This document shows positions 1-64,000 of a stretch of 64,000 nucleotides of DNA, in pieces (the first letter of the stretch is position 1; every line of letters starts with the position of its first letter). Under the pieces are notes generated by a model. It was not told the origin of the DNA. It did no database searches and was given only the letters and a program-made list of their open reading frames with translations. The position numbers were made by a program, and so were the translations under genes. The stretch comes from an uncultured Opitutaceae bacterium (lineage in GTDB: Bacteria; Verrucomicrobiota; Verrucomicrobiia; Opitutales; Opitutaceae): the NCBI GenBank assembly GCA_937902925.1, contig CALFNN010000047.1, positions 1 to 64,000 on the forward strand, given 5' to 3'.

Positions 1-205
1 ACTCGGATTACCGCAGATACCAAACCACAGAAATATTCGAATATCACCGGCCTGAAAACCGCGCTCCTGCTCAATTTCAAATGCGTTTCGCAACCCCGGA
101 ATTACTGACCGCAGATGACTGCTGGCAGACCGGGAAGAGCTCGATTCATTTTGGGCCGTCTTTCCACCTCTGTTTTGATCTGCGGTATCTGCGTAATCTG
201 CGGTT
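1..205 (+). pseudogene. Internally deleted copy of a GxxExxY element
   Basis: Bases 1-33 match the left flank of the intact GxxExxY unit (about 250-283) almost base for base. The sequence then jumps directly into the 3' end of the same gene: codons from 40 to the stop at 106-108 read NITGLKTALLLNFK followed by a changed tail, and lack the seven codons RAKLDIK found in the intact copy. Roughly 300 bases of coding sequence are gone. The copy ends in an ATCTGCGG-type repeat at 177-205, like the one closing the intact unit. The window edge hides its true left end. Confidence 0.6.
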
Positions 206-240
206 CAACTCCGGGCGGTTCGATTCCAATCCATTTTTCA

Positions 241-767
241 CCGCAGATAACTCGGATTATCGCAGATACCAATCCACAGAAATACCTCCATGAATGCAGA
301 CAACGTTGAGATCAGTGAAGTTGTGATCGGTGCAGCGATGAAGGTGCTCAATACCCTTCGGCCAGGCTTGGACGAGAAGCTTTACGAGCGGGCGCTCGTC
401 ATCGAGCTCCGCAAGCGCGGCGTGCAATGTGAGCAGCAGAAGGCTCACGAGGTTTTCTACGAGGGCGAACTTATCGGGACGCTCGTGCCCGACCTCATCG
501 TCGCCGAACGGCTGATCGTCGATCCCAAGGTGGTCACGGACTTCAATGAATCGCACGTGGCCCAAATGATCGGCTATTTGAATATCACTGGCTTGAAAAC
601 CGCGCTGCTGCTCAATTTCAAACGCGCCAAGCTCGATATCAAACGCGTTTCGCAATCCCAGAATTCCTGACCGCCGATGGCGGGTATGCCGAACCGTGAA
701 GACCGATCCATTATACGCCGTCCTTTTCAGTTCGGCCTTGATCTGCGATCTCTGCGAAATCTGCGGT
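241..767. mobile_element. Inverted-repeat-bounded unit carrying a GxxExxY gene
   Basis: The left boundary (241-270) contains CCGCAGAT and CGCAGATACC blocks. The right boundary (740-767) contains their reverse complements, ATCTGCG and ATCTGCGGT, so the gene sits between inverted repeats. The neighbouring deleted copy (1-205) closes with the same type of repeat, which suggests the two are sister copies of one unit. There is no transposase, so any mobility would be passive or mediated from elsewhere. The boundaries are inferred from two copies only. Confidence 0.4.
290..670 (+). CDS. GxxExxY family protein (PD-(D/E)XK-like)
   Basis: A 126-residue protein with the family's signature G-L-D-E-K-L-Y at residues 26-32. 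It also has a nuclease-fold-like core, with D68 in the strand PDLIV and D78-P-K80 where most relatives have E-x-K. The family is widespread in Verrucomicrobiota, Planctomycetes and Bacteroidota; it is predicted to adopt a PD-(D/E)XK nuclease fold, but no cellular role is established. The gene looks complete at the usual family length. It lies inside ATCTGCGG-type inverted repeats beside a decayed sister copy. The start at 290 gives the standard N-terminus; no clear Shine-Dalgarno sequence is visible. Confidence 0.85.
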   Translation: MNADNVEISEVVIGAAMKVLNTLRPGLDEKLYERALVIELRKRGVQCEQQKAHEVFYEGELIGTLVPDLIVAERLIVDPKVVTDFNESHVAQMIGYLNITGLKTALLLNFKRAKLDIKRVSQSQNS

Positions 768-770
768 AAA

Positions 771-907
771 AATGCCTTGTTAAGATGTCGGTAGGGGCGG
801 CTATGCGGCCGTCATGGCCTCGCGCGAAGGCTGGCTCCGAGCCGCCCTGGGTTCCAACGGCGCTCCGCCTCGATGTAGCCGGGGCCGCTGACTCCGGAGA
901 GAGGTTC
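771..907. repeat. Intergenic GTAGCCGG-type hairpin repeat
   Basis: This non-coding stretch contains GTAGCC at 875-880 followed by an imperfect hairpin, CCGGGG...CTCCGG (about 879-897). It resembles the much better preserved element at 26863-26909, so the two may belong to one dispersed intergenic repeat family. Nothing else is recognisable. Confidence 0.4.
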
Positions 908-1206
908 TTAGGAACCCAACCGATGCCGCCAATAGCTCGGGTCACGTTTCAACGGCATGACCGCCACGATCCAAACCGTGTCGGATTCGTCGAGGTAAAG
1001 GAGCGCATAGGGAAAGCCATCCGCCAGGATGCGGCGCATGTCGCCGTCAATTCGCCGAAGCGGTGCGGCGCTGCGCAGGCTTCGACAATCAGTCTTTCAA
1101 TCTCGTCGTAAAACCGGCCACCCAATTCCGGTGCGATGTCGGCGCAATACCCGGCAGCCTCCGCGTATTCCTCGTCGGCCTCGGGATGGAAATGATGGGG
1201 CTTCAC
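908..1206 (-). pseudogene. ParE/RelE-family toxin, frameshifted
   Basis: The first ~51 codons (from 1206) encode a normal ParE-like N-terminus, with HPEADEEY and a helix ending in APHRFGEL. The frame then breaks near 1051-1060. Reading one base over restores the conserved second half: RIDGDMRRILADGFPYALL, then YLDESDTVWIVAVMPLK and a YWRHR tail, with a stop at 908-910. A single-base deletion explains the break. Unrepaired, the original frame ends at 949 with an unrelated tail. ParE-type toxins poison gyrase or mRNA; this copy is probably inactive unless the indel is a sequencing error. Its start overlaps the antitoxin stop. Confidence 0.8.
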
Positions 1207-1436
1207 CGACCCACGATCTTGCGGACGCGCGCGGAAACGACTTCACCCGGGATCCCCTTCACCTTGCCGCTGCGGATTTCCTCGACGCGGCGCGAAATGA
1301 CCGGGCGCCAGGCTTCCTCGACCTTCGGGTCCAGACCACCGTGCTTGGCGAGCATGAGCCGGTCAACCAACTCGGCGACAACGTCGTCGGGCCATAGTTG
1401 GGCTTCTTCCACGATTTGGTCGACGGTCAGGGACAT
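1203..1436 (-). CDS. Addiction-module antitoxin (unstable antitoxin family)
   Basis: A 77-residue protein, MSLTVDQIVEEAQLWP..., matching the short helical 'putative addiction module component' family that is usually encoded directly upstream of RelE/ParE toxins. Residues ~10-35 form the typical helix (DDVVAELVDRLML), and the C-terminal half (PVISRRVEEIRSGKVKGIPG) is the usual toxin-wrapping segment. Its stop overlaps the toxin start by four bases, the normal coupled arrangement. It looks intact although its partner is frameshifted, so it may now act only as an orphan antitoxin or repressor. Confidence 0.8.
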   Translation of the reverse strand: MSLTVDQIVEEAQLWPDDVVAELVDRLMLAKHGGLDPKVEEAWRPVISRRVEEIRSGKVKGIPGEVVSARVRKIVGR

Positions 1437-1725
1437 GAACGCAGCATGTAGGGTGGTGGGTGGTTTTCAACTCCGGCGTTCGGGCTGCTGGCTGTAGGGG
1501 CGATCAGCGGGCTGATGTTGCGGCGGCGGAGATTCTGAAAGCCAAGGACCGAGGGGCCTACAAACGCACGCCTTTCGAGTGAAAGGCGAGTGCGGCAATT
1601 TCACGCTGCTGCTTCGGGTCGACATCTATTCGCTCAGAGCTCACTCGATCCAGGGCAAGTCTGGTTTCGATCTCGCAGCGTAGTAGTCGTCGCAGATTGA
1701 TGTTTCGGTAAGATTTCCTTAGCTC
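1437..1725. other. Gene-free stretch with a possible transposase remnant
   Basis: No intact gene is supported. Codons 1511-1582 on the plus strand read ADVAAAEILKAKDRGAYKRT and end at a stop a few codons later. The preceding bases keep a Gly-Cys pair in frame. This loosely resembles the zinc-ribbon C-terminus (C...D.NAA.NIL) of TnpB/OrfB-type proteins. The match is too short to be confident. Confidence 0.25.
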
Positions 1726-1731
1726 GTGCGA

Positions 1732-2238
1732 ATGAATCAAGTTCGCGCACTTCTGTTTCTGGCGGTGACGCCGTTGGCCGCGGCAATTGAGCCCCGGGCA
1801 GTCGCGGAAGCGGCCATGCGGGCATGGGTGTCGCACGACGCGAAAGCGCTGCTCCCGCTATCGCACCCGGAGCTGATTTCGCGGATGAGAAGTGCGCGAA
1901 TAATTCAGTCCTATCTCGAGGATCATCCAGCCAAGCGAACGGTCTTGAAGTCCGGGTCAGACAAGGAAGTGGTAACGCTCATGTGTGAGGCGTTGGAAAC
2001 CATCGTGCCGCCGCGAGATGGTCGCTTCGTTTACGAAGATCGTTACGTCGGCACCACGGAAGTTGGAGATTTGGCGCTGGTGACATTTGAGAGTTCAGTG
2101 AAATCCGCGGGAAGTTCGTCGAGACCACTGGTCAACCAAGATACGTTCGTGTTGAAACGAAAGGACGGACAATGGCTTTTCCTCTGGTCCATCGCAGTCA
2201 GCATCCATGTTGATCTCGATTGGGACCCGCGCCCGTGA
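1732..2238 (+). CDS. Exported protein of unknown function
   Basis: About 168 residues starting MNQVRALLFLAVTPLAAA, a plausible signal peptide, followed by a helical segment (AVAEAAMRAWVSHDAKALLP) and an alternating beta-rich C-terminal half ending in DTFVLKRKDGQWLFLW. That pattern (helix, 'AxxxHD', then 'FVLKRxDGQWLFxxS') recalls NTF2-like/DUF4440-type folds, but no family is firmly recognised. A GTG six bases upstream (1726) is an alternative start; ATG was preferred because it gives a cleaner signal peptide. Base composition is visibly less G+C-rich than the genes from 2.9 kb onward. Confidence 0.6.
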   Translation: MNQVRALLFLAVTPLAAAIEPRAVAEAAMRAWVSHDAKALLPLSHPELISRMRSARIIQSYLEDHPAKRTVLKSGSDKEVVTLMCEALETIVPPRDGRFVYEDRYVGTTEVGDLALVTFESSVKSAGSSSRPLVNQDTFVLKRKDGQWLFLWSIAVSIHVDLDWDPRP

Positions 2239-2386
2239 AGCCTCCAATGGCGCACAGAGACAGAGATTGATTCCATGTGGGCGATTTTGAAATTCATGAC
2301 GGTGTGTCTCCTCGCCACCATTGCTTAGGCTTGGGACACAACAAGGAGCATAAGTTAACTTTCCCGTCTGCTAACGTCACGCGAAC
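2239..2386. other. Short intergenic stretch with a 17-codon fragment
   Basis: An ATG at 2275 opens MWAILKFMTVCLLATIA and stops at once, looking like an isolated signal or membrane segment whose gene has been lost. No other feature was seen. Confidence 0.3.
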
Positions 2387-2701
2387 ATGTTCTCGCTCGC
2401 TGGAATGGTCATCGTCGTCGTTGCGCTCTTCGCAACCCTGGTCTGGCGGATGTTCAACCGACCGCAGTCGGTTCGGGAGCGAATGAAGGCATGGGCCGGC
2501 GAAAACGAACTGGAAATTGTCCGCGCGGAAAGGCGTTACCTTTCGTGCGGTCCATTCAGGTGGAAGCGAGCGGGTGTCGTGTTCCGGGTCGAGGTGCGGA
2601 TGCGCGACGGCCGGTTGCGGAAGGGATGGATCAGGTTCGGCTATGACGCTTTCTCGCGTCAGCCGTGGTCGGAGAGCTCGGTCTGGGACGAAAGCCTGTG
2701 A
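2387..2701 (+). CDS. Small single-pass membrane protein, unknown
   Basis: A 104-residue protein with one N-terminal transmembrane helix (residues ~5-22, MVIVVVALFATLVW), then a basic cytoplasmic-like domain rich in Arg and Trp (ENELEIVRAERRYLSCGPF, later GWIRFGYDAF). The pattern 'membrane anchor plus small soluble beta domain' is common among hypothetical inner-membrane proteins; no family is recognised. It follows the exported orphan gene and precedes aminopeptidase P without obvious co-transcription. Confidence 0.6.
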   Translation: MFSLAGMVIVVVALFATLVWRMFNRPQSVRERMKAWAGENELEIVRAERRYLSCGPFRWKRAGVVFRVEVRMRDGRLRKGWIRFGYDAFSRQPWSESSVWDESL

Positions 2702-2876
2702 TTCAAGTCCCAGGCAAGTCAGATTGTAAGTCGCGGTTTTCGGCCCGCCCGGAGGTCGGGCACTACCGCGCTGTGCGCAACTGATCGGAAGTGGGTTGCG
2801 CGAAAATTCGTGTTTATTGGTGTTCATTCGTGATTTTCTTTGTTTCAGCGTTCCGACCAAAGAAACCCGACCGACC
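2702..2876. repeat. Intergenic repeat-like text upstream of pepP
   Basis: The stretch contains GCCCGCCCGGAGGTCGGGC (a short inverted repeat near 2744-2762) and, at about 2810-2835, the phrase GTGTTTATTGGTGTTCATTC. The second is of a kind that recurs between genes in Verrucomicrobiota and Planctomycetes (recollection, not checked). No gene is supported here; an in-frame extension of pepP upstream of 2877 would simply translate this repeat. Confidence 0.35.
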
Positions 2877-4154
2877 ATGACCGACTCGCTTAACGCCCGG
2901 CGCGCTCGCCTGATCGATGCTTTGCAACCGGACGACGCCATCCTCCTCGTCGGCGCCGGCGAACCGGTGCCGCTGCCGGAGGGGACCGACCAGAATTATC
3001 CGTATCGCAGCCACTCGGAGTATTACTATCTCGCCGGCATGGAGTGCCCCAGCGGCGTGCTCGCGGTCGATTTCAAGGGCGGCGCGTGCGGCGAGTGGGT
3101 GTCATTCGTGCCCGACCTCACCGAGCGCGAGCGCATTTGGGATGGGCGTGCGCCGGTGCCGGGAACGACGATCGCCGCGCTCGAGCCGTGGCTCACGCAG
3201 CGGCGCGGCCGGCCGATCATCATGCTCGGCGAGCCGCTCCGCGGCGTCCGCGCCGACGCGGCGCTCACGTTCCAGGCGCGCGAAAAACTCCGCCATCTCC
3301 GCCGGCCGAAGGACGCAGGCGAGATCGCGCTGATGCGTCGCGCAGCGGCGGCGACGGCGCCGGGTTATGCGCGGCTGCGCGAGTTGATCGCGCCCGGCGT
3401 GACGGAGCGCGCGCTGCAGATCGAGATGGAGGTGGAATATCTCCGGCACGGCGCCTCGCGGACGGGCTACGCGTCGATCGTCGGGATCGGGAGCAATTCG
3501 GCGATCCTGCACACGGAGCCGACGAGCCACGCGGCGAAGGCGGGGGATTTCGTGCTGGTGGACGCTGCGGCGGAGGTCGACCGCTACATGGTCGACGTGA
3601 CGCGGACGTTTGTCGTGGGTGAGCCGACGCCGTTTCAGCGCGATCTGCACCAGATCGTGGTGGCGGCGGAGGAGCGGGCGGTGGCGAAGTGCCGGCCCGG
3701 CGCGGAGTGGAAGGAAATCCACCTCGGCGCCGCGCGCGACATGGTGGCCGGGCTCGTCGGGATGGGCGTGATGCGCGGCGCGGCGGATTCACTCGTCGAG
3801 CAGAATGCGCACCTGTTGTTTTTCCCGCACGGCATCGGGCACATGGTCGGGCTCGGCGTGCGCGACGCGAGCGGCTCGCAGCCGGGCCGCGCGAAGGACC
3901 CGCGCCCGTGCCTGGAAAATCTGCGGATGGACCTGACGCTGGCGCCGGGCTACGCGGTGACGGTTGAACCGGGATTGTATTTCATCCCCGCGTTGCTCAA
4001 CGACCCGAAGCGCCGCGAAAAACATCGCAACGTCGTCAACTGGCCGCTGGTCGACCAGCATATCGGGCTCGGCGGCGTGCGGATCGAGGACACGGTGATC
4101 GTGACGAACGGCGAGCCGGAGTCGCTGACCGGCATGATTCCGAAAACGCCATGA
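2877..4154 (+). CDS. pepP: Xaa-Pro aminopeptidase (aminopeptidase P)
   Basis: A 425-residue M24-family metallopeptidase that removes N-terminal residues preceding proline. The N-terminal creatinase/AMPP domain (residues ~1-165) is followed by the pita-bread catalytic domain. All five metal ligands are visible: D229 and D240 in VDAAAEVDRYMVDVTRTF, H322 in HGIGHMVG, E364 in VEPGLY and E404 in RIEDTV. The ATG at 2877 was chosen because the N-terminus MTDSLNARRARL is typical and the upstream in-frame sequence is repeat-like. Its stop overlaps the start of the serine hydrolase (ATGA), so the two are translationally coupled. No signal peptide: cytoplasmic. Confidence 0.93.
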   Translation: MTDSLNARRARLIDALQPDDAILLVGAGEPVPLPEGTDQNYPYRSHSEYYYLAGMECPSGVLAVDFKGGACGEWVSFVPDLTERERIWDGRAPVPGTTIAALEPWLTQRRGRPIIMLGEPLRGVRADAALTFQAREKLRHLRRPKDAGEIALMRRAAAATAPGYARLRELIAPGVTERALQIEMEVEYLRHGASRTGYASIVGIGSNSAILHTEPTSHAAKAGDFVLVDAAAEVDRYMVDVTRTFVVGEPTPFQRDLHQIVVAAEERAVAKCRPGAEWKEIHLGAARDMVAGLVGMGVMRGAADSLVEQNAHLLFFPHGIGHMVGLGVRDASGSQPGRAKDPRPCLENLRMDLTLAPGYAVTVEPGLYFIPALLNDPKRREKHRNVVNWPLVDQHIGLGGVRIEDTVIVTNGEPESLTGMIPKTP

Positions 4155-5320
4155 GCCGGCGCTCCATTTTCGTCTCGTGCGTCGCCGCAGGGATCGCGGC
4201 GGCGGCGGTCGCGGCGGACTATTTTCCGCCGCGCGGCGAATGGGCGCACCGGGCGCCGGCCGAGTTGGGGTTCGATGCGGCGAAGTTGCAGGCGGCGGTC
4301 GATTTCGCGGTGGCGAACGAAAGCACGGGACGGCGCGACATGGCGGCGGAGTTGCAGCGGACGTTCGGGGCGCGCGAGCCGGACTTCAAGATTCTCGGGC
4401 CGACGCAGCCGCGCGGCGACATGACCGGCGTGATCATTCATCGCGGTTACGTTGCGACCGAGTGGGGCGAGCCGGGGCGCGTGGACATGACGCACAGCGT
4501 GACGAAGACTTTTCTCACGACGCTGGTCGGCCTCGCGTGGCAACGCGGGATGATCCGCGACCTCGGCGACCATCCGCGCGACTACCTGCCGACGGGGCTG
4601 GGCGACGAATTGTTCGGCTCCGAGCACAACGCGAAAATCACGTGGGAACACCTGTTGCGGCAGACGAGCGACTGGAGCGGCACGCTCTGGGGCGTGCCCG
4701 ACTGGGCGGACCGGCCGGTCGGGGCGACGCCGGCGGATTATCCGCACCGGCCGATGCACGAGCCGGGGACGTTTTTCAAATACAACGATGTCCGCGTGAA
4801 CCTGCTGGCGCTCGTGACGCTCAACGTGTGGCGCCGGCCGCTGCCGCAGGTGTTGCGCGAGGAAGTGATGGACCCCATCGGCGCGTCGAACACGTGGCGC
4901 TGGCACGGCTACGAGAACTCATGGGTCACAATCGACGGGCAATCGATGCAATCGGTGAGCGGCGGCGGGCACCTCGGCGGCGGGATGTTCATCAACGCCT
5001 GGGATATGGCGCGGTTCGGTTATCTGTTTCTCCACGGAGGCAAGTGGGCCGGGCGCGAGATCGTGCCGGAGAAATGGATCGCGCTGGCGCGGACGCCGGG
5101 ACCGGCGAACGCGAACTACGGCTTCGCGAACTGGTATCTCAACACAGGCCGCAAGCCGCTGCCTGCGGCGCCGGCGAGCCTCGTGCGGTTTGTCGGCAAC
5201 GGCGAAAACGTGATCGCGATCGACTGGGAGCACGACCTCGTGATGGTCGTCCGCTGGATCAAGAACGACGAGGCGCTGAACGGATTCATCGGCCGCGTGC
5301 TCGGGGCGCTCGACGAATGA
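4151..5320 (+). CDS. Exported serine hydrolase (beta-lactamase/DD-peptidase fold)
   Basis: A 389-residue protein with a signal peptide (residues ~1-22, MSRRSIFVSCVAAGIAAAAV) and a class C beta-lactamase-like domain. The nucleophile motif S116-V-T-K119 lies in HSVTKTF. The second motif reads Y211-N-D where most relatives have Y-S-N or Y-A-N, and the third-motif region is GGHLGGG. Such proteins are esterases, DD-peptidases or amidases, and the substrate cannot be read from sequence. It is coupled to aminopeptidase P by a four-base overlap. It ends 27 bases from the convergent GH9 gene. Confidence 0.88.
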   Translation: MSRRSIFVSCVAAGIAAAAVAADYFPPRGEWAHRAPAELGFDAAKLQAAVDFAVANESTGRRDMAAELQRTFGAREPDFKILGPTQPRGDMTGVIIHRGYVATEWGEPGRVDMTHSVTKTFLTTLVGLAWQRGMIRDLGDHPRDYLPTGLGDELFGSEHNAKITWEHLLRQTSDWSGTLWGVPDWADRPVGATPADYPHRPMHEPGTFFKYNDVRVNLLALVTLNVWRRPLPQVLREEVMDPIGASNTWRWHGYENSWVTIDGQSMQSVSGGGHLGGGMFINAWDMARFGYLFLHGGKWAGREIVPEKWIALARTPGPANANYGFANWYLNTGRKPLPAAPASLVRFVGNGENVIAIDWEHDLVMVVRWIKNDEALNGFIGRVLGALDE

Positions 5321-5347
5321 GGCGGCACGCCGCCGCTGGGGGAATGG

Positions 5348-8300
5348 TTATGGCGGCGATGTCACGGACACCGAGGCGTTGGCGAACGCGCGACGGCCGT
5401 CGGGCCATTGGACCTCGGCCTCGATCCAGTTCGCGCCGTCATACACGGGCGTAAAGGTGTAGCTCAGGTTGCCGAAGGCCGGTTCCTGGTCGCTCGCCTC
5501 CCAGACGATTTTTGCGCCGGTCAGGTCCGGGTCCGCGACTTGCAGCGTCACGGTCACCGGCTGGCCGCGAATGACGGAGCCGGTGGGCGCGGTGATCGAG
5601 GCGGCGGTGGTGCGCCAGGCCTGACCGGCCGGCGGAGTTTGTGCGGCGAGCCAGGCGGTGACGGCGAAGCAGCGCACGTAGTCGGTCGTGGAGGCCTCGG
5701 TGGTGACGTTCCAGAAATCGGCCCAGCGGTCGTAAAAAGGATATGGCGCGTCGGCGGCACCGTCGGAGGGGAAACAGAGCGGCGTGAGTTCGCCGCCGTA
5801 GGCCCAGGTCCACGTGAAGCCTTCCTGGATGTTGCCGATGGGGATGCCGTCCTTGGGCAGGATGCGCCGGTCGTTGGCCGAGTATTGGTCCACCACGAAG
5901 CGCTGGCGTTTCCAGCCGAGGCCGGTCACGTAGCTCACGTTGACGGGATTGCAGCCGGCCTCGTAGTTCAGGTTGTCGAGCACGGCGGCGACGTAGTCCG
6001 GGCTGGGGTTGAATTGCTGGGCGGCGACCAGGTCGAAGGCCTGCTCGGTGGAAAAATACCAGCCGGCGGTGCGCACGCGTTTCGTCGCGTCGGGAAAGCT
6101 GGTGCCATAGGCGCTGGCCTGCGACCACGCGAGGCTGACGTTGCCGCCGTCGATGACGGCGGTGACGCACCGGTTGAAATAATCCTGGTCGAGTTGTCCG
6201 GCCGTCAGCCGCCCGCTCTTGACCGCGAACGCGTAGTCGCGCGCCGCGTTGCCGTAGCACATATACATCGGCCACCAGCCCCAGTGCCAGGTGTTGCCGC
6301 GGTCGGTCGGGTCGGGGAACCAGTCCTTGAGCGCGGCCTGATACTGCGGATCGCCGGTGGCGAGAAACATCTCGCACGCGGCCCACGCGAGATCGTCACG
6401 GTCGGTGAAATCGTCGCCGAAGTGCTGGATTTTCTGGTAGGCGCCGTCGAGGCCGTAGCGGGCGATGGCCTCGGTGAGGAATTGCCAGCCGTGCTGGGCG
6501 CGCGCCCAATAGTCGGCGGCCGCCTGCGGGTAGGCCTGCTGGAAGCGGGGTGACGACGCGCACTGCGCGAGCGCGGCGACGGCCGCGGCGGTGGCCACGG
6601 TGTTCTTCGGCCAGACGACCTGCGGGTCGCCATTTTCCGGCAGCACGTCGCCCTCGTATTCGCGGTTCACGGGATTGACGGCATAGTAAAACGCGCCGTC
6701 GGCATCCTGGAGCTTGGCGAGGGCGTCCGCCTCCCACTTGGCCTCCTGCAACACGTCGCTGATGCCATCGCCGCTTTCGGGCAGGCCGAGGTTGTCCAAC
6801 GCGGCGACGCCCGGCAGCGAGTCCGCGGCGAACATGAGCACGTGCACCACCTGCGCCATGTTCCAGGTGACCTTGCTGTAGTTGGCCGCCTCGAAGTGCC
6901 CGCCGGTCACGTCGATGGGGCCCTGATTCACGAAGGGAAACAGTTGCGCCGAGGGACTCGTGAGCCGCGGGGCAATTTGCGGCGGGTTGTCGGAGTTCAC
7001 CTCTGTGGCGTAGTTCGCGACCGTCTGCCACGTGAAGTCGTAGGGCGCGGCATCGTTCACCGGCACGCCCGCCGGTGCGGTGTGGTCGGCGGCGTGCGTG
7101 AAGCGCGTGAACGGCATCGCGACGTCGAAGCCGCTGCGTTGCTCGAGCAGGCCCAGTGCGTAGGTGCGCGCAAAGGCCATCGCGGTGCCCTCGTCGATCC
7201 GGAACCGGAGCGAGGCGCCCATGCCGGGCACGACGACGCGATATTCCCCCGGCGTGGTGAAGCCGCTGAAGTCCGCCTCGTAGACGCTTTGATACGGCGT
7301 CGGCGTGTAGGTGAAGCCGACATCGCGGCGCTGGATCAGCGAGCCCTGGAAAACGGCCGCGCCGCTGCTCGTGTCCACGAGGGAAAAATTCGTGGCGGCG
7401 ACGGGCATTTCGCCGGCGTTGCCGAGGTAATAACCGACGAGGGCTTTTTTCGGGAAGGCGGGCAGGTAGCCTTCCTGGTTGACGTGGATCGCGGGATTGA
7501 AACGCAACGGGTCGGCGGTGGCGGCGAATCCCATGCTCGCGGGCCAGAGCGTGCCATCGTTCGTCACGTCCACCGACTGGGCGTCGGCGATCGGCGTGTC
7601 CAACTGGACGAACAGCGAATTGCCGATCCGCAAATCCCGCCAGTCCAGCGGCGCGTAGATCGGCCGGCGCCGGAAGCCGATACCGTGCGCCGCGACGGGC
7701 TGGCCGTTGACCGTCACGTGCAGGCTCGACATGTCGGGCGGCGCAAAATTGCCCTGATCGTCGACCCAGTCCCAACTGTCGACGTGTGCCGGGTCGGGCT
7801 GCTTGGCGTTGATGCGGACCAGTTCGAGCAACGTCGGCGACAGAATGCGCAGCGAGTTGTCGCCCGGCTGGGGCACCTGGAGCATCGCTTCATCGATGGC
7901 CGGCGGCGGAGGTGGGCCACCTCCGGAGTCCGGCGCCGATTTTCCGGCGAGATCCCACGTGGCGCGGCCGTCATATTGGACGAAGCCCATGCCGGAGAGC
8001 GTGCGGCCTTCGAGGTTCACGGCGCTCGCGGGCACTTCGAGGCGGGTCCAGACGCCTGGCGGCGGCAGGGCGCCCATCGGCCACTGATCCGCCGTGCCGT
8101 CGGTGCCCCATGGGATCAGGTTCTCGCCCCAGTAAGCGAGATGCGACCACGACGTGCCGTCGGACCAGCCGAGCATGATCTCACGCGGCGGATTGGCGGG
8201 ATCCAGATAGACCCATGCGAACAATGCGTCGCCCGACCCCACCGCCAGCGTAGCCGAGGCGTCGGCGAAGTTGTGGAAGTGAATACCCGGAGCGAGCGTC

Positions 8301-8521
8301 GACTGGTGCGCCAGCGTGCCGGAGTGGGGCGCGGGATTGCCGCCGATCCAATTCCAGGAATCGCCGCCGTCCGCGCCGGTCCACGCGCCCGCGGGGATGG
8401 CGTCGTCGAACCAGTTCGTATCGGTGGCCACGGCGGGCGACGGGCTGGCGAGGGCGAGCGCGCCGAGGAGAAAGCCGAGACCGAGCGGATGAAGACCAGG
8501 CGGGGCGGGGGTGTTTTTCAT
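5348..8521 (-). CDS. GH9-like exported glycoside hydrolase, altered active site
   Basis: A 1057-residue protein. It has a signal peptide (~1-35), an N-terminal beta-sandwich/CBM-like region (~40-190), a second region including a cellulase N-terminal Ig-like domain (~200-430, with AIHVNQEGYLP), a GH9 (alpha/alpha)6 domain (~450-965) and a C-terminal Ig-like segment. GH9 enzymes are endo- or exo-glucanases using an Asp base in a DAGD motif and a C-terminal Glu acid. Here the DAGD position reads E544-A-A-N547 (in GGHFEAANYSK), while the Glu region is retained (E942 in TTEASTTDY). The fold is clear, but classical cellulase chemistry is doubtful. Start chosen at the ATG giving the signal peptide MKNTPAPPGLHPLGLGFLLG. 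Confidence 0.88.
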   Translation of the reverse strand: MKNTPAPPGLHPLGLGFLLGALALASPSPAVATDTNWFDDAIPAGAWTGADGGDSWNWIGGNPAPHSGTLAHQSTLAPGIHFHNFADASATLAVGSGDALFAWVYLDPANPPREIMLGWSDGTSWSHLAYWGENLIPWGTDGTADQWPMGALPPPGVWTRLEVPASAVNLEGRTLSGMGFVQYDGRATWDLAGKSAPDSGGGPPPPPAIDEAMLQVPQPGDNSLRILSPTLLELVRINAKQPDPAHVDSWDWVDDQGNFAPPDMSSLHVTVNGQPVAAHGIGFRRRPIYAPLDWRDLRIGNSLFVQLDTPIADAQSVDVTNDGTLWPASMGFAATADPLRFNPAIHVNQEGYLPAFPKKALVGYYLGNAGEMPVAATNFSLVDTSSGAAVFQGSLIQRRDVGFTYTPTPYQSVYEADFSGFTTPGEYRVVVPGMGASLRFRIDEGTAMAFARTYALGLLEQRSGFDVAMPFTRFTHAADHTAPAGVPVNDAAPYDFTWQTVANYATEVNSDNPPQIAPRLTSPSAQLFPFVNQGPIDVTGGHFEAANYSKVTWNMAQVVHVLMFAADSLPGVAALDNLGLPESGDGISDVLQEAKWEADALAKLQDADGAFYYAVNPVNREYEGDVLPENGDPQVVWPKNTVATAAAVAALAQCASSPRFQQAYPQAAADYWARAQHGWQFLTEAIARYGLDGAYQKIQHFGDDFTDRDDLAWAACEMFLATGDPQYQAALKDWFPDPTDRGNTWHWGWWPMYMCYGNAARDYAFAVKSGRLTAGQLDQDYFNRCVTAVIDGGNVSLAWSQASAYGTSFPDATKRVRTAGWYFSTEQAFDLVAAQQFNPSPDYVAAVLDNLNYEAGCNPVNVSYVTGLGWKRQRFVVDQYSANDRRILPKDGIPIGNIQEGFTWTWAYGGELTPLCFPSDGAADAPYPFYDRWADFWNVTTEASTTDYVRCFAVTAWLAAQTPPAGQAWRTTAASITAPTGSVIRGQPVTVTLQVADPDLTGAKIVWEASDQEPAFGNLSYTFTPVYDGANWIEAEVQWPDGRRAFANASVSVTSPP

Positions 8522-8689
8522 CGGCGACGTTATGCCCGCAAGGGACGCAACCGCCCAATGGGCTCTGCGCCCCAAACCGGGCGGAAAAAGACCGCGGGTC
8601 GCCGGCGGGCGCGACCCGCCACGAATCGACCGGAGCAGCGGGCGGACATTGAAGTTTCCCGGGCGCGGGCATTGAGTCGGGTCCGCATC

Positions 8690-9418
8690 ATGGACGCCGA
8701 CTTCAAGCTTCGTTCGCCGGAGACCGGCACCGAGTATTGGATTTTTCTGGAGACGCCGCCGGCGTCGGAGCCCAGGCCGCATCCCGCGGTGCTCGTGATG
8801 GATGGCGACGACCAGTTTCGATTCGCGGTCGAGGCGTATCGCGAAGTGCGCGTCGCCGGCCGGGTGCCGCCGCTCGTGCTCGCAGGAGTCGGCTACGGGG
8901 CGAGCTACGCGAAACCGGCGAACAAACGGCTGCGCGACTACACGGCGACGGCGATGGCGACGGAGGAGGGCAGCGGCGGCGCGGACGCGTTCGTGGCGTT
9001 TCTCGAACGGACGCTCTGGCCCGAGCTGGCGCGGCGCTTCCCGTTGCGCGCGGATACCCGCGGCCTCGCGGGACATTCGCTGGGCGCGCTCGCGGCGGTG
9101 CACGCGCTGTTTCGGCGAAAGCCGTTTTTCAACCGGTGCCTCGCAAGTGCGCCGTCGCTCTGGTGGGACAATCGCGCGCCGATCTGCGCCGCCCAGCAAC
9201 TGCAGCGCACGGGCGTCGCGCTGCCGGCGAAACTTTTTCTCGGCGTGGGCGAGGAGGACACGCCGTCGATGACCGGCGACCTCACGCTGCTCGAGGAGCA
9301 ACTCGCGGCGCTGCCGTTTCCGGGGCTCGAGGTTATTTCGCGGCGGTTTCCCGGACGCGACCACTACAATGCGCTGCCGGACGCGTATCGGGAGGGATTG
9401 ACGGCGCTGTTTGGCTGA
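8690..9418 (+). CDS. Alpha/beta hydrolase, Fes/esterase-D-like
   Basis: A 242-residue putative esterase of the family that includes ferric-enterobactin esterase and esterase D. The nucleophile is S130 in AGHSLGAL, the oxyanion strand is PAVLVMDGDDQF (~residues 29-40), and the catalytic histidine is probably H225 in GRDHYNALP. The acid is likely within GVGEEDT. No signal peptide. It is divergent from the GH9-like gene, sharing a 168-base intergenic region. The ATG at 8690 was chosen because it starts the conserved strand-rich N-terminus; the frame is open far upstream only as a shadow of the GH9 gene. Substrate unknown. Confidence 0.85.
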   Translation: MDADFKLRSPETGTEYWIFLETPPASEPRPHPAVLVMDGDDQFRFAVEAYREVRVAGRVPPLVLAGVGYGASYAKPANKRLRDYTATAMATEEGSGGADAFVAFLERTLWPELARRFPLRADTRGLAGHSLGALAAVHALFRRKPFFNRCLASAPSLWWDNRAPICAAQQLQRTGVALPAKLFLGVGEEDTPSMTGDLTLLEEQLAALPFPGLEVISRRFPGRDHYNALPDAYREGLTALFG

Positions 9419-9559
9419 GGAAAGCGCGCCGCGCGCGACAGCCGGCGCACTGCGCGCAGTGGCGGCCGCATTGGCCGGGGCGTGGGGTGGCGGGCGAAAA
9501 AAAACCCGCAGCGAACGGGAGTTCGACTGCGGGGTTGAGGGCCATGGGAAACGTCGCAC

Positions 9560-9718
9560 TCACGGGCAGGCTGCGGCCGGAGTCGCCGCCGCGGCCGCAG
9601 GGGCCGTGGTGAAATCGGCCGGGCTGGCGGCGCGGGCGGGACTGGCGAGGGCGACGATCACCCCGGCAAGGATGACAAGGGAGATGAATTTGAAGGAGAG
9701 TTCGGTTTCGTGTTTCAT
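9560..9718 (-). CDS. Small exported peptide (52 residues)
   Basis: A short gene. The product begins MKHETELSFKFISLVILAGV and continues IVALASPARAAS, a complete signal-peptide/transmembrane-like N-terminus. The remaining tail is Ala/Pro/Thr-rich and ends in Cys-Pro. It resembles the product of 10606-10839 in its opening (MK-E.....LVILAGVIVALASP against TVTIVLAGIVAAFASP), and both genes have the same 23-base motif upstream. Two independent copies with a shared control element argue that it is real. Function unknown. Confidence 0.6.
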   Translation of the reverse strand: MKHETELSFKFISLVILAGVIVALASPARAASPADFTTAPAAAAATPAAACP

Positions 9719-9800
9719 GGCGGGCGCAATTGGTTACACGGCGCAAGACGCCGGCGCGCCCGGGGGCGGTTGCCGTGGGGGCGGTAAAATTGGCGCCAAA

Positions 9801-9823
9801 ATTTCGCCGGGCGCTGTAACCGC
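9801..9823 (-). promoter_or_regulatory. Conserved upstream motif, copy 1
   Basis: A 23-base block (plus-strand reading: ATTTC, one base, CCGGG, three bases, TGTAACCGC) that matches 10910-10932 at 19 of 23 positions. It lies 82 bases upstream of the start of the small peptide gene at 9718. The second copy lies 71 bases upstream of the paralogue, which suggests a shared promoter or operator. Confidence 0.5.
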
Positions 9824-9960
9824 GGATGCAACGGATCGTCGCCCGGGCGGCGGCGCGGCTCGCGCGCAAAATTTGCGCGACGGACAACGGCGCGAATGGA
9901 CGGCGGTTGCTCGTGGCGCGGCGGCCCGCGGCCGGGGCGCAGGGTTTCCGGCGGCGACCC

Positions 9961-10320
9961 CTAGATCGACGCGGGCTCCGCGACGGTGCGGGCACCGCCC
10001 GCGGTGCCGGTGTTCACGGTCGTGGCGGGCTCGAACAGCAGCACGCTGACCTCCTCGGCGGCCACTGGCCGGTGCTCGACGCCGCGGGGAACGACGAGCA
10101 TCTCGCCGGCACGCAGCTCGACGGCGCGATCGCGGAATTCCATGCGAAAGGCGCCGGCCACGACGAGAAACAGCTCCTCCTCGTGCTCGTGGGAGTGCCA
10201 CACGAACTCGCCGCGAAATTTCACGAGCTTCACGTGCTGGCCGTTGAGTGCGGCGACGATCCGCGGGTTCCAATGGTCGGAAATACGGCCGAACTTTTCG
10301 GCGAGGTTGATCTTGTTCAT
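9961..10320 (-). CDS. Cupin-domain protein
   Basis: A 119-residue single-domain cupin. Motif 1 is visible as WHSHEHEEELFLVVAG (residues ~42-57, with the usual two His and a Glu metal-ligand set) and motif 2 as GEMLVVPRGVEHRP (~71-84). Small cupins of this kind bind a metal and may act as isomerases, dioxygenases or sensors; the ligand is not predictable. The start overlaps the DUF2007 stop (ATGA), so the two form an operon. The stop precedes a ~240-base gap that carries a conserved motif. Confidence 0.88.
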   Translation of the reverse strand: MNKINLAEKFGRISDHWNPRIVAALNGQHVKLVKFRGEFVWHSHEHEEELFLVVAGAFRMEFRDRAVELRAGEMLVVPRGVEHRPVAAEEVSVLLFEPATTVNTGTAGGARTVAEPASI

Positions 10321-10529
10321 GGCTCAGCGGGGAGCGCGAGCACGCGGCGGGCCTCGTCGGCATCCTCATCCTCGACCTGCACGCGCACGCCCAAGCCGGC
10401 GAAGAGATAGTGCGGCGCGAGCTGGGAGGTCATCTCGTCGGGCACCCACGCCTTGATGCCGCTGCCCTCGAGGAGGGATTTTTTCAGCATCGCCTCCGAG
10501 ACCGAGGAACAATGGACGACGGTCGTCAT
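10317..10529 (-). CDS. DUF2007 family small protein
   Basis: A 70-residue protein, MTTVVHCSSVSEAMLKKSLL..., that matches the DUF2007 'putative signal-transducing' fold. Residues ~1-25 form the first beta-alpha unit, the middle carries the ligand-like loop GSGIKAWVPDEM, and the C-terminus reads VQVEDEDADEARRVL, the family's usual ending. No enzymatic role is established for this family. It is translationally coupled to the downstream cupin gene by a four-base overlap, the best hint that the two act together. Confidence 0.82.
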   Translation of the reverse strand: MTTVVHCSSVSEAMLKKSLLEGSGIKAWVPDEMTSQLAPHYLFAGLGVRVQVEDEDADEARRVLALPAEP

Positions 10530-10605
10530 GGGCGGAACGGTGCGCGCGATCGGACCAAAGCGCAAACCCGCCGGCGGCCGGGAGAAACGATCCAACGATC
10601 CGCGG

Positions 10606-10839
10606 TCAGGACCGGACCAGGCTGCGACGGTGCCGGTGGCGGGAGCTGGCGACCGGGGGAGCGAGCGGGGAGGCGTCGGCCGGCGCCGCGAGCGCCACCG
10701 GCGCGGCGACCGGGGCGTTGACGACCACTGCGGCCGCGGGCGCCCGGAGGACGGGTTTCGCGCCCGGGCTGGCAAAAGCGGCGACGATGCCGGCGAGAAC
10801 GATCGTGACGGTGAGCGCGAAGAGTGGTTCGTTTTTCAT
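10606..10839 (-). CDS. Small exported Ala/Pro-rich peptide (77 residues)
   Basis: It begins MKNEPLFALTVTIVLAGIVA, a signal-peptide or membrane-anchor segment. An Ala/Pro/Val-rich low-complexity stretch follows, then a strongly basic tail (SSRHRHRRSLVRS). It is similar in its N-terminus to the peptide at 9560-9718 and shares the upstream motif at 10910-10932. The basic tail suggests membrane-surface or nucleic-acid contact, but this is speculation. The longer in-frame reading that starts further upstream runs through the motif and was rejected. Confidence 0.55.
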   Translation of the reverse strand: MKNEPLFALTVTIVLAGIVAAFASPGAKPVLRAPAAAVVVNAPVAAPVALAAPADASPLAPPVASSRHRHRRSLVRS

Positions 10840-10909
10840 GCTGCGATGGGCGGGGAGACGCGGTCCATCGCCGGAGGGTTCCCCGCCCGGTCTGGAAATG
10901 CCGGGGTAT

Positions 10910-10932
10910 ATTTCACCGGGTCGTGTAACCGC
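10910..10932 (-). promoter_or_regulatory. Conserved upstream motif, copy 2
   Basis: Second copy of the 23-base block described at 9801-9823, differing at four positions (the single spacer base and the three-base spacer). It is placed 71 bases before the start of the 77-residue peptide gene. Confidence 0.5.
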
Positions 10933-10978
10933 CGACGGGCGCATTCGTCCGCGACCGGCGCCGCCGGCCGGTTTGCGA

Positions 10979-11518
10979 TCATTTCACCCTGGCGAACACC
11001 ACGCAGTCGCGGGCCTCGGGGCCGAGCGTGGGGCACACGTGCCAGCGGCGCAGCACGCCCTCGCGCACCATGCCGGCTTTTTCCATGACGCGGGCGGAGG
11101 CGGGGTTGCCGACATCGCAATAGGCCCACGCGCGGAAGAGCGACGGTTGCGCGAGCGACCAATCCACCAGAAAGGTGAGGGCCTCGGTGGCAAAACCGTG
11201 GCCCCAGAATTTTTTCGCGAACGCATAGCCGAACATCACCTTGCCCGCCTCGAGCGTCACGCCAATCGACCCGATTGGCGCCGCCGTGCCCTTGAGGCAG
11301 AGCAGCCACATGAGGTGACCCTCGCTTTTTTCCCAGCGCGCGATCGATTCGCGCAGAAACATGGTGACGGGCTCGACGCGCTCGTAGGCGCGCCAGCTCA
11401 GGTAGCGCGTGACCTCGGGATCGCTCGCGTAATTCTCGAACACCGCCGGCGCATCGGCGACCTGCGGAAGCCGGGCGGTCAACCGGGCGGTGGCGAACGT
11501 GGCGGGCGGGCGGACCAT
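10979..11518 (-). CDS. GNAT family N-acetyltransferase (RimJ/RimL-like)
   Basis: A 179-residue acetyltransferase. It opens with the RimJ-type strand ATARLTARLPQVADAPAVF, and the acetyl-CoA-binding region lies at residues ~108-135 (GYAFAKKFWGHGFATEAL, the expected R/Q-x-x-G-x-G/A site in relaxed form). The typical C-terminal 'N-x-x-S-x-x-V-M-E-K-A-G-M' signature is present as NPASARVMEKAGM. Such enzymes acetylate protein N-termini or small amines. It follows the haem-binding protein on the same strand, 22 bases away, suggesting co-transcription. Confidence 0.9.
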   Translation of the reverse strand: MVRPPATFATARLTARLPQVADAPAVFENYASDPEVTRYLSWRAYERVEPVTMFLRESIARWEKSEGHLMWLLCLKGTAAPIGSIGVTLEAGKVMFGYAFAKKFWGHGFATEALTFLVDWSLAQPSLFRAWAYCDVGNPASARVMEKAGMVREGVLRRWHVCPTLGPEARDCVVFARVK

Positions 11519-11540
11519 GGCAGCGGCGGGACGAAGGCCG

Positions 11541-12011
11541 TCAGTTCGGCCCCTCGATCTTGTCCTGCAGGGCGACGGCCCAGTCGATGAGGGCGTTGCG
11601 CTGCTCGTCCGTGAGCGCCGCATCGCGGTGGATCCAGGTGTAGGATTTCAACGGCATCGTGTGATCGGTGAGCTGGTCGGCGATCGCGCCGAATTTCCGG
11701 CCCTGACGCTTCGCGCTGTAGGTGCCGAATTCTGAAAAGTTGAGTTCGCGTTTCCCGTCGTCGATGTGGTTCTCGAGCCACCAGCCGACCGGCTGCACGC
11801 CGGCATACCAGGGATAGCGCGTGTTGTCCGAGTGACAATCGTAGCAGGCGACTTCGAGGACATGGCGCACCGCGGGCGGCGTGGGGTAGAGGGTGGCGAG
11901 GTCGTCCTTGCCGGGTGGGGTCGCTGAAATATTCCGGGCGGGGCGGATGAACTGCCCGGCGACGGCGGCAACACCCAGCACCAGGAGGATTCTTTTCAGC
12001 GGGAAACGCAT
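11541..12011 (-). CDS. Haem-binding domain protein (cytochrome-like)
   Basis: A 156-residue protein of the 'haem-binding domain' family. An N-terminal membrane anchor or signal (residues ~6-21, KRILLVLGVAAVAGQ) is followed by the haem attachment site C56-Y-D-C59-H60 in VACYDCHSDN. A second conserved patch reads YPWYAGVQPVGWWLENHIDDGK, and the motif MPLKSYTWIHRDA is near the C-terminus. Relatives are periplasmic c-type haem proteins of unknown electron partner. Co-directional with the GNAT gene downstream. Confidence 0.88.
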   Translation of the reverse strand: MRFPLKRILLVLGVAAVAGQFIRPARNISATPPGKDDLATLYPTPPAVRHVLEVACYDCHSDNTRYPWYAGVQPVGWWLENHIDDGKRELNFSEFGTYSAKRQGRKFGAIADQLTDHTMPLKSYTWIHRDAALTDEQRNALIDWAVALQDKIEGPN

Positions 12012-12093
12012 GTGGAAGGATTGACGCCGGGTGCGGGGAATGAGTTGCGGTTACGAACCGGCCGGCTTGTTCGGCCGGCGCCCGGGCGCGGCT

Positions 12094-12675
12094 TCAGCCG
12101 GCGAGCGCATCGTGGACGAGCGAGACGATGGCGGAAGGGAGCGCGACGCCGCGGGCGAGCTCCTGCGCGCGCGGGCTCATCTTGCGCCAGGTTTTTTTCA
12201 GGATATCGACGAACTTCTCGCGGGGATAGTCCGCATGTTGCGCGGCGAAGGCCGTGATTTCGTTTTCCAGGAACACGAGGCACGCCGCGTCCTCGAGTGC
12301 CTGGGTGCCGGCCTCGGTTTTCAGGCCGACCTTGGCCACCCACATGCAGACCTCGGCCGCCTCGCTCGTGGAGAAGCCGGCGTCGAGCAGCAGCGCACCC
12401 GCGCGCGCCGCCTGCTTGGTGTAGAGCGATTTTCGCCAGGCAAAATAGCCGGCCTTGCCCTCCGGAAAAGTCGCGCGGGGGACGCGCCAGCGCTCGAGGT
12501 GCTGGCAGCGTGCGGCGAGGCGCAGGAGGGGCGACGCGGCGGGCACGAGGCGCGCGACCCAGGCCTCCATCCGCTCCGCGTAAACGAGCTCGGCGGCGCG
12601 GCCGTCGGACGCGCGGGTGGGATCGGCCATGTGGGCGGCGTCGATGAGATCGCGGGCGCGGGCGTGGGCATCCAT
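12094..12675 (-). CDS. DUF4202 domain protein
   Basis: A 193-residue protein matching DUF4202: DLIDAAHMADP at the start, then LVYAERMEAWVARLVP, LAARCQHLERWRVPRATFP and AGYFAWRKSLYTKQA (the conserved Cys/His/Trp cluster), followed by helices to the end. The family is helical, possibly metal-binding through the conserved E/H residues, and of unknown function. It is divergent from the large helicase gene, with 233 bases between the two starts, so a shared control region is possible. Confidence 0.85.
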   Translation of the reverse strand: MDAHARARDLIDAAHMADPTRASDGRAAELVYAERMEAWVARLVPAASPLLRLAARCQHLERWRVPRATFPEGKAGYFAWRKSLYTKQAARAGALLLDAGFSTSEAAEVCMWVAKVGLKTEAGTQALEDAACLVFLENEITAFAAQHADYPREKFVDILKKTWRKMSPRAQELARGVALPSAIVSLVHDALAG

Positions 12676-12908
12676 GCCGGCGAGTGGAGCGGATCACGGC
12701 GGGGCGGGCAAGCCGCGGCACGGACAAGCACGCGCGGGTTTCCGCCGGCCGCCGCCGCCGCGGCCGGGGCGGATCGCATTTCGTGCACAATGCGCGCGGC
12801 CGGCGTCACGCAAATTTCACGCACCGATCGCTGGTGCGGGTCAGGAAGTTGCGGCAGGCACCGAACGCACGGCGGCGCCACGTGTCCATGGGGCGGTCAA
12901 TCCAGACC

Positions 12909-15900
12909 ATGAGCCAGCCCAACGAAACGGACATCCCCGTGCGCGTCGCCGCCACGGTCGACGCGTGGAAACGCAAGCTGCTCGACCTCAGCCGGCGCAA
13001 CCGCGCGCTCCATTTCCAACCGGTGCGCGTCGCCACGATCACGGTCATCGACGAGCGGCCCGGCGAGGTCTTCCGCCGCCTCTATCTGCGCGAACTCCCG
13101 GTGCGCTTTCGCGCCCTCGATGCGACCCGGGCGACGCCCGCGGTGGCGACCCGGGGCGGGTCCGCGGCCGAGCCGGCGTTCGCGGAGTTCGTGCCGGCCG
13201 AAATCGGCGCCGCGCGGGCCGCGGGCTCCGGCCCCGAGATCGGGCCGCGCGCCACGCCCGCGTTCGCGCCGGTCGGCCTGCCCGCCGTGACGCCGCCGGA
13301 TTACGACGACGAACCCGTGCCCGCGCCGGCCTACGTTCCCTATGACAGCGAGGCGCCGCTCGAGGCGCACGCCGACGACTGGCTGCAGACGGACAGCTCG
13401 CCGGAGGCGCTCGACAAGTCGCTGCGCCGGCTCGCCGAGGTGGCGCGCAGTTCGCTCGAGGAGCAGGGCGTCAACACCCTTTACCTCACGCTCGGCCAGC
13501 TCGACTACCAGGAGGCCGACGAGGCGCGCGAGGTGCTGCACGCGCCGCTCGTGATGCTGCCCGTCGCGCTCGCGCGCAAGTCGGCGCGGGCCGGCTATGT
13601 GCTCCACGCCGCCGACGAGGACCCGCTCGTCAACCCGGCGCTGGTCGAGCTGCTGCGCCGCAACTTCGGCGTCATCCTGCCCGAGTTGCCGGCGTCCGAT
13701 GCGATGGCGGACGACTACGACCTGCACGGGTTTTTCGCCGAGGTGGCGAAACGCATCGGCCGCCGCCCCGGATGGTCCGTGCAGCACCGGGTGCATCTCG
13801 CGCCGTTTTCCTTCCAAAAATTCGTGATGTATAAGGACCTCGAGGCGAACTGCGCCGCCGCGGTCCAGCACCGCCTGATCCGCCAGCTCGCCACGCGCGC
13901 CGGCGGCGCCGTCGTCGGGCTGCCGCCGGACGTGCGCCACCTCGACCTCGACAAGGCGTTCGCCCCCGAGGAGACGTTCCAGATCGTCGATGCCGACGGG
14001 AGCCAGCTCCGCGCGCTCGCCGCCGTGGCCCACGCGCACGATCTCGTGATCGAGGGCCCGCCCGGCACGGGTAAATCGCAGACGATCACCAATCTCATCG
14101 CGACGTCGCTGGCCGCGGGCAAGACGGTGCTCTTCGTGGCGGAAAAAATGGCGGCGCTCCAGGTGGTGCACCGCCGCCTGGTCGCCGCGGGCCTCGGCGA
14201 ATTCTGCCTCGAGCTGCATTCGACGAAGGCCAGCAAGCGGGCCGTGATGGCCGAGCTCACCTCCGCGCTGGAGGCCTCGCAGCAGCCGGTCGCGGCGCCC
14301 GTGGGGGCGGCCCAGCGGCTGCCGGTCGCGCGGGCCGCGGTCAACGACTACGTGCACGCCGCGCACGCGCCGTTTGCCGAGCTCGGGCTCGCGCCGTTTC
14401 ACGCCTACGAGGAATTTGCCGCCGTGCGCGCCGCGCCGCGGCTCCCCTACGAGGGACCGGTCGAAACCGTCGGGGCCGCGCAACTCGACACGACCGTGCG
14501 CCAGCTGCGTGCGCTGGCGATCGCCGTGCACGAGCTCGGCAATCCGGCGCAGCACCCGTGGCGGGATGCGACCCGGACGGTCTATCTGCCCACGGATCTC
14601 GAGGGGATCGAGGAACTCGCCACCGCGCTCACCGCGGCGCTGGCGCCGTTGCGCGGGCAGGGCCCGGCGATCGCCGCGCACCTCGGGCTGCCCGCGATCG
14701 AGACGTTCGCCGACGTCGGGGCCGCCGCGGAGGTCGCCGCGCTCTTCGCCCGTTCGCCCGGCGCGCCGCTCGCGGTGCTGCAGGATCCGGCGTGGGCGCA
14801 CGCGCCCGGTGCGGCCACTGCGCTCATCGAGCGCGGCGCCGAGTGGACCAGACTGCACGCGCGCCTCACGGCCCTGTTCACCGAGGCGGTGTTCGACCAG
14901 GAACACGCGGACGACATCGCCTACATCGAGCGGAAGGCGCAGGGCGCCCGCTCGCTCTTCGCGCGGCTCGATGCGCGCTACCGTGCCATCCGCCGCCGCT
15001 GGCGCGACTACCGCGCGACCGACTATCCGAAGTCGCTCGTCGAGCAGGCCGCCGACCTGAGGCTCGTCGACCGCCTCCAGCGCGAGCGCGAGGCGCTGCG
15101 CGCCCACGAAGCGACGGCGCGCGAATGGTTCGGGGAGCACTGGCGCGGCGAGCGCTCCGACTGGGGGGCGCTCACGCGCTATCTCGCGTGGATCGCGGAG
15201 TTTCACCGCGCCCGGCTCCTGCACCGGCTCACACCGCGGGCCGCGGAAATCGCGGCGCAGCCCGCGCCCGACATCCGCGCCGCGCAGCAATTGCAGGCCG
15301 CGGCGTCGCTGGCGCGCGGCGCGCTCGCGAAGCTCGGCGCCGCGGTCGGCTGGCCCGATGGCTACCTCGGGACCGAAAGCTTTTCCGGGCAGGCGGCGCG
15401 GGCCGAGGCGCTGGTGAAACACCTCACGGCGGCGCCGCGCTGGGCGGCGTTTGCGGCGGCGCGCCAGACGGTCGCGCACGGCATCGCGGCGTCGTTTCTC
15501 GACGCGGCGCACCACGGCCGGCTGGGCTACGACGATCTCGACCGGGCGTTCCTGCGCGCGTTTCACGCCGCGTGGATCGCGGCGGCGCTGCGGGCGCGGC
15601 CGTTGCTGGAGAAATTCAATGCGGCGGCGCACGAGCAGCGCGTCGCGGAATTCCGCACGCTCGACGAGCAGGTGCTGGTCGAAAACCGCTCGCGCCTCGT
15701 GGCGCGTCTGCGCGAGGGCGGCCGGGCCCGGTTGCAGGCGCCGGAGGCGGCGGCGGGCCTGCCGGTCCTGCGCCGCGAGATGGCGCGGCAGCGCGGGCAC
15801 CAGCCGCTGCGCCGCACGCTGCGCGAGGCCGAGGCCGCGGTGCGCGCGATCAAGCCGTGTTTCCTGATGAGCCCGCTCACGGTGGCGCAATACCTCGACG

Positions 15901-17861
15901 GGCGCGCGCCGGGTTTCGATCTCGTGATTTTCGACGAGGCGTCGCAACTGCCCGCCGAGGAGGCCGCCGGGGCGATCATCCGCGGGCGGCAGCTCGTCGT
16001 GGTCGGCGACCCAAAGCAGCTGCCGCCGACCTCGTTCTTCGCGGTGACCGGATTGCCGGCCGCGACCGGCGGGGCCGACGACGAGGGGCCGCCCGCGCCC
16101 GATCCCGAGAGCGTGCTGGAGGAATTCATGGGCGCCGGCATGCCGATGAGCCGGCTCAAGTGGCATTACCGCAGCACGCACGAGTCGCTGATCCAGTTTG
16201 CCAACGCGAGTTTCTACGAGGGCGACCTGTGTGTCTTCCCGAGCGCCGCGCACCCGGAGGGCACGGGACTGCAGTTCGAGTTTGTCGAGGGCGGCGTCTA
16301 CGAGGGCAAGGGGCTCAACGCCGCCGAGGCCCGCCGCGTGGCCGGGAGCGTGGTGGCGTTCGCGCGGCGCCAGCTCGAGCGCCGCGCCCGGGGCGAGCCG
16401 ATGCGCTCCCTGGGCGTCGGCACGTTCAACCTGCGGCAGCAGCTCGCCATCCAGGACGAACTCGAGGCGCACCGGCGCGCCGACCCGCGGCTGGAGCCGT
16501 TTTTCGAGGCCACGGGCGCCGAGCCCTTCTTCGTCAAGAATCTCGAAAACATCCAGGGCGACGAGCGCGACGTGATCTTCCTCAGCGTGACCTATGCGCA
16601 CGGTCCCGACGGCAAGCTCCGCCAGAATTTCGGCCCGCTCAACGGCGACAACGGCTGGCGCCGGCTCAACGTCATCACGACCCGCGCGCGCCAGCGAATG
16701 CGCGTCTTCGCCTCGATGCGCGGCGACGACATCAGCGTCGACGAGGACAGCGTCTCCGGTGCGCGGCTGCTGCGGGCGTTCCTGATCTACGCCGAGCGCG
16801 GGCAGCTCGACGGTGCCACGCGGACGATGGTGCCGGCGGCGCCCAGCGATTTTGTCGCGGACGTCGCGCGGGAACTCGCCGGGCGGGGCGTGCAGGTGCG
16901 GCCGCAGGTCGGCGTGTCGAGCCACCGCGTGAGCCTCGGCGTGGGCGATGACGAGTTGCCGGGTCGCTTTGTGTGCGGGATCGAGTGCGACGATCCCGGC
17001 TACCTCGGCGCGGAGAGCGCGCGCGATCGCGACCGGCTGCGACCGCAGGTGCTCGAGGCGCGGGGCTGGACGATCTTCCGCGCGTGGAGCACGGGGTGGT
17101 TTCTCGACCGCCGCGGGCAGCTCGACCGGCTCATGACGCTGATCGAACAAGCGCGCCGCCGGGCGCGCCAGCAACGCGAAGCCGAGCGCCTCGCGCGCGA
17201 GCAGGCGGCGCGGGAGGCGGCGGCCCGCGAGGCGGAAGGCGCCGAGCGCGCCCGCCACGACGCCGAGGAGGCGCGCCGGCTTGCGCAAACGCCCTACAAG
17301 CGGCCCGTGGCCGAAAATTACCAGGTGACGCCCGGCGCGGCGCGGCACGCAGGCATGGAATTGCTCGCGGCTCCCGAGAGCCAGCTGGTCGAGGCCGTGC
17401 TCGAGGTCATCGAATGCGAGGCCCCGATCCACACGAACGACCTGTGTGCGCGGGTTGCGGAGCGCTGGTCGACGCGCGTCGGTGCGCGCATCCAGGAGCG
17501 CATCCTCGCGGCCGCGGCCACGGTCGAGCGCGGCAAGCTGGTGCGCCGGCACGAGGCGTTTTGGTGGCGGGCGGATGGACGGTGCGCGTTTCGGTCGCGG
17601 GCCGGGGTGCCCACGCCGCCGGACCGCATCGCGCCCGAGGAATACGCGGCCGCGATCACGGCCGTGCTTGCCCGCGGCCACGGTTTTTCGGCGGACCAGC
17701 TGGTTGCCGAGCTGCGCAGCGTCCTCGGTTATCCGCGCACGACCGCCGCGTTTGACGAGGTGATCCGGTCGGTCGTGGCGCAGCTGCTCGAGGACGGAAG
17801 GCTCCGTGAAGGAACGACCGGGATCAAGCTGCGCCTGCCGCCCGACCGCCGGCGCGCATGA
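12909..17861 (+). CDS. DUF4011/SF1 helicase/Vsr-like nuclease protein (Hhe type)
   Basis: A 1650-residue protein. The N-terminal DUF4011 begins at WKRKLLDLSRRNRALHF. The SF1 helicase has Walker A GPPGTGKS (383-390), Walker B D1009-E1010 in IFDEASQLP, GDPKQLPP (1033-1040), HYRSTHESLI, and NVITTRARQRMRVF as motif VI. A Vsr/MTES_1575-type PD-(D/E)XK domain follows (~1320-1400, GIECD and SARDRDRLR), then a coiled coil and a C-terminal DUF3320. This order matches Hhe, a single-gene anti-phage system reported from defence-island screens (family knowledge). In the nuclease the first acidic position, usually R-I-D-L, is S1342 in RVSLGV, and the YHS block is YLG. Start at 12909 gives the conserved MSQPNETDIPVRV. 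Confidence 0.88.
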   Translation: MSQPNETDIPVRVAATVDAWKRKLLDLSRRNRALHFQPVRVATITVIDERPGEVFRRLYLRELPVRFRALDATRATPAVATRGGSAAEPAFAEFVPAEIGAARAAGSGPEIGPRATPAFAPVGLPAVTPPDYDDEPVPAPAYVPYDSEAPLEAHADDWLQTDSSPEALDKSLRRLAEVARSSLEEQGVNTLYLTLGQLDYQEADEAREVLHAPLVMLPVALARKSARAGYVLHAADEDPLVNPALVELLRRNFGVILPELPASDAMADDYDLHGFFAEVAKRIGRRPGWSVQHRVHLAPFSFQKFVMYKDLEANCAAAVQHRLIRQLATRAGGAVVGLPPDVRHLDLDKAFAPEETFQIVDADGSQLRALAAVAHAHDLVIEGPPGTGKSQTITNLIATSLAAGKTVLFVAEKMAALQVVHRRLVAAGLGEFCLELHSTKASKRAVMAELTSALEASQQPVAAPVGAAQRLPVARAAVNDYVHAAHAPFAELGLAPFHAYEEFAAVRAAPRLPYEGPVETVGAAQLDTTVRQLRALAIAVHELGNPAQHPWRDATRTVYLPTDLEGIEELATALTAALAPLRGQGPAIAAHLGLPAIETFADVGAAAEVAALFARSPGAPLAVLQDPAWAHAPGAATALIERGAEWTRLHARLTALFTEAVFDQEHADDIAYIERKAQGARSLFARLDARYRAIRRRWRDYRATDYPKSLVEQAADLRLVDRLQREREALRAHEATAREWFGEHWRGERSDWGALTRYLAWIAEFHRARLLHRLTPRAAEIAAQPAPDIRAAQQLQAAASLARGALAKLGAAVGWPDGYLGTESFSGQAARAEALVKHLTAAPRWAAFAAARQTVAHGIAASFLDAAHHGRLGYDDLDRAFLRAFHAAWIAAALRARPLLEKFNAAAHEQRVAEFRTLDEQVLVENRSRLVARLREGGRARLQAPEAAAGLPVLRREMARQRGHQPLRRTLREAEAAVRAIKPCFLMSPLTVAQYLDGRAPGFDLVIFDEASQLPAEEAAGAIIRGRQLVVVGDPKQLPPTSFFAVTGLPAATGGADDEGPPAPDPESVLEEFMGAGMPMSRLKWHYRSTHESLIQFANASFYEGDLCVFPSAAHPEGTGLQFEFVEGGVYEGKGLNAAEARRVAGSVVAFARRQLERRARGEPMRSLGVGTFNLRQQLAIQDELEAHRRADPRLEPFFEATGAEPFFVKNLENIQGDERDVIFLSVTYAHGPDGKLRQNFGPLNGDNGWRRLNVITTRARQRMRVFASMRGDDISVDEDSVSGARLLRAFLIYAERGQLDGATRTMVPAAPSDFVADVARELAGRGVQVRPQVGVSSHRVSLGVGDDELPGRFVCGIECDDPGYLGAESARDRDRLRPQVLEARGWTIFRAWSTGWFLDRRGQLDRLMTLIEQARRRARQQREAERLAREQAAREAAAREAEGAERARHDAEEARRLAQTPYKRPVAENYQVTPGAARHAGMELLAAPESQLVEAVLEVIECEAPIHTNDLCARVAERWSTRVGARIQERILAAAATVERGKLVRRHEAFWWRADGRCAFRSRAGVPTPPDRIAPEEYAAAITAVLARGHGFSADQLVAELRSVLGYPRTTAAFDEVIRSVVAQLLEDGRLREGTTGIKLRLPPDRRRA

Positions 17862-17952
17862 GCGATGGGACGGGAACGGGCGCCGCCGGCGCGCCGAAAC
17901 AGTTGCGCCCACCGGGCCGGCATGGCAGTTGACAGGGCCTCCCCGTCCCGCC

Positions 17953-18291
17953 GTGAACCCGCCGACCGACTGCCGCCGCTGCGGCGTTTGCTGTTTCTCC
18001 GCCGCGGAGCAGTTCGTCCGCGTGACGGGCGACGACTGGGCGCGGCTCGGCACCGAGGCGGACCGCGCGGCGCATTTCATCGGGCACCGCGCGTTCATGC
18101 GGATGCGCGACGGGCATTGCGCGGCGCTGGAAGTCCACCGGACGCCCGGCGGCGCGCCGGATTTTTTCTGCACGCTCTACGAGCGCCGCCCGCAGATCTG
18201 CCGCGATCTCGCGCGCGGTTCGCCGGAGTGCCATGGGGAACTGGCGCGGAAACACGCGGACGCCGGCGGGGCGGCGCCACGCGGGCGGTGA
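17953..18291 (+). CDS. YkgJ family cysteine-cluster protein
   Basis: A 112-residue protein with the classic pattern C7-R-R-C10-G-V-C13-C14 at the N-terminus. A middle segment reads MRMRDGHCAALEV and the C-terminal cluster is FFCTLYERRPQICRDL. The conserved cysteines suggest Zn or Fe-S binding. The GTG at 17953 places the cysteine cluster immediately after the start, as in relatives. Function is not established for the family. It stands between the helicase and the isochorismatase-fold gene. Confidence 0.88.
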   Translation: MNPPTDCRRCGVCCFSAAEQFVRVTGDDWARLGTEADRAAHFIGHRAFMRMRDGHCAALEVHRTPGGAPDFFCTLYERRPQICRDLARGSPECHGELARKHADAGGAAPRGR

Positions 18292-18346
18292 ACCGGGTTG
18301 CGGAAACGGGATTCGCGTTTTCACTGCGGTTCCCACCGTCCTCATC

Positions 18347-18943
18347 ATGACCGGTTTTTCCCCGTCGCTCGATCCCGCCCGCACCGCCGTGCTCCTGATG
18401 GACTATCAGGTCGGCATCGTGGCGAATGTCGCCGGCGGCGCGGAGGCATTGCTGGCGCGCGCGAACGCCGTGGCCGCCGCGGCCCGGACCGCCGGGATGA
18501 CGGTGATTTTCGTCAAGGTCTGCTTTCGCCCGGGGCATCCGGAAATCGGCGCCACGAACCTGCGGTTCAGCGAGCTGAAGGGGACGGCGCGTTTCGCGCG
18601 CGACGACCCGGCGACGGAAATTCATCCGGCGGTCGCGCCGCAACCGGGCGACATCGTGGTGATGAAGCGGCGGGTCAGCGCCTTCACCGGCAGCGATCTC
18701 GAGGTCATCCTGCGCGCCCGCGGCATCGAGACGCTCGTGCTGGGCGGGATCGCGACGAGCGGGGTCGTGCTCTCGACGCTGCGCCAGGCGGCGGACGCGG
18801 ACTATCGCCTCGTCGTGCTCGCGGATTGCTGCGCCGATCGCGATGCGGAGGTGCACCGCGTGCTGCTGGAGAAGGTATTTCCGCGCCAGGCGACAGTGAC
18901 GACAGCGGAGGCGTTTGTCGCGTTGCGGGGCAGACGGAATTGA
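18347..18943 (+). CDS. Isochorismatase-fold protein lacking the catalytic cysteine
   Basis: A 198-residue isochorismatase/nicotinamidase-like protein. D19 (LLMDYQ) and K107 (VVMKRRVSAF) of the usual D-K-C triad are present. The cysteine position in the G-[IV]-A-T-x-x-C block is V140 (GGIATSGVVLST). Cysteine-less relatives such as PhzD-type isochorismatases work by a different, acid-base mechanism; here no substrate is predictable. No signal peptide. Start at the ATG that begins MTGFSPSLDPARTAVLLMD. It may be co-transcribed with the cysteine-cluster gene (56-base gap). Confidence 0.9.
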   Translation: MTGFSPSLDPARTAVLLMDYQVGIVANVAGGAEALLARANAVAAAARTAGMTVIFVKVCFRPGHPEIGATNLRFSELKGTARFARDDPATEIHPAVAPQPGDIVVMKRRVSAFTGSDLEVILRARGIETLVLGGIATSGVVLSTLRQAADADYRLVVLADCCADRDAEVHRVLLEKVFPRQATVTTAEAFVALRGRRN

Positions 18944-19038
18944 GTGGCACGCAGCGCGGGGCGGAGGACGGCGGACTGTCAGCGTGCGCGCCGGTTTGCG
19001 TTCGCGGCCGCGCCGGCGAATCTGCCGGAACCCACCCC

Positions 19039-20529
19039 ATGAACCCCTCGACTCGTCGCAAATTCATCGGACAGATGGCGGGAGCCGCGGCGGTCGCGGC
19101 CCTGCCCGCCGCGCTCCGCGCCCAGGCCGACCGCGCCGGCGCCCGCCGGCCCAACGTCCTCCTGCTCATGGCGGACGATCTCCGGCCCGAATTGCACTGC
19201 CACGGCGTGGAGGGAATCCGGACGCCGCACATCGACGCGCTCGCCGCCCGCAGCCTGCGCTTCAACCGCGCCTATTGCCAGTATCCCCTGTGCAACCCAT
19301 CGCGCTCGTCGATGTTCACCGGACACTATCCCACGCAGACGGGTGTGATGGACAACCGCCAGTGGTGGGGTTACCGGCATCCCGACTACGTCTCGATGTT
19401 CCGCCGGTTCCGTGACGCCGGCTACAACACCATCACCGAGGGAAAGATCTTCCATATCGGCATCGATGACACCGATGCGTGGACCGTGGGCGGCGCGCAG
19501 CGGCGTTATGCGCCCGACGCCTCCGAACACATCGACGGCGCCGCCAGCGGAGGCGCGGCGGTCGCGGCGGCTGCAACCGCCGACGCGGCGACGCGCACGC
19601 AGACGCCGGAGCGCGCCAGCGGATCGGACCGCATCGTGGTGCTCGAGGGCGACGGGGAAACTTACCAGGACTACGGGCACGCAACGCGCGCGATCGCCCG
19701 CCTGAAGGAATACAAGGATCGCGACAAACCGTTCCTGCTGGCGTGCGGCTTCACCAATCCCCACAGCCCGCCGCGCGCGCCGCAGCGCTCCTACGATCAA
19801 TACGACGTGGCCAAGGTGCCGCTGCCGGTCGACTACGCGCCGCGGCCGACGGTCCCGCCCGGGTTTCCCGCGCTCAGCGTGGTGCCGCGCAACACCGACC
19901 TCTTCATCGGTCGCGACTCCACGCCGGAATCGGCTCGCGAAATGAAACGGGCCTACTGGGCCGCCGTGTCGTTCCTCGATGAGCAGGTCGGACGCGTCGT
20001 CCAGGCGCTGGACGAGCTCAAGCTGGCGGACAACACCATCATCGTCCTGACCACCGACCACGGCTATCATCTCGGCGAGAAAGGCCGCTGGTCGAAGGCG
20101 TATTCGCTGTTCGACGTGGCCGTGCGCATCCCGCTGATGATCTCGGTGCCCGGTGGCGCGGCCAACGGCCGGGTCTGCGACCGCAACGTCGAGATGATAA
20201 ATCTCTATCGCACGATGTGCGAACTTTGCGACGTGCCGCCGCCGGACGGCATCGAGGGTGTGAGCATGACGCCGCTGCTGCACGATCCGGGCGCGGCATG
20301 GGACCGACCCGTCTATTCGGTGGTGGCCTATCGCGATGCGCTCGGACGCTCGGTGCTCACCGAGGGCTGGCGCTACACGCAATGGAACGAAGGCGAGGGC
20401 GGCGAGGTGCTCTTCGACGAGCACGCCGACCCGCACGAGTTGAAGAATCTCGCGAACGATCCGCAACACGCCGGCAAGCTCGCCGAGCTGCGGGCATTGC
20501 TGAACAAGCTGCCGGGGCGCACGCGGTAG
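19039..20529 (+). CDS. Tat-exported sulfatase (S1 type)
   Basis: A 496-residue arylsulfatase-family enzyme. The twin-arginine signal is TRRKFIGQMAGAAAVAALPA (residues ~5-24). Metal-binding LLMADDLRPEL opens the domain. The formylglycine site is C85-N-P-S-R89 in PLCNPSRSSMFTG, the Cys-type motif. LTTDHGYHLGEKGRWSK supplies further conserved active-site residues. The pattern resembles iduronate-2-sulfatase/S1_7-type enzymes of polysaccharide-degrading Verrucomicrobiota and Planctomycetes. A formylglycine-generating enzyme must act on it in trans; the FGE-like domain at 26949-29363 is not a good candidate because it appears to lack the cysteines. An Ala-rich insert lies at ~172-188. Confidence 0.93.
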   Translation: MNPSTRRKFIGQMAGAAAVAALPAALRAQADRAGARRPNVLLLMADDLRPELHCHGVEGIRTPHIDALAARSLRFNRAYCQYPLCNPSRSSMFTGHYPTQTGVMDNRQWWGYRHPDYVSMFRRFRDAGYNTITEGKIFHIGIDDTDAWTVGGAQRRYAPDASEHIDGAASGGAAVAAAATADAATRTQTPERASGSDRIVVLEGDGETYQDYGHATRAIARLKEYKDRDKPFLLACGFTNPHSPPRAPQRSYDQYDVAKVPLPVDYAPRPTVPPGFPALSVVPRNTDLFIGRDSTPESAREMKRAYWAAVSFLDEQVGRVVQALDELKLADNTIIVLTTDHGYHLGEKGRWSKAYSLFDVAVRIPLMISVPGGAANGRVCDRNVEMINLYRTMCELCDVPPPDGIEGVSMTPLLHDPGAAWDRPVYSVVAYRDALGRSVLTEGWRYTQWNEGEGGEVLFDEHADPHELKNLANDPQHAGKLAELRALLNKLPGRTR

Positions 20530-20698
20530 GTTTGTCTCTGACCGGGTTGGAAGTCTCCTGACATAAGGTCGTCAGTCGATGGCGGTAGGGTGACGGGGTG
20601 TCCGATTCATCCCGTTTCGCGCGGTCGCGGCGTTGCCGCCAGATCTTAACGTGGCGGCGATTGCTCCGAGCGGGCGGGCGGACACGATGCTTTCCATC

Positions 20699-21067
20699 AT
20701 GAATACCACCGAAATGGCCACGCGACTCGTCGCGCTTTGCCGCCAGGGGGACTTCGCGTCCGCCCAGCGTGAACTCTACTCGTCCGATCCCGTCAGCCTC
20801 GAACCGGCGGGCGGCGCCGGTCCGCGCGAGGTGCGCGGACTCGCCGCGCTCGCCGAGAAGGAGAAAATGTTCGGCCGCACGTTCGAGGTGCACGGCTGCA
20901 ACGTCAGCGATCCGCTCGTGGCCGATGCGTTCTTCAGTTGCACGATGACGGTCGACGTGACCGAGCGGAAATCAGGCGCGCGCTTTCCGTTGAACGAGCT
21001 GTGCGTCTACGAGGTGCGCGACGGCAAGATCGTGAAGGAGCAGTTCTTCTTCACGCCGCAGGGCTGA
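20699..21067 (+). CDS. SnoaL/NTF2-like protein
   Basis: A 122-residue protein with the NTF2-like cone fold pattern: a helical N-terminus (MATRLVALCRQGDFASAQ), the segment LYSSDPVSLEP, a GLAALAEKEKMF helix and a closing strand (ELCVYEVRDGKIVKEQFFF). These proteins are steroid-isomerase-like enzymes or binding proteins; nothing specifies the ligand. ATGs at 20687 and 20699 are both possible; 20699 gives the usual family N-terminus. The stop lies 25 bases from the convergent glycyl-tRNA synthetase. Confidence 0.8.
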   Translation: MNTTEMATRLVALCRQGDFASAQRELYSSDPVSLEPAGGAGPREVRGLAALAEKEKMFGRTFEVHGCNVSDPLVADAFFSCTMTVDVTERKSGARFPLNELCVYEVRDGKIVKEQFFFTPQG

Positions 21068-21092
21068 ACCAGCGGGTCGCGCACAGCCGCGG

Positions 21093-22637
21093 TCAGTAAA
21101 CCTTTTCGTCGAGCAGCGCGAAGAGGTCGGCTTCGGTGATCCGCTTCTGGGTCATCGAGTCGCGCTCGCGGAGCGTGAACGTGTCGCCGGGCTTTTCGAT
21201 CGTGTCGAAGTCGATCGTCACGCACCACGGGGTGCCGATCTCGTCCTGGCGGCGGTAGCGTTTGCCGATGTTGCCGCCGTCGTCGTAAAACACGGCGTAG
21301 CGGCGCTGGAGTTTCTTGTGGAGGTCCTTCGCGCGGCCGACGAGCGCGTCCTTGTTTTTCAGGAGCGGGAGCACGGCGACCTTCACCGGCGCGATGCGCG
21401 GCGAGAGCCGGAGCACGGTGCGCTTTTCCACGTTGCCCTTCTCGTCCTTCACGTCCTCCTCCGCGTAGCCGGCGCAGAGCACGGCGAGGAGGATGCGGTC
21501 GACGCCGACGGCGGGCTCGATGACGTGCGGCACGAATTTCTTCTTTGTGGCTTCGTCGAAGATTTCCTGCGGCTTGCCGGACGCCTGCGCGTGCTGGCCG
21601 AGATCGTAATTGCCGCGAGCGGCGATGCCCCAGAGCTCCTGCACGCCGAACGGGTAGGCGAACATGATGTCGACGGTGCCCTTCGAGTAGAACGCGAGTT
21701 TCTCCTTCGGGTGCGCGTAGAGCGAGAGGTGCGACTCGGGCAGGCCGATCGAAAGCAACCACTGGCGGCACCACTCGATCCATTCCTGGTGGCATTTCGA
21801 CCAATCGGCGTCCTCGTGGATGAAGTATTCCATCTCCATCTGCTCGAACTCGCGGGAGCGGAAGATGAAGTTGCGCGGCGTGATCTCGTTGCGGAACGAC
21901 TTGCCGATTTGGGCGATGCCGAACGGCAGCTTCACGCGCCCGGTGTCGACGACGTTCTTGAAGTCGACGAACATGCCTTGCGCCGTCTCGGGGCGGAGGT
22001 AGGCGACCGAGGAGGCGTCGCTCATTGCGCCAACGTTCGTCTGGAACATCAAATTGAACCCACGTGGCATAGTAAGCGTGCCAGGGACCGTTGCGTTTGG
22101 ACCGAGGACTTGGCTTAACTGTTCTTCTTTGATCTCGGTGAAAGAAAGAGCCTCGCCGATCTCATCGCCGCTAGCCAGGAAGCCGCTAATATGGCGCAGC
22201 TTTTCACTTCGTTTAAACCAATCTTTCATCATGGTTTTCTCGTCTGCCTCGAGAATGGCGACGTAACCGAGAAATTTTTGAGCAGGCTTATAGAATACTG
22301 GCGAAAAAAAGAGCTGGTCTGCGCGGTAACGCTGTTTGCTCTCTCTGCAATCGACCATCGGGTCGGTGAAGCCGGCGACGTGGCCGGAAGCTTCCCAGAC
22401 CTTCGGGTGCATGATGATCGAGCTCTCGAGGCCGACGATGTCGTCGCGGCGGCGGACCATGTCGTTCCACCAGCAGTCGCGGATGTTTTTCTTGAGCTCG
22501 GAGCCGAGGGGGCCGTAGTCGAAGAAACCGTTGAGGCCGCCGTAGATTTCGGACGACTGGAAAATGAAGCCGCGGCGCTTCGCGAGCGCGACGATGTTCT
22601 CCATGGAAACGGCGGGCGTGGTGGGTTCGGCGGACAT
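21093..22637 (-). CDS. glyQS: Glycyl-tRNA synthetase (dimeric class II)
   Basis: A 514-residue single-chain glycyl-tRNA synthetase. Motif 1-3 regions are visible as [20 protein letters not shown] near the N-terminus, [20 protein letters not shown] with [10 protein letters not shown] (motif 2) and [14 protein letters not shown] (motif 3). The anticodon-binding domain closes the protein ([18 protein letters not shown] to the end). The gene is essential for charging glycine. Codons ~103-189 (22070-22330) are markedly poorer in G+C than the rest of the gene, and this stretch encodes the variable insertion region between motifs 1 and 2. Confidence 0.95.
22070..22330 (-). other. Lower-G+C patch inside glyQS
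   Basis: Counting bases in 22081-22320 gives 116 G+C of 240 (48%); within it, 22201-22320 is about 41%. The flanking parts of the same gene are far richer. The patch covers residues ~103-189, the insertion region, and keeps the frame. It looks like a segment replaced by recombination with a foreign allele. Confidence 0.55.
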
Positions 22638-22712
22638 AAGGCGCGAGAGTTAGCCGGGCGCCCCGCCCGCGGTCAATTCCGGGGTTGAGGCGGCGCCAGC
22701 CCATGGGCATCC

Positions 22713-24419
22713 ATGAACCTTGCCATGAATTCCCCTACGCGTGCGCTGCTGATCGGAATGTTTCTTTCAGTGGCGGTTGGGCCACGGCTCGACGCCCAGG
22801 ACGTGACCGTCGGTGAACCGGTCTGGGCCGCATCCGATCCGGCGCCCGACGTGATGCCGGCGCCGAAAAGCCGGCTGCGGCCGGACTACCCCGACGAGAT
22901 GCGCAAGACCGACGAGATCGGTTACGTGATCATTTACCGCCTCACGGATGCGACCGGAAAAAGTCTGTCGTTGCGGGCGGAGGGCACGCACGTGCCGTTT
23001 CAGCGATCGGTCGAGGAGGCAGTTCAAGATTGGGACATCCGCCCGGCGCGGCGCGGCGGGCAGCCCGTGAACGCCGAGATTTGGATGCCGGTGATCTTCA
23101 ATCCGAAATCGGCGGCCACCAAGGGAGCGGACGCGAGCCCGCGATTGCTCGCCGTGACGCCGGTCATCACCCCGGTCCGGCCCGTGCGCGGGAGCAATTC
23201 GCCCGTTGTCCGCCTGCAGCTGACTCTCGATGCGAGTGGCGCGATCACGGCGGCCGTCCCGGAAAATACCGTCGCTCCGAGGGCGCTGACGGCGATCGAG
23301 GAGGCTTTGAAAAACTGGCGATTTGCGCCAGCGCGGCGGGGCGGCCAGCCGGTCGCGGCCGAGACCGCGGTGTCGGTGCTCTGCCAGTCGGCGCCACGAG
23401 CCGAGCAGGCGAGCATCGTCCCGGCGAAACCGATCCGGTTAAAGAAGCCCGTCTATCCGTTCGCGATGCGGCGATTCGGCATCACGGGGCAGGTGATGAT
23501 CGACTTCGTGGTCGACAAGACGGGCAAGGTGCAGAATCCCGTCATCGCACAATCGGACAATCCCGCGTTCGAGGAACCGGCGTTGAAGGCGCTGCGCGAG
23601 TGGAAATTCGAACCCGCCACGCAGGCGGGCAAGCCGGTCGACGTGAAGCAGCGCGTGCCGATCGTTTTCCAACTGGATGGTGTGGGCAACCGCTCGGCGT
23701 TCTCGATCGAGAGTCGCGGCGACCAGTCCAAGCTGCCGCCGGAACTGCAGTATGACACCGCGCCCAAAATTCGCGGCGTGCTCGTGCCAGTCTATCCCTA
23801 CGCGATGCGGCGCGATCACGTGCGGGGCAAGGTGAAGGCGACGATGCTGATCAACACGCAGGGGCGCGTCACGGCCGTCAAGGTGCAGGCGGCCGACCAG
23901 CCGGAGTTCGGCCTCGCGTTCACGGCGGCGCTGGAGGGATTCACGTTCGACCCGGCCCTGAAGAACGGCCGGCCTGTGCCGCACCTGCTGAATTTCGAGC
24001 AGGCCTTCAACGACAGCGAACTGCCCGACGACGAGACCGACCGCCTGCTCGCGCTGGAGAAGAAACATCCCGAGCGGATTGTCGGCGCCGGCAAGCTGGA
24101 TGTGCCGCTCAAGCCGATTTCGCGCCGCCCGCCGCGTTTTCCGACGGGGCTGGCTGAAAACATCACTTCCGGCGAGGCGATGATCGAGTGCCTGGTGGAC
24201 GAGGATGGCTGGGTGCGCGCCCCGCGGATCGTCAGCGCCTCGGATGCGGCGTTCGGCTATGCGGCGGTGCAGGCGGCCTCGACGTGGTGGTTCGAGCCGC
24301 CGAAATCCGGGGGCAAGGATGCGGTGGCCCGTGTGGAAATCCCATTCAGTTTCAAGCTCGAGCCGGCGAAGGCCGGCCGTGGTGGGCCGGCGGCGGGTAA
24401 CGCAAAACCATCGGAATAG
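22713..24419 (+). CDS. Exported protein with five TonB_C-like units
   Basis: A 568-residue protein with a signal peptide (residues ~1-30). Five consecutive TonB C-terminal-like units follow, each ending in the typical 'W-x-F-x-P-x-x-x-x-G-x-P-V' pattern: WDIRPARRGGQPVN (~108-121), WRFAPARRGGQPVA, WKFEPATQAGKPVD, FTFDPALKNGRPVP and WWFEPPKSGGKDAV. Ordinary TonB has one such domain after a membrane anchor and a proline spacer. Here there is no transmembrane anchor, spacer or ExbB/ExbD neighbour, so a direct energy-coupling role is doubtful. It is divergent from glyQS. A second ATG four codons in (22725) could be the true start. Confidence 0.85.
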   Translation: MNLAMNSPTRALLIGMFLSVAVGPRLDAQDVTVGEPVWAASDPAPDVMPAPKSRLRPDYPDEMRKTDEIGYVIIYRLTDATGKSLSLRAEGTHVPFQRSVEEAVQDWDIRPARRGGQPVNAEIWMPVIFNPKSAATKGADASPRLLAVTPVITPVRPVRGSNSPVVRLQLTLDASGAITAAVPENTVAPRALTAIEEALKNWRFAPARRGGQPVAAETAVSVLCQSAPRAEQASIVPAKPIRLKKPVYPFAMRRFGITGQVMIDFVVDKTGKVQNPVIAQSDNPAFEEPALKALREWKFEPATQAGKPVDVKQRVPIVFQLDGVGNRSAFSIESRGDQSKLPPELQYDTAPKIRGVLVPVYPYAMRRDHVRGKVKATMLINTQGRVTAVKVQAADQPEFGLAFTAALEGFTFDPALKNGRPVPHLLNFEQAFNDSELPDDETDRLLALEKKHPERIVGAGKLDVPLKPISRRPPRFPTGLAENITSGEAMIECLVDEDGWVRAPRIVSASDAAFGYAAVQAASTWWFEPPKSGGKDAVARVEIPFSFKLEPAKAGRGGPAAGNAKPSE

Positions 24420-24547
24420 AGCGCCACCGCGGGTGCCGGTAATCCTTGGCGGAGCGATCGTGCCGCGAACGAGCTCGAGGATCGGAGCAACTCCGCCGTT
24501 GCTGCGTTCGTCTCGCGCGATAGCAACAAGATCAACCCCTCCGCCCC

Positions 24548-26785
24548 ATGCCTGAATCCACGCGTCGCGAATTTCTCAAAACCACCGCCGTTGCCGGCGC
24601 GGCTGTCACGCTCGGCGAACTGTCCCTCCGCTCCGCGCTCGCGGCGGATGTGCCCGCGGCTGCGGGAGCTGTGACGCCGGGGGAAATTCCGGCATCACCG
24701 TCATGGGTCGACAAGCCGATGCGCTGGGCGCAGCTCACGCTGGTCGAGGACGACCCGGGGAAGTTCGACCTGCAGTTCTGGTTCGACTACTTTGCGCGGA
24801 CGCACTCCGACGCGGTGTGCCTGAGCGGCGGCGGCTGTGTGGCGTATTATCCGACCAAGGTTCCGTTTCACCACCGCAGCGCGTGGCTCGGCGACCGCGA
24901 TGTGCTCGGCGAGTTGATCGCGGGCTGCCGCAAGCTCGGGATGGTCGTCATCGTGCGCACCGATCCGCACGCAACCTACGACGACGTGCAGGCGGCGCAT
25001 CCCGACTGGATCGCCGTGACCGCGGATGGGAAGCCGCGCCGGCATTGGGCGTCGCCCGAGATGTGGGTCACCTGCGGACTCGGGCCCTACAACTTCGACT
25101 TCATGACCGACGTGAAGCGCGAGCTGGCGACGCTCTACCGGCCCGATGGAATTTTCATCAACCGCTGGGACGGCTCCGGCATGTGTTACTGCGAGCATTG
25201 CCGCGCGAATTTCAAGACCGCCACCGGCTTCGAGTTGCCGCGGACGAACAATGTGCAGGATCCGGCGCGGCACGCCTACATCCTCTGGCGGCAGCAGCGG
25301 TTGTTTGCACTCTGGCGGCATTGGGACGACGCGGTGCGCGCGATCAATCCCGACTCCTGCGTCATCCCGAACGGCGGCGGCGGCGCCACGAGTTCGCTCG
25401 ACATGAAATACATCGGCGAACTCGCGCCGACGCTGATAGCGGATTACCAGGCGCGGCGTGGGCTGATGCCACCGTGGGCGAACGGCAAACGCGGCAAGGA
25501 ATTCCGGGCGACGATGGGCCGGAAGCCGATCGTCGGGATCTTCAGCGTCGGGCTCGAGGAGCCGTATCGCTGGAAGGACTCGGTGCAGAACGGCGAGGAA
25601 ATCCGGCTCTGGGCGATCGACGGCGTGGCGAACGGCCTCCGCCCGTGGTTCACGAAATTTGCGGGCACCATCAACGACCCGCGGTGGCTCAAGCCCGTCG
25701 AGGACCTCTACAAATGGTGCCACGGCGCCGAGCGCTACCTGCGCAACGAGCGGCCGCTCGCGCGCGTCGGCCTCGTGCTGTCGCAGCAATCGGCGTGGTT
25801 CGTGCCGGCCGAGCGCGGCGGGCGCAGCGATCCGGAGGACGCGGCGCTCGGCTGGTATCAGGCGCTGATCGAGGCGCGCGTGCCGTTCGAGATGGTCCAT
25901 GACCGGTTGCTCGATGCGGAACACCTCGCGGCGTTCAAGACGCTTATCCTGCCCGACATCACGGCGCTGTCCGACGCGCAGTGCACGCAACTCCGCGAAT
26001 TCGTCGCGCGCGGCGGTGGCCTGATCGCGACGACCGGCACGTCGCTTCACGACGAAAACGGAGTGAAGCGAAAAGACTTCGGGTTGGCCGATCTCTTCGG
26101 GGTGAGTTTCACCGGGAAAACCGAGGGACCGATGCACAACGCTTACCTGCGGCTCGAGCACGAAGCCGCGCCTAATCATCCGCTGCTGGCGGGACTTGAG
26201 GACGCGCCACGGATCATCCATGGCATCTGGCGGCTTGAGGTGACGGCGAAGGAAAAATTTCCGCCGCCGCCGCTCACGCTGATTCCGTCGTATCCCGACC
26301 TGCCGATGGAGAAAGTCTATGCGCGGGTGCCGAAGACGGATATCGCGCAGGTGTTCCTGCGCGAGAGCGGCGCCGGGCGCGTGGTGTATTTTCCGTGGGA
26401 TATCGATCGCACCTTCTGGGAAATCCTCGATGTCGATCACGGTCAGCTCCTGCGCAACGCGCTCGCTTGGGCCACAAACGAGCCGGCGCCGGTCACGGTG
26501 GCGGGCATCGGCGTGCTGGACGTAACCGTTTGGGAGCAGAAGAAATCGCTCACCGTCCATCTCGTGAACCTGACGAATCCGATGATGATGAAAGGGCCGA
26601 TCCGTGAGCTGATCCCCGTGGGCGAACAGAAGGTTCGCGTGCGGCTGCCGGATGGAAAAAAAGCGCGCGGTGTGCGGCTGCTGGTGGCGGACGCGGCGGT
26701 GCCGCTGCGCCAGACCGGCGAGTGGGTCGAGGCGACCGTGCCCTCGATTCTCGCGCACGAGGTCGTGGCGGTGGATTACGTGTAG
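24548..26785 (+). CDS. Tat-exported GHL6/beta-galactosidase-like protein
   Basis: A 745-residue protein with a twin-arginine signal, STRREFLKTTAVAGAAVTLG. The TIM-barrel GHL6 (hypothetical glycosyl hydrolase 6) domain spans ~50-400, with HATYDDVQAAHPDWIAV and RPDGIFINRWDG. A beta-galactosidase-trimerisation-like domain follows (~400-640, with ARVGLVLSQQSAWFV and LILPDITALSDAQ). The C-terminal beta domain contains VHLVNLTNPMMM. Related proteins cluster with sulfatases and polysaccharide enzymes; the substrate is unknown. It is convergent with the FGE-like/PL11 gene across the hairpin-rich repeat at 26863-26909. Confidence 0.85.
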   Translation: MPESTRREFLKTTAVAGAAVTLGELSLRSALAADVPAAAGAVTPGEIPASPSWVDKPMRWAQLTLVEDDPGKFDLQFWFDYFARTHSDAVCLSGGGCVAYYPTKVPFHHRSAWLGDRDVLGELIAGCRKLGMVVIVRTDPHATYDDVQAAHPDWIAVTADGKPRRHWASPEMWVTCGLGPYNFDFMTDVKRELATLYRPDGIFINRWDGSGMCYCEHCRANFKTATGFELPRTNNVQDPARHAYILWRQQRLFALWRHWDDAVRAINPDSCVIPNGGGGATSSLDMKYIGELAPTLIADYQARRGLMPPWANGKRGKEFRATMGRKPIVGIFSVGLEEPYRWKDSVQNGEEIRLWAIDGVANGLRPWFTKFAGTINDPRWLKPVEDLYKWCHGAERYLRNERPLARVGLVLSQQSAWFVPAERGGRSDPEDAALGWYQALIEARVPFEMVHDRLLDAEHLAAFKTLILPDITALSDAQCTQLREFVARGGGLIATTGTSLHDENGVKRKDFGLADLFGVSFTGKTEGPMHNAYLRLEHEAAPNHPLLAGLEDAPRIIHGIWRLEVTAKEKFPPPPLTLIPSYPDLPMEKVYARVPKTDIAQVFLRESGAGRVVYFPWDIDRTFWEILDVDHGQLLRNALAWATNEPAPVTVAGIGVLDVTVWEQKKSLTVHLVNLTNPMMMKGPIRELIPVGEQKVRVRLPDGKKARGVRLLVADAAVPLRQTGEWVEATVPSILAHEVVAVDYV

Positions 26786-26831
26786 AGTGGTTGGCGGCGC
26801 CCGAATCCAGGGCGTCGGGAAAAGTTGCAGG

Positions 26832-26852
26832 GGCGCAGCAGGTCTGCGCCCT
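26832..26852. terminator. Hairpin between convergent genes
   Basis: Perfect eight-base arms GGGCGCAG and CTGCGCCC with a five-base loop lie 46 bases after the GHL6 stop. There is no T-run, so intrinsic termination is possible but not certain. Confidence 0.45.
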
Positions 26853-26862
26853 GACTCAGGTG

Positions 26863-26909
26863 TAGCCGGCCTCGTTGAGGCCGGGCCGGGGTCAGCGACC
26901 CCGGCTACA
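26863..26909. repeat. GTAGCC...GGCTAC element with two nested hairpins
   Basis: Outer arms GTAGCC (26863-26868) and GGCTAC (26904-26909) enclose two perfect hairpins, CCGGCCTC-GTT-GAGGCCGG and CCGGGGTC-AGC-GACCCCGG. The whole can fold as a three-way junction. A weaker relative lies at 875-897. It sits between convergent genes. Confidence 0.6.
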
Positions 26910-26948
26910 ATGGCAGCGGTTCCTCAAAGGCCTCGGCCCGAAGAATGT

Positions 26949-29363
26949 TCACTTCTTCTTGTCGGGCGGCTGCCACTCGAAATACGCGCCGTAGCCGGAG
27001 GTCAGGTTGCGCGCGAGCCACGTGCGATATTCGTGATCGGCGAGACGCGTGACGTCGCGGTTGTTGATGGGCGTCGTATTCGTATAAATCGAAACCGTCT
27101 GCCGGCCGTTGACGTTGGTCGTGCAGATGAGTTCGTCGCGATAGTCGCCCATGAGATCGGCGGCATACATCACGCGGCCAGTGCCCTCGTTCGGGCCCGG
27201 CTCGGGGAGCATGTCGAGGCCCTTGCCGTTGAATTTGCCGAGGCGTTTGCCGTCGTTCGACATCATCTCGTGCTGGCCGCCGAGCCAGTTCACGGGCGTC
27301 CACCCACCCAGCCACGGCTGCAGGATGATGTCGCCCTTGGCGTTGAAAAGCAGGGTGTCGCGCACGAAATGGCCGTCGCGATTGGCCATGATTTCCAGGC
27401 CGGGCGAGGAGGCGAGGATGTCGGCGACCCAGCCGGTGTGGTCATGCGTCCAGCGCGGATCGTCCTCGCGGTTGATTTTCCAGATCACCTTGCCGGTGTC
27501 GGCATCGACGACGTAGGCGCCGGCATTCGTGTTGTCCTCGATGCCGTAGAAAACCTGGCGGCCGGGGAGGCCGGGAATGATGTGCTTCACCGCGACGGTG
27601 TCCGGATGGCCGGCGTAGATCGACCAGCGGACGGTGCCGTCGGAATTGAGGCAGGTGCTGCCGTCGAAGACCTCGTCCTTGCCATCGCCGTTGACGTCGG
27701 CGTTGACGATGTAATGGGCGCCGCTGCCGTTGGTCTCGCCGAAGCTCTTGAACTGCCAGAGCTGTTTCAGGTCGCGACCGTCGTAGGCGGTGAAGATCTC
27801 GTTCTCGTAGAGACCGGACTGCGTGATGATCGCAGGGTGCACGCCGTCGAGGTAGGCGATGCCCATCACGATGCGCGTCGAGGAGCGCGAGAAATCGGAA
27901 ACCATGGGAGTCCACGGCGTCCGGCGGATCGTCTCGCCCGTCATGCCATTGAGCACGGCGAGATAAACCTGGTCGCCCTCCTGGGCGCGGCAGACGACCT
28001 CGTCCTTGCCGTCGCCGTCGAGATCGTAGCACAGCACCGGGCTGTTGTTGTGGCTGCCGAAGCACTGCGACCACCAGACGAGCGGGCGGCGCCAGATGCT
28101 CTTGCCGTAGCTGGTGATCGCCTCGATCTCGACGGGCACGCCGGGATCGACGGAGCGCTCGTTGATGCCGTTATCGAGGCGGAACACGGCGTCGGTGACG
28201 CCGTCGCCATCGATGTCGCCGAACGCGGCGGTCAGGCCGCCGATCTTCACGTTTGGCGTGAAGCTCGCGATCAGCCCGCTCTTTTTCTCGGCGGGTTCGC
28301 GGCCGGCCCACTCGGACGGCGGGCCCTCATGGCCGTCGGGATAGACGGCGCGGACGCGATAGTAGACGATGAGTTCGCCGTCCGGCTGGTCCGGGCCCTC
28401 GCCGCGCGTGTGCTGGACGGGGCGGGCGCCGGGCGGATTCGGGTCGAGGAAATTTGTCGAGTCGGTGATCGGAGTGGCGGTGAGCTTCTCGCCCGCGGCG
28501 TGGCGGTATTGCGTGCGGTAGACGTTGAAGCCGATGTTGGGCGGATCGTCGGGGAGGAGATTCCAGCTCACGAAAATCTTCCGGTCGCCCGCGGAGCCGG
28601 TGACGAGCCGGCGATTTTGCCGGAGAAAACCGGTCGAGCCGGCCGGCGCGCGCACGACGCGGAAGCCGAGATCGGCGTGGCGGATGCCCTCGAGTTGGTA
28701 GGCGGCGTTGCCGAGTTCCATGTAGTAGGCGGTGCGCGCCCACGAGCCGCCCATCGCCCAGCCCTCGCGATCGTCCTGCGACGTGATCCGAAACACGAAG
28801 CCGCCGAGCGTCTGGTCGGGATCGTAGTTCACCATCTGCCAGACGTTGCCGGCCAGGTCATAGAGGCCCCAGGGATTCGGCGGGAATTGTTTCACCGGCT
28901 GGAGGCGCTGGCGCCAGACGCTGATGTCGCGCTCGCCCTTCGCGGAAAAATTCGCGCGCCCCTCGGGCGGGTCGTTGCCCCAGACGTATTTGATGTCGGC
29001 GCGGCCGGCCCGCGCGGCGTATTCGAACTCGGACGAAGTCGGGAGCCGGTAGACGCGGCCCTCCTTCTTCGTGCGCCAGTTCGTGTAGGCCCGCACGTCG
29101 CTGTAGCGGTTGACGAAAATCACGGGGCGATTCTCGAAGCCGGCGGGGATTTTGCCGTTCGTCCAGTAGGGCGGCGGCGGGTATTTGGCGTCGTCAACGA
29201 AGACTTTGTATTCCGCGTTGGTCACCGGGTGATCCGCCATTTCGAAATCATCGAGACGGATCCCGGGGCGTAACGTGCCGCCCTTGATGAGGACGAAATC
29301 CTGCGCGGTCGCACGGGATACGCCGAGGCTCAGCACCAGGAGGAGGGGTAACATCCGGGTCAT
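26949..29363 (-). CDS. FGE-like domain fused to PL11-type rhamnogalacturonan lyase
   Basis: An 804-residue exported protein (signal ~1-21, MTRMLPLLLVLSLGVSRATA). Residues ~22-225 form a formylglycine-generating-enzyme-like domain (HPVTNAEYKVFVDDA, YRLPTSSEFEYAARAG, GGSWARTAYY, LGFRVVR). The cysteine pair used for catalysis in true FGE is not visible in the GGSW region. From ~240 to the end lies a PL11-type rhamnogalacturonan lyase: a fibronectin-like entry (YRVRAVYPDG), then repeated Ca-binding blades such as FGDIDGDGVTDAVF, YDLDGDGKDEVVC and ADVNGDGKDEVFDG. PL11 enzymes cleave pectic rhamnogalacturonan I. The FGE-like part probably serves as a C-type-lectin-fold binding module. Confidence 0.88.
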   Translation of the reverse strand: MTRMLPLLLVLSLGVSRATAQDFVLIKGGTLRPGIRLDDFEMADHPVTNAEYKVFVDDAKYPPPPYWTNGKIPAGFENRPVIFVNRYSDVRAYTNWRTKKEGRVYRLPTSSEFEYAARAGRADIKYVWGNDPPEGRANFSAKGERDISVWRQRLQPVKQFPPNPWGLYDLAGNVWQMVNYDPDQTLGGFVFRITSQDDREGWAMGGSWARTAYYMELGNAAYQLEGIRHADLGFRVVRAPAGSTGFLRQNRRLVTGSAGDRKIFVSWNLLPDDPPNIGFNVYRTQYRHAAGEKLTATPITDSTNFLDPNPPGARPVQHTRGEGPDQPDGELIVYYRVRAVYPDGHEGPPSEWAGREPAEKKSGLIASFTPNVKIGGLTAAFGDIDGDGVTDAVFRLDNGINERSVDPGVPVEIEAITSYGKSIWRRPLVWWSQCFGSHNNSPVLCYDLDGDGKDEVVCRAQEGDQVYLAVLNGMTGETIRRTPWTPMVSDFSRSSTRIVMGIAYLDGVHPAIITQSGLYENEIFTAYDGRDLKQLWQFKSFGETNGSGAHYIVNADVNGDGKDEVFDGSTCLNSDGTVRWSIYAGHPDTVAVKHIIPGLPGRQVFYGIEDNTNAGAYVVDADTGKVIWKINREDDPRWTHDHTGWVADILASSPGLEIMANRDGHFVRDTLLFNAKGDIILQPWLGGWTPVNWLGGQHEMMSNDGKRLGKFNGKGLDMLPEPGPNEGTGRVMYAADLMGDYRDELICTTNVNGRQTVSIYTNTTPINNRDVTRLADHEYRTWLARNLTSGYGAYFEWQPPDKKK

Positions 29364-29510
29364 GGCGGGCACGGTCGTGCGGTCAACACGGGCGGTCAAT
29401 GACCACAGGGTCCGGACAGTTCGACCCGGGGTGGCGCCGGTAACCAAGGCCGCGGCGGGACGTCTCGTGCTTCGAACCCGAAAGCAGAAAACCTCCAGCC
29501 AGATTTCACC

Positions 29511-29948
29511 ATGAAAACTCTCGCCAAAATCACCTTGTTCGCGGTCGGTCTTGCCGTGATCGCCCTCCCGCTGCTCAACGCCGCCGACACCGATGCCACG
29601 ACGCCGGCGCCCGCCGGGAAGCAGACCCACGCCGGCCGGCATCCCCGGATGCGCGCGCTGATGCTCCGCAAGGCGGTGCGCCAGCGCGTGGCGCAGAAAC
29701 TCAACCTCACCGACGAGCAGAAGACCCAGCTCAAAACGACGCGCACAAATACGGTCGCGGCGGTGAAGGCGATCCGGGCCGACACGAGTCTCACGCCCGA
29801 GCAGAAAAAGGCCAAGGTGCGCGAGACGTTGCAGACGGCGCGCGCCGGGTTGAAAAACGTGCTCACCGCCGAGCAGCAGGCGAAGATCGGCAAGCTGCGC
29901 CGGTTGATTCGCGCCCGCCGGCAGGCCCGCGGCGCCGCCGGGGTCTGA
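29511..29948 (+). CDS. LTXXQ-motif periplasmic protein (Spy/CpxP-like)
   Basis: A 145-residue protein with a signal peptide (MKTLAKITLFAVGLAVIALP). The highly basic helical body contains LNLTDEQKTQLKTTRTNTV and SLTPEQKKAKVRETLQTA, two LTxxQ-type motifs, and ends in a basic tail (KLRRLIRARRQARG). Spy/CpxP-type proteins are periplasmic chaperones or stress sensors; the strong positive charge here is more extreme than usual. It is divergent from the FGE-like/PL11 gene and precedes the HtrA protease, which fits a shared envelope-stress role. Confidence 0.8.
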   Translation: MKTLAKITLFAVGLAVIALPLLNAADTDATTPAPAGKQTHAGRHPRMRALMLRKAVRQRVAQKLNLTDEQKTQLKTTRTNTVAAVKAIRADTSLTPEQKKAKVRETLQTARAGLKNVLTAEQQAKIGKLRRLIRARRQARGAAGV

Positions 29949-30170
29949 GCCTGGCGTCGCGCCCGATTTTGGGGAGCCACCGTCCGCCGCCGCGACCACC
30001 GCGCGCGGCGGATTTCGTTGGCGACGGCGACCCGGGATTGAAATGGAACCCGGGGGCTGCGCCGCCGGTCAGGACGCGACGCTCCGCCCCGGCGAAGGCT
30101 CCAAACTGGAGAGTTGCCGCGCGGCCGGAATTCAATCCGGTTTCATCCCCACAAGATTATCCGCCCAGCC

Positions 30171-31718
30171 ATGAATATGATCCCACTGCGAAAGCTCGCC
30201 CTGTGTTCCCTCGTCCTCGCGCTCGCCGGCGGGGCCAGCCTGGCCCTCTGGGGGAGCGACAAACCGGGCAAGGCGGCCGACCATCCGCCCCTCAAATTCC
30301 AGACCGATGCGAAGCCGATCAATCGCGATGCCGCGGAGCGGGTCAGCTATTCGAACGTCGTCAAGAAAACCGCGCCCAGCGTCGTCTATGTTTATTCGAG
30401 CAAGACCGTGAAGGGGCAGGATATGTCGCAGTTTTTCAACGATCCCATGTTCCGGCGGTTCTTCGGGATCCCCGGCCCGGGCGACGATGGCAATGACGAT
30501 GGTCGAGGCGGCGGTGGCGGAGGCGGCCGGGGTGGTCGGGGTCGAGGTGGACGTGCTCCCGACCAGAAACAGCAGAGCCTCGGGTCGGGTATCATCATCT
30601 CGAGCGACGGCTATATCCTGACGAACAATCACGTCATCGACGGCGCCGACGAAGTGAAGGTCGCCGTGGGCGAGGCGCGGAAGGAATACAAGGCGACCGT
30701 GATCGGCCGCGATGCGACCGCGGACGTCGCCGTGTTGAAGATCGACGCCACCGGTCTCACCGCCGCGACCATCGGCGACAGCGAGCAACTGGAAGTGGGC
30801 GACGTCGTGCTCGCGATCGGCGATCCGTTCGGCATCGGCCAGTCGGTCAGCCGCGGCATCGTCAGCGCGCTCAGCCGCGGCAACCTCGGCATCGAGGATC
30901 TCGAGGATTTCATCCAGACCGACGCGGCGATCAACCCCGGCAATTCCGGCGGGGCGCTCATCGACACCGACGGCCGGGTCATTGGGCTCAACACCGCGAT
31001 CCTCAGCCGCAGCGGTGGATTCAACGGCGTCGGGTTCGCGATTCCGATCAACCTCGTGCGTTCGATCGCCGAGCAGTTGGTCGCGACCGGCGAGGTGAAC
31101 CGCGCCTATCTGGGCGTGCAGACCCAGCCGATGACCGAGGAGCTGTCATCCATGTTGAAGGTGACAAATGGGGCGCTCATCGCGGAGGTGAAGCCGGACA
31201 CGCCGGCCGACAAGGCCGGCCTGAAGGATGGCGACATCATCACCAAGGTCGATGGGACCGCGATCAAGGATGGCCGGCACCTGCAGTTGACGGTGAGCCA
31301 TATCACACCGGGCACGGAGGCGAACATCGAGTATGTGCGCGATGGCAAGACGGCGACCGTCAAAGTTAAGCTCGCACGCCGGCCGGACGACCTGCTCGCG
31401 GGCGGCGGCGCCGAAGGCGGCAAGGACGAGGGCGTGTTGAACGGCGTCGGGATCGGCGACATCACGGCCCAAGTGCGCGACGAGCTCAATCTGCCGCGCC
31501 GCGTCCAGGGCGTGGTCATCACGAGCGTCGATCCCGACAGCGCGTCGGCCCGCGCCGGATTGAAGGAGGGCGATGTGATCACCGACCTCGACCGCAAGCC
31601 GATCCACAACGCCGACGAGGCGGTGAAGCTGAGCTACGATATCAAGGGACCGAAGGTGCTCGTCCATTTCTGGCGCGACGGCCAGAGCTCCTACCTCGTG
31701 GTCGACGAGTCGAAGTAA
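30171..31718 (+). CDS. HtrA/DegP-type periplasmic serine protease
   Basis: A 515-residue protein with a signal peptide (~1-25), a trypsin-like domain and two PDZ domains (~300-385 and ~420-510). The catalytic triad is H154 (LTNNHVIDGA), D185 (TADVAVLKID) and S259 (NPGNSGGAL). The LA-like loop before the protease domain contains an unusual Gly/Arg-rich run (residues 111-128). HtrA enzymes degrade misfolded envelope proteins. The gene lies directly after the LTXXQ-type protein gene, and its stop is followed by a hairpin shared with the convergent permease. Confidence 0.92.
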   Translation: MNMIPLRKLALCSLVLALAGGASLALWGSDKPGKAADHPPLKFQTDAKPINRDAAERVSYSNVVKKTAPSVVYVYSSKTVKGQDMSQFFNDPMFRRFFGIPGPGDDGNDDGRGGGGGGGRGGRGRGGRAPDQKQQSLGSGIIISSDGYILTNNHVIDGADEVKVAVGEARKEYKATVIGRDATADVAVLKIDATGLTAATIGDSEQLEVGDVVLAIGDPFGIGQSVSRGIVSALSRGNLGIEDLEDFIQTDAAINPGNSGGALIDTDGRVIGLNTAILSRSGGFNGVGFAIPINLVRSIAEQLVATGEVNRAYLGVQTQPMTEELSSMLKVTNGALIAEVKPDTPADKAGLKDGDIITKVDGTAIKDGRHLQLTVSHITPGTEANIEYVRDGKTATVKVKLARRPDDLLAGGGAEGGKDEGVLNGVGIGDITAQVRDELNLPRRVQGVVITSVDPDSASARAGLKEGDVITDLDRKPIHNADEAVKLSYDIKGPKVLVHFWRDGQSSYLVVDESK

Positions 31719-31787
31719 GTGCGGCGGCCGCGATTGGGCCCGACTGGTTGCGACGACAGCGCGCCGGCTCGCTCGAAAGTAGCAAGT

Positions 31788-31810
31788 AGCGCCGGCGCCC
31801 TGCCGGCGCT
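31788..31810. terminator. Bidirectional hairpin between htrA-like and macB-like genes
   Basis: Perfect nine-base arms AGCGCCGGC and GCCGGCGCT with a five-base loop lie between two convergent genes (stops at 31718 and 31820). It is likely a shared terminator, though it could equally be a dispersed intergenic repeat; no T-run is present. Confidence 0.45.
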
Positions 31811-31819
31811 CCGCCCGCC

Positions 31820-33037
31820 TCACTCGAAGCGCAACGCGTCGATCGGGTCGAGCTGCGCGGCGCGGCGGGCCGGATAGTAGCCGAAGAAGATGCCGACGAC
31901 GGCGCTGAAGGCCACGGCCAGAATCACCGAGCCGGGCGACACATCCACTGGCCAGCCCTTGAGCTGCGCGAGCAACTGCGATCCGCCGATGCCGCACCCC
32001 ACGCCGGCGAGGCCGCCCATCAGGCTCAGCAACACGGCCTCGATCAGGAATTGCCGCAGGACGTCGCGGGCGTGCGCGCCGACGGCGAGCCGGAGGCCGA
32101 TCTCACGCGTGCGCTCCGTCACGCTCACCAGCATGATGTTCATGATGCCGATGCCGCCGACCAGCAGCGAGACGCCGGCAATCGCGCCGAGCAGCGCCGT
32201 CATGGTCTTGGTTGTCGCCGTCGCCCGCTCGACGATGTCCATCTGGTTGCGCACGATGAAATCGGGGCCGTCGTGTTCGCCCAGCCGGTGGCGGGCGAAC
32301 AGCAAGTCGGTGATTTGCTGCTCGACCGCGCCGAACGCACCCATGCTGGCGACTTGCACGAGGATCGTGTTCACATAGGTGCGGCGGGCCAGCCGCCGCT
32401 GGTGGCTGGTGTAGGGGACGACGATCACGTCGTCCTGATCCTGATTGCCGAGGTTGAATCCCTTGCGCGCCAGCACGCCGATGATGCGGAAGGGCGCGCC
32501 GCCGATGCGCAGGATCCGGCCGAGGGGATTCTCGTCGGGAAAGAGCTGGTCGACGATCGTCTGGCCGACCACGGCGACCTTGGCGACGCGTTGCACATCC
32601 TGCGGCGAAAACATCGCGCCTTGGGCGACCGGCCAGTCGCGCAGGAAAAGATAGTCGGCGGATTCGCCGAGGATCGTCGTGTTCCAGTTGCGGCCCTCGG
32701 CGAGGACCTGGCTGCGGCTGCGCACTTCCGGGCTCACGGCGACCACCTGGGGAATGTCGCGGGCGATGGCCTTGGCGTCGTCCGGGGTGAGCGTGACCCG
32801 TCCGCCGAGGCCGCTGCGGACGCCGTTCGTGCGAAAGCTCCCGGGATAGACGAACATGAGATTCTGCCCGAGGTTCGCGATCTGCCCGGCGATGCGCGCC
32901 TGGGCGCCGTTGCCGATGCTGACGAGTGCGATCACCGCGCCGACGCCGATGATGATCCCGAGGCCGGTGAGCATCGAGCGCAGCTTGTTGCGCCGCAGGG
33001 CGCGCAGGGAGATTTTGAACGTGGTAAGGAGATTCAC
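31820..33037 (-). CDS. MacB/FtsX-type ABC transporter permease
   Basis: A 405-residue inner-membrane protein. TM1 is at ~18-42 (SMLTGLGIIIGVGAVIALVS) and a large periplasmic MacB_PCD domain spans ~45-270. TM2-TM4 lie near the C-terminus (GAIAGVSLLVGGIGIMNIML, then VLLSLMGGLAGVGCGIGG and SVILAVAFSAVVGIFFGYYP). The family works with an ATPase and often a MacA-like adaptor to move substrates or signals across the envelope. No ATPase or adaptor gene lies next to it here. The start is a GTG at 33037, giving VNLLTTFKISLRALRRNKLR. It is divergent from the BlaI-type regulator. Confidence 0.88.
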   Translation of the reverse strand: MNLLTTFKISLRALRRNKLRSMLTGLGIIIGVGAVIALVSIGNGAQARIAGQIANLGQNLMFVYPGSFRTNGVRSGLGGRVTLTPDDAKAIARDIPQVVAVSPEVRSRSQVLAEGRNWNTTILGESADYLFLRDWPVAQGAMFSPQDVQRVAKVAVVGQTIVDQLFPDENPLGRILRIGGAPFRIIGVLARKGFNLGNQDQDDVIVVPYTSHQRRLARRTYVNTILVQVASMGAFGAVEQQITDLLFARHRLGEHDGPDFIVRNQMDIVERATATTKTMTALLGAIAGVSLLVGGIGIMNIMLVSVTERTREIGLRLAVGAHARDVLRQFLIEAVLLSLMGGLAGVGCGIGGSQLLAQLKGWPVDVSPGSVILAVAFSAVVGIFFGYYPARRAAQLDPIDALRFE

Positions 33038-33163
33038 GCGGAAAGGAAAAATCGGACAGGTTCGTCCCGGCGGTCCGTCATGGATCCATGCCGCGGATCC
33101 GGGCCGGCCGGTTGCGGCAGCCGGTTGAATGACGGGAAGTTTCGCGCGACGGCCCGGTTGTTT

Positions 33164-33183
33164 ACCTGACAATTTTGTCAGGT
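33164..33183. promoter_or_regulatory. Perfect inverted repeat in a divergent promoter region
   Basis: Arms ACCTGACA and TGTCAGGT around a four-base AT centre, located midway between the macB-like (33037) and blaI-like (33310) starts. The symmetry and position suggest a dimeric repressor or activator site. It differs from the BlaI-type operator further right. Confidence 0.45.
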
Positions 33184-33272
33184 GTTTTGATGGAACCCGG
33201 GCGCGGGAACCTCGCGGAAACCCGCTGCGCGAGGGAGGCGGCCGCCGGCGGAAAATATTTTGCTTGATATCT

Positions 33273-33300
33273 ACTACACATGTAGTTTTTTCTACTACAT
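33273..33300. promoter_or_regulatory. BlaI/MecI-type operator
   Basis: ACTACACATGTAGT (33273-33286) is a near-perfect palindrome of the TACTACA/TGTAGTA type bound by BlaI/MecI repressors, and a further half-site, CTACTACAT, lies at 33292-33300. It ends ten bases before the regulator's start, consistent with autoregulation of the regulator-peptidase operon. Confidence 0.75.
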
Positions 33301-33309
33301 CGCATCGCA

Positions 33310-33708
33310 ATGAAAACCGCCAAACCCTTCAAACCCACCCGCCTCGAGCTGGAGCTGCTCGGCGCCCTGTGGAAACTCGGCGCCGGCTCGATCCGCGAAA
33401 TCCAGGAAAGCCTGCCCGAGGACCGCCGCCCCGAATACACGACCGTGCAGACGATCGTTTACCGCCTCGAGGAAAAGGGCGCGGTGCGGCGGGCGAAGAA
33501 GATCGGCAACGCGCACATCTTCGAGCCGCTCGTCAGCCGGAAATCGGCGGTCGGTTCGCTGATCGAGGATTTCCTCGGTCATTTCGCCGGCTCGCACGAG
33601 CCGCTCGTCGCCCACCTGGTCGAGACCGGCCGGATTTCGTCGGCCGAGCTGAAGGAGATGGAGAAACTCCTGAAAGCGCGGCGCGCCGGCGCCGCCGCCG
33701 ACAAGTAG
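33310..33708 (+). CDS. BlaI/MecI/CopY-type transcriptional repressor
   Basis: A 132-residue penicillinase-repressor family regulator. The winged helix is at residues ~8-80 (LELLGALWKLGAGSIREIQ, TTVQTIVYRLEEKGAVRR) and the dimerisation and cleavage region follows (SLIEDFLGHFAG). In BlaI systems the M56 peptidase inactivates the repressor when a signal is sensed. The operator palindrome lies directly upstream, and the M56-containing gene follows after 30 bases, giving the standard two-gene module. Confidence 0.92.
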   Translation: MKTAKPFKPTRLELELLGALWKLGAGSIREIQESLPEDRRPEYTTVQTIVYRLEEKGAVRRAKKIGNAHIFEPLVSRKSAVGSLIEDFLGHFAGSHEPLVAHLVETGRISSAELKEMEKLLKARRAGAAADK

Positions 33709-33738
33709 CCCTCCCGCTTTCGTCCCCTCCGACACCCC

Positions 33739-35754
33739 ATGAAATCCGCGCTCCATACTCTCACCATGCTCTGGCCGTGGACCACGGTCGAGGTGCTCAA
33801 TCATCTTTGGCAATCCACCGTGGTCGGCCTCGCGGTATTGCTCGGCCTCGCGGTCGGCCGCGGGCTCTCGGCGCGGACGCGCCGCGCGCTCGGCTGGATG
33901 GCGCTCGCCAAGTTTGCGCTGCCCGCGAGTTTTTTCCTGCATGCGTTCGCGCGACTCGGCGCGGCGCCCGGGCGCTGGATCGCATCGAGTGCGCTGGCGG
34001 GACCGAGGCTGCTGCCGGCGTTGGTCGTGACGGCCCCGCCCGGCGGCGCAGCTTCACCCGTGACGGCCGGCGTGCTCGTCACCGGCGCATGGTTTTTGGG
34101 CTTTGGCGGGATGCTGGCGGCGTGGATCGTTCGCGGCACGATTTTACGCCGGCGCATTCGGGCGGAAATGACGCCCGTGCCCGCCGTGCTGCAAGCACCG
34201 ATCGCCGCGGCGGCGGCCCGGAGCGGATTGCGCGCCGCGCCGCGTTGCGCCATGGTCGCGGCGGACCGCGGCCCGGGCCTGCTGGGGGTCTGCTCGCCGA
34301 TGGTCGTTCTCCCGCGCGGGTTGGAGGCGACACTGGCGCCCGGGGAACTGGAGTCGGTCCTGATTCACGAATTCGTGCACTGGCGCCGGCGCGACAATCT
34401 CTGGAGCGCGCTGCAGGCGTTTTTTGTGAGTCTCTTTTGGTTCCATCCCGTAGTGTGGCTGTTGAATCGCCGGCTCGGCCTCGAGACCGAGCAATCGTGC
34501 GACGAACGCGTGCTCGAGATCACGGGCGATCCCGACACGTATGCCGGCGGCATCGTGAAGACGGTCCGCTACGCGCTCGGGGTGCCGCAACCCGGCTTGG
34601 CCGGTGCCACGACGCCGCCCGTGATCACCCGGATCAAGAACATCCTCGCGCACGGCGCGCGCCCCGACCGGCCGTGGCTGCGCGGCGTGGTGCTGGCGGG
34701 TGGCGCGCTGTTGCTCGCGTTCAGCGGTTACACCGGCTCGTTTGCCGCGCAGCCGTTGCCGGCGAGTGCGGCCGGGGTCCGGGCGGTCGGCGCCGCGCCG
34801 GCCCTCGCTGCGGTTCCGGTTTCGAAGGCGCGCGCGGTGGAGCCGACGCTTTCGGTTGATTTCCCCAACGAGGAAATCCGTCAGATCCTCTCCAACGTCG
34901 CCAATCTCTTTGAACTCAAGGTCGTCATGCCCGACGCGCTGCAGGGGAAGACAACGATCAAGCTCAACAACGTCACGTGGCGGCAGATTTTTCACGCGGT
35001 GCTCGCGCCCGCCGGCTACACCTTTGGGGAGGATGACGGGGTCGTAAGGATCGCGGCCATCGCGCAGCCCGGTGCGACCGCGGCGGTCGTTCCGGCGGAA
35101 GGCGGAACGTCCCGCCAACCGGTGCCGACCGGGGTGGTCGAGCGGGCGGACCAGTTGAAACACGAGGCGGAGGCCGCGGGGCTGGCCGCGCAGGCGGCGG
35201 ACCGGGAGGCCGAGCTGCTGCGAAAGCGTGCCGACGAAAAAGCCGCTTTGCACCAAAACATGATTTCGTTGGATGTGGTGAACGAGCGCCTCCAGGCGTC
35301 GGGCCAAAAGATGCTTCCGACCGGCGAAATCGTCTCGCTCGCTCCCGTCGCGACTGCCACCGCGGAGCCGGCTGCACTGGCGGTCGCGGCACAGCCCGTT
35401 GCCGCCGCAAGCCCGGCGTCGGCGGAGCCACCAGCCGCGGCCGAATTCAACGGCGAAAGAATCTACGATATCAGCCAGCTCGATCAGGTCCCGGTGGTGC
35501 GGTCGCAAGCCCGGCCGGAGTATCCGTTCGCCCTGCGCAAGAAGGGCGTCGCGGGCGAGGCGACGATCGACTTCATCGTCGACACCAACGGCAACGTGGC
35601 GAATGCGCACGCCGTGAAATTCACGCACGAGGAGTTCGCCACCTCGGCGGTTGCGGCGGTGAGCCAGTGGAAATTCCGGCCCGGCCGGAAAGGTGGCGCG
35701 CCCGTCAACACCCGGATGCAGGTGCCGGTCGTTTTCACGCTCAACGAAAATTAA
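33739..35754 (+). CDS. M56 (BlaR1-type) peptidase fused to STN and TonB_C domains
   Basis: A 671-residue membrane protein. N-terminal helices (~18-40, ~88-110) surround an M56 zinc-protease domain with H210-E-F-V-H214. After a transmembrane segment (~318-335, VVLAGGALLLAFSGYTG) comes an STN/secretin-N-like domain (~370-445, SVDFPNEEIRQILSNVANLF), then an Ala/Glu-rich coiled coil (~470-515) and a C-terminal TonB_C-like domain (~585-668, WKFRPGRKGGAPVN). Ordinary BlaR1 carries a penicillin-binding sensor in this place. Here the periplasmic part instead resembles outer-membrane transport partners, so the signal sensed may be envelope or TonB related. Second gene of the BlaI-type operon. Confidence 0.88.
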   Translation: MKSALHTLTMLWPWTTVEVLNHLWQSTVVGLAVLLGLAVGRGLSARTRRALGWMALAKFALPASFFLHAFARLGAAPGRWIASSALAGPRLLPALVVTAPPGGAASPVTAGVLVTGAWFLGFGGMLAAWIVRGTILRRRIRAEMTPVPAVLQAPIAAAAARSGLRAAPRCAMVAADRGPGLLGVCSPMVVLPRGLEATLAPGELESVLIHEFVHWRRRDNLWSALQAFFVSLFWFHPVVWLLNRRLGLETEQSCDERVLEITGDPDTYAGGIVKTVRYALGVPQPGLAGATTPPVITRIKNILAHGARPDRPWLRGVVLAGGALLLAFSGYTGSFAAQPLPASAAGVRAVGAAPALAAVPVSKARAVEPTLSVDFPNEEIRQILSNVANLFELKVVMPDALQGKTTIKLNNVTWRQIFHAVLAPAGYTFGEDDGVVRIAAIAQPGATAAVVPAEGGTSRQPVPTGVVERADQLKHEAEAAGLAAQAADREAELLRKRADEKAALHQNMISLDVVNERLQASGQKMLPTGEIVSLAPVATATAEPAALAVAAQPVAAASPASAEPPAAAEFNGERIYDISQLDQVPVVRSQARPEYPFALRKKGVAGEATIDFIVDTNGNVANAHAVKFTHEEFATSAVAAVSQWKFRPGRKGGAPVNTRMQVPVVFTLNEN

Positions 35755-35796
35755 CGGACAGTTGCACGGCGACGGCTGACGTGCCAGACTCGGCGC

Positions 35797-36447
35797 GTGC
35801 GACTCATCGACCTCTCGCAGCCGCTCTTCGACCAGGCGCCGAACTGTCCCGTGCACCCGCCGGTGTCGTTCCGCCGGACGGCCGATCACCCCGCTAATGG
35901 CTGGCGGATGGAGGAGATTGCGCTGGCGACGCATACGGGCAGCCACCTCGATGCGCCACTGCACAAGATCGCCGGCGACAAAAGCATCACGGACCTGCCG
36001 CTCGAGGGTTTCGCCGGGCTCGCGCGCATCGCCGACCTGCGCGGGCTGGCGGCCGATGCGGCGATCACGCCGGCGATGCTCGCGCCGAAGCTGAAGGGCG
36101 TGACGACGCGCGACATCGTGCTGCTCGCGACCGGCTGGGGCGAGAAGCGCGCGAAGACCGACGAGTGGCTGAAGCACTCGCCGTTTCTCTCGCCGGACGG
36201 GGCGCGCTGGCTGCTCGAGCATGGCGTGCGCGGCGTTGGCATCGACCATTACTCGATTGGCGGGAGCGGGCCGCTCAACGCCGAGACGCACACGATCCTG
36301 CTCGGCGCGGGCGTGTGGGTCGTCGAGGAACTGCGTTTTCCCGCGGAGGTGTTCGCGCTGCCCCAACCGTTGAAATTCTGGGCGCTCCCGATGAACTGGC
36401 CCGGCTGCTCGGGCGCCTTCTGCCGGCCGGTGATTGAAGTCGGGTAG
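35797..36447 (+). CDS. Cyclase family protein (kynurenine-formamidase-like)
   Basis: A 216-residue metal hydrolase with the family motif H46-T-G-S-H50-L-D52-A-P, the metal-binding H-x-G-S-H-x-D signature. A second conserved region is VGIDHYSIGG. Family members hydrolyse N-formylkynurenine, isatin or similar cyclic amides; no tryptophan-degradation genes are nearby, so the substrate is open. It starts with GTG at 35797, immediately before the conserved RLIDLSQPL. It ends just before a hairpin shared with the convergent GH5-like gene. Confidence 0.88.
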   Translation: MRLIDLSQPLFDQAPNCPVHPPVSFRRTADHPANGWRMEEIALATHTGSHLDAPLHKIAGDKSITDLPLEGFAGLARIADLRGLAADAAITPAMLAPKLKGVTTRDIVLLATGWGEKRAKTDEWLKHSPFLSPDGARWLLEHGVRGVGIDHYSIGGSGPLNAETHTILLGAGVWVVEELRFPAEVFALPQPLKFWALPMNWPGCSGAFCRPVIEVG

Positions 36448-36474
36448 CGCCCGCCGGCCTCGTGCCCGGACCGA

Positions 36475-36517
36475 GCAGTGCCGAAGCGGAGCAACCTATT
36501 GGGTTACCCGGCACTGC
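36475..36517. terminator. Hairpin between convergent genes
   Basis: Nine-base perfect arms GCAGTGCCG (36475-36483) and CGGCACTGC (36509-36517) lie between the cyclase stop (36447) and the GH5-like stop (36548). It is probably a shared terminator. Confidence 0.45.
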
Positions 36518-36547
36518 GGCGGGAAACAGGAAAATGCCACGGCGCGC

Positions 36548-37639
36548 TCACGGCAACCCGCCGGTGATTTCGCGGAGCTTCGCGAAGAACGCGCGCTTGC
36601 GCGGCGAATCGATGCCCCAGTCGACCGGCACGCTTTGATAGCCGTCGGCGAATCCCTCGTCCTTCATCCGGTAGTCGAAGTAGCCCCAGGACGCGCCCGC
36701 CCGGAGCGCCGCGACGAAGTTGTTGTCGGGCTTGTCGAAGTCGAAGTGGTCATCCTCGTTGAACACGATCGGCATCGGGTGCCACGACGGCAGCGCGCGC
36801 GTCTGCCGGACCATCTGCGCGATGAGCGCGGGGTTCGAGGCCGCGCCGTTGCCATGCACGAGGACGAAATCCGCCACGCGCACAACGCTGTCGTCGGGCA
36901 CGCGGCGTCCGGTGTAGCTCGTGCTGACCAGCAGCCGCCGGCCGTCGTGCACGGTGCCGTGCACGCGCTCGATCAATTCGTGCACACGGTCGGGCCGGAG
37001 GATCGCGTGGTCGTAACCGTTCGTGGTTTCGTTGTTGATCTCGATGACGACATTGCGCCAGCCGTGCGCGAACACCCAGTCGACCGTCCCGTCGACGGCG
37101 CGAGTCACCGCCGTCTCGTCGGCGAGCCGCTGGTCCTGGCCGAAATAAAAAATCCCGAGGATGACGACCATCCCGAGTTCGTCGGCGCGATCGAGAATCC
37201 GCGCCGCCCGCGCCGCGTAATCCGGGCGCAGCGCGCCGCTGGCGGTGAAGCCGGGGTTTTCCCACGGCTGCCCTTTCGAGTAACCCTCGGGACTGCCGCC
37301 CTGGAGGTTGAGCGTGAAGGCGATCAGCCCGTTCCGCCGCCACTCGGGCATCGCGGCGACGAACTCGCGCGTGTTGCGATCCGGGTCCCACGCGTGCGTG
37401 TCAGGATAGGCCCAGCGGCCGCGCGTCGCGGGGTTGAGATCGTCGAACACGCCCTGCACGAGCCGCGCGTTGAGCAGCCGGCCCTCGATCGGAACACCCT
37501 GCCACACGCGGCCGGCGTAGGTCGGGCGGCCGTTGATCAGGAATTTTTCGCCGGCGATGGAGACCTCCGTGTGGGCGGGAGGCGCGGCGCGGACTGCGAC
37601 GGCGACAAGAGCGAGCGAGCAGAGCAGTTTCAGGTGCAT
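36548..37639 (-). CDS. Exported GH5-like glycoside hydrolase
   Basis: A 363-residue protein with a signal peptide (MHLKLLCSLALVAVAVRA) and a TIM-barrel of the cellulase (GH5-type) superfamily. The acid/base is likely E204 in VIEINNE (the 'N-E' motif after strand 4) and the nucleophile E295 in IVFNEDDH (strand 7). The subfamily and substrate are not clear. It is preceded on the same strand, eight bases away, by the DUF962 membrane protein, so the two are probably co-transcribed. Confidence 0.8.
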   Translation of the reverse strand: MHLKLLCSLALVAVAVRAAPPAHTEVSIAGEKFLINGRPTYAGRVWQGVPIEGRLLNARLVQGVFDDLNPATRGRWAYPDTHAWDPDRNTREFVAAMPEWRRNGLIAFTLNLQGGSPEGYSKGQPWENPGFTASGALRPDYAARAARILDRADELGMVVILGIFYFGQDQRLADETAVTRAVDGTVDWVFAHGWRNVVIEINNETTNGYDHAILRPDRVHELIERVHGTVHDGRRLLVSTSYTGRRVPDDSVVRVADFVLVHGNGAASNPALIAQMVRQTRALPSWHPMPIVFNEDDHFDFDKPDNNFVAALRAGASWGYFDYRMKDEGFADGYQSVPVDWGIDSPRKRAFFAKLREITGGLP

Positions 37640-37647
37640 GGGACGAT

Positions 37648-38127
37648 TCAGTAACGCTGGCCGAATTTCCGGTAGACCATGCTCATCAGCCAGGCGGGGC
37701 CGATGAGCAGGAAAACGATGTCGTTGAAAAACGAGGGCTTTTTGCCCTCGATGCGGTGACCGACGAACTGGCCGATCCAGGCGGCCACGAAGACGACGAG
37801 GCAGACCTGCCACACCCGCCAAGGCGTGAACAACCCGACCAGTTCGAGGAGCCAGTAGCACAGCGCCATGAAGCACAACAAACCCACGCTGAGGGCGGGC
37901 GAGAGCCGCACGTAGAACGCCGTCGCCGCGATAATCGCCGGAATCGACCAGTTGAACCACGGCAGCGTGATGTCCCAGTCCGCGGGCGTCGGGAGCGACC
38001 AGATGAAGCCCAGCACGGAGAAGAAGATCGCGGGCACGCAGATCCAGTGGATCAGCTCGTTGGCGTGATGCTGGTGGCTTTCGCCATACTCGGCGAACCA
38101 CTGGTCGGCGGTTTTCTTCTCGGCCAT
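37648..38127 (-). CDS. DUF962/Mpo1-like membrane protein
   Basis: A 159-residue protein with the family's N-terminal signature WFAEYGESHQHHANELIHWI and four predicted transmembrane helices (~27-45, ~58-80, ~85-105, ~110-135). It ends VYRKFGQRY. The yeast relative Mpo1 is an alpha-dioxygenase acting on 2-hydroxy fatty acids with histidine-bound iron; the His-rich N-terminal motif here is compatible with that role. First gene of a likely two-gene operon with the GH5-like hydrolase. Confidence 0.85.
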   Translation of the reverse strand: MAEKKTADQWFAEYGESHQHHANELIHWICVPAIFFSVLGFIWSLPTPADWDITLPWFNWSIPAIIAATAFYVRLSPALSVGLLCFMALCYWLLELVGLFTPWRVWQVCLVVFVAAWIGQFVGHRIEGKKPSFFNDIVFLLIGPAWLMSMVYRKFGQRY

Positions 38128-38282
38128 CGGGGTGGGATTGCGCGGCGGCCATGCAAGCCCGGCGCCGGGGGCGGGTCAACTGCCGGACAGGGCCGGCCCC
38201 GGACCGCTGGCCGGTGCCGGGACAAATGCGGCGCCGCACTCCGCCCTTGCGCGCGGCGGGGCGATGCATCCTCTCTTGCGGG

Positions 38283-38735
38283 ATGAAGGTCTCGTTCACG
38301 CCCAAGGAATACGCCCGGCTCCTCGAACTCTCCCACCTCGGTCTCTGGGTGGCGGGCGCGCGGCCCGACGATCCCGCGACGATGCCCGAACGCTACGCGG
38401 GCATCGCGCAAAAGGTCTTCGCGCTCGCGGCGCCCCTCGGCTGCGCGGACCTCGTCGAGAGCGACGTGAACGGCGAGTTTTTTCCCAACGAGAAAATCAC
38501 CGCGGGGCCCGCGAGCGAAAAGATCGACCAGTTCGTCGAGGATGCGTTCTGGGGCGAGCTGGTGGCGCGGCTGGCGGAACGCGACCTGCGCCACGAACTC
38601 GGGGCGACCAAGCTGGCCGATGAGTTGAGCGACGACGAAAAGGAAAAGCTCGAGCAACTCGAGGACAACTACTGGCGCGAGTTCGAAGCCGACGGCGTCG
38701 ACCACCTCGTCGTGCTGCGCGGCGGCAAGGGCTGA
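38283..38735 (+). CDS. Uncharacterised cytoplasmic protein
   Basis: A 150-residue acidic, helical protein. Visible blocks are MKVSFTPKEYARLLELSHLG, then YAGIAQKVFALAAPLGCADL, an acidic stretch (LADELSDDEKEKLEQLED) and a closing VDHLVVLRG. No signal peptide and no recognised family. It is divergent from the DUF962 gene. Similar-sized conserved proteins occur in Verrucomicrobiota (recollection, not checked). No function is proposed. Confidence 0.65.
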   Translation: MKVSFTPKEYARLLELSHLGLWVAGARPDDPATMPERYAGIAQKVFALAAPLGCADLVESDVNGEFFPNEKITAGPASEKIDQFVEDAFWGELVARLAERDLRHELGATKLADELSDDEKEKLEQLEDNYWREFEADGVDHLVVLRGGKG

Positions 38736-38821
38736 GCCGGGAGCGTGGCGCCCGGCCGCGCGCGTCATTTCGCTCTCGCCGGCTCCCGCGTCCTGGCCAA
38801 GCTGGGGCGAGCTTCAGCTCC

Positions 38822-39256
38822 ATGAAACCCCAACGACCGTTTTTACCGGCGTGCGGCATGCTGGCTTCCGCGATGTTGTTTTTGCTGCCCGCTGGATGTG
38901 CGACCGCGCCCGCCGGCAACCCCGCTGTGGCCGAACTGGGGCCGCCGCTGGATCTCGCGGCCAACGCCTACGAGCCCAATAGGCTCGATCGGCAACCGAG
39001 GCCGCGGATGCAGACGCGGCCGATCTATCCATTTGAGATGCGTCGTGCGGGCATCGCCGGCCAGGCGGTCGTGGAGTTCATCGTCGATCGCGCCGGCAAC
39101 GTGCAGCAGGCCCGGGCGGTCGCGGCGACGAACGAGGAATTTGCCCGCGCCGCGGTGCAGTCCGTTGCCGAGTGGAAGTTTTCTCCAGGGATGAAAGACG
39201 GCCGCCCGGTCGACACCATCATGCGGACGCCCATCACCTTCGGCCTGGGCCAGTGA
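38822..39256 (+). CDS. TonB_C-domain lipoprotein
   Basis: A 144-residue protein with a lipoprotein signal (LPAGC at ~22-26, Cys26 the likely lipidation site) and one TonB_C-like domain (~55-140: IYPFEMRRAGIAGQAVVEFI, ending WKFSPGMKDGRPVD). A lipidated single TonB_C unit cannot act as an ordinary TonB, which needs an inner-membrane anchor that reaches ExbB. It is 24 bases upstream of another TonB_C protein gene, likely the same transcript. Confidence 0.82.
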   Translation: MKPQRPFLPACGMLASAMLFLLPAGCATAPAGNPAVAELGPPLDLAANAYEPNRLDRQPRPRMQTRPIYPFEMRRAGIAGQAVVEFIVDRAGNVQQARAVAATNEEFARAAVQSVAEWKFSPGMKDGRPVDTIMRTPITFGLGQ

Positions 39257-39280
39257 CGTGGCCCGGCCTCCAGACCCCGG

Positions 39281-40681
39281 ATGAAAACAGTCCGCCATCA
39301 TTTTGGATTTCTGGTGAGCGTCACCGCCCTGGTGGTGACTGCCAGGGCCGCCCAGCCGGCGGCGCACCCGGAGAACGCCCTGGTTGACGGACCGCCGCTG
39401 GTCCAAACGTGGACGCCACCCGTCTATCCGCCCGAGGCGCTGGCGGAAAAGGCCGGCGGCAAGGTGACCGTGCGCATCGTCGTGGACGAGAACGGCCACG
39501 TGACGTCGGCGCGGTCGCTCCAGACTTCCGATCCACGGCTGGGCGAGGCGGCGGTCGCGGCGGTGAAGCAGTGGACATTCAGCCCGGCGATCGAGAACTG
39601 GAAGCTAATCCCGATGTGCCTCGACGTGCCGCTCAGCTTCGATGCAGCGAAAGGAGCCAGGAGCTGGCCTCCGGGAATGCTGCCGCCACCAAGCGTTGTG
39701 GTGAACATCCGGCCTGCGCCCCGCACCGCCGCCGTGTTGAAGTCCGCGCCGCTGGGCGACTATCCCGCGTCGTTGGCGGACCGGCGGTTGACGGGAACGG
39801 TCACATATATCTGCCGGGTGGACGATGCCGGCCATGCCTCGGGATTGCGGGTGGTCTCCGCCTCGCACGCCGATTTCGTGCCGGCGGTGCTCGCGGCTTT
39901 TTCCCGGTGGGAATTTTCGCCGGGGATGCAGGGCGATCTGCCGGTGGCGGGCGAGATGCAGGGCGAAGCCACCTTCGACGCCGTCGCCGCGAAGCCCGCG
40001 GAAGTGCTGGCGGCGAACGGCATCACCGCGCCCGACGGCACCGCCCCGGCCGATTGTCCCCTCCCGGTGTTTGTGGTCGATCCGGTGTGGCCCTTCGAGG
40101 CGCTGTTCGATGGGGAAGGGGGAGGCGCGAGCGTGGATTTCACCGTGCAACCGGGCGGCACCGTGACGGACGTCCGGGTGCGCGACGCGACGCGGCCGGA
40201 GTTCGGCCGCGCGTTGGTGGCGGCGCTCGAGGGGTGGAGCTTCCGCCCCGCGGTGAGCAACGGCCAGCCGGTCGCGGTGGCGCTCGTGAAGCATGCCGAG
40301 TTCAAGGCCGTGCCGGTCGACGCCGCGCCGGGCGAATCCAGCGACCCGCTGGTGCGCTTGGTGCGGCTCGCCCGCGTCGGCGAAATCCGCGGGGGCGCGG
40401 GCCTCGATGAAAAACCGGCGCCGCTTTACCGCGTGGCGCCGGGCTATCCCGCGGCGTTGCGAACGAGCGGCCGGCCCTCCGGGCAGGCGATCGTGGATTT
40501 TGTGATCGACCGCGACGGCCGGGCGCGCCTGCCGCGGGTCGTATCGTCGACCCACGAGGAATTCGGCTGGGCGGCGGCGACCGCGGTGACGCAGTGGGTG
40601 TTCAAGGTGCCGCGGCGCGGGGGCGGGCCGACCGAGGTGAAGGTGCAGATCCCGTTTCAATTCACCGCGCCAGCGGAGTGA
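39281..40681 (+). CDS. Exported protein with four TonB_C-like units
   Basis: A 466-residue protein with a signal peptide (~1-25, FLVSVTALVVTARA) and four consecutive TonB_C-like units with the signatures WTFSPAIENWKLIP, WEFSPGMQGDLPVA, WSFRPAVSNGQPVA and, more divergent, WVFKVPRRGGGPTE. As in the protein at 22713, there is no transmembrane anchor or proline spacer. Repeats of one domain in a secreted protein suggest a scaffold or binding role. Likely co-transcribed with the upstream lipoprotein. Confidence 0.82.
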   Translation: MKTVRHHFGFLVSVTALVVTARAAQPAAHPENALVDGPPLVQTWTPPVYPPEALAEKAGGKVTVRIVVDENGHVTSARSLQTSDPRLGEAAVAAVKQWTFSPAIENWKLIPMCLDVPLSFDAAKGARSWPPGMLPPPSVVVNIRPAPRTAAVLKSAPLGDYPASLADRRLTGTVTYICRVDDAGHASGLRVVSASHADFVPAVLAAFSRWEFSPGMQGDLPVAGEMQGEATFDAVAAKPAEVLAANGITAPDGTAPADCPLPVFVVDPVWPFEALFDGEGGGASVDFTVQPGGTVTDVRVRDATRPEFGRALVAALEGWSFRPAVSNGQPVAVALVKHAEFKAVPVDAAPGESSDPLVRLVRLARVGEIRGGAGLDEKPAPLYRVAPGYPAALRTSGRPSGQAIVDFVIDRDGRARLPRVVSSTHEEFGWAAATAVTQWVFKVPRRGGGPTEVKVQIPFQFTAPAE

Positions 40682-40899
40682 GCCGCGCGCCAGCGACGGC
40701 GCGAGAAATCGAAGCGCGGATGACGTGCAAGCCGATCCGGGGTTTTTTCCCGGGGGAACGGGGACATCGTCCCGCGCGGATGGGCGCCGGAAGGTGTTAC
40801 GTTGTGGGATATTAAACTCGCCTCGATGACGCCGCGCCGTAGTTCTTCCCGGTCCCAGCAGGAATCCAACCCCGGGTTCCATCGTGTTCCACCCAAAGA

Positions 40900-42663
40900 A
40901 TGAACTCTTTTGAAGATCGAGGCGGAGCTGTGTCGTCGACGGGCCTGGCGCCGTCTTTTCCGGCGTTTCCCGGTCTGCCGTTGCCCGATCCCGATCCCAA
41001 CCGCCGCAATCCGCTCCCGACCGCGGGGATCGGGAGCATCCCTCCGGAGACCCGGAGATTTTTCGACGCGGTGCAGGGAAACATCTTGAAGGGACACGGG
41101 CGCGATCATCAGCGGCTGATATTTTTTCGCTTTGCCGGAAACGAAGGACAGAGCCGCCAGCTTCTTTCCGATGCGGTGAACCCGCCGGACGGATCGACAC
41201 CATGGGTGACCACGGCGTCCGCACAGACGACTCAGACCGAGAACTGGATCCAAGCCCGCCCGTTTATCGAGTTGTTCGAGCGGGAGGAATTGTTCGGCGA
41301 AGTAAGATTCACGGATGAGGAAAGAAAGAAGGCCAAAAAAATCATCCTCAAGGCAACGACACAAGTGATCGGGGGCTTGATGCTGTCGAAGGCCGGGTTG
41401 GCCAAATTGGGGTTTATCGATGGAGAGGGCCGGGTGCCGCCCTTCAGCGATTTTAGCTACAACTGGCCGGAACCATTTAGTCGTGGACTGAAGGTGGGGC
41501 TCGAAGGCGACAAGTTCGCGCAGCGCAAGGCCGACCTGACGAAGGACTGGAGCGCGCCGTTCACCGAGGATTTCGACGGCGTCTTTCTTTTGGCATGTGC
41601 CGATAAGAAGACCCTCGACGATAAGCTGGACAAGGAATTCATCCCGTGGCTCGAGCACGCGAGTCATCGCGGCGAGAAGGTGACCGACGGTCGTCAAGAA
41701 TGCACGACTTGGCGCACGAGCGCGGCTGCCGGCGAGCGCGGCCGTCCACGCGAGGCGTTTGGGTTCGCGGATGGAATCAGCGTGACCCGTTTTTTTGACA
41801 CAGAGCGCGATGATGTGCGCCCCGGCGATCCCGAGCCGTGGGAATGGATCGATCTGGCGATGGAGGACGTCTTCATTGGCGAGGACCAGAGCCAGGCCTT
41901 TGCCGGCGGGTCGTTCGTGGCGTTGCTCAAATTCGAACAGGATGTGGCCCGGTTCCGCGCCTACGAAGACTCGATGGTGGAGGCGATGATGGAGCAGGCG
42001 ACGATCGATGAAACCCACGCCCGCGTGCTGGCCGAACCTCTTTTGGCGGGACGCAATCGTGCGGGTGATCCGCTGAAGACGGTGCTTTTCAACCTGCCAG
42101 GCGCCCCCGAAGTGGTGCGTAAACTCTTTGGCCTCGAACTCAACGTGCCGTTTGGCGGCGCGTTTCCCCCGGAGTTGAATATTTTCGATTTCAAGAACGA
42201 CGGCGCCGGCAAGGGGTGCCCCTTTCACGCGCACATCAGGAAAATGAACCCGCGGGTCGACCAAGTCAGGAGCTTCGACAAGAAAGGAATCATCGGGGCG
42301 CAACTCGTCCGGCGCGGCATGGCTTACGATCCGGCCGGCCTGTTGCCGGCGGCCGAGGCGGCGATCGCAAACCACCAAGCCCCCGTGTGGCCGTCCACCG
42401 GCGTCGGGCTGATGTTCATGGCTTTCATGCGCGACCTCAGCGGCCAGTTTGAGCTGTTGCACAACTCCTGGGCCTGGGACACGAGCTTTCCATCCAGCGG
42501 CGCAGGGCAATCGGACCCGTTGCTGTTTGGTGGCTTGGGCGGAAAATGGAAATTCGGCCGGGTAACCTTCGATCCCGTGCCCGCCGTCGTAAAGCGACTG
42601 GGCGGCACCTACCTGTTCGCGCCGTCGATTCTCTGGCTCGCCCGCGGCGGGCGCCGTCCTTGA
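40900..42663 (+). CDS. Long DyP-type peroxidase
   Basis: A 587-residue dye-decolourising-peroxidase family protein. The GxxDG motif is GFADG at 288-292 (distal Asp D291), the haem region is CPFHAHIRKMNPR with H445 as the likely proximal ligand, and RDLSGQFELLHNSWA matches the conserved C-terminal helix. It is longer than the common A/B-type DyPs (about 300-450), with an N-terminal extension before AVQGNILKGHG. There is no signal peptide. Its stop (42661-42663) abuts the AGGAG of the kinase gene, so the two are translated together. Base composition is lower in G+C than the genes before 40.7 kb. Confidence 0.9.
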   Translation: MNSFEDRGGAVSSTGLAPSFPAFPGLPLPDPDPNRRNPLPTAGIGSIPPETRRFFDAVQGNILKGHGRDHQRLIFFRFAGNEGQSRQLLSDAVNPPDGSTPWVTTASAQTTQTENWIQARPFIELFEREELFGEVRFTDEERKKAKKIILKATTQVIGGLMLSKAGLAKLGFIDGEGRVPPFSDFSYNWPEPFSRGLKVGLEGDKFAQRKADLTKDWSAPFTEDFDGVFLLACADKKTLDDKLDKEFIPWLEHASHRGEKVTDGRQECTTWRTSAAAGERGRPREAFGFADGISVTRFFDTERDDVRPGDPEPWEWIDLAMEDVFIGEDQSQAFAGGSFVALLKFEQDVARFRAYEDSMVEAMMEQATIDETHARVLAEPLLAGRNRAGDPLKTVLFNLPGAPEVVRKLFGLELNVPFGGAFPPELNIFDFKNDGAGKGCPFHAHIRKMNPRVDQVRSFDKKGIIGAQLVRRGMAYDPAGLLPAAEAAIANHQAPVWPSTGVGLMFMAFMRDLSGQFELLHNSWAWDTSFPSSGAGQSDPLLFGGLGGKWKFGRVTFDPVPAVVKRLGGTYLFAPSILWLARGGRRP

Positions 42664-42670
42664 GGAGACC

Positions 42671-45511
42671 ATGGATGCGATCGGCCCTTTCCGCTGGCTC
42701 GTCTATCAGCAGGATTACCTCTGGTTCCTGGTGGCGCTGGGTTGGGCCCTGCTGCTGATCGCGTGGTGGCGTCTGGGAAGGCCGGCCCGCATGTTTTTGT
42801 GGGTGCCATGGGCCGCAGTCGCGGGATTTCTGACGGCGGCGCTGGAGGTTTCGCAGATGGTCACGCCGGTTGAGGTGCAGCCTTCGATTGCGCCGTGGCT
42901 CGCGTGGGACCTCGCGCTGGGCGGGTGTTACGCACTGGCCGCGACCGGTTGCTGGTGGGTGGTTGCCGCGCAGAGAAAGAAGAATCGGTCTCGGCTCGCA
43001 GGATTGGTCCTTGCCTCGACGGCTTTGCTGGTCGCGGTGCTTAGGTATGCCTACCCGGAGCCGGGAGCGTGGGTGATCGCGGGGCTCTTGAGTGCCGGAT
43101 CGGCCGCCGTGGCAGCGGGACGAATGCGTGGTGAACGCGTGGCCTTGGCGGCATGGGCGTTGTCGGTCTGGTTTGGAACGGCAGGCCCGTTAGCCGAACG
43201 ATTTAAAGAGCCACACCGGTTTTCTGAGATAAGCAACTTCGGTCCGTGGGCCGCCGCGTGCGGGTTGGTCGCGATCATCGTGATCGTGCTCGATCTCTAT
43301 CGGATCACGCAGGCGGGAAAGATCACGGACGAGGGGGACCCCGAAGAATGGCGCCAGCTTGTGCGCAGCCTGGTGCTATGGCTGTTCGCCGGAGTGTTTG
43401 TGGCTGCCATCATGGGTCGCTGGGCGCGCGCCAACTTCGAGCGCAACCTGCAATCGAGGACGTTAGTCAGCGCGGGACTGATTGATCGACAGAAGCTGCA
43501 AACAATATTGGGAAAGGAATTTCACTTCGACAAGATTTCACGCGGCCGCACGCACAGCGATGGGCGCGAAATACCGTTTGCGACATCTCGCTATCTGGGC
43601 AGTGGAATTCTGGGGCCGATAGCCACGCATTTGACGGATATCGAACTGGCCAATCCTGATGTCCGATGGGCTGCCATCATTACGATGCGGGATGGGTGGA
43701 TGGCGGCTCTTTGCTATTCGACGCGGTTGCCAGGAAACGCCTCGGATGTTGGGGTTTTTGGCCGACCGACGAGAGAAATCTGGCGGGCGTGGGCGGAGCA
43801 CAGCGCTGACGTGCTGGGTCCGGTCGATTTTTACTACGGCGCTGTCGTGCAGGCGCGCGCACCCCTGATCGGACTTCAGGGGCAAATGCTGGGATGGCTG
43901 GCCCTCGATCTTAACGTTGAACATTGGGTGGCGGCGCAAGTGCAGGCGCGGTTGCTGGCCTTTGTCATCGTTGCTTTGGGAGGTGCTCTCCTCGTTGTTA
44001 ACTGGCGCCAACGCCAGCGCGAGCGCCAGCGTGAAGCCGCGCAGCGAGATGCGGACGCGGCGGCAGCCGCGAATCAACTGAAGAGCGCGTTTCTCGCCAA
44101 GGTGAGCCATGAGTTGCGCACGCCCATCCAAAGCCTTCTTGGCTACAGTGAGCTCCTGCGCCAGCGCGTGGCGGACGACTCGAAGGCGTCTGCCTGGCTG
44201 GGATCACTGCGCCAGCAGGGCGAGTTGATGACCCGGCTCGTCAATGACCTGATCGACCTGGGCGCGGTGGAAGCCGGGGCGTTTCAGCTTTCACCCAAAG
44301 CTGTCGAGCCTGCCGACGTCGTGGCGCAAACTGCAGAAAGTTTCCGTCCCCGGGCGGAGGCCAAGGGACTCAACTTCGCATGCTTCGTCGACCCGAGCAT
44401 ACCGCCCTGGGTGCTAACCGATGGTGAACGACTCCGCCAAATCGTCACAAATCTTCTGAGCAACGCCGTAAAGTTCACGGACTGTGGCGGCGTCACTCTG
44501 AGCGCCAGATCGGAGCCTGGAAACAAAGGGACGGCAGACATCATTTTGGTGGTGCGTGATACGGGCCCCGGCATTCCAAGCGCAGCGCAGGCCCGCTTGT
44601 TTTCGGCCTTTTCTCGATTGGAAGCCACGGCGACCAAGGAGGGCTCCGGGTTGGGCCTCGCGTTGTCCGCGGCGTTGTGTCGGGCCATGGGCGGCAATCT
44701 AACGGTCCAGAGCGATGGCGCGACCGGATGCAGCTTCATCGCGACCATTCGAACGCAGACGACGAAAGGACCGGTGAATACGCGGATCGAAACGCCAGCC
44801 GCGGCTTTGCGAGGGCATAGGGTGCTGGTGGTTGACGACAATCCGCTCGTGCGAGAGTTGTTTGTGGCCTTTCTCACGGAGCAGGGCGCATTGTGTGCCG
44901 CGGCGGGAAACGGCTCCGAGGCGCTCGCGCAGGCAGCGACCGACGCGTTTGATGTCGTGGTTCTAGATCTCGCTCTGCCTGATACTGACGGCGCGGAAGT
45001 GGCTCGACGATTGCGAGCGGAGGATGGACGAGGACGCGCATTGCGTCTCGTTGGCGTGAGTGCTCACGCGGGTGCCGCCGACCGGGCGCGGGCGCTGGCT
45101 GCGGGCATGGATGTTTTTCTGACGAAACCGGTGCCATTGGGCGATCTGGCCGCCGCCGTGGCAGGCAGTGCCTCGGGGCCGGAGACGGACACGCTTCCTT
45201 TTCGCACCGGCGAGGCGTTGCGCGAACGACTGACGCGCCAGTTTCGGAATGAGCTTCCCGATCAGCGTGTGGCGTTGGCCGAGGCGGTAACGAACCGGGA
45301 CTGGCAAAGGGTGAGAGTCATGGCGCACCACCTTAAGAATAGTGCAGTCGTAGTTCGTGACGACGAACTCTTCGATACGTGCGCCGGCTTGGAGCAAGCG
45401 GCCGGAAGCGCGAATGGGCCGACGGCGTTGGCCTTTTGGACGCGTTGCGAGCGAGTCCTAGACCGCTGGGCCGCACCGGCGGACGCCCCGTTTTCACCGT
45501 CGGCTGCGTAA
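42671..45511 (+). CDS. Hybrid histidine kinase (HisKA-HATPase-REC-HPt)
   Basis: A 946-residue multi-pass kinase. About eight N-terminal transmembrane helices (~15-265) precede an extracytoplasmic domain (~265-415) and one more helix (~418-440). HisKA H480 lies in AKVSHELRTP. The ATPase region contains LRQIVTNLLSNAVKF (N box), DTGPGIP (G1) and GSGLGLALS (G2). The receiver has D766 in VVLDLALPD, and the HPt domain has H886 in MAHHLKNSA. This is a complete phosphorelay in one chain. The ATG lies seven bases after the DyP stop with a good AGGAG, so peroxidase and kinase are made together. Confidence 0.92.
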   Translation: MDAIGPFRWLVYQQDYLWFLVALGWALLLIAWWRLGRPARMFLWVPWAAVAGFLTAALEVSQMVTPVEVQPSIAPWLAWDLALGGCYALAATGCWWVVAAQRKKNRSRLAGLVLASTALLVAVLRYAYPEPGAWVIAGLLSAGSAAVAAGRMRGERVALAAWALSVWFGTAGPLAERFKEPHRFSEISNFGPWAAACGLVAIIVIVLDLYRITQAGKITDEGDPEEWRQLVRSLVLWLFAGVFVAAIMGRWARANFERNLQSRTLVSAGLIDRQKLQTILGKEFHFDKISRGRTHSDGREIPFATSRYLGSGILGPIATHLTDIELANPDVRWAAIITMRDGWMAALCYSTRLPGNASDVGVFGRPTREIWRAWAEHSADVLGPVDFYYGAVVQARAPLIGLQGQMLGWLALDLNVEHWVAAQVQARLLAFVIVALGGALLVVNWRQRQRERQREAAQRDADAAAAANQLKSAFLAKVSHELRTPIQSLLGYSELLRQRVADDSKASAWLGSLRQQGELMTRLVNDLIDLGAVEAGAFQLSPKAVEPADVVAQTAESFRPRAEAKGLNFACFVDPSIPPWVLTDGERLRQIVTNLLSNAVKFTDCGGVTLSARSEPGNKGTADIILVVRDTGPGIPSAAQARLFSAFSRLEATATKEGSGLGLALSAALCRAMGGNLTVQSDGATGCSFIATIRTQTTKGPVNTRIETPAAALRGHRVLVVDDNPLVRELFVAFLTEQGALCAAAGNGSEALAQAATDAFDVVVLDLALPDTDGAEVARRLRAEDGRGRALRLVGVSAHAGAADRARALAAGMDVFLTKPVPLGDLAAAVAGSASGPETDTLPFRTGEALRERLTRQFRNELPDQRVALAEAVTNRDWQRVRVMAHHLKNSAVVVRDDELFDTCAGLEQAAGSANGPTALAFWTRCERVLDRWAAPADAPFSPSAA

Positions 45512-45550
45512 GCCGCCGGGAACGACCATCAACCTCAAACAGCGATCAAC

Positions 45551-46447
45551 ATGAAGAAACAAAAATCCACTCGTGGAAAACGTGCGGCCAAGGCTGCAAC
45601 TGCGAAAACTAATACGGTATCCGCTTCCAAGCTCGCCGCCGACGAAGTCTGCATGAGCGTCGCGGAGTGCGAGGCCTACGCGACCCAGACTTATTGCCCG
45701 ACGCTTTATTACGGGCTTGGCGCCAAGGCTGCCGCCCTGCTGGTGGTGAAACTCACGAGCGCCGGTGCGATGCAGGTGTTCGCCGGTGACAGTCCGTTGA
45801 GCAACAAGCCGGCGGGAGGCAATCTGAAGACGGAGCGCTACACGACGGACACTTACACGCTCCAAAACTCCGCTGACGTGAAGTTTACCCTGAAGCTGAG
45901 CGCCTTGAACTCCAAGGCGCCGTCGAACGATCCGGATGCTTTACGCAAGACCGGAAATTTGACGGTCGAAGCTCTCGAATGGCCGCGGCCTTACGATGTC
46001 AATCGGGCGCACCTGCTCGGATATCTCGATCCGTTCGGCGGCGACATCAACTATGCCAACTACGGTGGCGTCGATCGCGACGGCGATATCCCGCCCAATC
46101 GGACGTTCGAATGCACGTTTCACTACGTGAAGGCTGCGCCCTCGGCTACACCACCCGTCAAGGGCGAGGCGACGCTTACCCTTACCGATGTGGACAGCGG
46201 CGGAACGAGCACGGAGACGATCGACCTCACCAAACTCGATGACACCTCGGCGGGCAAAGCCGGCGCCATCCTGATTGCAGTGCGCGTCGCGGGCATCAAC
46301 TACGAGGACGGTTGCGCCACGCTGGAATTCAACAAGGCCAACATGGATGGAGCGACCCCGCTCACGTTCTCCGGCAAGACGCGTGGTGGAGCAGCGTTCA
46401 GCGGCTATCGGCAGTTTCACCTTAACGAGACGACCGATCAACCCTGA
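45551..46447 (+). CDS. Unrecognised protein with a basic N-terminal tail
   Basis: A 298-residue protein. The first ~23 residues (MKKQKSTRGKRAAKAATAKT...) are Lys/Arg-rich and probably disordered. Two cysteines sit in CMSVAEC, and the body is beta-rich and soluble, with LTVEALEWPRPYDVN, YANYGGVDRDGDIPPNRTFE and GGAAFSGYRQFHLNETT near the end. No signal peptide and no family is recognised. It is encoded between the hybrid kinase and the response regulator and is therefore likely to be part of the same locus; whether it is a cargo, a target or a sensor cannot be told from sequence. Confidence 0.7.
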   Translation: MKKQKSTRGKRAAKAATAKTNTVSASKLAADEVCMSVAECEAYATQTYCPTLYYGLGAKAAALLVVKLTSAGAMQVFAGDSPLSNKPAGGNLKTERYTTDTYTLQNSADVKFTLKLSALNSKAPSNDPDALRKTGNLTVEALEWPRPYDVNRAHLLGYLDPFGGDINYANYGGVDRDGDIPPNRTFECTFHYVKAAPSATPPVKGEATLTLTDVDSGGTSTETIDLTKLDDTSAGKAGAILIAVRVAGINYEDGCATLEFNKANMDGATPLTFSGKTRGGAAFSGYRQFHLNETTDQP

Positions 46448-46465
46448 CCGAGGTCGAGTCCGCTT

Positions 46466-46503
46466 TCCCAAGTGGTGACAACAGGGCTTTTCGTCACTTG
46501 GGA
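46466..46503. terminator. Hairpin after the DyP-kinase-unknown gene run
   Basis: Nine-base arms TCCCAAGTG and CACTTGGGA flank a 20-base loop, 19 bases beyond the stop of the unknown gene. There is no T-run. It probably ends or attenuates the transcript before the response regulator. Confidence 0.45.
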
Positions 46504-46575
46504 CAAAGCCCCAGCTCAAAACGAAGTTCTTCCCGGGAAATCGCGGGGAAAATTGTGCTACCCTGACTTATTCGC

Positions 46576-47217
46576 ATGCGCACCGCTCGTATCGTCATCG
46601 TTGAAGACCACGCCCTCGTCCGACAGATGCTCGCGCACCTGATCGAGGAAGAACTGAAACTGAAGGTCGTCGGGCAGTGCGCGACGGCGGCGGATGGCGC
46701 CGCCGTCTGCCTGCGCGAAAAGCCGGACCTGGCGGTCATTGACTGGATGCTGCCGGACGGGCGAGGATTCGACATCGTCCGCAACGCCGGGCCGTCGTTG
46801 CCCGGAACCCGGTGGATTTGCATGTCGGCGAACGAGCAGGAGCACCTCGTGCGCGAGGCGGTGGGACTCGGGATCCACGGGTTCGTGATGAAGCGGTCCG
46901 ACTTCAAGATCCTGTGCGACGCGATCCGCGCGGTGCTGGCGGGCGAGAGTTATTATTGCCTCGCCAGTTCGCGGCTGCTCGTCGAATCGATGCGCAGCCA
47001 GGCGCAGGCCATCGCGGTGAACCTGACGCCGCGCGAACGCGAGGTGCTGTGCGGCATCGCGCGCGGCGAGAGCCCGAAGGTGATCGCGTCCAATCTCAGT
47101 CTCGAGCTGAAGACCGTGCACAACCACCTCGCCAGCCTGAAGGACAAGCTTGGCATCCGTGAGGCGGCGGGTCTGGTGCGCTACGCGATCAAGCACGGCT
47201 ACGTCGAGGCGCCGTAG
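46576..47217 (+). CDS. NarL/LuxR-type response regulator
   Basis: A 213-residue regulator with a receiver domain (phospho-acceptor D56 in AVIDWMLPDG, IVEDHALVR at the start) and a LuxR-type helix-turn-helix (~146-210: LTPREREVLCGIARGESPKV, then LELKTVHNHLASLKDKLG). It is the obvious output partner for the hybrid kinase upstream, though pairing is inferred from position. The sequence GTTCTTCCCG occurs just before it (46526-46535), and again before the DyP gene and before the giant gene. It may bind one or more of these sites. Confidence 0.92.
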   Translation: MRTARIVIVEDHALVRQMLAHLIEEELKLKVVGQCATAADGAAVCLREKPDLAVIDWMLPDGRGFDIVRNAGPSLPGTRWICMSANEQEHLVREAVGLGIHGFVMKRSDFKILCDAIRAVLAGESYYCLASSRLLVESMRSQAQAIAVNLTPREREVLCGIARGESPKVIASNLSLELKTVHNHLASLKDKLGIREAAGLVRYAIKHGYVEAP

Positions 47218-48028
47218 ACGGGCCGAACGGCGCCGCGTCGAGCGCCGCGCAGAAAGAGGGTGCGTGCCGTGGGCCAGGATGATCGACCTCCGGCGACTGG
47301 ACGGGGTTTGCTCGGCACGAGGCAGTTGTCGTGGGCAAATCCGGCTTCTTGAGTGCGTGAGGGTGGCGTAGGCTGTTCATTGGTCAAACCGGGGAAAATC
47401 GCCGGGTCACCCGGGGGTTCTTCCCGATCCGATTTCATACTTTCCCGCGCATTTCGGCTGGTCGGTCCGCTATGATAGGGCCATGCAAAATCCGCATTCC
47501 AAGCATTCCCGGGCGTGCAGATTGGAGCGCCTCAGCGGAGGAGCCGGCTTGGGTGTTAAACCTCATAGCGGTTTGGGTCTTATCCGTATTAATACCTACG
47601 TCCGACACGCGGAATCTGTTGAATCTTTACAGTTAATTAATAGCAAAGGCGTCTCCCACCAACGCCCCGCGACCGAGACAAGGGGTTTTGCCCTTATTTT
47701 GGCGTGAGGTCGGACCCAGCCCTGCGGCATCCAGCACCTTCCCAGCGATGAAAGCAGCCTTCGGATTTTCTGCGTTAGCATCGGTTGAAGCCGGAATTTT
47801 TAGCGGCGGTGAGGTGAACCAAATGGCTTTGAGTGGCGATGCGGACCGGTCGTGGTGGCGAATTGCTCGGGCGACGAGCCGAACGCGATGCAGCACGAAC
47901 CACCTTGGCGGCCGCGCGGGTGAAGACGACGCCGTTACTCGCATTCATTCCCCGCCGTAGTCGGACCAGTCCAGGCACTCCTTCCGGTTTCCACTTTTAC
48001 TTCCCACTCCAGTTCTCCAGCGACCCAC
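47218..48028. other. Long gene-free region upstream of the giant gene
   Basis: About 811 bases with no supportable gene. It contains a GTTCTTCCCG site (47417-47426), an AT-richer segment around 47590-47640, and a short hairpin AAGGG...CCCTT followed by ATTTT (47680-47700). Part of the region (about 47640-47940) reads like conserved intergenic text, with an open minus-strand frame that lacks gene-like features. A possible -10 (TATGAT) lies at 47471-47476. The size of the region fits a long leader or a complex promoter for the giant gene. Confidence 0.4.
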
Positions 48029-51000
48029 ATGAAAACGCGTTCTTTGCTTCCGCGCCTCGCCCTCGTCTGCCTCGGTCTGCTCGCGAGCGAAACGCGCGCG
48101 GCGCCGACGATTAGCAGCCAGCCCTTCGCCGCCACCGTTTCGAGCGGCAACAACATCACGCTGTCAGTCAGGGCTACGCCATTGAGCGGATCGCTGTCGT
48201 TTCAGTGGCGTAAGAACACGGGGAGTGTGGTCACCGGGACTTTCCTCAGCGTAGTCACCACGGTGAACGGAGACGGCAGCACCACGTCCGCGCTCAATTT
48301 CTCCAATCCTCAGGTTGCCGACGCCGGCAACTACGACGTCATTGTCACGGACGGCTCGGGGAATGTCACGAGCAGCACGGCCGTTGTCGCGATCACGGAT
48401 GATCCCCCGTCGATCACCGGTCAATCCGAACCGTTTCTTTATGCGCCGATGGGTGGAACCGCCCGCCTATTCGCCAACGTAGTCGGTTCCACGCCGTTCA
48501 CCATGCAATGGAAGCGCGACGGCGTCGGGCTCGACGGTCCTTACTATGGCACCTCGGTGAGCACAATTGACGTGGCCAATCTCGCGGCCGGCCAGTTTGG
48601 CACCTATACGCTCGAGATATCCAACGCCTACGGCTCGACGGTATCGCAGCCCATTCTGGTAACCCAGACGTCGGCGGCGCCCTATCACAATTGGTCGTTC
48701 CGCAATCCGACTCCGCAAGGCAACAGCCTTAATTCCCTGACTATCGGGTCGGCGCGCTTGGTGGCGGTTGGCGCAGGCGGGCTCATTCTCACGTCGTCCG
48801 ATGGCGGGAATAGCTGGCAGGGCCAGTCCGGCGGCATCATGCAGGCGCTCAACTACGTCACCTACGACGCCGCGAAAAGCCAGTATCTCTATGGTGGCGG
48901 GTTCACACAGATCGCGACCGCGCCCGATGCGCCCACGCTCACCTGGACGACGCATTATCCGGCGGGAGCCAACGAGAGCTACCCGGGCATCGCCACCGAT
49001 GGTTCACGCTATGTGGCCGTGGGCGGCGATTTTTCGACGAAGCCGATCAGCGCCGTCGCGCGCATCTCGACCGATGGCGGCCTCACCTGGACGACGCAGG
49101 TGCACCCCGGGGTTAATCTGGCGCTGACCAGCGTGGCGTTCGGCGCGCCGAAGTTCGTCGCGGTCGGCCCCAGCGGCACCGTGTTGAACTCCACCGACGG
49201 CACATCATGGGGTGCGGTGACTTTCTCGCCCTCGGCCCCGACGGCCAACTTCAACCGGATCGTTTTCGCCAACGGCACGTTCGTGGCGGTCGGTAATGGT
49301 GGCATCATCTACACATCGACGGACGGTGCCACGTTTACCCAGCAGACCAATGCGAATACCAACAACCTTTTCAGCGTGGCGCGAGTCTCGGGTTCTGGTG
49401 GCACCGCCTTGTGGGCGGCGGTTGGCGCCAACGCCACTGTCCTGACCTCCGCGGATAACGGGATCACCTGGTCCGCCGCCCTGGCGCCGGGTCCGACGAC
49501 CCTCGCGCTCAACGACATTCAGAGCGACGGGACCAACGTCTACATCGTCGGCCAGGCCGGCCGCATCCTGAAGAGCACCTCGGCCGCGAGTTTTACCGCG
49601 GCGTCCCTCACCGAACTCAGCTTCTCGGTTCAGTCCGACTACAGCAACACCATCAACGATGTCATTTGGGATGCGACGACGAGCCAGTTCGTCGCCGTCG
49701 CAGCCACCGGCAATATTCATACCTCACCCGACGGGATGAGTTGGACGCGCAGTGCGAGTTTGCCCGCCCTCGGTTTCATCGGCGGAGTCGCCCGATTTGG
49801 GTCGCAATTCCTCGCGGCTGCCAATGCACACATTGCGACGTCGAGCGATGGACAGAATTGGACCGACCCAGGAGCCATCTCTGGCGCGAGCGGTTTCAAT
49901 AGTATCGCCGCGTCCGCGTCCGTGGCCGTGGCGGTCGGGGCCGGCGGCAAGATTTTCAAATCAAGCACCGGAACCGCGTGGACCGCCGCCGCGAGCCCGG
50001 GCTCGGGCAACACCGGCTCGGTCCTCAACCGCGTCGTCTATGGCAACGGCCGGTTCATGGCTGTCGGCGGCAACAACAACGGCGGCACCTCGATCGTCAT
50101 TCGCACGTCCACCGACGGCGATAGTTGGACGACTCTCAACCCCGGCACCGTGGGGCAGCTGTGGGGTGTCGACTATGGCAACGGCATCTGGATGGCGATC
50201 GGTTCGGGCACGAGCAGCGGGGGCGGGGCGTTTATCCTCCGTTCCAGCGACAACGGCACCACCTGGCAGCGCGACAATCTTCCGGGTGCGACATTTGCCT
50301 ACAGTCTCCGTTACCTGAATGGCGCATGGTATTTCGTCGGTAGCTCGAGCGTGCTCGGCGTCTCGCACGACAACGGCGACGACTGGGAGTATGTCCCGCT
50401 GTCAGCGCGCCCCGCGGTCCAAACGATGCGCGGCGTTGCCGTGGGCAACGGTTACATGGTCATCGTCGGCAACGACAGCACGATTCTCCGGTCCGCGAAC
50501 GAAAACAATCCGCCCTCGATCGCAGTCCAGCCGCCGCTCTCGCAGTCGGTCGTGCAGGGATCGACGGCCATGATCAGCGTGACGGCCGGGCAGTCGGTCT
50601 CGACGACCTATCAATGGCGCAAGAACGGGACGAATATTTCCACCGTTTCCAATCCATCGGCGGCGAGCCCGACGCTCGTGCTGCCCAATGTGCAGGCCGC
50701 GGACCTTGCGAACTACGATGTCGTCATCACCAACTCGGTGGCGTCGACCACGAGCAGTCCAGCCAGGCTCCTGCAGTCCCCCGCGAGTGGTGACACCTTT
50801 CCGAACTTCGCCTGGCGCAACCCGCTCCCCGCGGGCGGCACTTTGCAAACGGTGATTTTCGCGCAGTCCAAGTTCGTCGCCGCCGGCGTCGGCGGCCGCG
50901 TGCTGACATCGACCGATGGCTCGATATGGACGCCTTCCCTGAACCCCATGCCGGTCGAGAGCATCTACGGGCTCGCCTACGACGGCACGCGATTCATCGC

Positions 51001-54000
51001 CGCCGGCAGCAGCGGGCGAATTTTCACGGCGACCGATCCGACGGGCGTCTGGACGCAGCGCGCATCCGCCCCGCAGTGGCTCAACGGCGTCACGGTTGCC
51101 GGCGCCAATTATGTTGCGATCGGTGGAAATGGCGCGATCTACGCGTCGACGGACGGCAGCAATGGCGCCAATTGGTCGGCCGCCACCTCGCCCACGAACA
51201 ACCAGCTTCAGGCGGTCGCCGGGACGACCGGGCATTACGTGGCCGTCGGCCAGAACGGGACGATCCTGCATTCGACCAATGCGACGAACTGGACGGTCGT
51301 GGCTGCGCCGGCGGGCTATGCATCGCAGCAGCTCAACGGCGTGGCGTTCGTCAACAACCAGTTCGTGATCGTCGGCAGCAATGGCTCGGTGTTGAGTTCG
51401 CCCGATGGGACGGCCGGCACTTGGACGGCGCACACGAACCCGTTCGGCGACTGGCTGCGCAGTGTCGTCTACGACGGCTCGAAATACGTGGTGACGGGCG
51501 ACGGCAACGCCGCCCTTGTCTCGACCGATCTCGACAATTGGTCCCGTTATTCCGTGCCCACGAACACCCCGTGGAATGGGCTGGCCTACAATGGTTCCGA
51601 CACGTTTGTCGCTGTTGGCGGCGGCGGCGAAATCTGGACCTCGGCCAACGCCCAGAACTGGTTTTCGCACGGGGCGAACGGCGGAGCCAATCGCCTGGCG
51701 GATCTGGCTGCGACGCCGGACGGAGGCTTCCTGACGGTCGGTAGCTCGGGGACGGTGGCGTTTTCTGACGACGGGGTGCAGTGGACACGTTTAGTGACAC
51801 CGGTTTCCAACTGGATGAACGCCGTCGCCCTTTCCGATCAGGTGGCGGTGGCCGTGAGCAGCTTCGGGGATATCGCCGTTACCACGGATGGGCGCAACTG
51901 GGTCAATCGCACGGTCGGCGACCATGTCTCCAACAATGGCGTGGTCTTCGCCCAGGGGCGTTTCGTGACGGTCGGCGACAACGGCACGTTCCGCACGTCA
52001 ACCGATGGCTTCAATTGGACCACGTCGTCCATCGCCGGTCTGACCAATTCGCTGCGTTCGGTCGCCGCGCTCGGCAATCTTTTCATCGCCGTCGGAGATC
52101 AAGGCAGAATCTACACCTCGCCCGACGGCACGAACTGGACGGCCCGCGTGAGCGGCACTTCGCAGAACCTCCAGCGCGTGCGGGTGATCGACGGGACGGT
52201 CTTCGCGGTGGGCGACAATCGCACCGTCCTGATCTCCGCTGACGGCACGGCCTGGCTTTCCGTCGCGCAATCGACCGACTACAATACTTTCGGGTATAGC
52301 TATCACGACATCACACACCTGCCCGATGGCTTTTACATCGCGAGCAGTCAGGGTCAGTTCGTCAAATCGCCCACGCTGTCCACCACTGACGCCTCGACGT
52401 GGACACGGGTCGCCCAGCTGGGTTTTGGCGAAAACCTCAACGCTATCGCCGTCAGCAGCGGCAAGGTCGTCGTCGCCGGGGATGGCGGCACAGTGATGGA
52501 GTCGGCGCTGCCGGCAGCTGCAGCCGCGCCTGCCATCACGCTTGCGCCCGCGGCTCAGGCGGCGTCGGTCGGTGGCAATGTTCTGCTTTCGGTCGGTGCC
52601 ACCGGCGCGGGTCCCTTGAGTTATCAGTGGCAGAGGAACGGCACCGATGTCCCCGGCGCCACCGCGGCCGTCTTGATTCTGGCCAACACCCAAACGGCGG
52701 CCAGCGGCAGTTACACGGTGGTGGTCAGCGGTCCCGGTGGCGCGCCCGCCACGAGCAGCGCGGTGACCGTGTCCGTTGGCGCTCCCGTCATCGGCAGCTC
52801 CCTGACCGCCAGTGGCACCGCCGGGGTGCCGTTCACCTACAACATCGGTGCGAGCAATTCGCCGACGGGATATGGCGCGAGTGGAGTGCCGGCCGGCCTT
52901 TCGTTTAATTCCGCCACCGGTGTCATCAGCGGCACGCCCTCGGCGGGGGTGTTCACTGTGACGATCTCGGCGACCAACGCCGGCGGCACCGACACCCGGA
53001 ACCTTGCGCTCTTCATCGCCGCCGCGGGCAGCGACACTTTCCCGAACTTCGCCTGGCGCAACCCGCTGCCTGCGGGCGGCACGCTGCAAACGGTGATTTT
53101 CGCGCAGAACCAGTTCGTTGCCGCCGGCGTCGGCGGCCGCGTGCTGACGTCGCCCGGCGGTTCGGTCTGGACGCCCTCCGCGAACCCGATGCCGGTCGAG
53201 ACCATCTACGGGCTCGCCTACGACGGCACGCGATTCATCGCCGTTGGCAGCAGCGGAAAGATTTTCACCTCGGCCGATCCAACCGCCGTCTGGACGCAGC
53301 GCGCATCCGCCCCGCAATGGTTCTACGGCGTCACGGTTGTCGGCAGTAAATATGTCGCCGTCGGTGGCAACGGCACGATCTACACCTCGACGGACGGCAG
53401 CAATGGCGCCAACTGGTCGGCCGCCACTTCGCCCACGAACAATTCTCTCCAGGCCGTCGCGGGCACGACGGGCCACTTCGTGGCCGTCGGGCAGAACGGC
53501 ACGCTCCTGCATTCGACCGACGCGGCGACCTGGACGATCGTGGCGGCGCCGAGCGGCTATGCGTCGACACAGTTCAACGGCGTGGTCTATCTCAACAACC
53601 AGTTCGTGGTGGTGGGCGCCAACGGCTCGGTGCTGAGTTCGCCCGACGGCACCGCCGGCAGCTGGACCGCCCACGTGACCGGCAATGGCGACTGGCTGCA
53701 CACGGTCGCCTATGACGGCACAAACTATGTCGTCGCGACCGACGGCAACTCCGTCTACGTGTCATCCGACCTGACCAGTTGGTCTTTCCACCCGCTGCCG
53801 GTCAACACGCCCCTGTTTGCGCTGACCTACAACGGCGTCGATACGTTCGTTGCCGTGGGTGGCGGCGGCGAAATCTGGAGCTCGACCAACACGACCAACT
53901 GGACCTCGCGCGGCGCCACGGGCGGCGCCTATCGGATGATCGACCTCACGACGCTGCCGAATGGGAATTTCCTGGCGGTCGGGAGCAGCGGCCTCACGGC

Positions 54001-57000
54001 CGTTTCGGCCGACGGCGTTTCGTGGGTGCGCAGTCATCTGCCAAATTCCAACTGGTCGAACGGCGTCGCCGCCAGCGCCTCGGTGATCGTCGCCGTCAGC
54101 GGGTTTGGCGACATCGCGACCAGCACCGACGGGATCAGCTGGCTCAATCACCCCGTGGGCGACAATTTTTCGAACAACGGCGTCGCTTACGGACAGAATA
54201 CCTTCGTGGCGGTCGGCGACCAGGGCAGGTTCCGCACGTCGTCGGACGGCAGCAGCTGGAACACCGGCTCCATCGGCGGCCTCTCCAGCTCGCTCCGGTC
54301 CGTGGCCGCGTTTGGCAACCTCTTCATTGCCGTTGGAGACTTGGGAAAGATCTATACCTCGACCGACGGCTCCAACTGGACGCTCCGCACCAGCGGCACA
54401 ACCCTGAATCTCCAGCGCGTGCGCGTGCTCGACGGCACGGCCTTCGCGCTGGGCGATAACCGCACGGTCCTGGTCTCCACCGATGGCACGACCTGGCTGC
54501 CGGTCGCGCAGCCGACCGACTACAATACTTTCGGTTACGGCTATCATGACATCACGCATCTGCCCGACGGCTACTACATCGCGAGCAGCCAGGGCCTGTT
54601 CATCAAGTCGCCGACACTCTCCACCACCGACGCGTCGACCTGGACCCGCGTGACCCAGCTCGCGTTCGGCGAGAACCTCAACGCGATCGCGGTCAGCGGC
54701 GGGAAAGTCGTCATCGCGGCCGAGGGCGGCACGCTGATGGAATCCGCGCTGCCGGCCGCCGGGGCGGCTCCGGCGATCACGCTTCCGCCCGCCGCCCAGA
54801 CGGCTTTCACGGGATCGAATCTCCTGCTCTCGGTCGGCGCCACCGGCACCGGCCCGCTGACCTATCAGTGGAAGAAGGATGGCAACGACATCGCCGGCGC
54901 CACCGCCGCCGTGCTCGTGTTGGCCAACGCGCAGCCGGGCGCCACCGGCAGCTACACGGTGGTCGTCAGCGGCTCCGGCGGCAGTCCGGCCACGAGCGCC
55001 GGGGCGGCGGTGACCGTCAACGCGGTCGTTGCTCCCGTTATCACGTCGCTGCCGATCGCGGCGCAGGTGATCACTTCCGGCGCGAATCTTTCGGTGACGG
55101 CGACCGGGACCGGTCCGCTGGCCTACCAGTGGTATCACGGACTGCCGGGTGACATTTCATCCCCGGTTTCGACCAACCCCAATTACACGACCCCGGCGCT
55201 CAACAGCTCGGAGCACTACTGGGTGCGGGTTTCCAACGGCGGCGGGTCGGTCGATAGCGTGGCAACCACCGCCTATGCCTTCACCCCGGTCAATCCGGGG
55301 AATCTGTCGAATGGCATCAACGGGCTCGCCTACGGGAATTCGACCTATGTCGCCGTCGCCAACGGCAACACGGTTCTGACCTCCTCGGACAACGGTGTCT
55401 CCTGGACCCGGCAGATCGGCCTGAACGGAAACAGCCTGCGCGGGGTGGCGTTTGGCGGCGGCACGTTCGTCGCCGTGGGGGATAACGGCACGATCCGCAC
55501 TTCCACCAACAACGGCGCCACTTGGACGACAGCGACGTCGGGTTCGAATCAATTGAGCGGCGTGATTTACGACGGCACGCAATTCGTCGCCGTCGGGTTC
55601 AACAGCACCGTGCTCACCTCGCCGACGGGGACGGTGTGGACGACGCAGTCGCTCGGCGCCTCGGGCGTCAACCTGCAGGGCATCGCGTTCGGCGGCAGCA
55701 CGCTCACTTACGTGGCGGTTGGACAGAACGGCACGATCTATACCTCGACCAACACCACCAGCTGGAACGCGCACACTTCCGGCACCGCCAACACGCTTTT
55801 TGGCGCGGCTTTTGGCGCCGGCAAGTTCGTCGCCGTCGGCAATTCGGGCACGATTCTCGTGTCCTCCGACGCCGCCGGCTCCAGTTGGTCGGCGGCGACT
55901 TCGGGGACGACGAACAACCTCAACACCGTCGTTTTTGGCAACAGCCTCTTCATCACGGGTGGCGGCAGCCCGGTGTCCTCGCCCGATGGCACGACTTGGA
56001 CGAACAACTCCTTCATTCCCGCCAACAGCGGCAGCAACGGGTCATCCGTGAACGCCTCGGTTTATGCGAACAGCCAGTTTGTCATGGCCGGTTTCGCGGG
56101 GGCGGTCTTCACCTCGCCCACGGGCGCGGTCAATTCGTGGACGCTCCGCGACACGTTGTTCACGACCAACGTCAATGATGCGATCTACGCGGGAGGCCGG
56201 CTGGTGCTCGCGGGCAACAGCGGCGTCATTGCGGTGTTCCCCGATGGCGGCACGCCCGCGCTGCGGTCGCCGGCGGTGGGCGGCGTGACGAATGCGCTCC
56301 GCCGGCTTGCTTACGGCAAGGGTCTCTACGTGGCGGTCGGCGACAGCGGGCGGATCCTCACCTCGCCCGACGGGCTGATCTGGACGAACCGCACGTTCGG
56401 TTCCACCAACTACACCGCGGTGGCCTACGGCAACGGCCTCTTTGTCGCCGCCGGCGCGGGTGGCGTCTATGTGACCTCGCCCGACGGACTCTCGTGGACG
56501 ACGGGCGCGGGCACGATCGGCAATGCCATCATCAACGCGATCGACTATGGCGCCAGCGTCTTCGTCGCCGTCGATAGTGCCGGCGGCATCTACACTTCCT
56601 CCACCGGCTCCGGTTGGGCGGCGCAATCTTCCCCGGTCGGCACCGCGCTCAACCACGTCGTATTTGCCGGCGGACGGTTTGTGGCGGTCGGCGCCAATAG
56701 CGTCGTCCTCACCTCGCCGGCGGGGACCAACTGGACGGCGCAGAATCTCGGCACCACGGGCATTGCCTTGAACAAGGTGGCCTATGGCGACGGCCTCTAT
56801 CTCGCCGTTCACAGCGGCCCCAGCAATTCGTCCCTGATATTCTTCTCTCGTGACGGCAGCGCCTGGGCCTCCACGAGTCCCGGCGGCGGGGTCGTCAATC
56901 AATTCAATACCACCAGTGCGACTTACGGAAACGGTAGTTTTATCGTGAGTGGGCCGGGCGGTGTCACGGTCCGGACGCTCCCGGCGGCCGACTCGGTTTA

Positions 57001-60000
57001 CATCGCCACCCAGCCGGTGGCGACCACGACAGTCACGCCCGGCACTTCCGCCACGCTTTCCGTGACTGCCAATGGCGCCGGGCTGAGCTATCAGTGGTAT
57101 TCCGGCGTCAGTGGCGACACGTCGGCGCCGGTTGCGGGAGGCACTTCCGCCACTCTCGTCACGCCGGTCATCACCCAGTCGCGTAATTTCTGGGTGCGCG
57201 TCACCGGTGGCGGCACCACCGTCGACAGCGCCGCTTCCGCGATTTCGGGTAATGCCGCTCCGCCTTCAATCTCGACGCCGCCCGCGGCGAGTTCGATCAC
57301 GGCTGGCCAGACGGCAAATTTCTCTGTTCAGGCCTCTGGCACCGGCACGCTCACCTATCAGTGGCTGCGCAGTGGCGTCCCTATCCCCACCGCAACCTCC
57401 GTGGGCTACTCGATCCCCGGCGCAAGTCGCACGGACGCCGATTACTATTCGGTCGCGGTCAGCGACGGCTTCAACACGACCGTGTCGGCGCCCGCCCTCC
57501 TCTCGGTGGCTCCGAATTCCTATCCGCAGGGTCTGCAATTGGACCCCAACTTCGCCGTCAACATCGAAGCCACCGGCAGCCAGAACACGATCAACAAGAT
57601 CGCCTTTGCGCCGAACAACAAGTTCATCGCCGCGGGCGACTTCCGGTTTGTCAGCACCACTGTCAACAGCACCACGGCCAGCGCGACGATCAACCGGGTC
57701 GCCCGGTTCAACACCGATGGTTCGCTCGACCCGACCTTCGCCCCAACTCTCGTCGGCGCCTCGCCGTTGCTCGCCGTTGGTGCCCAGACGATCGGCGTCA
57801 ACGCCGGCAAGGTCATCATCGCCGGGCCGATCTCGGTGGTGGCGGTTGGCACCGATACGCGCCGTCTGGTGCGGCTCAACGCCGACGGGTCGCTCGACAC
57901 GACGTTTAGTATCAATGGCGGCGCCGGGGTCGTGGGCGGCCAAGTCAACGCCGTCATCGTCCAGCCCGCCGACGACAAAGTCGTCGTCGTCGGCACGTTC
58001 ACGTTCTTCAACAATCTCACGCGCAACCGCATCGTCCGGTTGAACGCGGACGGTTCGCTCGATGGCTCGTTCTATGCCGACGTGAACGGCAACATCAACG
58101 CCGCGGCGCTCCAGAGCGACGGCAGGATCCTCATCGGTGGCTCATTCACGGTGGTGGACAATCAGACGCGCAACCGGCTCGCGCGGCTCAACAGCGACGG
58201 CACCCTCGACACTTCGTTCAATCCAGCGGTGAGCGGGGTGCCGGCGGCCGGGGCCGACAACACCGTGAACGCCATCGCGGTGACGACCGATGGCTCGAAC
58301 AAGATCGTCATCGGCGGTTCGTTCCTCAACTACAACAACAACGCCGTCACGCGGCTCGCGCGGATCACCTCCACCGGCGCCTTCGACGCGGGTCTCGCCG
58401 CGTTCAACAACACGGTCCTCGATCTCGCGTGTCCGACCGACGGCACAATTTACGTGGCGGGGAGTTTCACGACGGTGAACAACGTGGCGACCGTGAGCTC
58501 TGTTGCCGTTGCGCGGTTGGTGCGGCTGACGAGCGCGGGTGCGGTGGACACGGGCTTCAACCCGGGAGCCACGGCGATCAACGGGAACGTCAACACCCTC
58601 GCTTTCGATGCCACTGGCAACACCCTGCTGGCGGGCGGCTCTTTCTCGTCCGTCAACAATGCATCGCATGCGACGCTGGCGCGTTTCACCAGCACCGGCA
58701 CGCTCGACGCCGCGGTCAATCCGACCATCCGGACCAACGCCACGCCGACCGCCATCGCCGCGTTGCCGAACGGCCAGGTGCTCGTCGCCGGTAATTTCAC
58801 CTCAGTGGGCGGCGTGCCGCGCTTCAATATCGCCCGGTTCAATTTGTCCAATGGCTCCCTCGACGGCTCCTACAACTCGGGCGCGACGCCGAACACCAGC
58901 GTGGCGGGAAATATCAACGCGTTGGTGATCGGCGGCGACGGCAAGGCGACGATCGTTGGCGGCTTTACGGCCGTCGGCGGCACGTCGATCAACCGCATTG
59001 CGCGACTCAAGGCAACCGACGGCACGCTCGACCCCTCGTTCAACCCGGGGTCGGGCGCGAACATCACGCCGACCTTCCTCATCGAGCAACCCGACGGAAA
59101 ACTGATCTTCGGCAGCGCCACCAGCTTCACCTACAACGGTGTTACGCGCAGCGGTCTGGTGCGCGTCGCGCCCGACGGTTCGCTCGACGCGAATTTCGTG
59201 CCGCCGGCGTTCAACAACACGGTTGTCGCCGCGGCGGTCCAGGCCGACGGGAAGATCGTGGTCGTCGGCAGTTTCACCCAGATCGGCACCACGACGGAGA
59301 ATTTCGTCGCCCGGCTCAATGCCAGCGACGGTTCGCTCGACACCTCGTTCTCCGTGGGCAGCGGGCCGAACTCGGCGCCATCGGCGGTGGCGGTGCAGGC
59401 GGACGGCCATATTCTGATCGGCGGCAATTTCACGACGTTCGCCGGGTCGACCCGCACGCGGATCGCCCGGCTCAACAGCGGCGTGAACGGCCAGACCGAC
59501 GGTTCGCTCGACGCCTTCGTGCCCAGCGATGGCGGGCCAAGCAGCACCGTGACCGGATTCCTCGTGCAGGAGGACGGGAAGATCGTCGTCCGCGGTAATT
59601 TCAGTTCCGTCACCAACGGCACCCCGAATTCGTTCGTCGCCATCCGCTACTCGGCCAGCGGCACGCGCGACACGTCGCTCGTCGCGGAAGGCCTCGGCAG
59701 CGCGACCGGCCTCGTCGTCCTCGACGATGGCACGATGGTCGCGATCGGCGCGACCTTCGCCAACTTCAGCGACATCCGGTGGGGTGTCGCGCACTTCGTG
59801 GCGGGTTCGCCGATCGCGATCACGCAGCAGCCGCAGTCGACCACGGTCGACGCGGGCACGGCCAACGTTCCATTGTCGGTGGGCGCCACCGGCACCGGGC
59901 CGATCACCTACCAGTGGTGGAAGGATGGCGTCCAGATTCCGGGTGCGACCACGTCGTCGTTGAATTTCAACCCGGTGCAATTCTCCGATGGCGCCAACTA

Positions 60001-63000
60001 TTCGGTCGATGTCGCGAATCTCTTTGGCACGATCTCGAGCAACGTCGCTTCGTTGACGGTGAATACGAAACCGATCGTCAACGCGGTATCGCCGAACCAG
60101 ACGATCGATCCCCAGGGCATGGTGACGATCGGCGTCGACTATGACGACAGCCCCGAGGATAGCGTGCTCCAGTGGTATAAGGACAATGTCCTGATCCCCG
60201 GGGCAAACGGCGATCCGTTCACGATCGCCAGCGTGAAGCCGGGCGACGCGGGCAGCTATCACCTCGTCCTCACCAACTCAAAGGGCACGACGACCTCGCC
60301 CGACATCGTCATCACCGTCTCCGGGAAACCGGCGATCGTGACGCCGCCGGTTTCCGCCGCGGTTTCGCTGGGCGGCTCGACGACGCTCACCGTGTCGGCC
60401 AGCGGCCCAGGCTCGCTTTCCTATCAGTGGCGCAAGAACGGCGTCGCGCTCGCCGGCCAGACCAACCCCACGCTGGTGCTCACCAATATTTCCGCCGGCG
60501 ATGCCGCCCAATACGATGTCGTTGTCACCAACGCGTCCGGCGGCACGGCGAGCCCGGCGGCATCCGTGGTGATCCATTCGCCGCTGCTCGACGAGGGATT
60601 TGCGCCGCCCTTGCTCAGCAGCCCGGTAGCCGGTGCGGGGGTGGCCGTTTTGAGCGATGGTTCGATTGTTCAAGGCAACAATGCCGGATCGCCCACGTTG
60701 CTGCGGCAGCGCACGGGTTCGCTCGTGCGGTATCTCGCCGACGGCACGCGCGACAACGCGTTCGATTACAAATTCCCGGCCGATCTTGGCACGGCCTTTG
60801 CCATCGCTGCGTTGCCCGACGGTCGCTTCCTCGCCTCGCTCGCTTATCAACGCGGTGTCGGCGCCCCGCCGCGCGGGCGTCTCGCCTTGTTTGCCAACGA
60901 CGGCACGCCCGATCTCTCGTTTACGCCCTACGACTACGACTTGCTCACGAGTTCGGCCGGGCAGATTCGCGGCATTCTTCCGCTGTTCGACGGCAGCAAT
61001 CAATTCGTTGCGGTGCTCGCCGCGGGTGCCTTCACGAATCTCAACGGCACCGGCCGCGCCGGCTTGGCGCGATTCAACGCCAATGGCACGCTGGATCCCA
61101 ACTTTAATGTCTGCACGATGACGCTGAACGGCTCGAGCAGTGGCGTGCTGGCCCGGCCGGCCATCGACGGCAATGGGAAGATCGTCGTGGCGGGTGATTT
61201 CGGCTTCTTCAACGGTATTGCTGTCCCCGGTGTCGCACGGCTCAACGCCGACGGCACGACCGACACGAGTTTTGTCCCGTGGAATTTCACCCGGGCGAGC
61301 GGCATTCGCGGCATCGTGATCCAGTCGACGAACAAGATAGTCCTCGGGGGACGGTTCACGGTGGACGGGGTGGTAAACATTCCGTTCATCCGCCTCAACC
61401 TCGACGGCTCGCTCGACCGCACGTTCAACCTGTCGACGATCGCCCAGGTCAACGGCAACACGGTCTTCGTCAATTCGATGGCGCCCCTCGCCAACGACCG
61501 CTTTGTCGCCGCCGAGACGACGCTGCGCGTGTGCAACGCCGACGGCTCGCCCGATGGGTCGTTTACCTCCCCGTCCCTGATCAATATCTCGTCCAGCGCG
61601 AACGCATCGTTCTCCACTGTCGTTCCGGTGACGGGCGGTTACGTGGCCGCGGGCGTCTTCGACCTTGTCAACTTCCGCTCGCAGCCGAACCTCATCAAGC
61701 TCGACACGGCGGGCAACGTGCAGCCGTTCACTGCCGAGACCTGGGGAGCGGTGAACCTGCCGTTCACCTTTGCGCGCACCAATTCGGGACGCGTGCTCGC
61801 GGCGGTCGCAAGTTCGCAGACGCCCACCGGCCTCGCCGACCTGATGCCGGACGGCAGTCTGGCCACCACGCCATTTAGCGCGGCTTTCGCCAACATCAGC
61901 AGCGTGAGCAGCATCAATGCGCTGCCCGACGGCCGCATCTTCGCGATTGTGACCAACGGCACGACCGGCGGCACGGAATTGCGCCGGGCACTCGCCGATG
62001 GCACGCCCGACTCGGCGCTGACCACGATCGCCCCGCCGGCCGGGCCGGCGATTGACCGCGCCTTCATCCTCCCGGATGGCCGGCCGCTGGTGTATTCGAA
62101 TTCGGCCGGCGCACAGGACATCGTCAACGGCACTGAAACTGTCCGCCGCCTCAACCTCGACGGTTCGGTCGACGGCGGATTCAACGCGGTCTTCCCCGGT
62201 GTCGCCCCGACCGTGACGCGTGACGGGACGAACGTCATCACGTTTGCCGAGTCGCTGGGCATCGAGCCGTTCACCACGGACAGCAATGGCTCGGTCTATT
62301 TGCGCTACCGTGCCGCCGGCGGCCTCGTGCGCTTCGAGCGTCTCCTGGCCAATGGCTCGGCCGATCCGAACTTTGCCACGATCACCGTGCCGGAGATCAC
62401 CGCGGATCGCGGCGCTTTCACCGGCACCTTCACCGATCCGCAACGGCCGACGGCGGGCACCCTGTCCCTGGCCTTTACGGCGGCCCGCCGCCGCGAGTTC
62501 CTCGACGCGGCTGTGCAGTCGACCGGCAAGATCATCGTCGCCGGCGAATTCTCCTCGATCACCATCAATGGCGTAACGACCCCGGCGCCGGGTCTCGTGC
62601 GGCTCAACGGCGACGGCACGCTCGATTCGACCTTCGCGATGGGCAACGGCCCGCAGTGGACCGCGACCCCCGCCAAGAACGGGCTCGTGCCCGCCGTCGA
62701 GGCGATGGTGCAACAATCCGACGGTCGGCTGCTGCTCGTGGGTAACTTCGAGGCTTACGATGGCACCGCCGCGCCGGGCATCGTGCGGATCAACGCCGAT
62801 GGCTCGCGCGATTCCAGCTATGCCGCCCCGGTGGCGCGTCGCGGCGGCGGCAGTTTCTGGCCGGAGATGCAACTGCAGAACGATGGATCGGTCCTGTTGA
62901 TGGGATCGTATGTCGTGCCCGGCGAGACTTACGCCCGCGGCCTCGTGCGGATGCTCAATCCCGTGACGAATATCGGCATTCCGCCGCAGTCGCAGTTTAT

Positions 63001-64000
63001 CCTGCCGAACATCCCGGTCGTGCTTTCGGTCGGCGTGACCGGCGCGGGTCCCTTCAGTTATCAGTGGCAAAAGAACGGGAACCCCATCGGCAGCGCCACC
63101 GGTCCGACCTACTCGATCGCCAGCCCCGTCGCTTCCGATGCCGGGAGTTACACCGTCGCGGTCACGTCGCCGGCCGGCACGTTCACGAGCGCTCCCGCCA
63201 TCCTGTCCGTCCCGACTGTCCCGGTCATTCTTGACCAGCCGACCGCGCGCCGCGTGGTGGCTGGAGGCAAGGTTCTGTTCCGCGTGTCCGCCAGCACGGC
63301 GACGGGCGGCGCCTCGCTCACCTACAAGTGGCAGAAGAACGGCACCGATATCGGCGGCGCGACCGCTTCCGACTATACAATCCCGAGCGTCGCTGCCGGC
63401 GATGCCGCGAGCTACTCGGTCGTCGTCAGCGACGGCACGAACAACATCTCCAGCCAGAACGCGGTGCTCACGGTGCTGACGCCCGATCCCGTGTTGTGGC
63501 AGCAGTTCACGGAGTTCGCGGGTGAACAATCGCTCGAGCGCACGATCAATGACGGCAACGGGCACGTTTACGTGCCATGGGGAATCTACGACCGCAACGA
63601 CGACATGGTTGCCGGCCGGGTGATGGGAGCGCTCGTGCGGCTCAATGTGAGCGACGGCTCGCTCGATCCAACCTTCAAGCTCGACCCGCGCTACAGTCGC
63701 GCCTCGCACGTGGCCTTCCAATCCGACGGCCGGCTCATCGTCGCTGTGACCGTGGGCGACGTCGATTCCGTGATCCGCGTCGACACGACCGGCGCAGTGG
63801 ATGGGACATTCCAGGCGCCGCTCTTTGCGCGGGGCATCCGGTTCGTCACCGTGCAGCCGGATGGCAACGTGCTGGTCGCGGCATCGGAACTGCCGCACGT
63901 CGATGCGCCCGCGGGGGCGCTGGCCAGCGCCGCAGCCGGGGTCTTCCGACTCAATGGAGCCAATGGTCATCTCGACGGCGGCTTCACGACGGCCGCGCTA
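48029..64000 (+). CDS. Giant exported Ig-like/beta-propeller repeat protein (partial)
   Basis: The reading frame opens at 48029 and stays open to the window edge: 5,324 codons without a stop. A signal peptide (MKTRSLLPRLALVCLGLLAS) precedes alternating modules: Ig-like (~25-215); YCF48/BNR-like propeller (~220-838; repeats of the type FVAVGxxGxIxTSxDG); Ig; propeller (~920-1490); Ig and He_PIG (~1495-1665); propeller (~1667-2238); two Ig; propeller (~2419-2978); two Ig; delta-60 repeats (~3168-3920; GSLDTSFxxG...QxDGKIVxxGxF); three Ig; delta-60 (~4187-4979); two Ig; and a third delta-60 block beginning at ~5151. Such proteins are surface or extracellular adhesins or scaffolds. The C-terminal sorting signal lies beyond the window. 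Two propellers are recent duplicates. Confidence 0.9.
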   Translation, partial: MKTRSLLPRLALVCLGLLASETRAAPTISSQPFAATVSSGNNITLSVRATPLSGSLSFQWRKNTGSVVTGTFLSVVTTVNGDGSTTSALNFSNPQVADAGNYDVIVTDGSGNVTSSTAVVAITDDPPSITGQSEPFLYAPMGGTARLFANVVGSTPFTMQWKRDGVGLDGPYYGTSVSTIDVANLAAGQFGTYTLEISNAYGSTVSQPILVTQTSAAPYHNWSFRNPTPQGNSLNSLTIGSARLVAVGAGGLILTSSDGGNSWQGQSGGIMQALNYVTYDAAKSQYLYGGGFTQIATAPDAPTLTWTTHYPAGANESYPGIATDGSRYVAVGGDFSTKPISAVARISTDGGLTWTTQVHPGVNLALTSVAFGAPKFVAVGPSGTVLNSTDGTSWGAVTFSPSAPTANFNRIVFANGTFVAVGNGGIIYTSTDGATFTQQTNANTNNLFSVARVSGSGGTALWAAVGANATVLTSADNGITWSAALAPGPTTLALNDIQSDGTNVYIVGQAGRILKSTSAASFTAASLTELSFSVQSDYSNTINDVIWDATTSQFVAVAATGNIHTSPDGMSWTRSASLPALGFIGGVARFGSQFLAAANAHIATSSDGQNWTDPGAISGASGFNSIAASASVAVAVGAGGKIFKSSTGTAWTAAASPGSGNTGSVLNRVVYGNGRFMAVGGNNNGGTSIVIRTSTDGDSWTTLNPGTVGQLWGVDYGNGIWMAIGSGTSSGGGAFILRSSDNGTTWQRDNLPGATFAYSLRYLNGAWYFVGSSSVLGVSHDNGDDWEYVPLSARPAVQTMRGVAVGNGYMVIVGNDSTILRSANENNPPSIAVQPPLSQSVVQGSTAMISVTAGQSVSTTYQWRKNGTNISTVSNPSAASPTLVLPNVQAADLANYDVVITNSVASTTSSPARLLQSPASGDTFPNFAWRNPLPAGGTLQTVIFAQSKFVAAGVGGRVLTSTDGSIWTPSLNPMPVESIYGLAYDGTRFIAAGSSGRIFTATDPTGVWTQRASAPQWLNGVTVAGANYVAIGGNGAIYASTDGSNGANWSAATSPTNNQLQAVAGTTGHYVAVGQNGTILHSTNATNWTVVAAPAGYASQQLNGVAFVNNQFVIVGSNGSVLSSPDGTAGTWTAHTNPFGDWLRSVVYDGSKYVVTGDGNAALVSTDLDNWSRYSVPTNTPWNGLAYNGSDTFVAVGGGGEIWTSANAQNWFSHGANGGANRLADLAATPDGGFLTVGSSGTVAFSDDGVQWTRLVTPVSNWMNAVALSDQVAVAVSSFGDIAVTTDGRNWVNRTVGDHVSNNGVVFAQGRFVTVGDNGTFRTSTDGFNWTTSSIAGLTNSLRSVAALGNLFIAVGDQGRIYTSPDGTNWTARVSGTSQNLQRVRVIDGTVFAVGDNRTVLISADGTAWLSVAQSTDYNTFGYSYHDITHLPDGFYIASSQGQFVKSPTLSTTDASTWTRVAQLGFGENLNAIAVSSGKVVVAGDGGTVMESALPAAAAAPAITLAPAAQAASVGGNVLLSVGATGAGPLSYQWQRNGTDVPGATAAVLILANTQTAASGSYTVVVSGPGGAPATSSAVTVSVGAPVIGSSLTASGTAGVPFTYNIGASNSPTGYGASGVPAGLSFNSATGVISGTPSAGVFTVTISATNAGGTDTRNLALFIAAAGSDTFPNFAWRNPLPAGGTLQTVIFAQNQFVAAGVGGRVLTSPGGSVWTPSANPMPVETIYGLAYDGTRFIAVGSSGKIFTSADPTAVWTQRASAPQWFYGVTVVGSKYVAVGGNGTIYTSTDGSNGANWSAATSPTNNSLQAVAGTTGHFVAVGQNGTLLHSTDAATWTIVAAPSGYASTQFNGVVYLNNQFVVVGANGSVLSSPDGTAGSWTAHVTGNGDWLHTVAYDGTNYVVATDGNSVYVSSDLTSWSFHPLPVNTPLFALTYNGVDTFVAVGGGGEIWSSTNTTNWTSRGATGGAYRMIDLTTLPNGNFLAVGSSGLTAVSADGVSWVRSHLPNSNWSNGVAASASVIVAVSGFGDIATSTDGISWLNHPVGDNFSNNGVAYGQNTFVAVGDQGRFRTSSDGSSWNTGSIGGLSSSLRSVAAFGNLFIAVGDLGKIYTSTDGSNWTLRTSGTTLNLQRVRVLDGTAFALGDNRTVLVSTDGTTWLPVAQPTDYNTFGYGYHDITHLPDGYYIASSQGLFIKSPTLSTTDASTWTRVTQLAFGENLNAIAVSGGKVVIAAEGGTLMESALPAAGAAPAITLPPAAQTAFTGSNLLLSVGATGTGPLTYQWKKDGNDIAGATAAVLVLANAQPGATGSYTVVVSGSGGSPATSAGAAVTVNAVVAPVITSLPIAAQVITSGANLSVTATGTGPLAYQWYHGLPGDISSPVSTNPNYTTPALNSSEHYWVRVSNGGGSVDSVATTAYAFTPVNPGNLSNGINGLAYGNSTYVAVANGNTVLTSSDNGVSWTRQIGLNGNSLRGVAFGGGTFVAVGDNGTIRTSTNNGATWTTATSGSNQLSGVIYDGTQFVAVGFNSTVLTSPTGTVWTTQSLGASGVNLQGIAFGGSTLTYVAVGQNGTIYTSTNTTSWNAHTSGTANTLFGAAFGAGKFVAVGNSGTILVSSDAAGSSWSAATSGTTNNLNTVVFGNSLFITGGGSPVSSPDGTTWTNNSFIPANSGSNGSSVNASVYANSQFVMAGFAGAVFTSPTGAVNSWTLRDTLFTTNVNDAIYAGGRLVLAGNSGVIAVFPDGGTPALRSPAVGGVTNALRRLAYGKGLYVAVGDSGRILTSPDGLIWTNRTFGSTNYTAVAYGNGLFVAAGAGGVYVTSPDGLSWTTGAGTIGNAIINAIDYGASVFVAVDSAGGIYTSSTGSGWAAQSSPVGTALNHVVFAGGRFVAVGANSVVLTSPAGTNWTAQNLGTTGIALNKVAYGDGLYLAVHSGPSNSSLIFFSRDGSAWASTSPGGGVVNQFNTTSATYGNGSFIVSGPGGVTVRTLPAADSVYIATQPVATTTVTPGTSATLSVTANGAGLSYQWYSGVSGDTSAPVAGGTSATLVTPVITQSRNFWVRVTGGGTTVDSAASAISGNAAPPSISTPPAASSITAGQTANFSVQASGTGTLTYQWLRSGVPIPTATSVGYSIPGASRTDADYYSVAVSDGFNTTVSAPALLSVAPNSYPQGLQLDPNFAVNIEATGSQNTINKIAFAPNNKFIAAGDFRFVSTTVNSTTASATINRVARFNTDGSLDPTFAPTLVGASPLLAVGAQTIGVNAGKVIIAGPISVVAVGTDTRRLVRLNADGSLDTTFSINGGAGVVGGQVNAVIVQPADDKVVVVGTFTFFNNLTRNRIVRLNADGSLDGSFYADVNGNINAAALQSDGRILIGGSFTVVDNQTRNRLARLNSDGTLDTSFNPAVSGVPAAGADNTVNAIAVTTDGSNKIVIGGSFLNYNNNAVTRLARITSTGAFDAGLAAFNNTVLDLACPTDGTIYVAGSFTTVNNVATVSSVAVARLVRLTSAGAVDTGFNPGATAINGNVNTLAFDATGNTLLAGGSFSSVNNASHATLARFTSTGTLDAAVNPTIRTNATPTAIAALPNGQVLVAGNFTSVGGVPRFNIARFNLSNGSLDGSYNSGATPNTSVAGNINALVIGGDGKATIVGGFTAVGGTSINRIARLKATDGTLDPSFNPGSGANITPTFLIEQPDGKLIFGSATSFTYNGVTRSGLVRVAPDGSLDANFVPPAFNNTVVAAAVQADGKIVVVGSFTQIGTTTENFVARLNASDGSLDTSFSVGSGPNSAPSAVAVQADGHILIGGNFTTFAGSTRTRIARLNSGVNGQTDGSLDAFVPSDGGPSSTVTGFLVQEDGKIVVRGNFSSVTNGTPNSFVAIRYSASGTRDTSLVAEGLGSATGLVVLDDGTMVAIGATFANFSDIRWGVAHFVAGSPIAITQQPQSTTVDAGTANVPLSVGATGTGPITYQWWKDGVQIPGATTSSLNFNPVQFSDGANYSVDVANLFGTISSNVASLTVNTKPIVNAVSPNQTIDPQGMVTIGVDYDDSPEDSVLQWYKDNVLIPGANGDPFTIASVKPGDAGSYHLVLTNSKGTTTSPDIVITVSGKPAIVTPPVSAAVSLGGSTTLTVSASGPGSLSYQWRKNGVALAGQTNPTLVLTNISAGDAAQYDVVVTNASGGTASPAASVVIHSPLLDEGFAPPLLSSPVAGAGVAVLSDGSIVQGNNAGSPTLLRQRTGSLVRYLADGTRDNAFDYKFPADLGTAFAIAALPDGRFLASLAYQRGVGAPPRGRLALFANDGTPDLSFTPYDYDLLTSSAGQIRGILPLFDGSNQFVAVLAAGAFTNLNGTGRAGLARFNANGTLDPNFNVCTMTLNGSSSGVLARPAIDGNGKIVVAGDFGFFNGIAVPGVARLNADGTTDTSFVPWNFTRASGIRGIVIQSTNKIVLGGRFTVDGVVNIPFIRLNLDGSLDRTFNLSTIAQVNGNTVFVNSMAPLANDRFVAAETTLRVCNADGSPDGSFTSPSLINISSSANASFSTVVPVTGGYVAAGVFDLVNFRSQPNLIKLDTAGNVQPFTAETWGAVNLPFTFARTNSGRVLAAVASSQTPTGLADLMPDGSLATTPFSAAFANISSVSSINALPDGRIFAIVTNGTTGGTELRRALADGTPDSALTTIAPPAGPAIDRAFILPDGRPLVYSNSAGAQDIVNGTETVRRLNLDGSVDGGFNAVFPGVAPTVTRDGTNVITFAESLGIEPFTTDSNGSVYLRYRAAGGLVRFERLLANGSADPNFATITVPEITADRGAFTGTFTDPQRPTAGTLSLAFTAARRREFLDAAVQSTGKIIVAGEFSSITINGVTTPAPGLVRLNGDGTLDSTFAMGNGPQWTATPAKNGLVPAVEAMVQQSDGRLLLVGNFEAYDGTAAPGIVRINADGSRDSSYAAPVARRGGGSFWPEMQLQNDGSVLLMGSYVVPGETYARGLVRMLNPVTNIGIPPQSQFILPNIPVVLSVGVTGAGPFSYQWQKNGNPIGSATGPTYSIASPVASDAGSYTVAVTSPAGTFTSAPAILSVPTVPVILDQPTARRVVAGGKVLFRVSASTATGGASLTYKWQKNGTDIGGATASDYTIPSVAAGDAASYSVVVSDGTNNISSQNAVLTVLTPDPVLWQQFTEFAGEQSLERTINDGNGHVYVPWGIYDRNDDMVAGRVMGALVRLNVSDGSLDPTFKLDPRYSRASHVAFQSDGRLIVAVTVGDVDSVIRVDTTGAVDGTFQAPLFARGIRFVTVQPDGNVLVAASELPHVDAPAGALASAAAGVFRLNGANGHLDGGFTTAAL
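50801..52790 (+). repeat. Internal duplication of the giant gene, copy 1
   Basis: The stretch opening with FPNFAWRNPLPAGGTLQTVI aligns with 53042 onward at a constant offset of exactly 2,241 bases (747 codons). The offset is unchanged at the far end (TCGGCGCTG at 52502 against TCCGCGCTG at 54743), so there is no net indel. The unit is one propeller plus one Ig domain. Confidence 0.85.
53042..55031 (+). repeat. Internal duplication of the giant gene, copy 2
   Basis: Second copy of the propeller-plus-Ig unit, in the same frame and at a fixed offset of 2,241 bases from copy 1. Many stretches remain nearly identical at base level, including synonymous positions, pointing to recent duplication or gene conversion. 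Confidence 0.85.

Follow-up and report, generated by a model that had tools for sequence, protein, structure and literature searches.

In seven related genomes, a gene for a DyP-type peroxidase runs directly into the genes for a hybrid histidine kinase and a fast-changing small protein, and the promoter region of this operon carries a signature that it has in common with the genes of a NarL/LuxR-type response regulator. Together, the peroxidase, the kinase and the small protein suggest an undescribed, self-regulating peroxidase signalling module. We favour, with a probability of roughly 0.6, an autoregulated phosphorelay whose regulator would switch on the DyP-kinase-small-protein operon, the peroxidase being its output. 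The operon was found in a stretch of 64,000 nucleotides, hereafter the window, in which the four genes follow one another on the plus strand (Table 1), as a first-pass annotation had described. The DyP stop codon at 42661-42663 lies 7 nt ahead of the kinase ATG, and the ribosome-binding site of the kinase, GAGGAG, touches that stop codon, in keeping with the overlap noted in the same annotation. The upstream neighbour of the block is a TonB_C-domain gene (Pfam). No known RNA family was found in 40600-48400 at E values up to 1.

Table 1. Genes and predicted control sites of the DyP operon and its surroundings (window coordinates).
Feature	Position	Strand	Details
Predicted promoter/operator of the DyP operon	40738..40803	+	CGGGGTTTTTTCCCG, 17-bp spacer, TCCCGCGCG, 15-bp spacer, -10-like element; 35.3 bits
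DyP-type heme peroxidase	40900..42663	+	587 aa; PDB sequence match, predicted fold, motif residues
Hybrid histidine kinase	42671..45511	+	946 aa; HisKA, HATPase, receiver, HPt
Small protein; family undescribed and highly divergent	45551..46447	+	298 aa; W-x11-LG signature (W144)
Degenerate copy of the layout before the regulator gene	46499..46564	+	18.5 bits, not significant alone
NarL/LuxR-type response regulator	46576..47217	+	213 aa; phospho-acceptor D56
Second strong copy of the layout after the regulator gene	47412..47476	+	33.8 bits; 617 nt before giant ORF

To look for the same gene order elsewhere, as had been proposed, a DyP profile was run against 252 genomes of the family, with up to five candidates scored per genome, and matched in eight of them. 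Seven of the eight, which belong to six genera, have the complete order: the window's own genome (G000), G112, G513, G115, G524, G535 and G020. In each, the DyP gene leads directly into a kinase gene with the same sensor type and then into a gene for a small protein of about 175-298 aa on the same strand; the LuxR-type regulator gene follows 0.1-2.6 kb further downstream, also on that strand and in some genomes behind an intervening gene. In G115, another regulator gene is also present upstream of DyP. Genome G516, the eighth, has a DyP without a kinase on an 11-kb contig. Gaps between the DyP and kinase genes range from -4 to +7 nt in all seven operons, and those between the kinase and small-protein genes from -8 to +42 nt; in G524 and G020, the TTG or ATG that overlaps the DyP stop at the junction was taken as the start of the kinase gene. 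The earlier claim that peroxidase and kinase are made together can be upheld as predicted co-expression, on the strength of these tight junctions and of the common promoter type.

Outside the family the arrangement was not encountered. Among 59 DyP loci of other bacteria, which are those of DyPs carrying the N-terminal peptides used as scan patterns, none had a kinase of the same sensor in the fetched stretch (several stretches end at contig ends), and eight had some kinase with another sensor. In two Methylobacter loci (L036 and L044), the kinase gene precedes DyP on the same strand. A sample of 387 genomes of the phylum yielded only three matches to the DyP, all from family members (three candidates scored per genome). 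Conservation of the parts is uneven: identity to the window protein in the relatives is 24-41% for DyP and 29-45% for the kinase sensor, and 55-65% for the regulator in five relatives (that of G524 is absent from the alignment).

The regions before many regulator genes have a common layout, in which CGGGN5TTCCCG and TCCCGSGCA are separated by about 16 bp and a -10-like element follows after another 15 bp or so. We scored it with a matrix made from 12 sites that lie next to regulator genes of ten other genomes and in some cases face a divergent neighbour; window and DyP sites were left out, and four of the ten genomes also have the DyP operon. Since the layout was first spotted by eye in the upstream regions of regulator and DyP genes together, this test is not blind, yet the matrix itself saw no DyP site. 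Upstream of DyP it scored 35.3 bits in the window, 34.3 in G112, 34.4 in G513, 31.8 in G115, 27.3 in G524, 33.3 in G535 and 24.5 in G020. The three best separate places in the entire 64-kb window are those at 40738, 47412 and 46499 listed in Table 1, the last not being significant on its own because the best of 20 block shuffles reached 18.8 bits (in one shuffle). Negative controls gave -4.2 bits upstream of the second kinase and 2.2 upstream of the second regulator of G112, 6.0 upstream of the second regulator of G115, -4.4 upstream of a further kinase gene on contig C70 of the window genome, 0.6 upstream of the window kinase and 0.2 upstream of the TonB gene. DyP loci of other bacteria (887 kb, a set not matched for base composition) gave 17.3 at best.

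The exact pattern CGGGN5TTCCCG-N15-17-TCCCG occurs three times in the 6.0-Mb genome of the window, with two copies flanking the block, versus no match of the control. Over the 252 genomes, 75 exact matches were counted versus 34 for the reversed control. The 34 regulator-bearing genomes account for 38 of them, in 17 genomes (5 control matches), and the other 218 genomes for 37, in 31 genomes (29 control matches); because the number of candidates scored per genome was limited (up to five in the DyP search, 12 in the regulator search, six in another genome search and three in the phylum search), some of these 218 genomes may have the regulator, and members of the families may be missed. Within the set of 38, 14 regulator genes account for 23 matches, each at a distance of up to 350 bp on the upstream side; nine of the 23 are a near-palindromic site already counted, read on its opposite strand. 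Five further matches precede DyP genes within the same distance, and the other ten are elsewhere. The promoter layout is common to regulator genes and DyP operons and is in excess in regulator-bearing genomes, with the exact form present in just 17 of the 34 and missing at two of the seven DyP operons (G115 and G020).

Further likely sites in the window's genome precede three genes: the regulator gene on contig C70 (38.0 bits), one on C60 for a lipoprotein-like product of 471 aa or more (32.5 bits) and one on C104 for a 220-aa protein (29.1 bits). When one mismatch was allowed, this genome gave 10 matches versus 9 for the control, so most such matches are chance, and only those at 47412, C70 and C60, which have high matrix scores, were taken seriously. 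A giant ORF runs from 48029 to beyond the end of the window. No second copy of the 811 bp after the regulator gene was found in the same genome among the best 40 of 80 candidates.

The first-pass annotation had named the 587-aa protein a DyP-type peroxidase, correctly so despite Pfam and NCBIfam scores under the curated cut-offs (PF21105, 23.5 versus 27.5; PF20628, 17.4 versus 20; TIGR01413, 66.2 bits versus 100.5, E = 2.9e-18). A phmmer search of PDB sequences matched it to AnaPX (5c2i) with E = 3.7e-22. An AlphaFold2 model based on 38 aligned sequences (pTM 0.78, mean pLDDT 72.5, with values below 50 at residues 275-295, where the GxxDG motif sits) had DyPs as its best Foldseek matches (best E 1.8e-20), DyP2 (4g2c) and AnaPX being the nearest structures. 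D291 in GxxDG, H445 and R471/R472, which by motif role we take to be the distal Asp, proximal His and distal Arg, are invariant in the 38 aligned proteins and are also present in all seven linked DyPs. By predicted fold and motif residues the protein is a DyP-type peroxidase, for which heme binding and activity are predictions. Simple hydropathy revealed no hydrophobic or export-like segment in it; as no export signal is visible, we take the DyP to be a cytosolic output.

Pfam domains agree with what had been proposed for both signalling proteins: HisKA, HATPase_c, Response_reg and Hpt in the 946-aa protein, Response_reg and GerE in the 213-aa protein. With phospho-acceptors present in HisKA (H480), receiver (D766) and HPt (H886), the former is, as judged by its domains, a hybrid histidine kinase with a complete phosphorelay. 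The latter, which has its phospho-acceptor and the GerE helix-turn-helix, classifies as a NarL/LuxR-type response regulator. According to simple hydropathy, the kinase has 7-8 hydrophobic segments in residues 17-248, followed by a region of about 175 residues, which is probably outside the membrane, and a last segment at 424-442; the regulator has no membrane segment. HisKA and HPt motifs recur in the kinases of all six relatives, and the receiver motif in five of the six by the pattern used. The HisKA-ATPase-receiver-HPt order with a DNA-binding regulator nearby is also that of the ArcB/TorS/EvgS-type phosphorelays (NCBIfam matches). However, the window kinase scores far under the cut-offs of these families and has another sensor region, given that the listed matches start at residue ∼420, and its operon, unlike those systems, also encodes a peroxidase and a small protein.

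The 298-aa protein had gone unrecognised, and indeed it has no match in Pfam (E up to 1), in NCBIfam or among PDB sequences; nothing was found in plasmids and viral contigs either. Its counterparts in five relatives (that of G524 was outside the set) have no Pfam match above cut-off. As a single query, it was detected in 2 of 150 genomes of the family and in 2 of 387 of the phylum, the same two (G000 and G112) in each search. These two proteins are 36% identical over their alignment and those of G513 and G115 28%, while the remaining pairs lack a significant BLAST match. A profile of the window and G112 proteins found that of the G513 and G115 pair with E = 0.0077, other comparisons being worse. 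When profiles were built with one protein left out, the omitted member ranked first in five of seven cases, second for G535 and 12th for G524; the four strong cases come from the two closer pairs. All seven proteins have a W and an LG with 11 residues between them (the W being taken from the aligned region), at the place where most independent profile comparisons align. Homology of the small proteins across the seven genomes is weak by ordinary comparison, and the putative family appears to be new. The single marginal hydrophobic stretch of the window protein (60-78) is missing from its G112 counterpart, and we make no statement on the fold because the single-protein model reached only pLDDT 38 and pTM 0.27. 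Small proteins encoded behind kinases without DyP (on C70 of G000 and in G042 and G108) were considered as candidate members and belong to a different family; the one on C70 matches Agglutinin_C.

In the circuit that we propose, the membrane kinase would receive a signal and pass phosphate from H480 via D766 to H886 within the kinase and from there to D56 of the regulator. The phosphorylated regulator would then bind the CGGGN5TTCCCG/TCCCG layout and activate the DyP-kinase-small-protein operon and, in many relatives, also its own gene, which would create a positive loop with the cytosolic DyP peroxidase as enzymatic output. The small protein, made with the kinase, would probably work with the kinase or DyP, and its fast change is what might be expected of an adaptor or specificity factor. 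We infer the binding and activation by the regulator, its partnership with the kinase and the role of DyP as output rather than sensor. With the regulator as the end of the relay and the layout ahead of the DyP operon in seven of seven genomes, kinase to regulator to operon is the simplest circuit. Signature-bearing regulators also occur in DyP-less genomes, so the relay would be older than the peroxidase and not specific to it. The layout could also be that of a different factor, present in the same genomes as the regulator. With a sensor, a relay, a promoter signature and a dedicated small protein at hand, the inducing signal and function of a DyP become directly testable, and the operator prediction is specific enough to be checked by one footprint.

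The kinase tree was made from 32 sensor matches that passed the coverage filter, giving 29 distinct rows. The seven DyP-linked kinases and eight DyP-less ones form one clade (100/100) and have common ancestry; the eight DyP-less kinases are a single sub-clade (100/97), and DyP linkage needs two changes on this tree versus 6.4 for shuffled labels. In a DyP tree calculated by a quick method from 65 of 67 DyPs after a length filter, a single branch (SH-aLRT 93, not starred) sets the seven linked DyPs apart from the rest, which gives moderate support to their common ancestry. The pair of window and G112 is starred in both trees; that of G115 and G513 is also present in both, starred in the DyP tree and with 93/88 in the kinase tree. 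Upstream of the operon, all six relatives have a divergently oriented TPR gene (in G115 another regulator gene lies between), and the window has none. Contig C70 of the window genome, which has no DyP gene, encodes a second regulator and a kinase from the same clade and also bears a TPR gene. The window regulator falls next to long branches, outside a supported group (98/95) of the C70 regulator and the regulators of the other DyP genomes, and in a different part of the tree from the G112 regulator, though DyP and kinase are nearest to those of G112. From the TonB_C neighbour, the C70 set with its TPR gene and the regulator tree, we conclude that the window block is at a different site, beside a divergent regulator. 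The C70 regulator, which is of the same type and has the site mentioned above, could be the true controller instead of the divergent window paralogue; the C70 kinase is without such a site.

The unusual site, together with the low G+C and GC3 of the DyP, kinase and small-protein genes, would also fit a recently acquired mobile unit, and acquisition of the block as a unit had been suggested earlier from its composition. The figures themselves are correct: 45% G+C in 41281-41340, and 62.1% in the block, which is flanked by 10-kb stretches with 67.7% (before) and 64.7% (after). However, in the four relatives with values for all of them, which have the operon at its usual site, the same three genes likewise fall below the regulator gene in GC3 (the kinase deficit being just 0.02-0.03 in two of the four), whereas the window regulator gene has an ordinary GC3 of 0.874. 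This makes the low G+C poor evidence for recent transfer. Likewise, no tRNA gene was found in the window, the regulator has a separate place in its tree, and near relatives of the DyP were met only inside the family, across both the 252 family genomes and the 387-genome phylum sample. Recent acquisition of the block as a unit is thus weakly supported, and we regard a mobile unit as very unlikely.

The positions of the genes can also be read in other ways. DyP could be the sensing part, the peroxidase or an oxidised product informing the kinase, so that peroxide, heme or a phenolic substrate would be what the relay reports on. In all seven operons DyP indeed comes first, with the kinase gene overlapping it or starting almost directly behind it; divergence is much greater in DyP and the kinase sensor than in the regulator, the small protein is mostly under BLAST detection, and the DyP-less kinases form a separate sub-clade of their own. 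Such fast divergence may, on the other hand, reflect relaxed constraint. Moreover, DyP has no export-like segment, whereas a large kinase region is probably outside the membrane, and the promoter type common to the regulator genes is explained by DyP as a target. A sensing DyP is the chief alternative to our circuit and seems to us rather unlikely. It can be extended to a peroxidase-gated phosphorelay, in which turnover of peroxide, heme or phenolic compounds by DyP would be the kinase input, the W-x11-LG protein would be a fast-evolving, lineage-specific adaptor, and the regulator would feed back on the DyP operon and on the giant secreted-type beta-propeller/Ig-like protein. We consider this extended form unlikely. 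If so gated, this would to our knowledge be the first heme peroxidase dedicated to serving a bacterial sensor kinase. At the other extreme, two units may be neighbours by history only, DyP simply being a detoxifying enzyme while kinase and regulator together do another job. That such a kinase is missing from the stretches of all 59 DyP loci of other bacteria, and that eight kinases of the same clade are in genomes or contigs without DyP, would fit this view; we nevertheless hold it to be decidedly improbable, given an order kept in six genera, including a genome with the block at a different site, near-zero gaps between the genes and a common promoter layout.

The remark that peroxidase-linked signalling of this kind is not a described system holds for the open-access library that was searched, as judged by titles and the beginnings of abstracts, in which no DyP encoded with its own kinase was found. 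Within the same library, the parts are of known kinds, and what appears to be undescribed is the way they are combined, the promoter signature and the family of small proteins. Encapsulin-associated DyPs, structures of which are among the Foldseek matches, are members of the DyP family, and we know of no kinase in encapsulin-DyP or DtpA systems. An encapsulin cargo system was discarded for the block, since none of the five genes from 39281 to 47217 has a shell-protein match in Pfam; a copper-oxidase match (compare DtpA) was not found among them either. The window protein belongs to the DyP family, as do the Tat-exported DtpA (PMC4736821) and encapsulin-associated DyPs. DyP genes are also found within the operons of the EfeUOB/FepABC iron-heme systems, in which the extracytoplasmic EfeB is accompanied by a permease and EfeO, as stated in a paper that also calls the natural roles of bacterial DyP peroxidases poorly understood (PMC3577903). 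An EfeUOB-like system was likewise rejected: the five genes include neither an EfeU permease nor EfeO (Pfam), and DyP is without a hydrophobic segment. Closest in fold are AnaPX (Alr1585, 5c2i) and Amycolatopsis DyP2 (4g2c), presumably class C/D DyPs, with a TM-score of 0.71-0.73 over the known chain, an rmsd of 6.4, and GxxDG, proximal His and distal Arg motifs in common with the window protein. The latter differs from them in being co-encoded with a kinase; it also exceeds the AnaPX chain of 468 aa by about 120 residues and retains an Asp where AnaPX reads FGFVHG.

Beyond the DyP-kinase block, strong copies of its promoter layout (CGGGN5TTCCCG / TCCCG) were found on two other contigs of the same genome, C60 and C104, where they precede the gene of a lipoprotein-like product and that of a 220-aa protein respectively. 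Both genes are thus candidate members of the regulon. The 220-aa protein has a hydrophobic stretch, as judged by eye, and a Pfam scan of it returned no match. Within the window, a further strong copy lies 617 nt upstream of the giant ORF that follows the block, whose N-terminal start appears signal-like by eye. The 74-aa ORF in this region may not be a real gene. At about position 48000, close to the block end and the start of the giant ORF, the GC skew turns from mostly positive to mostly negative.

Features around the block and elsewhere in related loci
Feature	Location	Description
Gene preceding block	window 39281-40681	466-aa product, four TonB_C stretches
74-aa ORF	window 47483-47707	begins directly past the promoter copy at 47412
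Giant ORF	window 48029-64000, continues past window end	>5324 aa; Ig-like domains, BNR/PSII_BNR-like repeats, DUF5122 beta-propeller repeats
Strong promoter copy	contig C60 30078-30113 (L211)	precedes lipoprotein-like gene, product at least 471 aa
Strong promoter copy	contig C104 188432-188468 (L170, L171)	precedes gene of 220-aa protein
Second kinase, same genome	contig C70 (L115 4258-7923)	in the clade of the block's kinase, without DyP
Second hybrid kinase and LuxR-type pair	genome G112 (L004 12465-16090)	related sensor, close to DyP block

The second kinase of this clade in the genome, on C70, is followed by a 184-aa protein that matches Agglutinin_C (PF18021) and carries DCDDF and HAMNW motifs, which we take to be reminiscent of a cysteine protease; in G042 and G108, two other genomes of the family, the kinases are followed by proteins resembling it. 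In G112, a further family member, the promoter layout is absent from the second hybrid kinase and LuxR-type pair.

At two Methylobacter loci (L036 and L044), the DyP gene has a kinase gene unrelated to that of the block immediately 5′ of it and in the same orientation; this may be a DyP-kinase pairing that arose separately.
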